Under the pieces are notes generated by a model, which ran no database searches, was not told the origin of the DNA, and saw only the letters and a list, made by a program, of their open reading frames with translations. From Allodiplogaster sudhausi (Eukaryota; Nematoda; Chromadorea; Rhabditida; Diplogasteridae): 64,000 bases of DNA. The position numbers were made by a program, and so were the translations under genes. Where the stretch lies: NCBI GenBank assembly GCA_945643635.1, contig CALZFC010000356.1, positions 2,674,501 to 2,738,500 of the forward strand, in the 5' to 3' direction. The first letter of the stretch is position 1. Each line of letters begins with the position of its first letter. This document shows, in pieces, positions 1-64,000 of this stretch.

Positions 1-147
1 TGGGATATTGTCACTTTTGAGGTTCCTGCCAAACATTCCCTTCTTTTTCTGTATTTATCTCACCCTTTCTCTTTCACTCTCTCTCGCTCTTTCGCGCTCT
101 CTCTCTCTATTTCACTCTCTCTCCCTCTCTCGTTCTCTCTCTCTCTT

Positions 148-184
<37 letters not shown>

Positions 185-499
185 CCCACTCTCTCTCTCT
201 CTCTATTTCGCTCTCTCTCTCTCTCTCTCTCTCGCTCCCACTCTCTCTCTCTCTCGCTCTCTCTCTCTTTCTTTCTTTCTTTCCAGAATGTCTGCCTGAA
301 CTATTATAACGAATGCTACAGGCAGTAATTGCTGATTCAAATGCTGTAGTTCTACGCCTTTTAATATTTACCTAATCTTAGTATTTTTATGTACTTTAAA
401 GTTTCAAGTAATGATGATAGATTTTCAAGTAGATTTATTCAACGTTAGCTTCGTGAGTACTAGGACCTTCGTGGACGTGTGTCCGTTTCTTCAATAAAA

Positions 500-539
<40 letters not shown>

Positions 540-790
540 ACTCTCTCTCTCTCTCTGTGCCTCTCTCCATCATCGCTCTCTCTTTCTCTCTCTCTCCATC
601 TCTCCTCGCTTGCACAATTCAGCTTCAGCGCTAGAACATCGCCGATTATTGAAGTTTTCTGACTGTATAACGAACAAGCTGGTACTAGCATGTCATTTAT
701 TTTTGATGCTGCTCTGATTTCTCGCAATGATGTTTCTTTTCCTAGCCTTTTTCCCATCTCAATATTACACGGAGTACTCGCAAGCAAGTA
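1..790. repeat. CT microsatellites within a dispersed repeat unit
   Basis: No gene is visible. Long (CT)n tracts lie at about 60-290 and 500-600, with an AT-rich stretch between them. The segment 430-790 matches 16560-16800 and, on the other strand, 38020-38120, so it is dispersed repeat and not unique sequence. The peptides read through the CT tracts are serine-leucine runs and are artefacts of the simple repeat. Confidence 0.8.
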
Positions 791-1902
791 CAGTCCCGCC
801 CAGGATCTTGGTACTAAGGAGGGATCCAAATGCATCCCCGCTAATAACAATTGTCCTAGGAAAGACTAAAATATTTTAAATGGTACATTAGTTTGCTCAT
901 AGAGAACGGATGCTACTGTTAAAAAAATCGATAATTTCTTATCATTTGATAAGAAGTTATCAGTTTTTGCCTATAAAAAATTTCATTTTAAATATTTTTC
1001 AAAGAATTTTTTCATGTACCATTATTTTGTCTCTACGCACATCTCCATATAATAATATAAGAGATTTTATCATTGTTAACCGAAATCGTTAAATGAGACC
1101 TTATCACACATGTTCATGTTATGTGAAGATTCGCCTTACGATACTGATGCAAAATATGAAAGCCGTTTTCAAAACAAAGCATTCGTTGACGATAAATTTT
1201 TAATTGTGTTTACTTTGTATGATTTTCTTCAGGATTCCCCATTGTCTTTGTCTTTCTCTCAATGTTAACCCGGTATGATTTATTCAAATCTAGGTTGCTC
1301 GTATTGAATCTTAGAGCTTTAGCGCGCGCGATTTTCGCGTTCGGTTTTATTACCCAAGTTTGAGGTAGCGAAATAGCACAGGCAGAGTAAAAAAGGGTTA
1401 GGCTCCGCCCCCTCGGCCTGCGAGGCCTCCCTGCCCTGTTCTTTCTCAATAAATAATGGAAGTAAACACAATCAGGAATATATCGTCAACGGATGTTTTG
1501 TTTTGAAAACTGTTTTCATATTTAGCTTCAGCATCGTAAGGCGAATCTTCACATAACATGAACATGTGTGATAAGGTCTGATTTAACGAGTTCGGTTAAC
1601 AATGATAAAATCTCTTATATTGTTATTTGGGGATGTGCGTAGAGACAAAATAATGGTACAGGAAAAATTTCTTTGAAAAATATTAAAAATGAAATTTTTT
1701 ATAGGCAAAAACTGATAACTTCTTATCAAATGATAAGAAATTATCGATTTTTTTAACAGTAGCATCCGTTCTCTATGAGCAAACTAATGTACCATTTAAA
1801 ATATTTTAGTCTTTCCTAGGACAATTGTTATTAGCGAGGATGCATTTGGATCCCTCCGATGCATCCGATCCCTCCTTAGTACCAAGATCCTGGGCGGGAC
1901 TG
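791..1902. mobile_element. Tc1/mariner-type foldback element, long copy
   Basis: The two ends are inverted repeats beginning CAGTCCCGCCCAGGATC, and the inverted arms run about 420 bp inward (to roughly 1214 and from 1467). A non-repeated centre of about 250 bp includes a GC-rich stretch near 1405-1435. A TA dinucleotide flanks each end (789-790 and 1903-1904), as expected of Tc1/mariner insertions. Paralogous sequence at 16640-16680, and on the other strand near 38040, runs straight through the insertion point. No transposase ORF is present, so the copy is non-autonomous. The two matching 60-residue peptides in the arms are mirror images of the same DNA and not genes. Confidence 0.8.
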
Positions 1903-1904
1903 TA

Positions 1905-3046
1905 CTTTAAAAGTTCAAAGCTCTGGAAGAACTTCTTTGCAAAGGCAACTCTTGTTTTCAATTTATAATCGTAAAATGCTCATACTGCGTCGTCACAATG
2001 AGTGCTTTGAATAAAAAAATATCAAATTTAATTAAAAGCAATAATGATTTAAAATGAAGACACAAAAATTATTTATATTCCATGAAACACTTTTCATGTT
2101 ATTTCAACTAATGCGAAATGCATTCCAAATGTCCCGGTGGTTCTTTCCCGAGCATTCGCCTAAAAGGCAGGGGCTAAAAACCACATGTAATCTTGTAGGC
2201 CCCCAAGAACTACTTATAATAAATATCAAACAGAATGAAATGCAGCTTATATATTTCTAATTCATACAGAGTGACACTTTAAAAGCGTATTTTTATTTTT
2301 TTTACTAAAATAGAGAAAAATTTATAAAAGGCAAAACTTCTCCGCTCATTGTCGGCACCTATAGCTCCTTTAACCAATTCTACTCTTTAAGAAATAGATT
2401 CTCCTCTGATCTCAACTCTCAGTTTCCAACATTTCTTCGTCAAACCCGCGTTTCTGAATTGCAGTTTATTATTCCAAATATCAAAACTTTGTGAAATTTT
2501 CTTTCTTCTAATTATGCTCAATCTATTGCAGAATGCTCAATTAATTTTTGCTTGAAGTCGCAGCCGTCTAAATGTGGGAAAAAAGATGATGATTCGGAGC
2601 GATAGCCCAAGGAATCAGGGCCCCGCGCTTGTTCATTTTGTGACGGCATTTATATACGCACTATTTCATAAGCATCCTATAAACGCTGAGTTTTCTGTTC
2701 TCCAACATCGTTGTTTCCTCATGCACTGCCATTCGTGATAAGGTGAGAGAGGGATGATCGGGATACACTCATTCCCCGAGTCGAAGGGTTATCGCTTATC
2801 GAGTTCTTTGACTGTGGTTTAATAAAAAAAAAAATTAAACCTAATTTGGTTCCAACAACTCATTCAACGGGATACAAAGGTATCCGTTTTTATTTCAAAA
2901 TGTATTGTTAAAATTATTTTGAGAAATGTAGGCAAAGCATTTTTACCGTCACAATAAAAGAGATTTCATTTCTTATTTTAGTAAGGATTTCATTTTTTCA
3001 TACCCTACCTTATGCCGATATTTGAGGGGGGGGGGAGAGAGAGAGT

Positions 3047-3089
<43 letters not shown>

Positions 3090-3135
3090 GAACGGGGAGT
3101 GAAAGAGATATTCCTCTCAATTTCCTCTTTCTCTG

Positions 3136-3177
<42 letters not shown>

Positions 3178-5296
3178 TTTGGAACATTCACACTCATCGG
3201 CTCCGTTGGTTGGGTACTGCAGCGTCTGATGCTCGGCCGAGAGCCCACCATTAAGGAGATCATCTCTCTGCGGAGCTACTTTGTCTTGGTAAAATGAAAA
3301 AATCATTATAAAAAATCCATCAGCCAAAGAAATTTGAACAGTGTTTTCTTGCTAGTTTATTAAAATATGTATTTATTTATTTGTGGAGTGAATATGGTAA
3401 ATAAGCTTAGACAGGTAAAAAAGGAAACAGTTGAAAAGAAAATAATCATGTGCAGGAACTTAAAATATAGTAGGCTGAAAGGGAAGGAAAGGAGTAAGAG
3501 ATTTATGTATATTAACGTACTCTAATATTGTGCAACATATCTTGGCTTTCCTCACCTCAGCAGCCCCGAAAAAGTGTACTCTCTCTTCTCTCTCTCCTCT
3601 CTCCCTCTCTCTCTCTCTGTCTTGCTGTCGTTCTATCGCTTTCTATCACTGCCCTCCCTGTAGTTCGCTCTTGCCGCCCCTCCTCGCTCAGTCACATCGA
3701 GTGGATAGCCCTAAAAAAAAATGAAAATTTTTTTTTGGTTCCAACTGGTCTTTCATGTGGATCTGCTACAACTTCAACCAAAAATGAAATGTGCTAACTG
3801 TTTAGATTGTGCATAAAAAATATCAACCGCTCGGTACCAATGTCATTGTTGTAAGTTAGGAATTGGAAAATAATATACCGACCCGCTGCATTTTTATCGA
3901 ATTGATGTGTTGCTTTGGTTTTTATTACTATTCGAAGACATTTAAGCACTCGAATCGCATGTGATTTTTAGCCCCTGCCTTTCAGGTGAATGTTCGCCAC
4001 AGAACCACCTGCACATTTCGCATTCATTTCGAAATCATAAAAGTGATGGGGAATGTTAAAATGAAAATCAGTATCATGGAGTATGATTTTTTTTAAACAT
4101 TGTAATTTTTTTTAAATAATATTTGCTTTCAATTAATTTACTTAAAAAAATTCACCTTGTATTAGAGTTGATAAGACTAAAATGCATTTTGTGCATATTA
4201 TTTTTCTGATTTTATTTCGTTAATACGTGTATAATGTCTTCTCCCTCTTCTCTCTCTCTCTCACACCCTTCCCTCTCTCACTTTATCTCTTTCTCTCGTT
4301 CTCTTTCTCTTCGATGATGAGGACGGACGCATCTGGAATCGACGGGATAATGGACGGCACGGCGCTGCTGGTGAATGTGAGACCAGGAAGAAAATGAGAA
4401 GTGAGAAAGAGTAACAGAGAAAAAGAGAGAGAGCAAGAGTGAATGAGAGAGCGAGAGAGAATGAGCGAGCGAGAGAGAATGAGCGAGAGAGATTTTTCTA
4501 GGTGTCGGCAATTCGATTGCGCTATCCACACTTCTGGCTGACCATGAGACCTGCAGAAAGATCCTTCAAATTGGACATGGTCAGGAAAGAGAAAAATCTG
4601 TGAAGAGTCCGCCTGAGAGCATAAATAAATTGAATGTATGTGGGTAGAAATATAAACGAAGAAAAATACCTAAAATACAACAAAAGTTTATTTATAAATA
4701 AAGTTCGTACAATTTGATACATAAAACACTTTCCCCATCACTTTTATCAATGCGAAGTGCATGCGAAATGTCCTGGTGGTTCTGTTCCGCGCATTTGTCT
4801 GAAAGGCAGGGGCAAAAAATCAGACTTGATTCGTTTTCGTTATTTGATCCAAGTTACAAAACTAATAATAAATATCAAACAGTTATACAATGCAGTATAG
4901 ATGTCTAATAGATGTGTTTCCAATTTATATCGAATTGTATTTTAATAAAAAAATTTTTTTTTAACAATGCACAATCCAAGGCGATCTCAGCATTTGTTGA
5001 GCTTCGCAGCAGTCTCATATGAATGTCTCTCATTTTCTCTCCCTCTGTTACCCTCCCACACTTCTCATTTTCTTACTGGTCTCGCATTCGCCGGCAGTGC
5101 CGTGCTATCCAGGATTCCGTCGATTAGCACACTTCATTTTTGGTTGAAGTTGCAGCAGAATCAAAGGAATGACCAGTTGGAACCAAAAAAAATGTTTTCA
5201 TTTTTTTTTTTTAAGCGACTAGGGGGCGACAAGAGGGAACTACAGGGAGGGCAGTGATAGAAAGAACGACAACAAGACAGAGCGAGAGAGAAAGAT

Positions 5297-5343
<47 letters not shown>

Positions 5344-5405
5344 CAGACAGAGAGAGAGAGAGAGAGAGAAAGCGACAGACAGAGAGAGAGAGAGAAAGAG
5401 ACAGA

Positions 5406-5439
<34 letters not shown>

Positions 5440-7110
5440 CGGAACCTTTTTTCGTGGCTGATGAGTTGAGGGAAGCCAAGATATATTGTACAATGTTAGA
5501 ATACATTAATATACATACATATTTCAATAAACTAGCAAGAAAACACTTCAAATTTCTTTGGCTTATGGGTATTCATATTCCATGATATCTATATTAAATA
5601 TTTACCTAAAGCATTCATATTCCATGATATTTTTATTTATCCTAACACCTTTTCCCTTCACTTTTATCAATGTGAAATAAATGCGAAACGTCCAGGTGGC
5701 TCTGTCCCGCACATTCACCTCAAAGGCAGGGCCTAAAAGCCGTCCGTGTTATTCCGACAGTATATCAATTTATCATAAATAATAAACAACAAAGCAACTC
5801 ATTAATTCGATATACCACGTGAATCGATGTTTTTTGCAATCCGAAGCAGTTTGCACAATTCATTTCGGTTCAAGTGCAGCAGCCTCGAATTATCAGTAAC
5901 AATAATTTTAGAAAAAAAAACTTAATACACATTATCTACCAAAAAGGTAGGAAGAAAAAGTAAAGCATTTTTACGCAGCCTTTATCGAAGATGCCTTACC
6001 AGAAAAGTATATAGTTCTGGCCAGGCGATATAAATATACTTAAAAACATGCAGTTTAATTACAAACGTTATCTGCAGAATTTTGTTATTATTGATTAATT
6101 GAATATTCCATTCATGATCGAATGATTTGCTTTCCTTTTGCTGAGTTAATCAGGAAATTGAAAACTCTGTGAAGAGTCCGCCAGAGAGCACAAATAAATT
6201 GAATGTGTGTGGCTAGAAATATAAATGGAGAAAGATACAATACAAGGTTATTGATAAATAAAATTCGTACAATTTGATACATAAAACACTTTCCCCGTCA
6301 CTTTTATCAATGCGAAAAGCATGCGAAATGTCCTGGTGGTTCTGCACTGCTCATTCACCTGAAAGGCAGGGGCTAATTCTCACAAGCGATCTTGCCCTGT
6401 ACGAAGTAGTAACAATAATAAATTTCAAACAATGTGCTTTGCAGAGAATGAGAAAAGGTTGGCGACCCGGTATATTTCCAATTCATGCAGAATTACACTG
6501 GTTGCACGCCTGTCGATTTTTTATTTAAAAAAAAATTTATGCGCAATCCAAGGCTGTTTGCACCATTCAGTTTCGTTGAAGTTGTGCGCTTATAAAAAAA
6601 TCTGTTTCTTATTTTATTCAAAACTACCACAGTCAATACTTCCGGTAATGGCATGTATCATCAACTCTACTCCGGATTTCCACATCGATCCACATTTATA
6701 TGCGCACTACATCATAAGCACCCTATATTTGATGCGTTTTCCGTTCTTCAACAACGTGCTTTTCTCATGCACTGGCATTCGTGACAAGGTGAGAGAGGGA
6801 GGATCGGGATACACTCATTTGAAAGACACTTGAGAGAGCGAGATATAGGGATTGCATATTATTAAAATAAAATTTAAATCGATATGCGCGGTACCACTGT
6901 TTTTCTATATGAATTGGAAATGTACCGGTTAGCCACCGTTTTATCAATATACTGTCCTGCTTATTGCTCTATATTAATTATTATTCATCGGGCGCTCGTT
7001 CGCCCACAGGTTGTGATTTTTAGCACCTGCTTTTCAGGTGAATGAGCGGTACAGAACCACCAAGACATTTTGCATGCATTTCACATTAATAAAAGTGAAG
7101 GGGGAAGTGT
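1905..7110. repeat. dispersed repeat unit, several copies, no gene
   Basis: This stretch is made of copies of one repeat family. Its most conserved core (CCTGCCTTTCAGGTGAATG and about 70 bp around it) appears near 3974 and 7026 on the plus strand, and near 2153, 4792, 5713 and 6352 on the minus strand. A second module, about 45 bp around GGGAGGATCGGGATACACTC, appears near 2750 and 6800. (GA)n or (CT)n tracts lie at 3030-3175, 3575-3620, 4250-4500 and 5275-5435. No ORF here shows a recognisable domain. Confidence 0.75.
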
Positions 7111-7114
7111 TTAA

Positions 7115-9525
7115 GAGAGCCTCTCTGTAAAACTCAAGGAGGCTTACATAGGCGCCTGCCCCGGGGAATTTTTGTTTTCTTTTACTTTGAAAACTTAATG
7201 AGGGACACATCTAGTGTTCATAAAGATATTTATTTTTTCAAAAAGTTTGAAAAAAATTTTTTCTCTTAGTTATAAGTAAAAATGTTAAAAAAAAACTTTG
7301 GTAGGCCATATCTAACGTTATACTTAATATTTCTAGAAAATCTTTTCACTGTTCGATTCCTTATGTAAAAAAAAAAGTCCCAGATGACTGTTTTCGAAAA
7401 ATTAAAATTTTTATGACTTTTGTGCAATTTAATTTTTTGGAAAATGGTTTTTAGGTAATAACTTTTTTTTTTTGGGTATCTGCATTTGAATATGTGTTTC
7501 TAAGCAAATTTTGGTTTTGGCCACAAACCACAATTTCATTCAAACTTCTTCAATTTTAAAAAGAAATAGTCCATTCGATGTGACTTTTTATGCTCTTTAA
7601 AAGGTATATACTTTGTTCGAAAAGAATTTAGTCTAAAGGCCTAAAATTGACTTTTTGTGTTTTAGGCCTATTTCTGGTGTTAAAATATTCATTCTTTGCA
7701 CGATTAATGGATCTTGTAGGCTGATTTTCCATATAATATTTATACTGCGAGAAAGAGCAGCTAAAACTGAGTCGGATACAGCTTTAAGATTAAAATCTGA
7801 GGATACACTTTTTGGGAATAAAGTCAAGAAATTTCATTTTTACGAGAATTGCTGGTGAAATAAATGTATGAAAACCTCCTATTCGAAGCCAACTATCAGG
7901 CATTTTTGAGCCGCAGTGCCAAAACGGTCATAACCGTTCAAAAGAGCAGAGACTTTTACATAATATATCCACCGATGAAAGAGCAATACCAGTTTATGTT
8001 TCAGAAATCTTGAAAGTTCGAAAAAAATCGACGACAGGATTCGACCATTTTGAGCTGTTCTGAGATAAATTTTACCAATGTAACTTATGTTCTGAAAACT
8101 GTTCCATTAGGTTGTTTGAGACGAGAAACATAAATTTGACGTTCATTTTCTACTTTTGAGTACCATCCATGGTACTTTTGCCAGAAGAATGAAATGTTAT
8201 ATGCGGAAAAATTATATTTCGATCAAAGTGCCATGGATGATACACAAAAGTAGAAAATGAACGTCAAATTTATGTTTCTCGTCTCAAAAAACCTTATGGC
8301 ACAGTTTTCAGAACATAAGTTCCATTGGCACCAGCTTTCGCAGAACAGCTCAAAATAGTCGAATCCTGTCGCCGAATTTTTTCGAAATTTCAAGATTTCT
8401 TAAAAATATTCAAGGTTTTGCATTTTCTTCGAAGGATATATTATGTAAAAGTCTCTGCTCTTTCGAATGGTTATGACGTTTTTGGCAATCTCTCTCACAA
8501 AAGACCTTTTAGTTGGCTTCGAATTAGTTTTCGTACATTTATTTCAGCACCTATGCTTGTAAAAATGTGATTTCCTGAATTTTGAAGTACTTTTGAGTAT
8601 TATATCGTAAAAGAACTTCAAAGAATTCTGGATTAATCATAATTCCGAGCTAGATGCTTCAAAAGAACAATTTTAAAATATTTTCTAAAAATATTCAGGA
8701 ATATCTCCTTCAACAGTCATTATTCAAATACATATTCCCAAAAAGTGTATCCTCAGATTTTAATCTTAAAGCTGTATCCGACTCAGTTTTAGTTGCTCTT
8801 TCTCGCAGTATAAATATTATATGGAAAATCAGCCTACAAGATCCATTAATCGTGCAAAGAATGAGTATTTTACACCAGAAATAGGCCTAAAACACAAAAA
8901 GTCAATTTTAGGCCTTTAGACCAATTTCTTTTGAGAACAAAGTATATACCATTTTAAAGAGCATAAAAAATCACATCGAATGGACTATTTCTTTTTAAAA
9001 TTGAAGAAGTTTGAATGAAATTGTGGTTTGTGGCCAAAACCGAAATTTGCTTAGAAACAAATATTCAAATGCAGATACCCAAAAAGGGTATCCGAGATTT
9101 TTCCTCGTAGAGATATATTATATGTAGTTTTTCCTGCTCTTTCTTATGGAAGATTCAGTTTTTGGAAAGTCATAATAAAAAAAAAGTTATTACCTAAAAA
9201 CCATTTTTCAAAAAATTAAATTGCACAAAAGTCATAAAAATTTTAATTTTTCGAAAACAGTCATCTGGGACTTTTTTGTGTATTTTTAAATAAGAAATCG
9301 AACAGTGAAAAGATTTTCGAGAAATATTAAGTATAACGTTAGATATGGCCTTCCAAATGTTTTTAACATTTTTACTTATAACTAAGAGAAAAAATTTTTT
9401 TCTATCTTTTTGAAAAAATATATTTCTTTATGAACACTAGATGTGTCCCTCATAAAGTTTTCAAAGTAAAAGAAAACAAAAATTCCCCGGGGCAGACGCT
9501 CCTTGACCCTTACAGAGGGGCTCTC
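7115..9525. mobile_element. 2.4 kb foldback element with TTAA target duplications
   Basis: The element is an almost complete palindrome: about 1.1 kb arms meet near 8165-8230. Its ends begin GAGAGCC and are flanked by TTAA at 7111-7114 and 9526-9529. The paralogous segment near 24440 has a single TTAA and no insert, which fixes the boundaries. TTAA duplication is known for piggyBac and Kolobok superfamilies; the purine-rich ends fit Kolobok slightly better, but no transposase is present to decide. Arm divergence is visible as scattered substitutions and small gaps, so it is not brand new. ORFs in the arms mirror each other and look non-coding. Confidence 0.82.
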
Positions 9526-9529
9526 TTAA

Positions 9530-10988
9530 ATATATACAACTTTCATGGAATATGAATAATTTAGGTACTGTCATTTAAATAACGGTTGCTTTTCGTCAAC
9601 TCCTCTCTTTCTCTCGCTCTCTCTCCCTGTTGAAATTCTCGGAAAAATTTGTCGTAGGAACATACATTTAAAATTCGGAAGTATTTCAACTGTCCTTATA
9701 CCTACTAAATATGGTAAAGTGCATACATACATAATTCATATTTCAAAAAGCTTATATTACTTGATAACACTTTTCCATCACTTTTATGAATGCGAAATGT
9801 CCTGGTGATTCTGTGGCACACATTTATCTGAAAGGCAAGGACAGAAAATCAGATTTTATCAATGTCATAGCATTCTACCAATATTAATTGATAAATATTT
9901 CGCCAATACAGTATTTTGATAAAAACTGACGATTGTATTATTTTACAATCTGTAGCTAACAACAATGACATTGGCATCGTGCGAATTGATTTGTTTGCAT
10001 ATATTCTTCTCTATCGCTCTGTTTCTCTGTATGTATCTCTCTCGGTTTATTTTCAAATAACGTCACCTGCGGTGCGAGAGCAGAAGGAATGAACACTGGC
10101 GAAAAGTCGGACCAGGTTGTCTTTTGGAGTCACCCCTACCCAGTAGATCTGTAGAACCGGAGTCGTTGGGTTATCATCCCAATGGCCGTAGCTTGATCTG
10201 AATTTTTAATGTTCAAAAATATGAAGCAAAAATATTAAAAAGTTTTCTTGGTTCTAACTGCTCATTCATTTGTGTTTCTTTCTCTGTCTCTCTATCTCTT
10301 TCTCTCTCTACCTCTCACTTGCTGTCTCTCTCTCTACCTCTCACTTGCTCTCTCTCTCACTTTTTTTTTCTCTCCCTCACGCTCTCTCTATCTCTCTCTC
10401 TCTCTCTCTGCCTCTCTCTCTCTCTTTCTCTCTCCCCCTCTCTCTCTCTTCGCTCTCTCTCTCTCTCTGGCTCTCTCTCTGTCTCTCTCTCTCTCTCTCT
10501 CTTTCTATTTATTTACATTGCAGGAAAATAAAAGTGAAGAGAAAAAGTGTTTAAATTAATATGAGCACCATGGAATATGCTTATTTTTATTCTTATTTTA
10601 AATAATATTTGCTTTTAATTCATTTATTAAAAAGAAAGACATTTATATTATATTATATTATTTTATATTATATAATGATTATTCGTTTATAATATAAATG
10701 TCTTTCATATCATTTATATTATATGAAAGACATTTATATTATAAACGAATAATCATTTATAACCTAAGTTTAATTTTTCTTTTCGTATTTGTTTTCCGTT
10801 CTTCTACATCGTGCTCTTCTCTCACGGTGCATTTGGCGACAAGATGAGAGAGAGAGAGAGTATAGGAATTCAAGGAATTCACTCATTTGAAAGAAGAGAC
10901 TTGTAATGCTTTGCTTGTACTGAAAGAGAGAGAGAGAGACCGAGAGAGTGAATGACAGGGAGAGAGACAGAGCGATAGAGACCGAGCG

Positions 10989-11027
<39 letters not shown>

Positions 11028-13775
11028 GAGGCAGAGAGACCGAGAGAGAGAGAGAATGAGAGAGAGAGACAGAGCGATAGAGACCGAAAGAGCGAGAGAG
11101 AGACATAGAGAGAGACAGAGCGAAAGAGACCGAGAGAGAGAGAGAGAGATGGAAATAGAGAGAGAGAGAGAGAGAGGCAGAGGGAGAGAAAGAGAGGCCT
11201 TCAGAACAACTCGCTTCATCTTCTTCTGATTGTGTTAAGTCCCGCCTACTGTCTTCTGCATTCTTCTGCCTCTCAGATCCATCAGAGATAGGAAGAGCAA
11301 TTCAGCCACTTTTCGTTGTCAATTATCGAAATTTATAGTAATTTGCAGAAAAATACCAAATTGCTTTCTAGCAAAAAAAAAAGACGAAACGTTGATGCCC
11401 CCCTCACAAACAATTATTTCTGAAGTGCAATTTATTACTGCTTCCAGTATATAATTATGTCAAAATGAAATACTCGCGCATCGTCGACCTCGAAGAACAC
11501 CAGCCAGATGGAGCGGTGCTCTAAAACTTGATAAGACTAACAATAAGACAAATTTTTTTCTTTCAAAAATTAATTAGAAGAAAATATGAATTAAAATTAT
11601 TATACCTTAACTATTCACATTCCGGAAAATTAAATTAAAAACTTTTTTCACTTCCACAAGTGCGAAATGCATGCGTAGTGACCTGGTGGTTCTGTACCGC
11701 TCATCCACTTGAAAGGCAGCGGCTAAAAGTAGCAGGTGATCTACAAACTCTATGCCATTCTAACTAATCACAACTTGAAATTGCTTTTAATTAATGCTCA
11801 TTGCGTCCAAAAATAATATTCCAATATTCCATTCCTATTTTTATTAGAACTATCCACCGTCAAAAAGCGTAGAGACTCGTGGCATACACATTCGGAATTT
11901 ACTAAAAGCGCACAATTCCGAATGCACCCTATATTAGCTGAGTTTTCCGTTCTTCTTCATCTTCCTTTCCTCTCGCAGTGCCATTCGTGACAAAGGGGGA
12001 GAGGGAGGATCGAGATTCACTTATTTGAAAGAACTGCAGAGAGATACCATAAGGATATATCCCGAGTGGTTAGATTTCCGCTTATTCCCAGCTGCGGTTT
12101 GTTGGATTTTTAACCGTGGAATGTTTTTTTGTTTAAAAATATAAAAGACTAAAAACATTTTTTTGATTAAAACAACTCGTTAATTTTTCTGCTGCGAAGT
12201 TAAGCCAAAACTGAATGGTACACACTTCGTTGGATGACATATTATACAAAAAAAGAAATCGCTGCAGCACGCACTCCACGGCGGTGAGCGTGCAAGTTCG
12301 ACCGAGTCGAGTTGAATGGCACTTTAACTTGTAAATAAAGAAGATGTGCCCCTGCTTCTCCGTGCCTCGCAATCAGGCGCTTTTCAGACGCGAGTCTTTC
12401 AGATGCTCGAGTTCCTTGCCAAGGCCGGCGACGGCCCCCTCGACATTGACGGCTGGCAGAGCGCTTTTTTTTATTTGAGTGACTGCGAATCTAAAGAAGT
12501 CCTCACGGAGACTCTCTGCCTCAGCAGCGTTCAGGCAAAGTGAGACTGGGTGCCGGTTCTTTTCGCTTCCATTCATTCGAGATATAGAGCCAGCTTATTC
12601 CTTCAGTGATAACTGGATGAAGGATCGTAGAATGTGATAATAAATAAGAAACTCAATAAAATCCGATGCAGATCTCCGTCGAACACATACGTTTATCTTT
12701 TCCAAACACTAGCGAGTCCTTGAATTTGAATAATTTACAGTGTAAAATTCTTGATTAAGCTGCAGGATTTTAGTCGCTATATATTTGTTAATTGTTAAAT
12801 CTTCTATTAAAGCGTGCAAATAAAAAAAAAATAAAGTGGAACATCGGTGTCAAAATTGAATGAAATCCAATTCTGATCTCCATCGAGATGTATTTTTCTC
12901 TCAATATTTTTCTCGATATAATTAGAATAGTTATTCTTTTCACTCTTTAGTACTCCACCTTTTCTGGATTGGAACAATGAAAAGCGGGATTGGAACAATG
13001 AAAATCTCTCTCTCCTTTTCTCTCTTCCTCTTTTGTACTCTATTTCCCTCTCTCTCACTCCACTTTTAACCGTCCATCGTTGTGGATAAAATATTCACGC
13101 ATTACTCTGGTGATACAATACGCACAAAAAGCGTTTCATAATTCCAAATGCCAAAACTTGGTAATAATATATTTTTCAAAACAAATACGATTTAAAACAA
13201 TAATACCTACAATATTCGTATTCCATGATATTTATATTAGTTTAAACAGTTTTTCTCATCACTTTTATGAATGCAAAATAAATGCGAAAAGAACAGGTGG
13301 TTCTGTCCCGCACATTCACCTGAAAGGCAGAGGCTAAAAACAGCACGTGTTGTTCTGACAATAGTTCTTTCGATCATAATTAATAAACAACAAAGCAACT
13401 TATTAATTCGATAAGACGATTCAGTACGTATTATATTTTCCAAATATAAGTCAAATCAATGACATTGGTACCAAGAATATCGATTTTCCAAAGCAGTTTG
13501 CACAATTCATCTTGGTTCACGTTGAAAGCAAACAAGAATTATCAGAAACAATAATTTTTGAAAAAAAATCTTACTTTTAGAAAAACCAAAAAGGTAGCAA
13601 GAAAAAGTAAAGCTTTTTTTGACGATTCGGAACCAGAAAAGTTAAATAGCTCTGGCCAGGAGGTTTACATACGCAATTAAGGCGATTACTTTGTAAAGGT
13701 AAGATGCCGAACGGTTTGTTGAACAGAAGGTCCCTATATACATAAAACATGCAGTTTAATTAAAAACATTATATA
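9530..13775. repeat. dispersed repeat units with GA/CT tracts, no gene
   Basis: Core copies on the minus strand lie near 9821, 11702 and 13312. The second module recurs near 10825-10895 and 11970-12035. Large microsatellites are at 10265-10505 (CT) and 10840-11200 (GA). The GC-richer piece 12285-12480 is matched in reverse by 18415-18600. Segment 9530-10530 is a paralogue of 24450-25470. Nothing resembling a conserved protein is seen. Confidence 0.75.
10676..10755. repeat. perfect 35-bp inverted repeat, 10-bp spacer
   Basis: The arms 10676-10710 and 10721-10755 are exact reverse complements separated by ten bases, inside very AT-rich DNA (about 10620-10770). A further partial copy of the same sequence lies just left, at 10634-10650. 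Such a structure could extrude as a cruciform; no function can be read from it. Confidence 0.85.
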
Positions 13776-14413
13776 CAGTCCCGCCCAGGATCTTGGTACC
13801 AAGGAGCGATCGGATGCATCGGAGGGATCCAAATGCATCCTCGTTAATAACTATTGTTCAAGGGAAAATAAAAATATTTGAAATGGTACATTAGGTTGCT
13901 TATAGAGAGCTGATGCTACTGTTAAAAAAGCAATAATTTCTTATCATTTGATAAGAAGTTAAAGACTTGCAAAGTACACACAATCAAAAATGTGTTGTTA
14001 ACCGGCACTTGCTGTTGAAAACTGATTACATAATTAGATTTAGAATCGTAAGGCGAATCTTTACATCATATGAGCATGCATGATAAAGTCTGATTTATCG
14101 ATTTCCGTTATCAATGATAAAATCTCTACTTTTATTATTTGGGGATGTGGGTAGAGACAAAATAATGGTATAGGAGAAATTTCTTTGAAAAACATTAAAA
14201 ATGAAATTTTTTATAACCAAAAACTGATAACTTCTTATCAAGTGATAAAAAATTATTGCTTTTTTAACAGCAGCATCCGCTCTCTGTAAGCAACCTAATG
14301 TACCATTTAAAATATTTTTATTTTCCCTTGAATAATAGTTATTAACGAGGATGCATTTGGATCCCTCCTATGCATCCGATCCCTCCTTGGTACCAAGATC
14401 CTGGGCGGGACTG
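13776..14413. mobile_element. Tc1/mariner-type foldback element, short copy
   Basis: This is a second member of the family at 791-1902, with the same terminal inverted repeats and flanking TA (13774-13775 and 14414-14415). At 638 bp it lacks most of the long copy's middle. The left arm is interrupted near 13960, where it jumps toward the centre, so it is an internal deletion derivative. The matching uninserted sequence is at about 6061-6110. Confidence 0.8.
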
Positions 14414-14414
14414 T

Positions 14415-14667
14415 ACATAATTTTGTAATTATTGATTTATTGAAATATATATTGATTCTCGATTGATTTTCTCTACTTTTGCAGTCAAAGCAATGCATCT
14501 CTTCCACTTTCTTCGCTGAAAGAGAGGTCGACAGCGTGTCTTCCTGTCGTTCTATCGCCTTCGCTCACTGACCTCCCTGTAGGTCGCTCTTGTAGGGACC
14601 ATTTGAATCAACGATTTCTGCCCGTCAGACGAGCAAGATGACAAACGAGCGCACTGGTTTACCCCTC

Positions 14668-14705
<38 letters not shown>

Positions 14706-15462
14706 TCTCTCTCTCTCTCGGTTTCTCTGTCTCGCTCTCGGTCTTATTCATTCTCGTTCTCTCAAACGAACCATCGCTATTTTCTCTTGCCCCAGGGTAA
14801 ACATAAACTTGAGAAACAGCAAAGGCTGCATACGAAACAATGCGCTTATAAATGTCGTAACAATGTCAGTAGATGTGTATCTCTATCGCACTCTTTGACA
14901 ATGGATAATTCTATTAAAAATAAGAAATGGAAAATTAAAATACTTTGTTGGAAATTGTTTTGGATATTGTGAGTATGCTGCGAACTTCAAGAAGAGATTA
15001 ACTTACTTCAATTTTATATTGTAATCGGTTTCCATGAGTTAGACTTCTGTGATCACATGTGATGTTTAGTCCCTGCCTTTCAGGTGAATGGGCGGTAGAG
15101 AACCGCCGGGTCACACTGATAGAAGTAAAATAAGATTTTTTTAATTAAATTTTTCGGAATATGAATAATTTAGGTATAATAATTTTAACTATTATTTTCT
15201 TTAAATAATTTCTAAAAGGTTTGTCTTTCTCTTATCCAGTTTTAGAGCACAGCCCGAGCTGGCTGACACTGTTCGAGGACCGCACGTGTTTTTCACTTGG
15301 ACTTAACCATATATTGACGCCATAATAAATTGTAATCGAGTAATAAAATTTCAGAAACAAGCTCGCTTTGTATTTGAAATTACCGTATTGTGGGACCTTC
15401 GCTTAAATTGAGCCACGTTTTGCGAAAGTTATGAACATAACGCTGCTTTAAAGAGGGATAAT

Positions 15463-15501
<39 letters not shown>

Positions 15502-15532
15502 TGAAAGAGAGAGTGAAAGAGAGACATGAGAG

Positions 15533-15572
<40 letters not shown>

Positions 15573-18500
15573 AAGAACGAGAGAAAGGGAGAGAGACAAG
15601 AGAGAAAAAGAGATCGAAGGAGAGAAAGAGAGAGAGGGAGAGGCAAGAGAGAAAACAAACCGCGGCTTTGTATTTGGAATTACCGTATTAATTTTCTCCA
15701 TAGCAATACGCGCGCGCCATTCAAAATCACGAGTGCGTAAAAAATCTATCATTTCGCATCGATAAAAGTAACAGGAAAAGTGTTTGTACGGAATATTAAT
15801 AATTTTCGTTTTGTTTCATTTCAAATCATATTTGCTTTTAACTAATTTTTGAAAAAGCAAGTTTGGCGTTTAAAAAAGATGCAAATTGTTCATATTCATG
15901 GTTCTCACATCTTCCCTCTTTCTCCCTAGAACTATGATGAGTGGGCGGGGCATCTGATGGGCGGAGCCTATAGCCTCTGCTCGCCCGCTGGCGGCGGCTC
16001 CCTGTCCTCGGCCGGAGTGAGAGAGAGAGAGGTAGAGAGAGACAGAGACATAGAGAGAGGGAGTGGGAGAGGAAAAAGAGAGAGAAAGAGAGAGAGAGAG
16101 ATCAGAGAGAGTGAGTGTTGTCCAGGAAGAATGAGGAAAGGAGTGAGGAGATGGAGAGAGAGAGAGAGAGAGAGAGAAAGCAAGAGGGAATGAGAAAAAG
16201 ATTGAAGAGAGAGAGAGAGAGAGACGGAGAGAGAGAGAGTCCGGAAGAGATGAAGGGCGAGTGGAAACGAGAGAACGAAAACTGAGTTTCCAGAATAATC
16301 TGATTTTCGCACAATAGCGACAACTGGACGACGCAGTGATCTTCAACGAACAGCGGCGTAGGAGAAGGACAGCGATATAATGTTTCTCATTCCCTCCCTC
16401 TCTCCCTCTGAATCTTGGTCTGTATCTCTGGCTCCCTATGTATGTCTTTCTGCCTCTCTGTCTCTGCCTGTCTCTTACCGTATTGTGGATTCCCGGTCAA
16501 GAACCCGATACGAAGGAGTTTTTTTTTACAAAAAAAAAATATGATTAAGTATCTTTTAGCTTAATTTTTCTCTGATCTCTCGCAATGAGATAATTTCCTG
16601 AACTTTTTTTTGCCATTATAATAGTGCGGAGTTCTCTCAAGTAAGTACTTTAAAAGTTCAAAGCTCTGGAAGTACTTATTCCCAAAGGAAACGGTTGGTT
16701 TCAACTTTAAATTTATCTTCGTGATAACGAGAAGTTTAGTAGACGTCTTCAATAAAATGCTTTCACACTCTCACATTCTCTTTCTACCCGTACCTTTCTC
16801 CAACTCTCTCACACTATTTCTCTTTCCTTTATGTTTGCTCTCTCTTTCTCTATGACTCTTTCCATCCGTCTTTCTCTCTCTATCTCTCTCCTTTCTGAAT
16901 CTCTCATATACCCCGATCCTCTAAACATTCCGCTGATCTTTCTCTGCGATAGCTCTTCGATTGATCAACTCTTCTCGCTGAGATCTGCAGAAGGATCCTT
17001 CCCGTCAGGAAATGACAACTCTATGAAGTGTCCTTCAAAAGAAGCACAAGCATATTGAATATGTGTGTCGAGAAAATCAATAAAAGATCAATTCTGATTG
17101 TATAAAATACTTTAGGAAATGAGATTTAGGAAAAGCGGAAGAAGTAATATGAGCAAAATGCATTGTATTTTTTTCAAGCTACAAGACTTGAAGAAGTCAA
17201 AATTTTTCAAAAATTAATCTAATGCAATTATGATTTAAAATGATAATACCTACATTATTCATATTATATGAAACTTGTATGTATTGAAAACTTTTATCTC
17301 GTCTCTTCAATAAATTCGAAATGAATAAGAAATGTCCTGGTGGTTTTCTACCGTCCTTTCACCTGAAAGGCAGGGGCTAAAAATAACACCTGATTCATAA
17401 TTTTCTCCATCCTGATTAATAAATATAGAGTAATATGGAATACACATAGTTAAAAACGGTGGCGAATCGGTTCATTGACAATTCATAACGCATAATGGCA
17501 CTGAACGCATGTTGATTTCTTAAAAAAACATTTGTGTAACGATATTCAGTCACTGGCTCTCTATCTACAATCAATGCAAGTGAAAAGCACGGCTTGCCGC
17601 AGTCTCACTTTGCATGCTGAGGAAGGAAGAGGCATTTATGACTCGTCGCGGTGAAGACCTCCCGATTCTCCGCCCGCTCGATTACAATTGATTAATAAAT
17701 ATTCGCAATATTTTATAACTAGCTAATTGACACGCTCAAGAGAGAGAGAGAAGATATGAGCACCACGACTGAGGAAGAGCTACAAGTATGGCTAAATATT
17801 TCGGTTAAAAATAACGTCTTAGAATTCGATATATGGTGGAAAATTTTAAAGAAATTTGCAGATCTTTATGAGTTTCTAAAATTAATTAAAAGCAGCTAAG
17901 ATTTAAAATGGTGATACCACAATTATTCATACTCCATGAACCTTATATTTATTGAAACTCTTTTTTCCCGCACTTTTATCAACGCGAATTGCAGGTGAAA
18001 TGTCTCGGTGGTTTTTGTGCGGTTCAGTCACCTGAAAGGCAGGGGCCAAAAATCACATCTGATATACTATTTTGTATGTATTTAGAATAACTTATTTTAT
18101 AAAATCATATGCAGCGGAGGGATACAGTGTGGAATAGTCCAGGGAAATTGTGCGGCCTTCATGGCGCTGGCGAGGAGGGGAGGGGGAGAAAGAGAAGAGA
18201 AGAGAGAGAGAGAGAGAGACGATAGAGGGAGAGAGAGAAAGCGAGAAAGGGAAACGTGGAATGTGAGAGACACTCGGTAGAGAAGGAGAACAAAATATGC
18301 GTGTTTGATGGATAGTACATAAGATACAAGATGATTAAAAGCACTAAATGAGAAAAGCAATTAGCGGGACAGGTATGCATTATCTTGAAAGATTCAACGA
18401 ATAATCCAGTTATCAATGTCGAGGGGGCCGTCGCCGGCTTAGGAACTCGAGCATCCCGCCAAAGACTCGCGTCTGAAGAGCGCCTGAGGCACGGAGAAGC

Positions 18501-19050
18501 GGAGGCACATCAGCTTTATTTACAAATTATCGTGCCACTCAACTCGACTCGGAATAACTTGCACGCTCATCGCCGTGTGTGCTGCAGCCGACTCAGATGA
18601 ATGAGGAGTTGGAACAAAAATAAAAATATTTTAAATCGTTTCCATATTTAAAAAAAATCCACAGTCAAAACACTCGATCGAGCCATCTCCGCTGGGAATT
18701 TAAAAAAAAAACACAAAATTTATTATCATATTCTTCGATCGCTCATGTAGTTACCAAAAGAGAAATACGCTGCCTCAATATCTGTAGTGAATGCAAGTGA
18801 CAAGCACCGGGCACGACTCGCCCCATTCTCAATTTGCCCGCTGAGGCAAAAAGAGACATTTATGACTCGTCGGCGTGAAGACCTATTTAGATGCGCCGCC
18901 ATATTTACTGGCTAATTATTACGCTCAATAGAGTCAGAGAGAGAGACAGAGAGAAAGAGAGATAGAGAGATAGAGAGAGAGACAGAGAGATACAGAGAGA
19001 GAGAGAGTGAGAGAGAGAGAAGATATGAGTACCACGACAGCGGAAGAGCT
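14415..19050. repeat. dispersed repeat units with GA/CT tracts, no gene
   Basis: Core copies are near 15071 (plus), 17355 and 18025 (minus). Microsatellites lie at 14668-14760, 15455-15655, 16015-16245, 18190-18245 and 18935-19020. The segment 16560-16760 preserves an empty insertion site of the Tc1-type family. ORFs through the GA tracts are low-complexity shadows. Confidence 0.75.
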
Positions 19051-19051
19051 A

Positions 19052-19258
19052 CAGTACCGCCCAACAACCAGGTCATCTCATGAAATCTGGCAATCTAGAC
19101 ATTCTAATATTTGATTATGGTAAAACTGAAGCTCCTGAATCCAAATATGCAAACCAAATCTAGATGCGTTCGTCGAGGAACGCACAATTTGCTCGGACAT
19201 TTTGGAACTTTCCGAAAGTTCCGAAAGTTCCTGCACCCCTGGTTGTTGGGCGGTACTG
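19052..19258. mobile_element. 207-bp Tc1/mariner-type MITE
   Basis: Terminal inverted repeats begin CAGTACCGCCCAACAACCAGG at the left and are complemented at the right, with a TA on each side (19050-19051 and 19259-19260). The uninserted paralogue at 25800-25870 has one TA at the matching place. The first bases resemble the foldback family at 791-1902, but the interior is unrelated. Too short to code for anything. Confidence 0.82.
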
Positions 19259-19434
19259 TACAAGAAAGGCTAAATATTTGGGCAAAAATAACGTCTTAGT
19301 ATTCTATATTCGGTAGAAAATGTTATTTTTTTTATAAATTTGGTAGAAAATGTCGCATCTTTCCTCGCTTTCTCACTCCTTAAATTTTGTTCTCCGTATC
19401 CCTCTTCATCCACTTCCCATTTCTTCTCCCCACC

Positions 19435-19500
19435 ATCCTCTCTCTCCCTGTCTCTCTCTTCCATCTCTCCGTTTTCTCGCTTTCTCTCCCTTCTCTCTCT
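19435..19500. repeat. CT-rich tract
   Basis: A short imperfect (CT)n tract with a larger counterpart at 26010-26110 in paralogous DNA. The segment 19261-19534 as a whole matches 25840-26140. Confidence 0.7.
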
Positions 19501-19534
19501 CCCTTCCGCCCTGGAGCGGGTGCTGCAGCACCTG

Positions 19535-21412
19535 CCGCGCGATTAATCTTACGTTGTGTCAATGACACGTCGTCGACAAACAGTCATGACCAATTTGTAC
19601 GTCATTGACACCGGTCAATGACAGAAAACAAATCTGCCTATCTTAATACACATGGGTCGCGACCTGTCCAGCATGTGTCATTGACACGGTCATGACCGCA
19701 GGGCAATAATTTGGTGGTCATGTCCACTCGGATGCCACCCATAGTCATGACCAAAGCGAGATAGTACACTTTAGTGAGAGATGCAGAGCGACACGCTCAT
19801 GGATATGACCCTGGGTCATGACCGAATTCATCATTTCAACTGAATGTGTGACCCAGTGATCGCTTTTTACCATAATTTTTAAAAGAATTTCATTTGTCAG
19901 CCAGCGATCAGTCTTAAATCTTTTTGAATGTTGTTGTTTTGCAGCTTAATTTCTGTTATCACCGAGTTATTTGTACTTCATTTTAACAGGCTGTCGTAGC
20001 CCGCACTCTCGGGCGAGCAACAATCACAATTGCTCCGCGAAAGTCCGAATAGGAACTTTCTGAATATGCTTGCGCAATTGTGGCGGTTTTTCCTACCGTT
20101 TTTTTGCATTTGAAAACAAAACTTAGCATAATTGATTACATTTCTTAAATCGAGAATGATGAATTTAAAAATGTTGTTGCAGAAGCTATGGCGGAGTGAT
20201 TCGCATCGGAGTGATCTCGGCAGAGGGCACCACCAGAGGTGCAAGTTGGCCCAACTTTTTTGGGCCCGGCCGGCCCTTAGGGCCTAAAATCTCGGCAAGG
20301 TCCGGCCCGCGGATTTCGGGCCCTTGAATTTTGGGCCCGGGCCGATTTTTTAAACATGTGAAATTCCTACTTCTAATTAGTCCCTTTATCATAAAAAATT
20401 TTTTTGTTCGATTTACTGCTTTCATTTATTTCATTGAAAAGCGGAATACGACTCCTAATCTGCAATATTACGTATGACCAGTACGAAATATAGCGGTCGT
20501 GAGCATGTTCGCCTACAAATTTACGAAAAATGGGCCCAATCGGGCCCAGGGCCGGGCCCTAGCTTGGGCCCGGCCCTGCTAAGCCCGGGCCTCTTGCACC
20601 TCTGGGCACCACCATCACTCTTCCGCGCGGACTATTGTGGATTCCCCACTCTGGTCACTCCCACGGCCTACCCGGCCGTTTCCAAGCAAATCACCAGCGA
20701 GTGAGGATTGCTATGATAATTCACCGTTTTAAAAGGTCATTTCATCGATTCCTCCTTTTTTAAATTCATTTTGTCGAATGGTGGGCGTATCTGTGTAATC
20801 CTTGTTTGCTATTTCTCATTTCTTTCCGTGTGAAGATAATTAAATCTTACGCAAGATAACCGGAACTAATACCAAGTAGCAGTCTTTCGCATGGTTGTCT
20901 ATGGGCTGCTTGTTCGTTTTTCGATATTACGAGCTAATGTTTTCTTCATGATTGTCAACTCTTTAAGGTTATGAGGTTGAAAATAGTATTGATAGTTGAA
21001 AGAGATCGATACACTTATATCATTCCTTAATTTCAAGTCGCCTTTCTCCTATTACGGTTCATTTCTTTCATTGCATAATGCAGAAACTTATTTCAAGTTG
21101 ACTTTTTTGTTGATGTTTCTGTTTGTTTTACGGTGATTTCAGGTTATTGAATTAACCCAATTAAAAAGGATTTAACATGTGTCTGAATTGCCTACATTTT
21201 ATTGACACGCACTCCTGAAAGAAAAAATAACCGATTAGGCATTAATCCAGATGGCATATGCGCCATTCCAACATTGGGGATTGCAAACAATGGTCATGAC
21301 CTTGGTCGTAACCATGGTCATGACCTGGTCACGACCTGTCCTGGTCACCAAAAACGGTCGTGACTGTCTGTCGACGACATGTCATTGACAGAACGTAAGA
21401 TTAATCACGCGG
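19535..21412. mobile_element. DNA transposon with palindromic subterminal motifs
   Basis: The ends are inverted repeats of about 45 bp starting CCGCG and continuing through GATTAATCTTACGTT, flanked by the direct repeat CTG (19532-19534 and 21413-21415). Paralogous sequence at 26125-26145 has one CTG and no insert. Both termini carry clusters of the palindrome GGTCATGACC and variants (19580-19830 and 21290-21365). The centre holds two short stretches preceded by acceptor-like signals (after 19989 and after 20182) that could be exon remnants, but I recognise no transposase. A hAT-type MITE at 20234-20604 interrupts it. A 3-bp duplication is shared by several superfamilies, so classification is left open. 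Confidence 0.78.
20234..20604. mobile_element. hAT-type MITE nested in the 19535-21412 element
   Basis: The termini are CAGAGGTGCAAG and its reverse complement, and the 8-bp sequence GGCACCAC is duplicated on both sides (20226-20233 and 20605-20612). A CAG-type end with an 8-bp duplication is the hAT pattern. The subterminal parts are strikingly rich in GGGCCCGG; a fragment of the same family appears at 34300-34375 and perhaps a relic at 54180-54230. It carries no ORF of interest. Confidence 0.88.
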
Positions 21413-21415
21413 CTG

Positions 21416-22314
21416 ATGCTATGAAAAGAAACCCCCCCCCCTCCGCCCTTTTAACACAGAACAACACATCGACCGCCAACCACACCAACTTCAAAATGTG
21501 CAAAGTGGAGATTGATCTGGCCATGAAAACGTTGTTTCGCATATAATTAACGAGTTCAATTATTATCCTTCTCACTGACGAACAGAAAAGTGGTTCATAA
21601 ACATAAAATAGTAAATATATCAATACATATATCCAATTTTATGTTACGTATTGTATACATTTTTATTCCGTGTTGAAGGTATTTAACTGCTATCAGGACA
21701 CCAATTATCGCATTCGATTTTTCGCCCCTACCTTTCACGTGAATGCGCGGTACAAAACCACCAGCACACTTCGCACGCATTTCACATTGATCGAGAAAAA
21801 AGCGCTTCGATAAATATTAGTTTGAATATTAATTTGAATAATTCAGGTAATATCATTTTTAATCATATTTCCTTTTAATTAATTCACCACTCGAATGCCT
21901 GACAATTTAAGTATCAATTAAAATCGATTTTAAAGATATTTTTTTACATGAAAAATTAGGTGTTATTATATTGAATCATTTTCACACTTCCTCGTCGTCC
22001 TTATATCTTCAACGAGATGAATTGCTGATCTACCATCCATCGTTCCATACGTTGATAAAATGCTCAAGCGTAAAAAGGTTTTTTTTAATCAAACGTTACA
22101 AGCAAATATGATTTAAAATGATTGTATCGAAATTAAATATTCCATGAGATTTATTTATGTAAACACATTTTCCCATTGCTTCTATCAATGCGAAATGCAT
22201 GCGAAATGTCCTGGTGGTTCTCTACCGCACATTCACCTGAAAGGCAGGGGCGAAAAATCATACGCGATTGACGTCATACAAGTGCCCCTCAGAATCAATA
22301 CTAATAAAGATTTA
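21416..22314. repeat. dispersed repeat unit copies
   Basis: Core copies are near 21726 (plus) and 22230 (minus). The left part matches 26140-26700, with shared substitutions in the core (CCTACCTTTCACGTGAATG). No gene is seen. Confidence 0.75.
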
Positions 22315-23467
22315 AGAGAGCCTCTCAGTAAGGCTCCAGTTGGCCCTGCCCTAGATGCAAGATGACGGATCCATACATTGAGAATGTGTTAGGACATGAC
22401 CAAGGACCTCTCTATTAACTTTTTGGGAAAATTTTATTTTCATAAAAATTTTCTCTACAGGAATATTTTAAAGTGTGCTAAAATTTTGAAAATTCATATC
22501 GGGCTTTAAAGTCAACATTTTTCACTATTCTTTTTTTATTCGATTTCTCGTAGAATACTTAATAAAAGTATCTCAAGACTTTCCTTCGAATAGTTTCATT
22601 TTTGATGTTAAATTTTGTCATGAATGTTTTTTTGTCATGAATTTTCGCTCGTTGAATACCTAAACCTCATTTGGATTGTTATTTCAGATTAAAGAGCATG
22701 AAAAACTGTACAAGAAACGGTCCAAGTTCAGTAAAATCTCTTTCCCAGAAGCCTCGAAAAAGAAACCCGAATAGGAGCAACTCTCACCTGAGCGAATATG
22801 GTAATCTGGTTACAACTTGCCAAATTTGACAAGCTCACAGAAGCTAAGCAGACAGTTTATTTAGCATCTTATTCTCTACAAAAAGGTGTCCATGACATTT
22901 TCATAAAACGCGCGTTTTATTGATAAAAACTTGAAAATTCAATTTTCAAACATTTTGGAAAATAGCTGAAAACCCATTTCATAAAGTATAGTGTGTACGA
23001 GCTTGCTGAAAACAATATCTCCGTAGCTGTATCTTGTAGAGCAGAAAATTGTACACAACATATAATCTCAACGCGTTATCTTGATTTCCCATTTGATACG
23101 AAAAGTTGATTTCAAATTCGCTGCTCGAGCTAAATTTGGCTTCTGGTGTCGTTTATAAATGAGTTATCTTTAGAAATCGATGTTTTCGTACAAAATAACA
23201 ATCTTTTTCATGTTCCTGGTATCGAACAACCCCTCTTGGGCAAACTTGGGGGAAATATTTTTTTTTCGACTTTTGACTTTCATTTCGCCATGGGCGGTCA
23301 AAAGTCGAAAAAAAATTTCTAAATGGGCAGAGTAATATCGGAAAAAAAATTTCCCCCAAATTTGCCCAGGATTGGTTGTTCGATACCAGGAACACGAAAA
23401 AGATTGTTATTTTGTACAAAAACATCGATTTCTAAAGTTAACTGATTTAAAAACGATACCCGAAGCC
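22315..23467. mobile_element. truncated relative of the TTAA foldback family
   Basis: The left end follows TTAA and reads GAGAGCCTCTC, like the left end of the 7115-9525 element, but the interior differs. An inner palindrome pairs 23155-23280 with 23290-23445. The expected right end is missing: at about 23467 the sequence switches into the dispersed core, which itself begins mid-motif. No transposase ORF is present. Confidence 0.6.
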
Positions 23468-23840
23468 CCTTTCAGGTGAATGCGCGGTACAAAACCACCG
23501 GGACGCCACACATGAGTGTATCCCGATCCTCCCTCTCACATCTTGTCAGGAATGTTATCTCTCCCTCCCTCACTCTTTCTCTTTGTCTCTCTCTCTCTCT
23601 CCTATTTCTCTCTTTCATTCTCTCTCTATGCTCTTCTCTCTCTCTCTCTCTCGTTCTCTCTCTCTCTCTCTCGTTCTCTCTCTCTCTCTCTCATTCCTTC
23701 TTAAGGCAGCACATTTGTTGACGGTTGGTTATTAGTGAAAATTTTTCAAAAATAAAGCGGTCTACAAATGATATAAAATATTATGCGCTGGAATTTGGAT
23801 CCCAATGTCTGGCAATTCATTCCCCTGCCTTATGCCAACT

Positions 23841-23876
<36 letters not shown>

Positions 23877-23942
23877 GGAAAGAGAAAAAGAGAGACAGAG
23901 AGAGGCGCTGAAGTTGAATTGTACAAGTGAGGAGAGATAGGC

Positions 23943-23974
<32 letters not shown>

Positions 23975-25397
23975 TTGGGAGGGAAAGAGAGAGAAAAGAG
24001 AGAAAGACAGAGAGAGACGTGAAAGAGGGAGAGAGAGAGAGAAGTGAGAAATGTGTGAAATGTTTCTATGATTTAATATATATTAACTAAATTCAATTAA
24101 TTAAGTGGGCTTTCAATCAAAAGCTTGCTAACAAGCATCATGCGGTTTCAAAAACAGGATGGTGCATACCGGCAGTGATTGCATATTATTAAAATAAAAT
24201 TTAAATCGATATGCGCGGTACCAGTGTCCTTCTATTTGAATTTGAAATGAACCGGTTAGCAACCGTTTTATCCCTATACTATCTTTCTTATTGCTCTATA
24301 TTAATTATTATTCATCGGGCACTCGTTCGCCCACAGCTTGTGATTTTTAGCACCTGCCTTTCAGGTGAATGAGCGGTACAGAACCACCAAGACATCTTGC
24401 ATGCATTTCACATTAATAAAAGTGAAGGGGGAAAGTGTTTAAATATTTGCAACTTTCATGGAATATGAATAATTTAGATACTGTCATTTAAATAACAGAT
24501 GCTTTTAGTCTGCTCCTCTCTCTCGCTCTCTCTCCCGGTTGAAATTCTCGGCAAATTTATCGTAGGATCCTACATTTAAAATTCGGAATTATTTCAACTG
24601 TCTTTATACCTACTAAATATGGAAATGAGTCTACCTAAATAATTCATATTTCAAAAAGCTTATACTAATTGATTACACTTTCCCTTCACTTTTAAGAATG
24701 CGAAATGTCCAAAAAAAAGAAAACGAAAAAAAAATCAATGGAGCACATTTATCTGAAAGGCAGGGACTAAAAATCAGATTTCATCAATGGCAAAGCATTC
24801 TACAAATATTAATTTATTAAATATCTCACCAATACAGTATTTCGATAAAAGTTGACAATTGTATTATTTTCTTTTAAATTTGTAAGTAACAACAATGACA
24901 TTGGCACCGCGCGAATTGATTTTTTTTGCACTTATTATTCTCTATCGCTCTGATTCTCTGTATGTGTCTCTCTCGGTTTATTTTCAAATGACGTCCCCTG
25001 CGGTGCTAGAGCAGACGGAATGGCGAAGAGTCCGATCAGGTAGGCTTTTGAAGCCACGCCTACCCAATTGATCTGTAGAACAGGAGTCGTTGGGTTATCA
25101 TTCCAATGGCCATAGCTTGATCTGAATTTTTAATGATAAAAATATGAAGCTAAATATTTAAAAGTTTTTGTGGTTATAACTGCTCATTCATTTGTGTTTC
25201 TTTCTCTGTCTCTCTATCTCTTTCTCTCTCTCTCTACCTCTCACTTGCTGTCTCTCTCTCTCTACCTCTCAATTGCTGTCTCTCTCTCTCTACCTCTCAC
25301 TTGCTCTCTCTCTCTCTTTTCTCTTTCTCTCTCGCTCTCTCTCTCAATCTCTCTCTCATTGTCTCTCTCTCTCTCTGTATCTCTCTCTCTCTTTCTC

Positions 25398-25430
<33 letters not shown>

Positions 25431-26009
25431 GCAGCTCTATCCGACTGTCATTGTTCGAGGCCTTGGTCGATGAGGCATGAGTATTTCAGGTGGACCTAAT
25501 TATACACTGGAAGTATTAATAAATTGTATTTTAGAGAAAAAAATTGCAGTATCAAATTCTTGCGCATCATATTTTATATCATTTGTAGAAAATTTTTCAC
25601 TCGCACTATTTCTTTAGCAACCTATTTTTTTTCGTTCTCCTACTTTCCTCATGCAGTACCGTTAGTAACGAGGTGAGAGACTGAGGATCAAGAGACAGAG
25701 AGAAAGAGAGATCAAGAGGCAAAGAGAAGGAGAAAGAAAGAGACAGAAAGAAAGAGAGAGAGATAGAGGGAGAGAGAGAGAGAGGGAGAGAAAGAGAGCG
25801 AAGATATGAGCACCACGACTGAGGAAGAGCTACAAGAATGGCTAAATATTTGGGCAAAAATAACGTCTTAGTATTCGATATTTGGTAGAAATTGTTATAT
25901 TTGGTATAAATTTAGTAGAAAATGTCGCATCTTTCCTCGCCTTCTCACTCTCTTTAAATTTCGTTCGTTCCGTATCGTTCTTCATCCACATCCCATTTCT
26001 TCTTCCCAC

Positions 26010-26048
<39 letters not shown>

Positions 26049-26881
26049 GTCTCTCTCTCTCTTCCATTTCTCCCTTTTCCCTTTTCCTCTCCCTTCTCTT
26101 TCTCTCCCTTAAGCCATGGAGCGGGTGCTGCAGCACCTGATGATAGGAAAGGAAGATCCCCCCACCTTTTAACACGGAACAACACAATGACTGCCAACCA
26201 CATCAAATTCAAATTATGCAAAGTGGCGATAGATCAGGCCATGAAAACATTGTTTCGCACAGAATTAACGAGTTCAATCATTATCTTTCTCACGGACGAA
26301 CTGAAAAGTGGTTCATAAAAATAAAATAGTGTATATATCCAATTTCATGGTATACATTTTAAATTCCATATTGTAAGTATTTATTAGTTAACTATTCTCG
26401 GGGCACAAATTATCGGATGTCATATTTCGCTCCTACCTTTCACGTGAATGAGCGGTACAAAACCACCAGGACATTTCACATTGATAGAAGTGACAAGAAA
26501 AAGTGCTTCGATAAATATTAGTTTAAATATTAAAATGAATAATTTAGGTAATATCATTTAATCATATTTTCTATTAAATAATAAAAAAAGCTTGTCTTAA
26601 TCAAGTTTTGCAATTTGGAAAATAAAGAATTTTCATATTGTCACCAATCGAATAGGAAATTTAAGTATAAATTAAAATCGATTTTAAAGATTTTTTTTTC
26701 CTGAGCGTGGTCGAACTTTCGGTTTTTTCTGCAGATCTCAGCGAGAAGTGTTGAGAGCGCATTTGAAGAGCCGACGCTGAGAAAGATCAGCGGGTACTAT
26801 AGAAAGAGCCTTTTCCTCCTTTTCTTTTTCTCTTGCTATCTCCCTCTCACTCAAATGGTGACGGCAAAGAGGCCGACTAAA

Positions 26882-26922
<41 letters not shown>

Positions 26923-26954
26923 TATTTCTCTTTATCTCTTACATTCTCTCTATA
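23468..26954. repeat. duplicated repeat block with GA/CT tracts, no gene
   Basis: Core copies are near 23468 (cut at its left edge), 24353 and 26433 (plus) and 24746 (minus, interrupted by an A-rich stretch). The block 24175-25470 is a paralogue of 6850-7110 joined to 9530-10530, lacking the foldback element between them. Microsatellites are at 23555-23695, 23843-24045, 25190-25440, 25680-25800, 26010-26110 and 26880-26945. Confidence 0.78.
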
Positions 26955-29532
26955 GTACAATTCTTGATTAGGCTGAAAGTTCCCAGTCACCTAGTCAGTG
27001 TTCCGCTTGCATGTTGACCAAGGCACCAAGTAGCATATCCATGCCAGTTGACTCTCTCTCTCGTTCACTCTCTCTCTCGCTCTTGCTCTCTCTCTCTCTC
27101 TTTCTTTTCAGGATGTCTGCCTAAACTATTATGGCGAATGCTAGAGGTAGTAATTGCTGATTCACATCCTGATGCGAGGCGCAACCCTTGAAGCCCGTGT
27201 GCGGGTTTATCCATTAAAATATATCCCATTAACAATCAATCGATATTGATCGATATTTTCCCTTTATTACACTTCTGGAGAGAGAGAAATACGGAGGAAG
27301 GAGGTAGAGAGAAAGGAGCGAGAGAGAGAGAAGAGAAAGAAGAGAGAGAAGAGAGGGAGAGAAGAGAGAGAGAGAGAGAAGAGAGAGAAGACATTATACA
27401 AGTATTAACGAAATAAAATCAGTCGAAATAATATGCACAAAATGCATAACAGTTTATAATCTCCAATACTAGATGAAATATAAAAAAATTAAAACAAATA
27501 TGATTAAAAATAACAATGCTTAAAATAATCATACTCCATGATACTGATATTCATTTTAACATTCTCCATCACTTTTATGATTTCGAAATGAATGCGAAAT
27601 GTGCTGGTGGTTCTGTGGCGAACATTCACCAGAAAGGCAGGAGCAGAAAATAAGGTGCGATCAATCGCTGCTAAGTTCTTTCTACGAAGAGTAATAAAAA
27701 CCAAAGCAACACATGATAAAACTGCATCGAGTCGTTATATTATTTTTCAATTCCTAACTTAGAATACTGTCATTGGTACCGAGCGAATTGAATTTTTTTT
27801 AAATGCGCAATCCAAACAGCTAGCACATTTAATTTTTGGTTGAAGTTGCAGCACACTCACCATCAGATGAATGACCAGTTGGAACTAAGAAATGTTTTCA
27901 TTTTTGTTTTTTTTTACGGCCATCAACTCGATGGGACTGAGAGGAGCGAGGAGGGGCGACAAGAGCGAACTACTGGGAGGGCAGTGATAGAAAGCGATAG
28001 AACGACAGCACGACAGAGTGAGAGACGGAGAGAGAAAGAGAGATAAAGAGAAAGAGAGAGAGAGAGAGAGGAGGGAGAGAGAGGAAAGAGAGGAGAGTTT
28101 ATATGTTTATGCTGCGGTTCTCTACGTTTTTTGATGTTGGATAGTTCTAATAAAAATAGGTAAAGGAAAATTATAATTCTTTTGGAAATTTTATGGAGAA
28201 ATGAACTTCAACAAAAGTATTTAAGTGAGAATTTTAGTTAATTTACTGCAATCTTAAGTTGTGATATCATCACATGTAATTTTTAGCTTCTGTCATTCCG
28301 GTGGATGAGCGGAAAAGAACCACCAGGTCATTTGGCATGCATTTCACACCGATAGAAGTGGAAAAGTGTATATTAAAATTTTTCGGAATATGAATAATTG
28401 GAACAATAATTTTAAATCATATTTTATCCAGTTTTAGAGCACAGCTCCATCTGGCTGGCGTTGTTCGAGGTCGATGCCGCGCGTGTATTTCATTCGGACT
28501 TAACCATATATTGAAGCTATAATAAATTGTATTCGAGTAATAAAATTTTAGTAACAGCTTATAGCGCAAATATTATATAATTTGTTGCTCGCTTTGTGTT
28601 TGAAATTACCGTATTTTAAAACTCGCTTAAATTGTGCTACGCTTTAGTTATGAACACTGTTCTGCTTTAAAGAGAGATAATGTGAGAGAGAGAGAAAGAG
28701 AGAGAGGGAAAGAGAGAGAGAAAAAGAGAGATAGAGGGAGCTAATGAATTTATTTTTTAATATTTTCTAAATGGAAGCATTTCTTCCCTATTATTCGTGT
28801 GCTGTCACTTCAAAATATTATTAATTTCATGTAGATAAATTAATAAATACCCGATGAAGATTAGCCATTGAAGTTAAAAAGCGAAAACTATTGAGCGAAA
28901 AAACATCCGGCGGAGATCTACATTCGATTAAATTGTATTTACTGTTTTCCTACTGGCTTGCTAAACGCCTCTTTAACACTAATGACAAAATGATGATTGC
29001 ATATCTCGAATGACTGCGAGTGAAAAGCGCCTGGCATGCCTCTCCGCATTCTCACTTTGCCTGAGCGCTGCTGACGAGGCGGAAAGTGACCTAAATATAC
29101 GAAGTGTCAGCGGATAAACCTCTTTAGATTCACAGCCCAATCGATTACCATTTAAAAATCAAAATTTGCAGTCTTTTATAACTGAGTCTCTCTAAATGGC
29201 ATGCTCCCTTGCTCTTTTAGTTGGGATGGCGTTAATTGTAAACTGAGTTTGTAGTGAGAATGCAGAAGGAGGTTCCAAAACATTTTTTTTTCTTTAGCGA
29301 ACTTGCTCTGCCATTGAGAAATGAGAGAGCAGAAAGAGAAGGAAACGCATTCTAAGCAGATTATTATCGGGAGAAACACATAGATCAAATACCGACAAAT
29401 AAGCAACGAATGATGAACTACGATTCATGGAATTTGAGAGGGGGGGGGGGAGACCGACGAAAAGAAGAAGAGCGAGTAATTGCCCGACTGACCGGCAATG
29501 GTAGATTTTGAATTATTCATTTATAAAAGTAC
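26955..29532 (+). repeat. left arm of a 2.58 kb near-perfect inverted repeat
   Basis: This arm is the reverse complement of 31079-33654. Coordinates of matched points sum to 60609 over most of its length, so there are essentially no gaps except a 2-bp change in the G run near 29440. I saw only a few mismatches in the parts compared. It contains dispersed-core copies near 27623 and 28286 and GA tracts at 27280-27390, 28020-28100 and 28680-28740. The peptides read here recur identically in the other arm and are not recognisable genes. Confidence 0.92.
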
Positions 29533-31078
29533 TATTGATTGTTGATGAATTTGCTCTACTTTTCCGCTGTGTGATCTGAAGAAAATGTCGATTAAACAGA
29601 ATTCTTGGAGTAATTTATCTTTCACCTTCCAACATCTTCGTTTTCCTCATCTATTCAACAAGATGAACATGTACGCTTTGCTGACCTACAATCCAGTGAT
29701 CCATTCGTGGGTTGCTCGATCGAAGTTTTTGATAGTGGAATCTTCAAATAAAAATAGGCAATGAAAAATTCAAACCAGTTGTTTTCGTTTATAAGTGCAC
29801 AATCTGCTACGAACTTCAACTAAAACGATGGTGCAAAACGCCATGGATTGCGCATTATTAACAAAAATTATTTAAAAAAAATAAAATGAGCTGTACCACT
29901 AGCATTCTAAATGAATATTAAAATTACCGGTTCGCCACCATTTTCTCACTCTACTGCATTGTTTGATATTTTTATTATTATAATTGGCTCTTTGAAGCGA
30001 ACTCGACCACATGTGAATATTAGCCCCTGCCTTTCAGGTGAATGAGCAGTGCAGAAACACCGGGATATCTCGTACTCATTTCGAATTGTATTTTAGTTAC
30101 CAAGCTCAAAAACACATTTTCCTGACACTGCAATCAATGCGAAATCCATGCGAAATGTCCTGGTTGTTTTTTCTCGCTCATTCATACGAAAGGCCGGGAC
30201 TAAAGACCATACCCGATCGTCCTTATAGGGCCCAAGAATCAATAATAAAAAAATAAATAAAAAAAAGAGCAGTGAAGTATAAATATTAAACGGTAACGAA
30301 TGCGTACATTTCAAATTCATATAGAATAACACTGTACCCGCATTTTGATTTTTTTAAAGTTAATTCTCGTTTATTCCCAGAGTCGCAAGCTCGATCGAGC
30401 GTTTTGACTGCGAATTAAAAAAAGAATTACATTTGTAGAAGAACGAAAAGCACGGCAAAAACAGAGTGCTTATGAAATAGTGCGCTTTCATGTGTTAAGA
30501 CAGATGTCTTTAGGGTACGCTTTAACAGAAATTGGAGATCAAAAATGAAAAAAAAACTTTGATTTTAACTGCCCATTCATCAGAGTTTCCTGCAACTTTA
30601 GCCAAAAATTAATTGAGCAAACTGCAATAGAATGCGCATAATAAAAAACAAACAAATAAGTTCGCGCGGTACCAATATCATTATTGTCAGTTATAGATTG
30701 GAAATTAATACAATCGCCACAGCTTTAATGTATTGGTTTGATATGTTTTAATTAATATTGGAGACTGTTACGCAATATCACAAGTGATTTTGAGCCCCTG
30801 CCTTTCAGGTGAATGTGCGAAACAGAACCTATTGGACAGTTCGAATTCATAAAAGTAAAGGGAAAAGTATTTTAATTAATCTTTAAATTTCCTCGCACTG
30901 TCAGGATCGCGAAAATATGAACAAAATGCATTTTATATTTCCAAATTGCTAAACTTGCTCGACTGCCTCGTCGTCGATGTTGCGCGATAATCAGATAATT
31001 GTGAAAATTCAGTTTTCATTCTTTCGCTTCCTCTCTCTTCATCTCTTCCGCTCTCGCTTTTTCCTTCTCTCTCTCTTC
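29533..31078. repeat. spacer of the inverted repeat, itself a repeat copy
   Basis: The spacer has core copies near 30026, 30179 and 30797. From about 29711 onward it is matched in reverse by 34832-36272, with clear divergence and an extra piece in the other copy. No gene is visible. Confidence 0.8.
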
Positions 31079-33654
31079 GTACTTTTATAAATGAATAATT
31101 CAAAATCTACCATTGCCGGTCAGTCGTGCAATTACTCGCTCTTCTTCTTTTCGTCGGTCCCCCCTCCCCTCTCAAATTCCATGAATCGTAGTTCATCATT
31201 CGTTGCTTATTTGTCGGTATTTGATCTATGTGTTTCTCCCGATAATAATCTGCTTAGAATGCGTTTCCTTCTCTTTCTGCTCTCTCATTTCTCAATGGCA
31301 GAGCAAGTTCGCTAAAGAAAAAAAAATGTTTTGGAACCTCCTTCTGCATTCTCACTACAAACTCAGTTTACAATTAACGCCATCCCAACTAAAAGAGCAA
31401 GGGAGCATGCCATTTAGAGAGACTCAGTTATAAAAGACTGCAAATTTTGATTTTTAAATGGTAATCGATTGGGCTGTGAATCTAAAGAGGTTTATCCGCT
31501 GACACTTCGTATATTTAGGTCACTTTCCGCCTCGTCAGCAGCGCTCAGGCAAAGTGAGAATGCGGAGAGGCATGCCAGGCGCTTTTCACTCGCAGTCATT
31601 CGAGATATGCAGTCATCATTTTGTCATTAGTGTTAAAGAGGCGTTTAGCAAGCCAGTAGGAAAACAGTAAATACAATTTAATCGAATGTAGATCTCCGCC
31701 GGATGTTTTTTCGCTCAATAGTTTTCGCTTTTTAACTTCAATGGCTAATCTTCATCGGGTATTTATTAATTTATCTACATGAAATTAATAATATTTTGAA
31801 GTGACAGCACACGAATAATAGGGAAGAAATGCTTCCATTTAGAAAATATTAAAAAATAAATTCATTAGCTCCCTCTATCTCTCTTTTTCTCTCTCTCTTT
31901 CCCTCTCTCTCTTTCTCTCTCTCTCACATTATCTCTCTTTAAAGCAGAACAGTGTTCATAACTAAAGCGTAGCACAATTTAAGCGAGTTTTAAAATACGG
32001 TAATTTCAAACACAAAGCGAGCAACAAATTATATAATATTTGCGCTATAAGCTGTTACTAAAATTTTATTACTCGAATACAATTTATTATAGCTTCAATA
32101 TATGGTTAAGTCCGAATGAAATACACGCGCGGCATCGACCTCGAACAACGCCAGCCAGATGGAGCTGTGCTCTAAAACTGGATAAAATATGATTTAAAAT
32201 TATTGTTCCAATTATTCATATTCCGAAAAATTTTAATATACACTTTTCCACTTCTATCGGTGTGAAATGCATGCCAAATGACCTGGTGGTTCTTTTCCGC
32301 TCATCCACCGGAATGACAGAAGCTAAAAATTACATGTGATGATATCACAACTTAAGATTGCAGTAAATTAACTAAAATTCTCACTTAAATACTTTTGTTG
32401 AAGTTCATTTCTCCATAAAATTTCCAAAAGAATTATAATTTTCCTTTACCTATTTTTATTAGAACTATCCAACATCAAAAAACGTAGAGAACCGCAGCAT
32501 AAACATATAAACTCTCCTCTCTTTCCTCTCTCTCCCTCCTCTCTCTCTCTCTCTCTTTCTCTTTATCTCTCTTTCTCTCTCCGTCTCTCACTCTGTCGTG
32601 CTGTCGTTCTATCGCTTTCTATCACTGCCCTCCCAGTAGTTCGCTCTTGTCGCCCCTCCTCGCTCCTCTCAGTCCCATCGAGTTGATGGCCGTAAAAAAA
32701 AACAAAAATGAAAACATTTCTTAGTTCCAACTGGTCATTCATCTGATGGTGAGTGTGCTGCAACTTCAACCAAAAATTAAATGTGCTAGCTGTTTGGATT
32801 GCGCATTTAAAAAAAATTCAATTCGCTCGGTACCAATGACAGTATTCTAAGTTAGGAATTGAAAAATAATATAACGACTCGATGCAGTTTTATCATGTGT
32901 TGCTTTGGTTTTTATTACTCTTCGTAGAAAGAACTTAGCAGCGATTGATCGCACCTTATTTTCTGCTCCTGCCTTTCTGGTGAATGTTCGCCACAGAACC
33001 ACCAGCACATTTCGCATTCATTTCGAAATCATAAAAGTGATGGAGAATGTTAAAATGAATATCAGTATCATGGAGTATGATTATTTTAAGCATTGTTATT
33101 TTTAATCATATTTGTTTTAATTTTTTTATATTTCATCTAGTATTGGAGATTATAAACTGTTATGCATTTTGTGCATATTATTTCGACTGATTTTATTTCG
33201 TTAATACTTGTATAATGTCTTCTCTCTCTTCTCTCTCTCTCTCTCTTCTCTCCCTCTCTTCTCTCTCTTCTTTCTCTTCTCTCTCTCTCGCTCCTTTCTC
33301 TCTACCTCCTTCCTCCGTATTTCTCTCTCTCCAGAAGTGTAATAAAGGGAAAATATCGATCAATATCGATTGATTGTTAATGGGATATATTTTAATGGAT
33401 AAACCCGCACACGGGCTTCAAGGGTTGCGCCTCGCATCAGGATGTGAATCAGCAATTACTACCTCTAGCATTCGCCATAATAGTTTAGGCAGACATCCTG
33501 AAAAGAAAGAGAGAGAGAGAGAGCAAGAGCGAGAGAGAGAGTGAACGAGAGAGAGAGTCAACTGGCATGGATATGCTACTTGGTGCCTTGGTCAACATGC
33601 AAGCGGAACACTGACTAGGTGACAGGGAACTTTCAGCCTAATCAAGAATTGTAC
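31079..33654 (-). repeat. right arm of the 2.58 kb inverted repeat
   Basis: Mirror of 26955-29532. Its outer end (GTAC at 33651-33654) and inner end (GTAC at 31079-31082) are both reached with matching sequence in the other arm. Beyond each end the similarity stops abruptly. Confidence 0.92.
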
Positions 33655-33935
33655 ACTGTAAATTATTAAAATTCACTAACTGGCTAATATTTAGAAAATA
33701 TGAAAAAAATGTTCGGCGGAGATCAACGTTGGATCACTTTGCATGCTGAAACAGAAAGAGACATTTACGACTCGTCGTCGTGAAGAAAAATTTAGATTCG
33801 CCACTAGCTCGATTACAATCGATAAATCTAAATTCGCAATATTTATTACTGACTAATTGGCACGCTCAATGGAGAGAGAGAGAGAGAGAAAGAGACAGAG
33901 AGAGAGATAGAGAGAGAGACAGAAAGATGGGAGAT

Positions 33936-33996
<61 letters not shown>

Positions 33997-36945
33997 TTAA
34001 AAATGCGCGAAGAGGGTACTTTTTATTTGAAGGAAAGAGCAGATTAATAAAAGTTTTAATTTTTCTTTTCCTATTTTTATTAGACCATCCAAGCTAACGC
34101 AGCTGGGATGCCCAACCGTTCTGGTTCTAAGCAGCCACTTATGACGGCGTTTATAAGTACATTTTTTTTCTTCAAAAAAACACCCTATGTTTGTTGAGTT
34201 TTCCGTTCTCTTGCGTTATCCTTTCCTCTCGCAGTCCCATTAGTGACAAGGTGAGAGAGGGAGGATCGGGATACATACACATCCCGAGCAATGGTGCTGA
34301 CTGGCCCAAATATCTGGCCGACCCGTGCTTTTTCGGCCCCTTCAATTTTGGGCCCGGCCGGCCTGATCCTACTTTTCGAACCTCAGATTTTAATTTTATG
34401 TCTCTCTCTTTCTCGCTATCTACAGCTCGATCCGGCTGGAATTCGAGTGTCTGTGTCTTATGTTGCTTTTTTATGTCCGGTTTCATATGCAAATTAATCA
34501 CGTTCAGGCAAATGTAAACCGCCTGGCCAAATGTGACTTTCCAGAACCCAGCCTTTGCCAAAATTTCTCTACGATGTAGGATAACGGAAAACTCATGGTC
34601 ATATAAATGCCGTCACAATGTTAATTGCACAACTCGATGTCTATTTCTCTCTGTCTCTCGTTCTCTCTCTCTCTCAACCTCTCCTCAATTGCATAATTCA
34701 ACTTGAGCGCCAGAAAATCGGTGTATTATGGAAGTCCTCGTTTACGGACTATACTACCGAACCAGCTGGAGTTGGTCATGCCACGGACTCCCTCGTGTAC
34801 ATATGTATGTCAATTTCCATCTGCAGGTCCAGTACAGAGAGAGAGAGAAAGAGAGAGAGAAGGAAAAAGCGAGAGCGGAAGAGATGAAGAGAGAGGAAGC
34901 GAAAGAATGAAAACTGAATTTTCACAATTATCTGATTATCGCGCAAAATCGACTACGAGGCAGTCGAGCAAGTTTAACAATTTGGAAATATAAAATTTTT
35001 TGTTCATATTTTCGCCATCCTGACAGTACGAGGAAATTTTAAGATTAATTAAAATACGTTTTCCTTCACTTTTATGAATGCGAACTGTCCAGGTGGTTCT
35101 GTTTCGCACATTCACCTGAAAGGCAGGGGCTCAAAATCACTTGTGATATTGCAATGCATCCTTCAAATATTAATTAAAACAGATCAAACCAATACATTAT
35201 TTCGATAAAACTGTGGCGATTGTATTAATTTCCAATTTATAACTGACAATAATGATATTGGTACCGCGCGAACTAATTTGTTTGTTTTTATTATGCGCAT
35301 TCCATTGCAGTTTGCTCAATTAATTTTTGGCTAAAGTTGCAGGAAATTCTGATGAATGGGCATTTAAAACCAAAGTTATTTTTTCATTTTTGATCTCCTG
35401 TTTCTGTTAAAGCTTTCCACCGTCAAAAGGTTCTGCCAGCTGGATGGAACGATACCCTAAAGACACATGTTTTAACACATGCTCTGACATTGTAACGGCA
35501 TTTACAAGCGCACTATTTCATAAGCACTCTATTTTTGTCGAGCTTTCCCTTCTTCTACAAATGTAATTCTTTTTTTAATTCGCAGTCAAAACGCTCGATC
35601 GAGCTTGCGACGCTGGGAATAAACGAGAATTATATTTTAAAAAATCAAAATGCGGGTACAAGAGTTATTCTATACAAATTTGAAATATACGCATTCGCCA
35701 CCGTTTTATATTTATACTCCAATGCACTTTTTTTATTATTGATTCTTGGGCCCTATAAGGACGATCGGGTGTGATCTTTAGACCCGGCCTTTCGTATGAA
35801 TGAGCGAGAAAGAACCACCAGGACATTTCGCATGTATTTCGCATTGATAGTAGTGTCAGGAAAATGTGTTTTTGAGCTTGGTAACTAAAATACAATTCGA
35901 AATGAGTACGAGATATCCCGGTGTTTCTGCACTGCTCATTCACCTGAAAGGCAGGGGCTAATATTCACATGTGGTCGAGTTCGCTTCAAAGAGCCAATTA
36001 TAATAATAAAAATATCAAACAATACAATGCAGTAGAGTGAGAAAACGGTGGCGAACCGTATTTTTACAATTCATTTAGAATGCCAGTGGTACAGCTCATT
36101 TTAATTTTTTTACATAATTTGTTTATAATGCGTAATCCATTTCGGTTTGCACCATCCTGGTTTAGTTGAAGTTCGTAGCAGATTGTGCACTTATAAACGA
36201 AAACAATTGTTTGAATTTTTCATTGCCTATTTTTATTTGAAGATTCCACTATCAAAGACTTCGATCGAGCAAACACGATGTGATGATAGAGCGATATCCC
36301 AACAACTCCTGACAATGAGACATATATGGACAGACATTGCGACGGCATTGATATGCGCACTATGTCTTGGCATCCTATATTTGCTGCGTTTTCCGTTCTA
36401 CAACATCATATATTCCTCTCGCGCTGCCATTAGTGACAAGGAGGGAGAGAGAGGGATGATAGGGATACACTGATTTGAAAGACACTGGAGAGAGATGCAA
36501 CTCATTCATTCTGTACAGGAAGAGACATGTACAGAAAGAGAGATAGAGAGAGAACATGAGTGAGAAAGTGAGAGTGAGGGTGAGAGAATCAACTGGCATT
36601 GATATTCCCCTTGGTGCCAACAAGGCATAGCAAACGGACTACTGCCTGGGTGATTGGAAACGTGCAGCTTATTCAAGAATTGGAGTCTGTAGATAGTTAA
36701 AATTCTTAAAATTTACTGACTTGTTAATGTTTCGAAAATATGGAAAAAGTGTTAGGCGGAAATCTACGTTAGATTTTATTCAGTTTCTAATTTATTTCCC
36801 TACCAGCCGGTTCTTAACCACAAAAATTAACCACTTTTCGTCATATTCAATACTTTTACTGATATCGGTTTAAGATGGAATATCTTTCCTTAAATTTATA
36901 GAAAGGTCCATTTGCTCGGAAGAGGTCGGGCATTAAAGATTTTCC
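33655..36945. repeat. dispersed repeat units, reverse copy of the spacer
   Basis: Core copies are near 35109 and 35938 (minus) and 35783 (plus). Segment 34832-36272 is a diverged reverse copy of 29711-31082. The 36590-36720 end repeats 33555-33670 in direct orientation. GA tracts lie at 33870-33990, 34835-34910 and 36520-36590. A GGGCCCGG-rich hAT-MITE fragment is at 34300-34375. No coding gene is seen. Confidence 0.75.
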
Positions 36946-36949
36946 AAGG

Positions 36950-37355
36950 GAGAAGTAGGATTCTGGAAAATTCCAGGCACCCTTCTGAAAAGTTCCAGGA
37001 GGAAGGGAGTATACAGGTAGACGTTGCTCCTTTCCAAATGATGATTTAGATAATTCCACATCCTAGAGAAGACTCCGCCTAATTCAGAACCTTCTGGAAT
37101 GTTGGTCTATTCCGGAATCTTCTGGAAAAATTCCATGTCCCGGGGTATAACTTGGCTCCTTCTGGAACTTTCTGGAATGTTCCCAGGATCGGGGGTGGAT
37201 GTTGTCCCCTTCCGTAATGTTCGGGAAAATTCCATGTCCCGGAGTAGAACTTTGACCTTTCTGTAGCCTTATCGAATGTTCCCAAAATGCCCTGAAAAAT
37301 TCCACTTCCCTGGGCCAAATCGGGTCCTTCTAGAACCTTCCAGCATGTTCAAAAG
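36950..37355. repeat. array of inverted TTC/GAA blocks resembling heat-shock elements
   Basis: This stretch is an imperfect minisatellite (one spacing about 100 bp, another about 70 bp) filled with alternating TTCnnGAA blocks. Runs of three to five blocks in 5-bp register are at 36960-36975, 37110-37125, 37160-37182 (five blocks), 37210-37232 (five blocks, one imperfect) and 37328-37345. The arrangement matches the heat-shock factor binding pattern. Whether it binds the factor, or merely mimics it by being a palindromic repeat, cannot be told from sequence. Confidence 0.6.
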
Positions 37356-38149
37356 CATGGGCAGAAGTCCACCTCAGGTGCAAAAGTCACTACGTTTTTA
37401 GTGGTAAGAAAGTTGGAACGTTCTTTGTGGTTTTTACAATTTGGATACTTCAAGGGAGGAGCATAGAAGGTTCCAGAAAAAAAACTGTTACAAAGCCACG
37501 CATAGCGCTTTATTATTAGAAAGATTATATGATACTTGTGTTTATTGAAATTTTTTATCAAGTCTCTTCAATAAAAAAATTAATAAGAAATGTCCTGGTG
37601 GTTCTCTGCCGCTCATTCACCTGAAAGGCAGGGGCTTAAAATAACATGTGATGCATAGTCTCTGAGTCGATATTAATAAATATATAGCAAAATGAAATGC
37701 AGTATAGTGATAAACGGTGGCAAATCTGTTTATTTCCAATTCATATTGCATAATGACACTGAGCGCATTTTGATTTCTAAAAAAATACATTGATATGCAA
37801 TGCAAAGCGGTTTGCAACGAGAGTTGGCTTTCCCAGCAGACTCAAATGAATGAACTGTTATAACAACAACAACAAAAAAAAGGCCATAAAGCGTCTGACT
37901 GAAACTTTTAGCCAGCCGGACCTACGGGCTGTGCCTTTGAACACATATAGGATGGTTGCACAGAAATATAGGAATTACTCCCTGTATTGCAAAAGGATTA
38001 TTCCTTGGTTTTTTTTCTTCCAGAGCTTTGAACTTTTAAAGTATTTGCTTGCGAGTACTCCGTGTAATATTGTCACTGAAGAAAGGTTAGGATGCAAATA
38101 TCATTGCGAGAAATAAGATCATCTTCCTTCACTTTCTACCCATGCACTG
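37356..38149. repeat. dispersed repeat, 5' flank of the LTR element
   Basis: A minus-strand core copy is near 37613. Segment 38020-38120, read in reverse, carries an empty site of the Tc1-type family. The last four bases, ACTG (38146-38149), are the target duplication of the LTR element. Confidence 0.7.
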
Positions 38150-38423
38150 TGTCATAGCCCCGGGTGAGCTGTCATAGCCCCGGGTGAGCCAAAGTGCAAC
38201 CGGTCTGCGCTGGTCGCCCCGCCCCTGACGGGACGGAGCGGCTAGCGCTGACTGACACGAGAGGGCGGAGAGAACCACCTCACCAGGCGGCTGTCCCGGG
38301 CTCTGCCCTCCTTCCCCCGTATTTATATAGTATCATCATGCTTTATGATATGTAAGATAAAGATATATATTAATCCCCGTCTCCCTGCCTACTATACATA
38401 AGTAACTACACCACGGTTCTACA
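38150..38423 (+). repeat. 5' LTR
   Basis: The LTR starts with two tandem copies of a 20-bp sequence beginning TGTCATAGCC. A GC-rich middle follows, then a TATA-like stretch (TTTATATA, near 38323). It ends TTCTACA. No difference from the 3' LTR was seen by eye. Confidence 0.95.
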
Positions 38424-38441
38424 TGGAGGTCCCGGGGAGAT
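38424..38441 (+). other. candidate primer-binding site
   Basis: TGGAGGTCCCGGGGAGA follows the LTR with no gap. A TGG start is expected from pairing with a tRNA 3' CCA. I could not name the tRNA. Confidence 0.55.
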
Positions 38442-39802
38442 CCTTCAACTGCTCAACTGCAGGAGATCCTCGAAAGGAGATGAGAGCCCGTCGACGACGC
38501 CAGCGACGCGTCAGGTGTCAGTCGCCCCAAATGCTTGGTTGCGCCTAGGGCCAGTAATACTGTATACGATATTTTAATCCGCTTGGAATAGTTTATTTTT
38601 CGCAAATTAAGCGGCAAATTTTGCTTTAGTTGCGAGGAACCTGCGTGCTGCCCCCAAACAGAAAGAAAAAGAATCATTTGTGTAATCGCGGCATTTAGAC
38701 AGCGCGCATGGGCAACCGAAGTAGGGGGAAGAAGAAAGAATAATATAAGACAGGGCAGCAATCAGTAGGATTGGCATGCTCCGCGAGCTCGCAAATGGCT
38801 GACCTCTCCACCTCCTCTAGAGCGACGCGAGAAATAATGTAAAGTAAAATTAACTCCATGGACTTTCCTTTTATTGTACTCCGTTTGTCAAGGCGAAGAG
38901 TGGAGAGGCTAGAACGCCGCATTTATAATAGATAAGAGTTCCTCGAATAGGCGCAGCGTGCATTAGACATCACTCTCTCCTCAAATTCTATGATCAAATA
39001 AGTTTCTAAATATTTTAATATACATGTTTGCAATAATTTTGTAATGTCCCAATATACATATCTACCCTCCCTTACCCACTTCCTCGGGGCAGCCAGCCAT
39101 CTCCAACACTCCCGGAGTACACGGAAAATTAATTCCCGTCATATACATATTTTTTTTCGATTCTCTACTTATATTTGTTATCATTTCGCGTACATTTATA
39201 TAACATTCCTTCGCCCGAGAGCACACGGTATTCATAATTCCGAAGCTATGTACATATATGCACTATTCTCTCTCAATATCTCTCTCGTTCGCTCTCTCTA
39301 GACCTAAGCGGGCGATACGGTAAAAAACCGGCCTGCAGCTAGGCGCGCAGCCAAGCTCTCATTCTATGCATCTCACCATATCGTCCAATATCTTACATTC
39401 CTCACCCTGTCTGGGCTACATTCAAGCGCGCTTCCCACGCACTGCATATAGAAAAGTGCAAGCTTACGCAGTTTTACGCGCCCGCACATGAAACGAGCCA
39501 AATAGCCGCGCGTTAAAGAAATAGATCTTTATCGCATTCAAGCCCCATCTCTCTCAGTGACATTCCGCACCTTGAGCGATTGCAGAACATGAGTTCATTG
39601 AGACAAAGAAGGACAGCGCGTGAAAGGACATGCATAGAACGCAAGCTCGCAAATTAAGAAAAGCGAAAGTACGAGCGCAGTAAAGAGAAAGAGACAAGCC
39701 GTACTTTACATACATATGTAGGTGCTACGCTGGCATAGACTCATTTATACATACATTCATAGATATGTAATTGCACTGAGATGTGAACACGCATGTATAT
39801 GA

Positions 39803-39845
<43 letters not shown>

Positions 39846-40172
39846 GATATAGATATCCTACACATCAGATATGTCCATAAAAACAATGACTGATAGATTA
39901 ACATCTAGACACTACTCATTTATATAGGCCACCCACATTTTAAGTCCCCATAATTAACCGTGTGCTCCGGGGAGTAACGCACTCATGGCGTTCACTCACA
40001 TATAGCGTCGTACACACGCTCAAGCCACGCAAGTGGCCAAAAAACAGCCATCATTCGTCGACGCGCTCACCCGCGCCGAGGGCCATACTCTTGCTTTACG
40101 CGATATCTCAGAATTTATAACGTGAAATCCAGATTCGAGTCAACGGAACACGATATCGCCAACTTGAAACGC
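38442..40172 (+). other. long untranslated leader of the LTR element
   Basis: About 1.7 kb without a convincing ORF. It contains a (TA)n run at about 39806-39845 and a short CT tract near 39270-39300. The main reading frame is open back to 39978 but has no ATG before 40173. In a second frame, 40006-40122 reads as compact, Gag-like coding sequence that ends at a TGA just as the main frame begins. Confidence 0.6.
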
Positions 40173-43100
40173 ATGGCTGCTCGTCGAGCGGGCCCCGCCT
40201 TACAGAACCAACAAGCCATACTACGATCACTCCGATCACCACCGCCGAAATTCGACCCGGCGAACGAGTCATTGACGCACTTCTTCGCACGATTTAACGA
40301 CTATGCAAGCGTCAACGAGACCACAGAACAAGAATCCATTCGGATCTTCCCAACACTTCTACCAGGCAACGTCCGACGAGTCTACAACGGTCTAGATGAC
40401 CAAACTCTCAGAGGCGGAAACTTCGTCGCCATAGTCGATTCACTCATCGAAGAGCTCCAAGGGCCAGAATTTACAACAGTCCCCCGATCAAAGCTCTCGA
40501 GCATCCGGCAGGGAAGTATCTCCGTAAACGACTTCGCCAATGCAGTCAGCCGTCTAGTCGAAGACGCCTACCCATCTCAAAGGGCCGGCGCCCACGACGA
40601 CCTAAAGAAGACCCACTTCGTAAATGGTCTCCGCAACAATCTAAAGAAGGGTGTCTTAAGAAAGAACCCAGAGACCTTCACCAACGCCGTCATGGCTGCT
40701 TGTTTCGAAGAAGCGATGTGCGAACTCGATGACGACGTCATCTCAAGAATCAACGCGCTGCAAGTGCAAACAAGCGAGGCACACCAAGATGAGCACGAAG
40801 TCAACTTCATGAGACACGAACAGCGACGCTACCCGTACCATGAACCGAACAACTACGCGCCGAATGCAGGACAGCAGGGCTACGCAAGAGGAACCTCCTT
40901 TGCCTATCGTGGAAGACCCGATTATCTGTTGCATCAACGAGGAAGACAGCCCAGATACGGTAGCAGACCAAGCTCAAGAAACGATCAATACCGTCAATAC
41001 CCTCAAGAACGATCACAATCTCGCCCACGTTACAACAACGATACCCGACGCGGAAGAAGCCGCGGAAGCGGACCACGGAATGTCCATTTTCTAACAGTGA
41101 TGGCAACCCTCTTTGCAATTATCACAACAGCATTCGCAAAGAAGGAATTTTACGATTGCGCATCCGCCACAGGAGGCTTACTCGTGAAGATGGCATCGGA
41201 ACAACCATGCGAGATGACTACAAGCGACCGGGTAATAGACACGACCATCCAACTGTACACTCTGAATCGAACCTTGGAAGATGCCAAAGCGACGCTCTGT
41301 ACAATCCGAGAGTACGAAGTATGCACGGACTCGACATTCTTCCTGTACTCCATCCTATCAAACAAGACGAACGAAAGGACGGCAACGTATGCAGAATGCA
41401 TAAATGCACGAAGGACCTTCGAATGGAAAAATAAACCTATCAGAAGACTCACAAAGACACTTGCAGGAACGGACCGGCCACTGGCCCCTTCAAATAAGTT
41501 CTGGGGAAGAAACTGCAAACGCGAGGAAGTATTTTTCATGGAAGAAGGACCAATAACAATGATTCAAGAAGAGCAGATTCTGACTCCACTCATGATCCAT
41601 ACAAAGGATTGCGAGGGGAAGGACGGCTTCTGCAAAGGAAACGACTTCATCGTGATATGGCTTCCAGAAGAACTAAAATCGGAGCCCTGCAAATATATCC
41701 CACTCTTGACAACAAAAGCCCTCATCGGCCGAAATCGTATCTTGATTGACTCTGCACACATTTCGCTTTCGCTCGATAATTATAAAACAATCGAACGTGA
41801 CTGCTTCGAGCACTTGCCACACGCGACGACTACGGGCGTGATCGCAACTTTTCCTGATCTGCATCCTGATGCTAACATCACTGAGATCATGAATGGTCGA
41901 GAAGTACACGCTCGGCAAAGACACCGCCGCGTCCGTCGCGACGACAGCGCCAAAGCCCTCCTAAGGAAGAAATTGGATAGGACAGTCCTTCGACAATTCG
42001 TCACGCAAGAGGCAACTGCACAAACCACCACGCAGACGAGCACGACAACGCAGCGACAAATGACAGCAAGGGAAACAATCAAGCCATGGAAAATCCTCCC
42101 CCCAGGAGAGACACACCCTCCAGCGATGCAGCCCACCACTACAGTTGCCACAACCTCCACGGAAAAAGTGACAGCGAAAACGAAGATCACAACATCAACA
42201 ACGCCGAGACAGACCATGACAAGCCCTACGACTACAACAAAAACAAGAGGAAGTACAAAATCAACAACCACTACGACGCCGATCGCATCGACGACACATA
42301 TCTCAAGCACCACTCAAATACCACATATCGTCGCCATGCCTCCAGAAGAAGCGGATACTGCAATAGAATATAGGAAAGTGTGGAAAAGATTGCCACCAAT
42401 GCCGCGTGTTGCTCTCGCACAACAACAAAATACCCATGACTTCAATACACCAAGAACGACGCGGTCAGAACAAGCACGAGTGCTCCCAAGGGAAGAGTTT
42501 CATCCTGCGCCAACCCCACCATTCCATTCACTCGGCACTCCACACCCGCTCGTCACTCCACCCCGAGCTGCTGAAGAAGCAGAGGCCGCCCAAATCAACT
42601 TCTTACACCAGAAATATGATCACCAGGAGAACCTCCGCCGGAACTATACGCACGTAGGCGTAAATCAGAAGATCAACTACGCCGCGAGAAGGATTCAACA
42701 AGACATGGTCAGGACTTTCCAACAGCTCGCAGCTTCCATCTGCACGAGCGAGAACCTAGCCATACGGACATTTCGCGCAATCGCATGGATCGACCCCACA
42801 GTTGCAATCCGATCACTGATGGATCGCCGGGATATAATTGCACGATTCGTCGGAGAAGACGTGCTCATAATTTCCAAATGCCGCACTATAAAAGCCGAGA
42901 TGATCGTATACAACAAGAAGATCAACGACTCATGCACGGCACTTACACCGATCTGGTCGGAAGACAAAGAGCTCTACTACGCCATTCCTGGAACACGAGA
43001 CGTCATTCAAAGCTCACCATCTATTTCATGTGACAAGATCACTGAAGATGTCTGGAATCTGAACGACACTTACGTCAGAGGCCTCTCAAACGATCCTATC

Positions 43101-46100
43101 AACGTCACATCTCTCCAAGGCTTCCACTCGAATAGCAAGATGACATTCTCCGATATCGATGTCACAAACGGTGATATATTCGAGAAGGCGAAAGGTTCAT
43201 CGTTTCCCCTGCAACTCGCCATCACTTACGGATCATTCTTGCTGTCCATGAGGACACAGAGCGCTCGGCTCATAGGAGGCATCAGCGGATCCGAGTTCAC
43301 CGAGCTCACAGGATCGCAGCTTCCCAGATTCAACATCGACGTACCGGGACTGTTCGACAGAATCCACGGATTCTGGGAAAAAATAACAGACCATATCGTA
43401 TGGTTGCTGATGAAACTAAGCCTGCCAGCAGCTGTGATACTCCTGATAGTCATCATCGCCTTTATCATCAAGCTGACAGTACTCTCACGCATCATGCGAT
43501 TCATAAACGGCGCACCAAAACTGAAGATCAACTTCGTGCGAACACCACTCGTCAGCGAAGAAGACAGCACCGAGCTGGAAGAGATTATAAGGCCATCGCG
43601 ACCACCACCACCACCCCCGCGGCGCGAGCGTTATCACAGAACTGCGAGACGTACAGTTACCCTCCCAGAAGATACAGTATTCACATTTCTTCGGGTTAAC
43701 AATGTGTACGGAAAGACCACAAGAACATTGCCACACATTCCTATTACGATATCGGATCGAGCCACGGTTGCTCTTTTAGACACGGGAGCAAACGTCTCGT
43801 ACATAAAAGAGTCATTCGCCCGTAAAGCAGGACTGCAACCACACACTACCAGCTCATCAGCTCAGACAGCAAACAATTCCACAATCAAGTTCATCGGCGA
43901 ATGCAGAGCCAGAATAAGAATCGGAAATAACGTTATCGACCACAAAATTCTCGTCTCTCCAGACAACGACTGTCCGGCAACAGCCCTTATCGGATTCGAC
44001 GTTATGGAAGAACTGGCAAGACAACAAGTGTTTACGATGTTTAAAGAGAAAGAAGCAGTTATCGGAGACTCTATCATCCCACTTCTCTCTTCACCCACCG
44101 ACGTCTACAGGGAAAAATCAAGCCATGTCTGCACACTCACAACGCTGCGGACATGCCGAATTGACCCCAATGAGGAGAAGGCTATTTACATAGCCCTCCC
44201 GGAACACAAAGACAGAAGTGACGGAGCAGCCATTTACAACATCAGATGCAACGATGAACAACAATTCCTTCGCTTCGAACCATTCCTTTGCCAATCTGCC
44301 AGAGAACTGACCCAGGTCATCGTCCATAACACAAGCGACAAACCAGTCATGCTGATGCAAGGAGCCCGAGTCGCAACTGCAACCGAAATCGAATCTTCAA
44401 CCATCGAATACATACCACCAGAAGCAGACTGGGAAAGCCGCCTGCCACAAGTCCTTCCGACGGACAAAGAGAATTTTGCCAGCCTCATACAGATCGACAC
44501 TTCACATCTTAACGAACGAGAAAGTGACAAACTTCTGGAGCTGTTAGAGGAACATCGTGAAGCTTTTCAGCTAGACGACAACCTCGGACATTACAAGGGT
44601 CCCATACAGCACCACATACGGCTGCAGAAGGACGCAAAGCTCCCAACTCCAAGAATTCGCCATATCCCCTTGGGTAAACAAGAAGAGATCGACAAGCAAG
44701 TGGAGACGCTGCTTCAACAAGGCGTAATCCGGGAGAGTATCTCTAATGTTCTCTCCGCACCAGTCCTAACGCGGAAGAAGGATTCAACATTTCGATTCAC
44801 AGTCGACTATCGGCCAGTAAACGCCATCACTGAGCCTGAACCAATCGCACTGCCAACTGCCGACGAACTGTTGATGGAAGTCGCAGGAGCAAGATACTTT
44901 ACAACATTGGACCTTGTTTCCGGATTCTTCCAAATTGAACTCAGGCCACAAGACCGGTACTTAACCGCCTTCAGAACCCCAAGTGGAATATACGAATTCA
45001 ACAGGTTGCCTATGGGACTGTGTGGTGCACCCGCAACATTTCAACGCGCAATGCAGCTGGTCAGGAAAGACACCGGAAATAATATCTCCGTATACCTCGA
45101 CGATATTCTTATCACTTCGACCACTTTCGAGGAACACATCGAGAAACTGCGGAAGGCCCTCCTATCAATCGAGAAATTCGGACTGAAGTTAAGCCCGCGG
45201 AAGTGTAAATTTGCTTCACCATCGGTACAATATCTTGGATTCGTGGTAAACCACCAAGGGATCCAACCGAACAACGTGAAAGTAGAAGCCGTCGAGAAGT
45301 ATCCGAGGCCTACTAACAAGAAAGGGGTACAAATTTTCCTCGGCATGCTCAACTACTTCAGACGTTTCATCCCGCAATACGCAGAGATCGTCGCCCCGCT
45401 AACTACCCTCACGGGGAACGTACCATTCCAGTGGAGCCAGGAACAGCAAAGCGCTTTTGAGAAAGCCAAAACCTTACTGACTACCGCCCCGATTCTGGCT
45501 AACCCGCGCCGTGGAACACCATTCATCGCGGAAACGGACGCAAGCGGAATTGCGTTAGCAGCAGTACTCCTACAAGAACAGGAGGGACAACTTCATCCTA
45601 TCGCGTATGCTAGCCGGAAACTTAAGGATGCCGAAAGAAGATACGTTGCACTGGAAACAGAGGCACTCGGAATCGTCTGGGCAATCGACACCTTCAAGCA
45701 GTACATCTATGGAACACCTACAACGATAATAACGGACCATAAGCCGTTAGTATCACTGCTAAAAAGGAAGAATCTCGACGGACGCCTTTTGAAATATCAG
45801 ATGATAATTCAGGGAGAGGATATCAAAATCGAGTATCGCCCAGGAAGATTGAATTCAGTCCCGGACGCCCTCTCTCGATACTTAGAAGACGAAATCGCGG
45901 AACCGAAAGAACGTGCACCAAAGGAAAAAGAGACTCCGATGTCAGACGACCTGGAAGCGTCAGACACAGCTATGATAGTGAACTTCGTCGAAATCTCGGA
46001 GATAGCAGACGCACAGCAAAAATCTGACTGGATCAAGCAACTCATCGAGAAGACGAAGGCCTCTCCTAACGAGAAGTACACCATTGAGAACGAAATCCTG

Positions 46101-47372
46101 TACGAAAACGACCCGGATTCCGCCTCACCCATCATCCTACTTCCCAGAGAAAGCAAAATCATCAACGACATAATTGCTCACTTCCACGACTCGAGATGTG
46201 CTCACGCCGGTACCAAGAGAACAACGGCTACTATAAGAAAGCGCTTCAAGTGGAGAGGAATGGCAGCCGACATCGCAAGTCACATCCGCACATGCGACAT
46301 CTGCCAAAGGTTCAAAGCGCAGCCATGCGATTATACAGTCGAACCTCTCGGCGCCTTCGAAGTGCCAAACGAGCCTATGGAGAGGATTCATCTCGACATC
46401 GCCGGCCCTCTCCCAGAGAGCGACAGAGGATATCAATACATCGCAGTATTCGTAGACGCTTTCTCGAAGTGGACGATCGCCGAACCTATCCCGGACCAGA
46501 CGTCCAGATCCATTCTGGATGTCTTCATCAAGAGACTCTGCCACGTACATGGGACGCCACGCCAGCTGATCACAGACCGAGGCTCAAACCTCGTTTCAAG
46601 GGAATTTCAAGATACCCTGAAGACACTTGGAGTCGAGCATGGCTCCTCCACACCGTACCGCCACCGGGCAAATGGACAAGCAGAGCGAACAATTCGTACC
46701 ATTCAAGAAGCGATGATACCGTACGTCAACGACAGGCAGACCGACTGGGACCTCATCATCTCAAATACAGTGTACATCATCAACACTATGAGACACTCAA
46801 CAACAAAGGAATCGCCATTCGCCGTACTATACGGTCGGGAGCCGCGTCTTCCTGAAGATAACTTACTGCAGATGCCAACGGCAGGGAACCCAGCAAATGT
46901 GGAAAGCTACTCCGCTCAGATGCGGAGGAGACAGTCCAGCTGCTGGAAAGCAGTGAGGAGTAACATCGAGGACGCGCATGAGCAACAGGCGGAGTACTAC
47001 GACAATCGGAACAACACCCAACCTCGCCACGTGGAAGCTGGCGAAGAAGTGCTACTGCGAGGAGCTCCACGACATAACAAATTAGCGCCGCGCTCGGCAA
47101 GACCCGTCCGCGTCGTTTCTACAGATGGGAGCAAACTAACAGTCGAAGTTCGCCCCGGACATCAAGCAGTTTGGCACAAAGACAATGTCCGCCGATACAA
47201 TCGTAGAGAAGGCCGGCAAAACTACACTCCAAAAAACGCCGTTGTCAATACTCCCCACGCAAGAAGAAAGACACCGCAGACCGCCGCGCCGACAGAGGAG
47301 CGCCCGGCGTACTCGAAAAGATCCCACCGAGAGCTGAAAAAGAAGCGAGCAGACGACTACGTCTACTACTAA
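40173..47372 (+). CDS. Gag-Env-like-Pol polyprotein of the LTR element
   Basis: One uninterrupted frame encodes the whole element. Residues are counted from the in-frame GTG at 40122; the first ATG is residue 18 (40173), chosen as start with reservation. Gag: about 20-320, with a retrotransposon-gag-type stretch near 125-150 and an Arg/Gly-rich tail instead of zinc knuckles. Env-like region: about 321-1150. Protease: DTG at 1220-1222. Reverse transcriptase: about 1480-1790, YLDD at 1658-1661. RNase H: D1806, E1845/E1847, D1872, D1915. Integrase: zinc residues H2022, H2028, C2058, C2061 and catalytic D2092, D2152, E2188, then a GPY/F-like tail; no chromodomain. All catalytic residues are intact and there is no stop or frameshift inside, so the copy may be active. 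Cleavage sites between the parts cannot be read reliably. Confidence 0.92.
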   Translation: MAARRAGPALQNQQAILRSLRSPPPKFDPANESLTHFFARFNDYASVNETTEQESIRIFPTLLPGNVRRVYNGLDDQTLRGGNFVAIVDSLIEELQGPEFTTVPRSKLSSIRQGSISVNDFANAVSRLVEDAYPSQRAGAHDDLKKTHFVNGLRNNLKKGVLRKNPETFTNAVMAACFEEAMCELDDDVISRINALQVQTSEAHQDEHEVNFMRHEQRRYPYHEPNNYAPNAGQQGYARGTSFAYRGRPDYLLHQRGRQPRYGSRPSSRNDQYRQYPQERSQSRPRYNNDTRRGRSRGSGPRNVHFLTVMATLFAIITTAFAKKEFYDCASATGGLLVKMASEQPCEMTTSDRVIDTTIQLYTLNRTLEDAKATLCTIREYEVCTDSTFFLYSILSNKTNERTATYAECINARRTFEWKNKPIRRLTKTLAGTDRPLAPSNKFWGRNCKREEVFFMEEGPITMIQEEQILTPLMIHTKDCEGKDGFCKGNDFIVIWLPEELKSEPCKYIPLLTTKALIGRNRILIDSAHISLSLDNYKTIERDCFEHLPHATTTGVIATFPDLHPDANITEIMNGREVHARQRHRRVRRDDSAKALLRKKLDRTVLRQFVTQEATAQTTTQTSTTTQRQMTARETIKPWKILPPGETHPPAMQPTTTVATTSTEKVTAKTKITTSTTPRQTMTSPTTTTKTRGSTKSTTTTTPIASTTHISSTTQIPHIVAMPPEEADTAIEYRKVWKRLPPMPRVALAQQQNTHDFNTPRTTRSEQARVLPREEFHPAPTPPFHSLGTPHPLVTPPRAAEEAEAAQINFLHQKYDHQENLRRNYTHVGVNQKINYAARRIQQDMVRTFQQLAASICTSENLAIRTFRAIAWIDPTVAIRSLMDRRDIIARFVGEDVLIISKCRTIKAEMIVYNKKINDSCTALTPIWSEDKELYYAIPGTRDVIQSSPSISCDKITEDVWNLNDTYVRGLSNDPINVTSLQGFHSNSKMTFSDIDVTNGDIFEKAKGSSFPLQLAITYGSFLLSMRTQSARLIGGISGSEFTELTGSQLPRFNIDVPGLFDRIHGFWEKITDHIVWLLMKLSLPAAVILLIVIIAFIIKLTVLSRIMRFINGAPKLKINFVRTPLVSEEDSTELEEIIRPSRPPPPPPRRERYHRTARRTVTLPEDTVFTFLRVNNVYGKTTRTLPHIPITISDRATVALLDTGANVSYIKESFARKAGLQPHTTSSSAQTANNSTIKFIGECRARIRIGNNVIDHKILVSPDNDCPATALIGFDVMEELARQQVFTMFKEKEAVIGDSIIPLLSSPTDVYREKSSHVCTLTTLRTCRIDPNEEKAIYIALPEHKDRSDGAAIYNIRCNDEQQFLRFEPFLCQSARELTQVIVHNTSDKPVMLMQGARVATATEIESSTIEYIPPEADWESRLPQVLPTDKENFASLIQIDTSHLNERESDKLLELLEEHREAFQLDDNLGHYKGPIQHHIRLQKDAKLPTPRIRHIPLGKQEEIDKQVETLLQQGVIRESISNVLSAPVLTRKKDSTFRFTVDYRPVNAITEPEPIALPTADELLMEVAGARYFTTLDLVSGFFQIELRPQDRYLTAFRTPSGIYEFNRLPMGLCGAPATFQRAMQLVRKDTGNNISVYLDDILITSTTFEEHIEKLRKALLSIEKFGLKLSPRKCKFASPSVQYLGFVVNHQGIQPNNVKVEAVEKYPRPTNKKGVQIFLGMLNYFRRFIPQYAEIVAPLTTLTGNVPFQWSQEQQSAFEKAKTLLTTAPILANPRRGTPFIAETDASGIALAAVLLQEQEGQLHPIAYASRKLKDAERRYVALETEALGIVWAIDTFKQYIYGTPTTIITDHKPLVSLLKRKNLDGRLLKYQMIIQGEDIKIEYRPGRLNSVPDALSRYLEDEIAEPKERAPKEKETPMSDDLEASDTAMIVNFVEISEIADAQQKSDWIKQLIEKTKASPNEKYTIENEILYENDPDSASPIILLPRESKIINDIIAHFHDSRCAHAGTKRTTATIRKRFKWRGMAADIASHIRTCDICQRFKAQPCDYTVEPLGAFEVPNEPMERIHLDIAGPLPESDRGYQYIAVFVDAFSKWTIAEPIPDQTSRSILDVFIKRLCHVHGTPRQLITDRGSNLVSREFQDTLKTLGVEHGSSTPYRHRANGQAERTIRTIQEAMIPYVNDRQTDWDLIISNTVYIINTMRHSTTKESPFAVLYGREPRLPEDNLLQMPTAGNPANVESYSAQMRRRQSSCWKAVRSNIEDAHEQQAEYYDNRNNTQPRHVEAGEEVLLRGAPRHNKLAPRSARPVRVVSTDGSKLTVEVRPGHQAVWHKDNVRRYNRREGRQNYTPKNAVVNTPHARRKTPQTAAPTEERPAYSKRSHRELKKKRADDYVYY
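41082..43570 (+). other. env-like membrane glycoprotein region between Gag and Pol
   Basis: Inside the long frame, residues 321-1150 look like a viral surface glycoprotein. A hydrophobic signal-type segment lies at about 322-339, followed by a domain with ten cysteines (346 to 561). Then come a furin-type basic site near 597-606, a Thr-rich mucin-like linker (628-735), a second domain with four cysteines and a single strong transmembrane segment (about 1091-1118). At least seven N-glycosylation sequons fall between signal and membrane segment. This two-subunit layout is typical of class I-like or negative-strand-virus-like envelopes, but I cannot assign a family. If the polyprotein is threaded into the ER as read, Gag and Pol would both stay cytosolic and only this part would be luminal. 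An ATG at 41100 (residue 327) in strong context could start a separate product. Confidence 0.75.
41087..41102 (+). promoter_or_regulatory. possible splice acceptor and start codon for a subgenomic env message
   Basis: A pyrimidine run plus CTAACAG (41087-41097) ends two bases before ATG at 41100, which has G at -3 and G at +4. The ATG opens the hydrophobic signal segment. This is what a spliced env mRNA would need, but no donor was identified. Confidence 0.35.
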
Positions 47373-47374
47373 AT

Positions 47375-47505
47375 CTGCATCTTTTTCCTTCTCTCTCTTC
47401 TTTTCTTTTTCTTCATTTTTTTTTCTTTTTCTATTCTTTCTTTCTCTCTCTCCTTCTTTTTTTTCTTTCTCGTCACTTGTTTTATATTTCTCGATATTTG
47501 CTTAG
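47375..47505 (+). other. pyrimidine-rich tract after pol with acceptor-like end
   Basis: A long T/C tract follows the stop codon of the main ORF and is succeeded by TTTGCTTAG near 47495-47503. It could serve as a splice acceptor region for a message carrying the downstream ORF, or be a simple tract. Confidence 0.3.
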
Positions 47506-48133
47506 ATTATGAAAACATTATGTATACATGAGTATCTGTCCCATAACACCACTTTGGGAAATGATTAACAGTGTTTAACAACACATGATGCACATACACT
47601 TTTACTCTACCTAAAAGTACACGGTGCACTGACAGTTACCCCCTCTAACCTTGTCAAATTCTTCCACACGCAAAAGTCACACTTCATAGGAAACGTAAAC
47701 TGATCGCAATCGCATTGTCTAGACGTTACTCTCTCCAACTTCTCTCTCTCACCCCTCTCCTCGCCCGTCGTTCGCGCAATCTCGTCATCACATCTCGCAA
47801 CCATCGCCACATCCTTTGCTCTACCTTGTGAGAGCACTCTCGTGTCGTTCCACTCCGCATCCTACAGGAGTATGATCTATCGCTGCCCAACCACTCCAAC
47901 TTCCAGCACACGCTCGCCACCTTACTCTCTCAGTCCGCCGGCGTCACTCGGAGCGACCTGTCTCTCTTCCCCCTGTTACGCTCTTCCCTCGACACGCTCT
48001 ATCGCCATCAAGGACGACAGACAGTCTCAAGAGGCGGAGAACAGAAGCGAGAACTATATGCATATAAGGAAGTCAGAGTAGCGGAAGACTCCATTGTGCT
48101 CAGACAACTTCGCCCTGACCACCGGCTTGCAGC

Positions 48134-48550
48134 ATGTCTGACTTCCCTGTGCCAGAACACCTCGCCTATCTACAGAACTACGCAATCGATCTCGCTGGCG
48201 AAAGGCTGCTGGAAGAAGTCGCCGCTCTCAGGAAAGAACTCGCCGACACAAAGATGGACCAGGAAGGCTGGTGCACTGCCTACCAGGAGTCTGCCAGACG
48301 TTGCAGCGACCTCCGCAGAGAGCTGGAGTACAGCGACACAAAGCGGCGGGAACATCAACATCATGAGTGCGCACTCGAAGTCACATTGTGGGACCACGAG
48401 CGCCGCGCCGACAGAATGCGAGACGACATGCACGAGATGCGCAACGGTCACATCGAACGGGAGGCAGCCTTATACGAGAGGATTTACGAGGTGGGAAAAC
48501 GCCAGGAACTGGATAAAGCCAGGCGAGAGGAGGCATCCCAGTTTTTTTAA
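48134..48550 (+). CDS. small coiled-coil accessory ORF of the LTR element
   Basis: This 138-codon ORF lies between pol and the 3' LTR, where gypsy-type elements usually keep env. The start is the ATG at 48134 with A at -3. The protein is strongly charged and heptad-like from about residue 20 to 135 (many Leu, Glu, Arg, Lys) with a few Cys, and lacks a signal peptide or membrane segment. No family was recognised. An alternative frame (48096-48563) is longer but has no plausible ATG and a less protein-like composition. Whether it is expressed from a spliced RNA is unknown. Its composition resembles the main ORF and differs from the AT-rich flanks, which supports coding. Confidence 0.5.
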   Translation: MSDFPVPEHLAYLQNYAIDLAGERLLEEVAALRKELADTKMDQEGWCTAYQESARRCSDLRRELEYSDTKRREHQHHECALEVTLWDHERRADRMRDDMHEMRNGHIEREAALYERIYEVGKRQELDKARREEASQFF

Positions 48551-48735
48551 ACGAGAGAAGTAACGACCATCTGTGATAATGTTAGCCATTTGACGATATT
48601 GTTATGTTGATGTCATTAATGTAAAAAATAAATTTGCTATAATCGTTCAACACCATACTATGCACACTGCACACTAACAACGGTGGACTGATTTAAAGGT
48701 GAATTGTGTTTACAGAGCGAGGGACCGCTCTTTTC

Positions 48736-48746
48736 GGTGGTGGGGA
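48736..48746 (+). other. polypurine tract
   Basis: GGTGGTGGGGA directly abuts the 3' LTR; it is the expected plus-strand primer, interrupted by a single T. Confidence 0.6.
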
Positions 48747-49020
48747 TGTCATAGCCCCGGGTGAGCTGTCATAGCCCCGGGTGAGCCAAAGTGCAACCGG
48801 TCTGCGCTGGTCGCCCCGCCCCTGACGGGACGGAGCGGCTAGCGCTGACTGACACGAGAGGGCGGAGAGAACCACCTCACCAGGCGGCTGTCCCGGGCTC
48901 TGCCCTCCTTCCCCCGTATTTATATAGTATCATCATGCTTTATGATATGTAAGATAAAGATATATATTAATCCCCGTCTCCCTGCCTACTATACATAAGT
49001 AACTACACCACGGTTCTACA
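48747..49020 (+). repeat. 3' LTR
   Basis: Same length as the 5' LTR and, as read, the same sequence, including the tandem 20-bp start. Followed by the target duplication ACTG. Confidence 0.95.
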
Positions 49021-49024
49021 ACTG

Positions 49025-50180
49025 CCCGTGGACGGCTGCTCAGCTCTCAGTTATCCTCCCTTTGCCGTCTCATGTGAATGTCTTCTTAATTCCTACTCTT
49101 GTTTTCTTCTGGAATGCGATCCCTCCTCTTTGTGCTCGCTCCCTTTCTCAGCTGTCCGCGCCGCTGGCGGAATTCAATGGCTACAGGGCTCTCTACTCTG
49201 GAAAGAGGGGGTCTTTGACACTTTTTTGGCCTGCTCTGTACGTATCTTCTTGTGGAAATGCTGATCGGCACGTAGGCGCGTCAGGCCTACGTGACGATGA
49301 GCCTTTCCACAAGAAGATGGTTGAATTGTTCAAGTTGTTCAGAAGATGCGTTTTAATTTAATTCAAGCGTATTAGAGTTTTTCCGTTCCCTTCGCCGTCC
49401 TTTCTTGTCATGGCGCCAAAGGGAATAGGTGGTTAGCAAAAATTGGACGAAACCATATGAACAAAATGCATTTTATTTTTAAAAACATTAACAGTTGACT
49501 CTCGCTCTATCGCTTAAGGTTAAAAATATTGCGCTAAATTGCATTAATATTAATAGCATTCGTAAAATTGGTCGATATCTCTTGGTTTAAATTGTGTAAA
49601 GGGGACTACATATAGTTTGTATTCTCGCTCTAGTTATCTATGTCTGAATGTAACCTCTCACTATTGCTGTTCTTGTCCTTTGGCTGTCTCTCTCTCTCGC
49701 TCTTCATATGGCTCCGCGCCTAAGTTGTACTGTACTTAAGTCCCGATTATGACTAATAGAGGATCTTCTGCCCGGAGGCGACCAGCCGTAAGCTGGTCCG
49801 CCTCTTCCCTTCTTCCTGCCGCCCGTCCCGGAGTTCCCGTGGCCCTTCCCGATTTCCCCCTCAACGACCACCACGCCTCGGACCCAGAACCCTTCCCTGT
49901 CGTCTCGCTCTCTCTCTCTCTCTGTCGACTTACGATGCCTGATAAACTTGTCCTCTCGAACTTCTTGTCGCTGGGAATGACGCGTATTGACTATTGTATT
50001 AAATTCCCGAATGGAATCGCCAGTGCTTTTCCGAGTGCGAATCCGTTCTTTCCCGTCTTCAAGGTCGGCGGCCGTCCAAACATTGAAGCATGACTCGATT
50101 CAGGCTCACGAATAAGCTTTTTTAGTCCGGCAGCGAATTATAAACAATTATTTATTTTTAAGATAAAAAGCAAGGCATTT
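49025..50180. other. unassigned sequence between LTR element and Mutator-like element
   Basis: This stretch lacks dispersed-core copies. It holds a foldback hairpin at 49245-49317 and an open frame at 49749-50093 (114 codons) whose second half, from the internal ATG near 49935, is free of simple repeat. Its first half runs through a CT tract. I recognise no domain, and it may be noncoding or a relic. Confidence 0.4.
49245..49317 (+). ncRNA. microRNA-precursor-like hairpin
   Basis: Two 33-nt arms (49245-49277 and 49285-49317) are reverse complementary except for three single mismatches, around a 7-nt loop. The length and symmetric 1x1 mismatches are those of an animal pre-miRNA. Only the fold supports it; a small transposon relic would look similar. 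Confidence 0.35.
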
Positions 50181-50400
50181 GGGTTCCTTGATAATTCTTC
50201 CAATGATAATTCTTCCAATGATAATTCTTCCAATTTCAGAATGATAATTCTTCCAATGATAATTCTTCCAATGATAGTTCTTCTAATGAGAATTCTTCCA
50301 ATGATAATTCTTCTAATGATATTTCTTCCATTTTTTTTTGGAAACGGTGATAATTCTTCCAAATTTTTTTGCATATACACTTCTGCTTGAAGAGGCAGAG
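50175..50400. repeat. left inverted repeat of the Mutator-like element
   Basis: About ten variant copies of the 15-bp unit GATAATTCTTCCAAT, then a conserved stretch (about 50335-50412) that is matched in reverse at 52085-52165. The outer limit is blurred by the tandem units. Confidence 0.75.
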
Positions 50401-50699
50401 AAAATGATCAGACTCAAACTTGCGACTAATTTTATGATTCATAACAAGCATTCAAGATTGCAATTCATACAAAGTGTGTAAAGTACGTATGTATGTATAT
50501 TAATGTGAAAGTACGTATGTATGTATATTAATGTGCAAGGCACTAATGAGTTATTAGAATTCTAGTGATAAATTACGAAGCAGCGATAATCACAAGTGGA
50601 ACCGAATAATTAATGCATTTAGCACTTCGTTCGCTTATGTTATTTAGAATGAAAGAGACTTCATTCAGTGAAAGGACAGAAAGAGTGAGAGAGAGACAC

Positions 50700-52048
50700 A
50701 TCTCAATCTGAAACAGGGGATCCGCGCACCTTCCATTCCTCAATTTATCGCCGACCCAGGTGTTCTTGAAGTAGTTGTTGAAGGAGGAGATGGCCGCGGT
50801 ATTCGCAGGGCAAGCCTCTAGAGTGTCGACGCAATACGAGAAGGCGCTGTCGATGTCGCCCTCCGGCACGAAAGGGAGTGCCATGAAGTTGCGAAGAGCG
50901 GCATAGATGTCGCCCCCAGCCTATAATTAAATAATTAGACGCAGCCTTAGGCTTAGATTAGGCTTATGACCTTATAATCCTTGCTAAGTCCGACTTCACC
51001 GATCTTGCGTAAAATGGCTTGTGCGAAGTGGAAATGGCAGCAATGAACGACGGCATTCGGGAAGACACTCCGAGCAGCATTCTCCTCTCCCTTTTCAAAG
51101 TCCATGATGACGAACCGGGGGTTCAGGCCTGGAATACGTATGTATAATGTAGAATACTGTATTGGATATAACGAACCCAGGCAGAGGGAGAGCAGGTGAC
51201 TGAAGACCAAAGAGTTGCTTGCTCGGCAGAATGGCATAGGCCTTAATAATTAATAACATGTTAAGTTGCAGGTTTGTTGTGTTCATACCAGCGGAAGGAA
51301 TGCGCCGTACACCCTGGCGTGAACAGTCCAGAGCTGTGTGTAGAGTAGCGGGACGCAGGAGAAGGTCCCGTCCACGGCAATAATATCTGCTTTCGCCAGC
51401 TCGATGAGATTCTCAGGAGTCGCGAAGATGAAGACGCGCTCCGGATCAGTTGTTCCTGAAATTATATATTTAGAAAACCTTCTCATCAATCAATTAATAT
51501 GCACAAACCCGTATCGAGGGAGAGGAAATTCGATCCCTTTGCCGTTGTCGTCAAGGTCGGCGGGAAGTCAATTCCGGCCAAACTCTTAACAGAAAAATTA
51601 TTTTATTTTATTTTATTTTATTTTATTGTGATTGACCTTTGGAGATGGCAGCGGTGCATTGACTCGTCTTCGAGCGTGTGCCATTGCTTGCGCGAGATTG
51701 CTGTTACTTGGAAGATGCGCATGTGCGGAATTTGAAGCAGCGTGAGTCGCTTTCGCGATTATCTTCCGGTTCGGTGCTTGGCTCGTCTTAGCTTCCTCGA
51801 AGAGCGTCGACTTGATGATCTTCGCTTCCTTTCTGCCGGGGACAACGACGCACGAGTGCTTCTTGAGAACGTGGATATCTTGCAAGCTGTCGCCCTTGAG
51901 AATGACGCGCCCCAGACAAGCGAGTTCCTTCTGGCGCTCGCACCGATAAGCCGTTCCAGTTGCCCCCTTGTATGCCTAAAAGAAACATTTAAACTACTGT
52001 CTCCAAATAATTAACGTTCTTTTTTACTGGCATAATTTCACACTTCAT
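50700..52048 (-). pseudogene. Mutator-like transposase, seven exons, one frameshift
   Basis: Exons, in transcript order: 52048-52028 (tentative first, from an ATG), 51975-51637, 51584-51509, 51455-51289, 51241-51177, 51128-50971 and 50920 to about 50700. Introns are about 48-60 bp, apart from the 52-bp first one being tentative, and have GT and AG ends. Exon phases agree throughout except in 51241-51177, where a one-base shift is needed to stay in the family pattern. The second exon reads like a FLYWCH zinc finger, with spaced Cys and a terminal His pair region. The fourth exon has the first catalytic Asp in an A-V-D-G-T-F context. The sixth has a second acidic motif (M-D-F-E) and the Cys/His segment typical of MULE transposases. 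The last exon runs into a GA tract, so the C-terminus is uncertain. Its product would bind the inverted repeats and move the element. Confidence 0.8.
51596..51628. repeat. (TTTTA)n microsatellite in a transposase intron
   Basis: Six to seven pentamer units lie within the 52-bp intron between the second and third transposase exons. Confidence 0.85.
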
Positions 52049-52084
52049 TTTGCATATGCAGGTGCATTTCACTTGTTCTGACCT

Positions 52085-52250
52085 TGTGTGTTCTGATCAT
52101 TTTTTCTGACTCTTCAAGCAGAAGTGTATATGCAAAAAAATATTTGGAAGAATTATCACCGTTTCCAAAAAAAAGTGGAAGAAATATCATTGGAAGAATT
52201 ATCATTGGAAGAATTATCATTGGAAGAACTATCATTGGAAGAAAATTGAA
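52085..52250. repeat. right inverted repeat of the Mutator-like element
   Basis: Reverse complement of the left repeat, with about five 15-bp units instead of ten. The inner part (52085-52165) is the best conserved, including a stretch ending GTGTATATGCAAAAAAAT. Confidence 0.78.
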
Positions 52251-54528
52251 AAGGCTAGAGAGGGAGGATCGGGAAACATTATTGAATGAAGAGTATGAGA
52301 GATGACTGGGGCTTATCATATTGTTTTTTGTTCGTTTTTACCATAAAGAGAATACAATAGGGAGATCGAACGAGGAAAAATTTATTCTGATATTGCTCAC
52401 AACTCTCTTTCTCTCTTCTCCTTCTCTCTCAATGCAATTCTCGTTCTCTCTATGCCCTTCTCCAATACTAGATGAAATTTTTAAAAATAAAATTGAAAGT
52501 AAATTGGTATTATTAAAAATAACACTGCTTAAAATAATCATACTCCATGATGCTGATTTTGATTTTAACATTCCACATCACTTTTATGATTTCGAAATGA
52601 ATGCAAAATGTGCAGGTGGTTCTGTGGCGCACATTCACCTGAAAGGCAGGGGCTAAAAATCACAGGTGATTCCAATGCGTTTATGCCTGCGAATAGTAAT
52701 AAAATTTAAATCAGCACATTAGTTTGATAAAACTGTAGCGAGTCAGTATATTATTTTCCAATTCAAAACTTACAACACTGACATTGGACGTGTATAATGT
52801 CTTCTCTCTCTCTCTCTCTGTTACAAATTTATCACGATCAAAAATAAATTCATACCTCGTGGCAAAATCAATTTGTTATTTATTTAGTGCATTCTATCTT
52901 CGAGCCACGGTAAATTCTTTGCATTTTATTTCTCAACAAATAATTGTTTAATTTGTAGCTCTACAGAAAAGGTAATTTTTTAACGCCCGACGAGGCAAGA
53001 AGATGGGAATATTCAAAATTGATTTATATTCTGCAATGTGCTAAGAAGATGAATTTTACTTTAATTTGAGCATAATGGTTAGCCCCTCACGTCCTCTATC
53101 TGTCTCGCTCGCTCTATCTCTCACTCTCTCTCTCTCTCTGTCTCTCTCTCTCACTCTCGGTCTTATTCATTCTCGTTCTCTCAAACGAACCACGGCTATT
53201 TCCTCGAACATCAATGTTAGCAACAACTCTCTTTCACTGGCCGTATTACACTCACTATCAGTCTTGCCCTCTCATCGTTTCGAAATACATCAGGAGAAAC
53301 AAAACATTACAAGTCTCTGTCCAGAGACGCTCAAATGAGTGAATCCCGTTTCTTCCTCTCTCATCTTGTCACCAATGGCATTCGAGAGAACAGGACGATT
53401 TATAAGAACAGAAACCTCAGCAAACATAGGGTGCTTACAATATTGTGCCCTTATAAATCCCATCACAATGTTGGTATAGGTGTAGAAGCTGTTTGGTTCT
53501 CAATCCATCCCATCTGTTTTGATTAGAATTTTTTGACGGTTTTCAAGAATATGTTGGTTATAACAGCTCATTTACCCCGTTGAATGGGCAAACTGCAATG
53601 GAATGCGCACAAAAAAAATCAGATCACGTGGTATCAATATCATTGTTGTTAGTCATGAATTGGAAAAGTAATATACCGCCTCGCTGACGTTGTACAGAAT
53701 TAATGTTTCGGTTTGTTTTTATTACAATTCATAGAGCGGGCTTGTGCCCGTTAACCAGATGTGATTTTTAGCCCCTGCCTTTCAGGTGAATGTGCGGCGT
53801 AGAACCACCTGAACATTTTGCATTTAAAAAAGTGAAGGGAATAAGTGTTTAAATTAATATGCATAGGTCTCTTGAAATACGCTTATTTAAGGGATCATAA
53901 TTATTTTAAATAACATTTGCTCTTAATTAAGAAAATGCCTTTTTGTAAATCTTGTATTGGCGTTGGCTTTCTTTAATTCTTTAACGTTCTGAAAAAATCA
54001 ACCCTGACTAAAAAATAAAATGCATTCTGTACATATTTCATCGAACTAAATTTACGAAGAATTTTTAAGTATAAATAAAATAGAACTTTTAGGTGTTTTT
54101 TCTATTTATACTTCTAGCTACACGCACATATTCAATACATTTCTGCACATTTTGACGGTCTCTGTACAGAGATTCAAACAGGCCGGCCCCGCCCGCCCCG
54201 TAGGGCCGGCCATTTCCAAGGCCTGGGGATGGGAAGGATCTTTCTGCAGATCATAGCGAGAAGCGTTGACCAATCGAATTGCCGTTATCAAGAAAGTTGA
54301 GCGAAAGCTATATAGCGGTCATGAAGTATCGGGCTCCTGTCTTCTCTCTCTCTCTCCATCTCTCTCTCTCTCCATCTCTCTCTCTCTTTTTCTCTCTCTC
54401 TTTTTCTCTCTCTCTCTCACTCATTCTCTCTCTCTATCACTCTCTCTCCCTCTTTCTCTATCTCTCTCTCGCTCTCTCTCTCCTATCTCTTTCTCTTTCT
54501 CTCTCTCCTTTTCTTCCTCTCTATTCTC

Positions 54529-54581
<53 letters not shown>

Positions 54582-55515
54582 TTTTATATGACTAAGGGAA
54601 ATCTAGAAAGTTGTTTCTTACATTTCTGTTTAGTCTCAGGATAGAGGAAAATAGAGCTGCTTATCGTTAGTTTTATTCCACGCACCATCAGTATTTTCCT
54701 CTTCGTCGATTCGAAATACATTAGGACATGCATAGCATTTCAAGTCTCTCTCCAGTGTCTTTGAAATGATTGAATTCCGATTCTCCCTCTCTCACCTTGT
54801 CACCAATGGCACATTGAGATTAGACGACGATGTAGAAGAACGGAAAACTCAGCAAATATAGGGTGCTTTCCAAATTGTGCACTTATAAATGCCATCACAA
54901 TATCGGTCGACGTATAGAACCGGAGTTGTTAAGTTGTCGCTCGGTCCCATCGTAGTTAGTTTGTCCTTTTAATTTTTGACGGTTTAATGTTCAAAAATAG
55001 GGAGAGATAATTAAGAGCTTTTTGTTTTGTTATAACTGCACATTCATGCCCATATTATCTGCTGCAACTTCAACAACGGATTGAATTGTCAAACAGCAAT
55101 GGATCATGCATAATTAGAAGAAAAAAAAAAGAAATCTATTCGGGCGCTACCAATGTCACTGTTCTTGGTAATAAAATAGAAAATAATACTCCGCTTCGAT
55201 ATGCTTTTATATAAAAGGACTTTTCCCGTCACTTCTATCAATGAGAACTGTCCTGGTGGTTCCGTTCCGCTCATTAACTATGAAGTCGGGGCTAAAAATG
55301 TGATCGACGTTGCATGTGCTATTAGCTAGTGACTGTTTAAACAATATTTAGAACAGTATATCGGTAAAACAGTGGCGAGCTGGTATATTTCCTATTCATA
55401 TAATACTCGTACGTTGATTCTGTCAAATGAAAATAATTTTTTTACTGATCGTTATCAGTTTACATATACGCACTGTTACCAAAGCACCCTATCTTTTCTG
55501 AGTTTTCCGTCTCTC
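52251..55515. repeat. dispersed repeat units with CT tracts, no gene
   Basis: Core copies are near 52631 and 55271 (minus) and 53774 (plus). Second-module copies in reverse are near 53330-53385 and 54760-54810. CT tracts lie at 53095-53160 and 54340-54590. A GC-rich relic at 54180-54230 resembles the hAT MITE. Peptides through the CT tract are artefacts. Confidence 0.75.
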
Positions 55516-55608
55516 TCACGTATTTGACCCCGCTGCCCCCCTGTCACCATCATTCAATCAATGGCACCGCAACGCCGTCCCCCCTCCTTCTCCCTCTCCA
55601 TTTAATCA

Positions 55609-58389
55609 TTGGCAACGCAACGCCTCCCTCCCTCCTCAACACCCTTTCAACCAGTGGCCCCCCCTTTACCGCCACTGACCAATATCATTCGCAGGCCCAA
55701 TCATCCTACACACCATAAGACACACATTGAAGCCTGTAAGATCTTACTCTTTAACGCCCGATCAATTGTAAATAAGAGTGCAGAATTAAGCAACATTTTA
55801 AAAGAATCCTTTGGTATTATCGCGATTGTCGAATCATGGTTATCTTCTAAGTATCCCGACTCATTCTTACTAGCCGGCAACACGAACTATAATGTCTTTC
55901 GTACAGACCGTCCTCGCCGCAAAGGTGGCGGTGTAGTTTTGTTAGCTCACTCCGCGATCTCGTGTAAGATTATCTCTTATATTTCATCCGCCGGGTCTTT
56001 TGAGCTTCTTGCCGTTGATTCCAGTTTTAATAGTAGTCTTATCCGCTTTATTACGGTGTACCGCGCCCCCTCTTCCGCTGCAGAAGGCAATTCTTTTCTT
56101 ATAAATTCCCTGCGCGATCTATCAACCTGCGCTCATCCAACTATCATTTTGGGGGACTTTAATTTCCCCGACCTTTACTGGTCTCTTCCTTCACCCCCGG
56201 CAGTCGGCAGTGTCCCTCCCCAATCCAAGCTCTTCCTTGATTTTACCTCCTCCGCATTCTTCGCCCAACTCACACCTACTATTACATGTAACTCCCATAT
56301 TCTTGACCTTATTCTTTGTAACACTCCCCATCTTCTTTCAAATGTTTCTGTTGCCCCTCCTTTCGCTTCATCGGATCATAGCAGCGTAACAGCGGATTTG
56401 TCTCTTTCCCTCTCTTTCCCCAGCTTCACTTATGTTAAAGATTATTCTAAATGTGACTACTCTGCAGCCAATTCATTTCTATTATCTTTCAATTTTCCGG
56501 CAACCCACACAACCTGCACCTGTATAGATGACATGTACTCGCAACTTGTCTCCGCTCTTCAAGTTACCGAATCACTCTTTGTTCCTTTTAAACAAGTCAG
56601 TATTAATGGTGATAGACTCCCTGATCATATCCTCCGATTGCAACGCACACGTTATCGCCTTTGGCTCCATTCCCTTATGATTAAGTCTACAGAATCTGAT
56701 CTTAGTTTTAAAATTGCCAATGACCGTTACAATAAGTCTGTTGATAAGTATTTTCGCAATGTAGAGAAGCATATAGTTGAGTCTAAGAATACATCCCATT
56801 TCTATCGTTATATACGTAATAAGACCTGCTCCAAACCGAGAGGAGTAGACACCCTCACTGATCCTGATCCTCTTGGTATTGATTGTTTCTCTGATATAGA
56901 TAAAGCAGAGCTTCTCTCCCGTACCTTTTCAGATTCCTTTACCACAGATAACGGCTCTCTCCCTCCCTTCTCTACAGCTAGTTCGCGCTCACCTTTCCAT
57001 TTCATCTTTGCTAGGCACGACATATGCCGCGCGATTGAAACCTGGTCCAACAGTTCTTGCATCACTCCCGATCATTTCAATATTAGATTTATTAAAAACC
57101 TTGCAATACCTATTAGCGAATCTCTTGAATATATCTTTAATTTCTCACTGACCTCTTCAACCGTTCCCAGAATTTGGAAACATTCCATTATTGTCCCCAT
57201 TAAGAAGAAGCCACCTTTCTCTAACCCCATCAATTATCGCCCAGTTTCGATCACTTGTCTGTTTTCTAGGCTTTTCGAGAAGCTTGTCTGTCGTAGACTA
57301 TCCTCATGGTGCGATGATAATTTTATCTTTCCGGATGAACAATTCGGTTTCCGTCGTAAGCGCTCCATAGAATTTCAGCTGTTAGACTGTTTAGAAAATT
57401 GGTCTCAATCTTTACACCAAGGAAATTCTACTGACGTTGTTTACTTTGATCACGCTAAAGCTTTTGATAGGGTTAGTCACCCAAAACTTCTTTATAAGCT
57501 CAGATGTCTCTCTTTCCCACCTATTTTAGTAAACTGGATAGCCAGTTTTCTTGACAACCGTACTTTCTCAGTTCGTGTAAATAAGACCCTATCTAAGCCC
57601 CGTAATATAATAAGCGGAATACCTCAAGGCACAGTTATTGGTCCCCTCCTCTTCATCGTCTACACTGCCGACCTCCCCTCTTTAGTCTCCTCTCATGGCG
57701 CAACTGCTCGCTGCTTCGCTGACGATCTTAAAATATTTCAGTCTTTCCCTCCCTCTCAAACCAATCCCGATCTCCAGTCCGCTATCGACGTAGTCGCTAT
57801 TTGGGCAGATACCTGGCAACTTCCCCTCGCCGCTGACAAATGCTCTGTACTCCACATTGGTAGAAATAATCCTCGAATCGCTTATACGCTTAACGGCACT
57901 CCTCTCTCTTCGGTCGATTCCATTCGTGATCTAGGTATAATTATCGATGACCGCTTATCATTTTCTTTACATTGTAATAAAATAGCCAATTCTGCCCTCG
58001 CTAAGGCACATCTCATCCTTCGGTCACTCCGCACTCGTAATAAGAATGTCCTTTTATCTGCTTATACCATCTATGTCCGTTCCATATTAGAAAATTGTAC
58101 GACTGTCTATTCTCCTCACTTACTAAAAGATAACCGCGTTTTAGAAAAGGTCCAGAATTTCTTCTCACGAGCAATTTTCCGGCGATGTTATGGTTATGCT
58201 GCATTGTCCGTCCCTCCCAGCGAGGAAAGGAACCGCATCCTTTCCCTCCCTTCTCTTAGAGCGCGCCGGGAAGATTTTGATTTCACCCTTGCTCGTCGCC
58301 TGATATTTGGACATAGAAAACTGTGCCTTAAACACTCCCATCACTCCATTTTCGTCATTCGCGAACTCGTGGTCTTTCATTTAAGCTAG
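55609..58389 (+). CDS. LINE endonuclease-reverse transcriptase ORF
   Basis: The 926-codon ORF starts with an APE-type endonuclease (about residues 40-265): N49 in FNARS, E75, D183 and N185 in GDFN, and S255-D256-H257. A linker follows, then reverse transcriptase (about 510-790) with D614/D620 in block A and the catalytic FADD at 703-706. All key residues are present. The C-terminal end looks shifted: after about 58370 the family-like continuation runs on in another frame to a stop near 58492, so the last 30-40 residues were probably altered by one small indel. The start at 55609 is the first ATG, but the frame may begin upstream since the 5' end is truncated. The enzyme nicks target DNA and primes reverse transcription there. 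Confidence 0.88.
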   Translation: MATQRLPPSSTPFQPVAPPLPPLTNIIRRPNHPTHHKTHIEACKILLFNARSIVNKSAELSNILKESFGIIAIVESWLSSKYPDSFLLAGNTNYNVFRTDRPRRKGGGVVLLAHSAISCKIISYISSAGSFELLAVDSSFNSSLIRFITVYRAPSSAAEGNSFLINSLRDLSTCAHPTIILGDFNFPDLYWSLPSPPAVGSVPPQSKLFLDFTSSAFFAQLTPTITCNSHILDLILCNTPHLLSNVSVAPPFASSDHSSVTADLSLSLSFPSFTYVKDYSKCDYSAANSFLLSFNFPATHTTCTCIDDMYSQLVSALQVTESLFVPFKQVSINGDRLPDHILRLQRTRYRLWLHSLMIKSTESDLSFKIANDRYNKSVDKYFRNVEKHIVESKNTSHFYRYIRNKTCSKPRGVDTLTDPDPLGIDCFSDIDKAELLSRTFSDSFTTDNGSLPPFSTASSRSPFHFIFARHDICRAIETWSNSSCITPDHFNIRFIKNLAIPISESLEYIFNFSLTSSTVPRIWKHSIIVPIKKKPPFSNPINYRPVSITCLFSRLFEKLVCRRLSSWCDDNFIFPDEQFGFRRKRSIEFQLLDCLENWSQSLHQGNSTDVVYFDHAKAFDRVSHPKLLYKLRCLSFPPILVNWIASFLDNRTFSVRVNKTLSKPRNIISGIPQGTVIGPLLFIVYTADLPSLVSSHGATARCFADDLKIFQSFPPSQTNPDLQSAIDVVAIWADTWQLPLAADKCSVLHIGRNNPRIAYTLNGTPLSSVDSIRDLGIIIDDRLSFSLHCNKIANSALAKAHLILRSLRTRNKNVLLSAYTIYVRSILENCTTVYSPHLLKDNRVLEKVQNFFSRAIFRRCYGYAALSVPPSEERNRILSLPSLRARREDFDFTLARRLIFGHRKLCLKHSHHSIFVIRELVVFHLS

Positions 58390-58503
58390 CTTACCCAACA
58401 TGTCGATCGAAAGTTCGTTCTCACTCCTTCTTTATTCGCGCCGCCAAGTTATTTAATTCTATCGCCCACAATAAGCCTTCGGTTGGATTATAATCTGTCC
58501 ATT

Positions 58504-58576
58504 AAGTTCATACATATTCTTTTATTCCATTTATTTCACTTGCTAAATTTTCACTCCACGTATCACTACGGTGTGC
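58504..58576 (+). repeat. 73-bp segment of the LINE tail repeated exactly at 59685-59757
   Basis: Both copies begin AAGTTCATACATATTC and end GGTGTGC. No mismatch is seen between them, although both neighbours differ completely. The segment is in the LINE 3' untranslated part here and inside the integrase relic there. Confidence 0.9.
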
Positions 58577-58610
58577 GTAAATAAAGTATAAGTATAAGTA
58601 TAAGCTGAAC

Positions 58611-59133
58611 ATTTCTACACAAGAGCCTTCTTTCTTCTCTCGCTTCATTCAGCCACGGCTTGCAATTTCGCTCATTACTTTCTAACCTTAGTTGAAGCAA
58701 AAATTCAACTTGAATTCGCGCATTTTTGGCTGACACAATTCTTCGCTCTTTCCAGTATTACTGCGGAAGCCGGGCAAAACGATTTCACATCTGAGTATGT
58801 GACCTTTCAGTCTCTCTCTTTATTATTCTGCCAAGGAATAGCCGGCTGTCTCTGAACAACTTAGCATAGTAGAACCCCTGTAGAATACTTGCAATATGGA
58901 ATTTTACATATTTAAAGTTACGCTTCTCTGCATCATCTAAGGCGAACTTAACTCGGTGGTCAACCTCCTCGGATACCCTCGCGAATACCGCAAAGTATGT
59001 ATATGCTAGAGTGCAAGACACAGAGAGTGAGAGACAGAGAAAAGAGACAGAGAGAAAAAGATACTGCGTTTGAGAGAAAAGTTGAATGAGAGTGAACTGG
59101 AGAGAGCATACTTACATTGAGCTGGAGATAAAG
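58611..59133. other. unassigned sequence with a minus-strand open frame
   Basis: The minus-strand frame 59021-58785 (78 codons) reads as ordinary protein without simple repeat and could be an exon or relic, but I recognise no family and saw no clear splice sites. GA-rich sequence lies at 59025-59100. Otherwise nothing is seen. Confidence 0.3.
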
Positions 59134-59276
59134 GAATTTTAATCCGGGACCAGGAATTTTAATCCGGGAAAAGGAATTTTAATCCGGGACCAGGAATTTT
59201 AAACGGGACCAGGAATTTTAATCCGGGACCAGGAATTTTAATCTGGGACCAGGAATGTTAATCCGGAACCCCCCAA
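59134..59276. repeat. 20-bp tandem repeat, about seven units
   Basis: Units of GGAATTTTAATCCGGGACCA follow each other with few substitutions. The array is directly followed by integrase-like coding sequence. Confidence 0.88.
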
Positions 59277-59800
59277 GTGACAGTATCCGCCTTGCTCCTT
59301 TCCTGCACGGAAAGGTGACCCGCTCGGTTGCCTGTCCCCTGCCCCAGACAATCGACGGCAACCGATACATCCTGTCCATGCGAGACGCACTGACCAGGTT
59401 CGCCATCGCTGTCCCACTCAAGGACCAGAGCGCAAACTCTGTCGAACGCGCAATTATGGAGGAAGTGAGCGCCGAAGACGATAGTCACCGACCGAGGGTC
59501 GAACTTCATGGGCGGAGAATTCAAGGAATTCCTCCACAACATGAAGATTGAGCATACCACCGCGACCCCATACCACCATGCGACGAATGGCCTGGTGGAG
59601 CGTCTAAATCGTCAGGTAGAAGAAATCCTGACTACTCACGTGAATGAGACGCAAGACGACTGGGACATCCACCTCCCGCCCGTGAAGTTCATACATATTC
59701 TTTTATTCCATTTATTTCACTTGCTAAATTTTCACTCCACGTATCACTACGGTGTGCTAGAACCTTACAATCAAAACTCAGATCAGATTCAGATGCCTAC
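59277..59800 (+). pseudogene. broken LTR-retrotransposon integrase core
   Basis: Translated pieces show an integrase catalytic core: a D-x-x-x-R-F stretch about 59380-59420, then a second frame from about 59478 with T-D-R-G-S-N and G-L-V-E-R-L-N-R (catalytic Asp and Glu contexts) to about 59680. A one-base frameshift near 59480 separates the two. It then enters the 73-bp block shared with the LINE tail. It is distinct from the integrase of the 38150-49020 element and is a relic of another family. Confidence 0.75.
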
Positions 59801-60000
59801 TGGTTGACTGGTTTCTCACTCTCACATTATATTTCCCTCTCTCCCTCTCTAGCTCTTTCCCTCCCTCTCTTCACTCTCCTCTCTCCCTCTCCCTCTCTTT
59901 CACTCTCTCCATCTCCATCTCTCTATTTCTCGCTCTCCCTCTGTCTCGCTCTCTCCTTCTCTCTCTCTCTCCATCTGTGTCGCTTGGTCGTCGCTCGCTT

Positions 60001-60043
<43 letters not shown>

Positions 60044-60152
60044 AACAATAGCAGTTCACAGCTTTCCGTTAATCAATCTGCAATGCAGCTAAAGCGAGTC
60101 CTCCCTGTCTTCTGCATTTTATTCCTTCGCCTTCTAAAAGTTACGACCGAAA

Positions 60153-60189
<37 letters not shown>

Positions 60190-61300
60190 AAATATGTTAA
60201 AACAAATAAGCTAGCGCTCTATTCTACTTCCATTTTGGCTAACAAAGAGTTGTTGGCGACAAATGTATTGTCGCCGAATGATTACTCATGTAAGCTAAGT
60301 AAAGATTTTTTTTAGAAATGAGAAGACTCCAAGAAGGAGTCCTTTATGAATACAAGAAATGATAATTAACAAATATAAGATAACTGAAAATCACATTAAA
60401 TTTACAGACACGTATGTTATGCGTTGCACAGAAATATTCTGCAGAATTGTGCATAATAAACAACATTTCTTGATTCCATGAACCCGTTGAAATAAAGCGT
60501 TGATTGATTGATTTATCGGAAATACTGGTTTACAACTGAAATAATTGATGTCACATGAGAGTCCAAAGGAGGGGAAAATGCATTCGTTTGCTCGGCTTTT
60601 ATGCATTCATTTTATTATTAACAGACAGAAGAAATAGGAAGCTTTCGTCGAAAGATGTCAATCTTCAATCTGTATAATGTATTCTCTAATAGGTAATCTC
60701 TTTGATGACTTTTAAGTTTATTCTATAAATTTTGAGACTCTATGTAATTAATGCAAATCCAAGCAGAAGTTGTTGATGTTTTAAAAGGGGGAAATGTCTG
60801 TAGATATGTAAAAATAAATAAAAGAGACAGTGATGGAGCCATAAAATTGCGCACACCGCAGACGACGATTCGACATGCTCAATTGTTTAATGTATAAAAG
60901 TTACGGCCGAGATCTCTCTCTCTCTCTCTCTGTTTCTCTCTCTCTGTCTCTCTCTCTGTCTCTCTCTCATTTCAACTATGAGGAATCTAATAAGGAACCA
61001 ACTATTTTTCTTCCGTTTTAGCTAACAAAGAGTTATTGTCGGCACAGAATATTGTTTGACATCGAAATGCCGTCCTTTAAAACTCCGTTTTTTTTTTGCT
61101 AGCGGCTCCTTTGATTTCTCGCGTGATGTCGCCGTAGCCCGAATCGAGGCTGAAGTCTCTTTGAGATAGAGAGAAAGAGAGAAAGTGAAAGATGTCGAAG
61201 AAGCCCCTCGAGGCGCTCCTTTACTGCCCACTTTGGGCCGTCTTTGATAGTTTGATAGCCAAACGACGGCACCGTTTAATGGCCGCCCCGGCGCGTCTCC
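59801..61300. repeat. CT tracts and a short direct duplication, no gene
   Basis: CT tracts are at 59820-60040, 60145-60190 and 60915-60970. Segments 60130-60260 and 60895-61040 share the same order (AAAAGTTACG, CT tract, then GCTAACAAAGAGTT), so one is a copy of the other. 60300-60900 is AT-rich with no recognisable feature. Confidence 0.65.
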
Positions 61301-61312
61301 ATATAAAAGGCG
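61301..61312 (+). promoter_or_regulatory. TATA box candidate upstream of the cysteine-rich gene
   Basis: CCATATAAAAGG sits in a GC-rich surround, about 25-30 bp upstream of a plausible transcript start near 61335. The next coding exons on the same strand begin at 61794, which fits a promoter for that gene; direct evidence is lacking. Confidence 0.5.
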
Positions 61313-61793
61313 GCCCTAGCATAGGAGGAAGCCAAGAGCAGAGGCGGTGGGCTCGCGGCGGCGTCTTCCGTAGAATGGAGCGAAGCGCCGACTACAGCAG
61401 CGAAGATGCCACGTCGTCTTAACTTTATCCGATATACATATCTAGATTTATAATATATATATATATATATTTTTTATAATTTTAAAAATATATTCTTATA
61501 TTTCTTCAATTACTTAAATTCTACTATTGATTCATGCAGAATATTGCTGATCAATTAAGTTGTAAAGTTGATGTATTTTTTTAAGAAGAAAAAAACCGTG
61601 TCCTTTTCTTGCATTTCGTCCGTCTTCCATGCATTTGTCCAAGTCCGCATCCAAAATTGTCCGTCCTGTCCGACAAAATAACGGATTGCTCTACGGCAAA
61701 TGTCCTGTCTCGAACATTGAATGTCTCAGTTCTGCACTGTCAGAAAAAAAAATATATAAAAAAAACTAGAAAAAAAATTTCGCATTCTTTCAG

Positions 61794-63251
61794 AAGTCAA
61801 AGTTGTACCGAATGAACAGAATGGATTTGACGACAGATGCGGCAGCAGGGTTAGTCAAAGAAAACTATCTTCTTTCGATATCTATGCATAAGTTAGTATT
61901 CAGTGCACTCTCTTCAATATCGGGGGGCTAAGAAAAGATAAGAAGCCGGACCAGGGCAGCCAGAAATGACCCTCTGAAGCATTGAGCATAGAGCTCAAAT
62001 TGCAGGCACACTTCCCGCTGGATCACAAGTGCTGGCATGTCTTTGCCAATACAACGAAGTCGGAGCAGCTGTGCGACAAGAACTTCGGCGTGCTCAAGGT
62101 AAGAAAAAATCTTTTATGCCAGTTTGGTCTTGGTTGGGTATACTGTAGCATCCGAGAAATGGCGGACTTTCCAGGAGAAGGGACTCTCATTCGATCGCTT
62201 CACACTCGCCGAATGCGGATGTGACGAGAAAGCGCGCGGCGACGGCTATCATTGCTGTTAGTGCAGGCGGAGTGCCATCTTGGCATTGAGCCAAAATCAT
62301 CTTGGCATTGAGCCAAAATCAGTAGCAAGAAACAGAAATCGTTGAAGCGTGACGAAATTGTTTTGCATATGCTGAATCGAAGATTCCCCCCATCATTTCC
62401 TTATTAATTAAGAAAAATGCAAATTTCGCTCACGAATTTAAGATGGAAATTCTTGCGGAGAAACACACAAATCAATATGTTGGAAAGGCGGATGGATAAT
62501 TGTCGAATCCATTGTGGATTTATGTTGTGTTGAAATACGTACCATATGTAGGTGAAGAAAAGAAGACGCGATGATTGGAATGCAATGTTGCAGACCGCGA
62601 ATGCTCGACCGCCCAGAAAAAGGATGTCAAGTGCGGCGTCGGCAAGACGTGCAACGTCGACAAGGACGGCAAGCCGTACTGCGGCTGCGACTACGGCTAC
62701 TACATCCCACCCGGCAAGAGCAAATGCCAAAGTTCGTTTGGAAAAAAGAACTTTTTTTTAATAAAAAAAATCTAACAACAAAACATTTGTCTGACTAATC
62801 CACATCTTTTCAGCGACAGAGAGATACCTTAAAGCAACACGAAATAGAATAGAATTCTCGAAAAGCTGCGGTAAAACTGCGTTAAAAATAATAATAATTT
62901 CGATGACGAAATTCTCATAAAAAAATATGTCATCGATGCAATAGTTAAGTAACTGAAAATTCGTCAATTGTTAAGAGAAATAGTCAAGATATCAAGTAAG
63001 GAACGCGATGCGATAAACTGTAGCATCCGAGAAGTGTCGCCTTTTCAGGACATGCAAATCTAAGAAAGAAAGAAAAAGTGGAAGTTTAGCCCTGCCGAGC
63101 GCGTGCGACACGTGCCAGCACTACTGCCACGCTGCGTCCCTCTGTAAGCCGGTGCCGTCGAACGACGGGCAGAGGGACGAGTTGCTCTTTGCGTGCGAGC
63201 CATGCTCTGAGGAACTCGGCTATGTTGGCAGCGGTGGCAAGACATGCAGAA
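61794..63251 (+). CDS. EGF-like cysteine-rich secreted or surface protein, internal exons
   Basis: Five exons agree in phase: 61794-61849, 62006-62098, 62175-62256, 62594-62731 and 63090-63251. Each has AG before it and GT after it, though some donors (GTTAGT, GTTCGT) are weak. The joined frame has no stop. The last two exons are each bounded by phase 1 introns and are cysteine-dense, with C-x-C and Y-G-Y features of EGF-like modules (fourth exon, seven Cys; fifth exon, eight Cys). Secreted and membrane-anchored EGF proteins have this exon-per-module layout. The signal-peptide exon was not found between the TATA box and 61794. Introns are 76 to 358 bp; one downstream is swollen by a GA tract. 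It is the only likely host gene in the window. I do not assign an orthologue. Confidence 0.7.
62006..62098 (+). other. exon 2 of the cysteine-rich gene
   Basis: Thirty-one codons, phase 0 at both ends, between TTGCAG and GTAAGA (a consensus donor). It contains two Cys and an N-glycosylation sequon (NTT). Confidence 0.7.
62594..62731 (+). other. exon 4 of the cysteine-rich gene, EGF-like module
   Basis: A 138-bp phase 1-1 exon with seven cysteines in EGF-like spacing, preceded by GTTGCAG. The codon split at its start joins cleanly with the preceding exon. Confidence 0.75.
63090..63251 (+). other. exon 5 of the cysteine-rich gene, EGF-like module
   Basis: A 162-bp phase 1-1 exon with eight cysteines, preceded by GTTTAG and followed by GTACGA. 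About 15 bp after it a long GA tract begins. Confidence 0.72.
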
Positions 63252-63260
63252 GTACGATCT

Positions 63261-63264
<4 letters not shown>

Positions 63265-63307
<43 letters not shown>

Positions 63308-63830
63308 GATAGAGAGAGAGAGATGGAGGGAGAGAGAAGGAGGGGGAGAGAAGGAGGGAGAGAGGTGAAGAAAGGGCGGAGAGAGAGAGGGAGAGAGAAG
63401 AGATAAGGTGGGAGAGAGGCGAAGAAAGGGCGGAGAGAGAGAAAGACAAGAGAGAAGGAGAGAGAGAGGTGAAAAGAAGGGAGGAGAGAGAAGCAGGGAG
63501 GGAGGTGAAGAGAAGGGCGGAGAGAGAGAGGTTAATGGAAAATTGGAGAGGGAGAAAGATGTAGAGAAAGAGATCAAGAGAGAAAGAATCAGAGAGAATG
63601 AAAAGAGAGACAGTGAGAGAGAGAGAGCGAGAATAAGGAAATAAGGATAGGACGATAGAGAATTAGAAAGAGAAAGACAAAGTGAGAGTAAAGAGAATGA
63701 TAGAAAAAGAAAATGAGAGAAAGGAAGACAAAGTGAGAGTGCGAAAATGAGTGAAAGAGGAAATGGTAAAAAGAATGAGAGAGAGAACTGGAGATGATAA
63801 AAAGGAAGAGAGAGTGAGAGAGAGAGAAAG
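63265..63830. repeat. long imperfect GA microsatellite in the last intron
   Basis: About 550 bp of GA-rich repeat with a GGAG-rich middle. Just right of it, 63836-63862 repeats in altered form the end of exon 5 (CATGCAGAAGTA). A possible terminal exon begins after TTCCTTTAG at 63880 and reads to a stop near 63944, but its phase does not fit exon 5 as drawn. Confidence 0.75.
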
Positions 63831-63954
63831 ACGACGTCGGCACATCATGCAGAAGTATACTATCCTTGTATTTTCCTTTAGTGCCAGCATGACAAAAGCT
63901 ACATGAATGCTGATCGATGTCCACGCAATAGTTCCTTGACACAATGACATTCAT

Positions 63955-64000
63955 TACGAGAGAGAATCAGATAGAGAGAGTGAGAGAAAGTGAGAGTAAA
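63955..64000. repeat. GA tract at the window edge
   Basis: GA-rich repeat continuing to the end of the window. Confidence 0.85.

What the first reader, a model, noticed from the sequence alone, without database searches (positions are those of the whole stretch)
41082..43570. Env-like glycoprotein lies in frame between Gag and Pol of an LTR element
Seen: one open frame carries Gag, then a signal segment, cysteine-rich domains, a furin-type basic site, a Thr-rich linker, sequons and one transmembrane segment, then protease to integrase. Known: in gypsy-type elements and retroviruses env is 3' of pol and is made from a separate spliced RNA. Inference: this is an unusual genome order. Read as one polyprotein, the signal and membrane segments would place only the env part in the ER lumen and leave Gag and Pol cytosolic, so the order is at least topologically possible. 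I know of no described family with this layout.
Basis: partly seen in the sequence, partly recalled or inferred. Interest (0 to 1): 0.85.

Follow-up and report, generated by a model that had tools for sequence, protein, structure and literature searches.

The report
Nematode retroelements with envelope mid-polyprotein
In a roundworm genome, intact retrovirus-like elements carry a herpesvirus/chuvirus-type membrane-fusion protein between the Gag and Pol parts of one long reading frame, a gene order unlike that of the usual retroviruses and shared by related elements in many roundworm genera.

Summary
Window 38150-49020 is a recent Ty3/gypsy-type insertion: LTRs identical over 274 bp, 4-bp target duplication, one open frame 40173-47372. 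In frame between Gag and protease-RT-RNase H-integrase lies a class III (gB/chuvirus-like) glycoprotein: signal, 14 cysteines, furin-type site, Thr-rich linker, fusion domain (Pfam Monjiviricetes_fusion, E 2.6e-12), one transmembrane segment. It is no chance chimera. Three families of this genome (Env 55% and 28% identical to the window's) have the same order in 17 of 17 insertions examined. Of 120 listed database relatives of Pol, 23 carry the domain, all 23 before RT; 20 of these are from 8 named nematode genera, and the host has exact SL1 leader sequences. The RT tree puts window families and nematode hits in one clade (local support 1.0). Best explanation: a flavivirus-like Gag-Env-Pol polyprotein threaded through the ER membrane, then cut by signal peptidase and the element's protease; that mechanism is inferred. 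Known before: gB-like env 3' of pol in an annelid Ty3/gypsy element, and single-frame Gag-Pol-Env in nematode belpaoviruses. Ten searches of a partial library showed me no description of Gag-Env-Pol order; one key paper was not readable here.

The parts
38146..38149 (.). target-site duplication ACTG (left copy)
   Evidence: sequence read; right copy at 49021-49024
38150..38423 (+). 5' LTR, TG...CA, 274 bp, identical to the 3' LTR
38424..38436 (+). primer-binding site TGGAGGTCCCGGG, shared by families A, B and C
   Evidence: the priming tRNA was not identified
38437..40172 (+). long leader; counted from the LTR end (38424) to the Gag ATG it is 1749 bases with 25 ATGs
40173..41081 (+). Gag: capsid-like part (PF03732 at about 40344-40634) and RG-rich tail without CCHC knuckles
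41082..41141 (+). internal hydrophobic signal segment at the Gag/Env junction
41142..41927 (+). N-terminal Env ectodomain part, 10 conserved Cys
41919..41939 (+). furin-type basic site RHRRVRR
42015..42314 (+). Thr-rich, mucin-like linker
42660..43079 (+). class III fusion domain (PF24664; gB-like)
43389..43505 (+). single transmembrane segment of Env
43506..43739 (+). predicted cytosolic Env tail leading in frame into protease
43740..44009 (+). aspartic protease (LDTGA)
44772..45245 (+). reverse transcriptase (YLDD)
45432..45728 (+). RNase H
46155..46661 (+). integrase, zinc-binding and core domains
48134..48550 (+). [quoted passage not shown] found by tblastn in two further family A stretches (L027, L030) and in none of the other loci held at that point
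48747..49020 (+). 3' LTR
49021..49024 (.). target-site duplication ACTG (right copy)

Best explanation
This is a member of a nematode clade of Ty3/gypsy-type LTR retroelements in which a class III fusion glycoprotein (herpesvirus gB / Monjiviricetes type) sits between Gag and Pol in a single reading frame. Shown: the order, the open frame, its presence in three families here and in related proteins of many nematodes, purifying selection on env between two families, and recent insertions. Inferred: the unspliced RNA is translated as Gag-Env-Pol. The internal signal threads only Env into the ER; signal peptidase frees Gag; Env stays anchored by its transmembrane segment with Pol as a cytosolic extension; the element's own protease releases Pol near the tail. 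This resembles how flaviviruses thread one polyprotein through the membrane (established knowledge). Env then makes the particle fusogenic, and Pol may reach the particle through the Env tail rather than through a Gag-Pol fusion.
For: Order and open frame. Class III identity in three families; 14 Env cysteines are invariant in the A/B/C alignment, B having one more in its tail. In A and B the furin-type site lies between the N-terminal cysteine-rich part and the fusion domain, where I recall gB has its own furin loop. Purifying selection, A against B: pN/pS 0.33 and 0.25 for the two env parts, 0.24 for PR-RT, 0.47 for gag (synonymous sites saturated). In two family C copies about 220 bp separate the end of the frame from the 3' LTR, so no second env fits there. 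Recent mobility: 8 of 8 insertions with flanks examined have a 4-bp duplication and LTRs 99.6-100% identical. Clade-wide: 23 of 120 listed Pol relatives carry the domain, 23 of 23 before RT; the RT tree has a clade of 30 tips (local support 1.0) with 25 env-bearing tips; of the other 5, four proteins begin within Pol and P0037 has an env-like C-terminal stub before its protease. Polyprotein reading: no splice acceptor with 6 of 7 consensus letters near the gag/env junction in A, B or C, nor at A's env/pol boundary; by eye 6 of 13 readable junctions have no Met that could start Env at the signal. P[ST]AP motifs lie between the transmembrane segment and protease in 8 of 23 tails, against 0.12 expected from shuffles.
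Against: No RNA or protein data. 7 of 13 readable junctions, A, B and C among them, do have a Met at or near the signal, which could be an independent Env start. 9 of 21 env-bearing database proteins show a second hydrophobic stretch close to the protease, either part of the protease or a second membrane pass that would upset the topology. Gag, Env and Pol in 1:1:1 ratio would be unusual. A leader with 25 ATGs means that initiation is not understood; RNA processing in the leader is possible in a trans-splicing host, and A, B and C all have acceptor-like sites in the leader. Family A has no P[ST]AP and C has no furin-type site. Structure prediction failed (pLDDT 38), so the fold rests on profiles; the PDB E-values are modest. 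The motif tests were designed after seeing the sequences, and the env-less control for P[ST]AP was tiny: 7 proteins, one positive (P0037, which lies inside the clade). Env-less sister elements in this genome were not searched, because that request did not complete.
Confidence: 0.7

Rival explanations
1. The layout is real, but Env is made separately: cis- or SL trans-splicing produces a message starting at the internal Met, and Gag-Pol is made by skipping env. The joined frame is then incidental or regulatory.
For: The host has exact SL1 leader sequences. A, B and C keep an internal Met-Ala at the signal start, and 7 of 13 readable junctions have a Met at or near the signal. Known insect errantivirus env is made from spliced RNA (PMC12992720, passage).
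Against: No acceptor matching 6 of 7 consensus letters near the gag/env junction in three families, nor at A's env/pol boundary; the env/pol boundaries of B and C were not scanned. By eye 6 of 13 readable junctions lack a usable Met. Env has no stop of its own in A, B or C, so such a message would still give Env-Pol unless spliced further.
Confidence: 0.22
2. A chance chimera or assembly artefact: one element fell into another, or contigs were misjoined.
For: The genome has oddities, such as a 2.5-kb perfect inverted repeat in this window.
Against: Same order in 17 of 17 insertions of three families and in 23 of 23 env-bearing database relatives; target duplications and near-identical LTRs around the whole unit in 8 of 8 insertions.
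Confidence: 0.02
3. The middle region is an ordinary Gag extension or host-derived secreted domain and not a viral fusogen.
For: Structure prediction gave no usable model; direct protein searches with env found nothing.
Against: Profile matches over Pfam's cut-off for viral class III fusion glycoprotein in three families, and PDB profile hits that are all gB.
Confidence: 0.04

Closest known systems
Dingle (annelid Ty3/gypsy element with gB-like Env; PMC7854359, passages seen)
   Same: Ty3/gypsy pol with a gB-like, class III type Env
   Different: its env is described as downstream of the integrase; here env is between Gag and protease
Atlas and other nematode belpaoviruses (PMC9094657, passages seen)
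   Same: nematode element, one uninterrupted polyprotein that includes Env, identical LTRs
   Different: Bel/Pao-type RT (YVDN), class II phlebovirus-like Env at the C-terminal end (Gag-Pol-Env); here YLDD RT, class III Env in the middle
Tas (Ascaris) and Cer-7 (C. elegans)
   Same: nematode Bel/Pao elements; one of them has a herpesvirus-like Env. PMC9094657 says Tas is weakly like gB; the word order of PMC7642597 gives herpesvirus for Cer-7 and phlebovirus for Tas
   Different: env-like protein downstream of the polyprotein (PMC7642597, passage); Bel/Pao, not Ty3/gypsy
Anakin (mosquito BEL/Pao with chuvirus-type glycoprotein; PMC7642597, passages)
   Same: captured chuvirus-type glycoprotein
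   Different: BEL/Pao element of insects; I did not see its gene order spelled out
Insect errantiviruses (gypsy, ZAM; PMC12992720, passages)
   Same: Ty3/gypsy pol with an envelope
   Different: F-type Env as a third reading frame, made from spliced RNA
Cer1 of C. elegans (PMC10309623, passages)
   Same: nematode Ty3/gypsy with gag and pol in one frame
   Different: no env-like domain in the passages seen; the 3' ORF encodes CERV, an RNA export factor; Gag has CCHC fingers

Membership tests
Ty3/gypsy (Metaviridae) LTR retroelement | LTRs, target duplication and primer-binding site next to the 5' LTR | tested here: met
   which tRNA primes was not established (that search did not complete)
Ty3/gypsy (Metaviridae) LTR retroelement | Pol order protease-RT-RNase H-integrase | tested here: met
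Ty3/gypsy (Metaviridae) LTR retroelement | RT groups with Ty3/gypsy RTs | tested here: inconclusive
   nested among 120 Pol hits, but no named reference panel of all retroelement families was available
Class III viral fusion glycoprotein (gB/Monjiviricetes) | profile match above the curated cut-off | tested here: met
   PF24664 at 45.9, 62.5 and 49.9 bits (cut-off 27) in A, B, C; PF00606 below its cut-off in all three
Class III viral fusion glycoprotein (gB/Monjiviricetes) | class III trimer fold | tested here: inconclusive
   single-sequence AlphaFold2 pLDDT 38, pTM 0.28
Errantivirus / retrovirus gene plan | env 3' of pol | tested here: not met
Belpaoviridae (Atlas) | nematode belpaovirus RT motif YVDN | tested here: not met
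   the RT motif is YLDD; YVDN is reported for nematode belpaoviruses in the Atlas paper
Flavivirus-like threaded polyprotein (works like, not member) | cytosolic, lumenal and cytosolic parts made from one translation | not testable with these tools
   hydrophobic segments mostly fit; no biochemical data

The most novel reading that the evidence does not exclude
A retroelement lineage, spread through nematodes and probably old, uses one membrane-threaded Gag-Env-Pol polyprotein in which Pol is the cytosolic tail of the viral fusogen. Polymerase packaging would then be coupled to Env instead of Gag, and budding signals (P[ST]AP) would often sit in the Env-Pol connector. This would be a third way, beside Gag-Pol fusion and the separate Pol of foamy viruses (recalled), to put RT into particles.
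Probability: 0.4. Interest if true: 0.88.

Novelty: new variant of a known kind. Interest (0 to 1): 0.75.

Why it matters
Retroviruses and their relatives are taught as gag-pol-env, with Env usually made apart from Gag and Pol. A nematode clade that breaks this order shows that the plan is not obligatory, gives a natural case in which fusogen and polymerase may be made as one membrane-spanning chain, and makes the questions of how Pol is packaged and how Env dosage is set directly testable. It also suggests a possible reason why chuvirus-type glycoprotein fossils lie beside Gypsy fragments in arthropods, which a 2023 survey reported without clear evidence of capture (PMC10084718); that link to arthropods was not tested here.

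Tried and rejected
Led nowhere. Direct protein search with env plus PR-RT and with the three-family env alignment: no hit at E 0.001. IMG/VR scans: no relative. AlphaFold2 on the env piece alone: unusable, so no fold search was run. Telomere repeats at 20 contig ends: none, so the host was recognised by SL1 instead. Pfam on the small ORFs 15870-16346 (-), 46196-46855, 48134-48550 and 41780-42313 (-): nothing. The own-genome search with PR-RT, meant to look for env-less sister elements, and the search for the priming tRNA did not complete.

Rejected: Gag extension, chimera and assembly error (see rivals). Family C was out of frame in the tail test and in frame; the P[ST]AP counts used are those. 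The motif [VIT]N[AVFSH][ILVF], a possible protease site, occurs at 6 of 13 gag/env junctions (shuffle mean 0.48) and in 16 of 23 tails (shuffle mean 1.3). It was chosen after seeing the sequences, some tail matches lie inside the protease itself, and the family C row was out of frame there, so I treat it as a lead only. What was left out: the 17 insertions are those of the 8 loci and 9 more that I picked from its 67 match rows; one search kept 124 of 124 RT segments; one search used one copy of A, three of B and three of C, not every part in each; tails come from 20 of the 22 env-bearing database proteins (those with an env match starting past profile position 400) plus A, B and C.
Full report
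What is there. Window 38150-49020 is an LTR retroelement: two LTRs of 274 bp, identical, TG...CA ends, flanked by ACTG on both sides, and a primer-binding site TGGAGGTCCCGGG directly after the 5' LTR. The first in-frame ATG is at 40173 and aligns by eye with the first Met of a related family.

The pieces. I studied the frame in pieces. The first 320 codons give Gag (PF03732, E 9e-4, under Pfam's own cut-off) with an Arg/Gly-rich tail and no CCHC knuckle. The next 830 codons, the reported region, begin with a hydrophobic signal segment and hold 14 cysteines, a furin-type site, a Thr-rich linker, 7 sequons and one strong transmembrane segment. They match Pfam's Monjiviricetes fusion glycoprotein at 45.9 bits (cut-off 27) and, below cut-off, herpesvirus gB. 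Protease, RT with YLDD, RNase H and integrase follow.

Is the middle part really a fusogen? phmmer with the single sequence gave four weak hits, all gB (best E 0.013). A profile of three families found 29 PDB chains at E up to 1, all of them gB by name or, for GP110 and BALF4, by my recollection that these are Epstein-Barr virus gB (best E 0.0022). For the top chain the N-terminal parts also align, though at an insignificant score by themselves. AlphaFold2 without an alignment failed. The class III assignment therefore rests on profiles, conserved cysteines and domain order.

Other copies in the same genome. The own-genome search with the env piece gave 67 match rows (54 of 454 candidates scored, so a lower bound); seven cover all 830 residues at about 100%. 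I looked at 17 distinct insertions (L001-L017; L018 is the same insertion as L007, and L003 is the window itself). In 17 of 17, env lies upstream of protease-RT on the same strand; gag similarity is upstream of env in 13 of 17 by tblastn, and in one of the four others, L012, Gag is recognised by Pfam. They form three families: A (window), B (env 55% identical to A) and C (28%). One copy of each of B and C was checked by Pfam: both have PF24664 above cut-off, fused in frame to Gag and Pol. Some copies are broken by stops or frameshifts; others are open throughout.

Element boundaries. In seven further insertions with flanks examined, LTR pairs are 99.6-100% identical, each with a 4-bp duplication, and all three families share the 13-base primer-binding site. 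In two family C copies (L012, L013) about 220 bp lie between the end of the frame and the 3' LTR, so the env in the middle is the only one. These families have moved recently.

Selection. Between A and B the ratio pN/pS is 0.33 and 0.25 in the two env parts, 0.24 in PR-RT and 0.47 in gag. Synonymous sites are saturated, so these are descriptive, but env is plainly kept as protein. Between A and C, and between B and C, the ratios are 0.54-0.82 for all parts, as expected when synonymous sites are saturated. Copies within B or C differ by only a few sites (one env comparison within B has 1 synonymous and 4 non-synonymous differences), too few to test.

Beyond this genome. A database search with the Pol part listed 120 of 1164 hits (only the 7992 candidates sharing most words were scored). 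Profiles built from my pieces show an env domain in 21 of 120, in 22 with a second-round profile, and in 23 when P0066 is included by a laxer scan (E 7.7e-10). In all 23 it lies before RT. By the source names, 20 of these are from eight nematode genera (Caenorhabditis, Diploscapter, Auanema, Heterorhabditis, Oesophagostomum, Ancylostoma, Aphelenchoides, Globodera); two are unnamed metagenomic proteins and one is labelled a bacterium, presumably a contaminant. In a FastTree RT tree of 124 sequences, midpoint-rooted, a clade of 30 tips (local support 1.0) holds families A, B and C (four tips) and the nematode proteins. 25 of the 30 have env by profile. Of the other five, four proteins begin within Pol, and P0037 has upstream of its protease a strongly hydrophobic stretch and a weak match to the env end of P0038 (E 3e-5), so it seems to be a protein cut inside env. 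P0082 and P0066 fall outside this clade and may be a second case or a swapped pol; I could not decide. Database proteins are gene predictions, but the DNA of this genome shows the same thing directly.

The host. An Rfam SL1 search found 26 places, all below the family's cut-off, and none in 14 control genomes. The host is therefore most likely a nematode; the species is unknown.

How it probably works. At 13 of 13 readable gag/env junctions there is a hydrophobic segment after the Gag part, and in families A, B, C and the 21 env-bearing proteins there is a transmembrane-like segment before the protease. Read as one polyprotein, Gag and Pol are cytosolic and only Env is lumenal. In 9 of those 21 proteins a second hydrophobic stretch lies next to the protease; it may belong to the protease fold, but a second membrane pass is not excluded. 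I see no good splice acceptor near the gag/env junction in A, B or C, nor at A's env/pol boundary (simple consensus only; the env/pol boundaries of B and C were not scanned), and by eye 6 of 13 readable junctions have no Met to start Env at the signal. Against this, the other 7, A, B and C among them, do have such a Met, the leader of A has 25 ATGs, and acceptor-like sites occur in the leaders of A, B and C, so the way translation starts is unknown. P[ST]AP, the late-domain motif of retroviral Gag as I recall it, occurs between transmembrane segment and protease in 8 of 23 tails, against 0.12 expected by shuffling. It is absent in the window's own family, and the test was made after seeing examples.

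What is known. gB-like Env in a Ty3/gypsy element is known from the annelid Dingle, there downstream of integrase (PMC7854359, passages). A single Gag-Pol-Env polyprotein is known from nematode Atlas, and that paper says Tas Env resembles gB (PMC9094657, passages); PMC7642597 instead lists Tas with phlebovirus and Cer-7 with herpesvirus, both with env downstream of the polyprotein (passage). Chuvirus-type glycoprotein capture by BEL/Pao is known as Anakin (PMC7642597, passages). A 2023 survey saw chuvirus-type glycoproteins beside Gypsy fragments but 'no clear evidence' of capture (PMC10084718, passages). An EMBO Reports paper says in its legends that gypsy elements, BEL elements and RNA viruses share type III fusion glycoproteins (PMC13172572, passages) and takes its gypsy baits from Chary and Hayashi 2025, which was not held. 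For Cer1 of C. elegans, also gag and pol in one frame, the passages I saw describe no such domain (PMC10309623). Ten searches gave no paper that I saw describing Gag-Env-Pol order; 'gag-env-pol' with 'gypsy' gave 0 papers. I read passages and listings, no paper in full. Absence from this partial library is weak evidence.

Verdict. It is a new variant of a known kind: the parts are known, the order and the implied membrane-threaded polyprotein appear not to be.

Noticed in passing
window 26955-29451 and 31158-33654: A 2497-nt inverted repeat, 100% complementary, with 1706 nt between the arms: a young palindrome or an assembly fold-back.
   Followed up: partly
window 55609-58389 (+): A 926-aa frame with endonuclease and reverse transcriptase domains: a non-LTR (LINE-type) retrotransposon.
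   Followed up: no
window 35074, 35902, 37579, 52597: Four copies of a 74-nt repeat, the others 77-89% identical to the first, sharing a well kept ATTCACCTGAAAGGCAGGGGCT core.
   Followed up: no
[quoted passage not shown] possibly an accessory protein.
   Followed up: partly
L054; G000 contigs C1, C7, C272, C273: SL1-like genes in tandem arrays; on C1 and C7 they lie in opposite orientations on either side of a centre, which suggests large inverted duplications.
   Followed up: no
database proteins P0082 and P0066: Pol proteins outside the nematode RT clade that also carry the class III env before RT; P0082 is an unnamed metagenomic protein, P0066 is labelled Flavobacteriaceae and is probably eukaryotic contamination.
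   Followed up: partly
database protein P0028: This Caenorhabditis nigoni prediction lists a phlebovirus G2 domain (PF07245) besides the class III env; perhaps a gene prediction fused with a neighbouring element.
   Followed up: no
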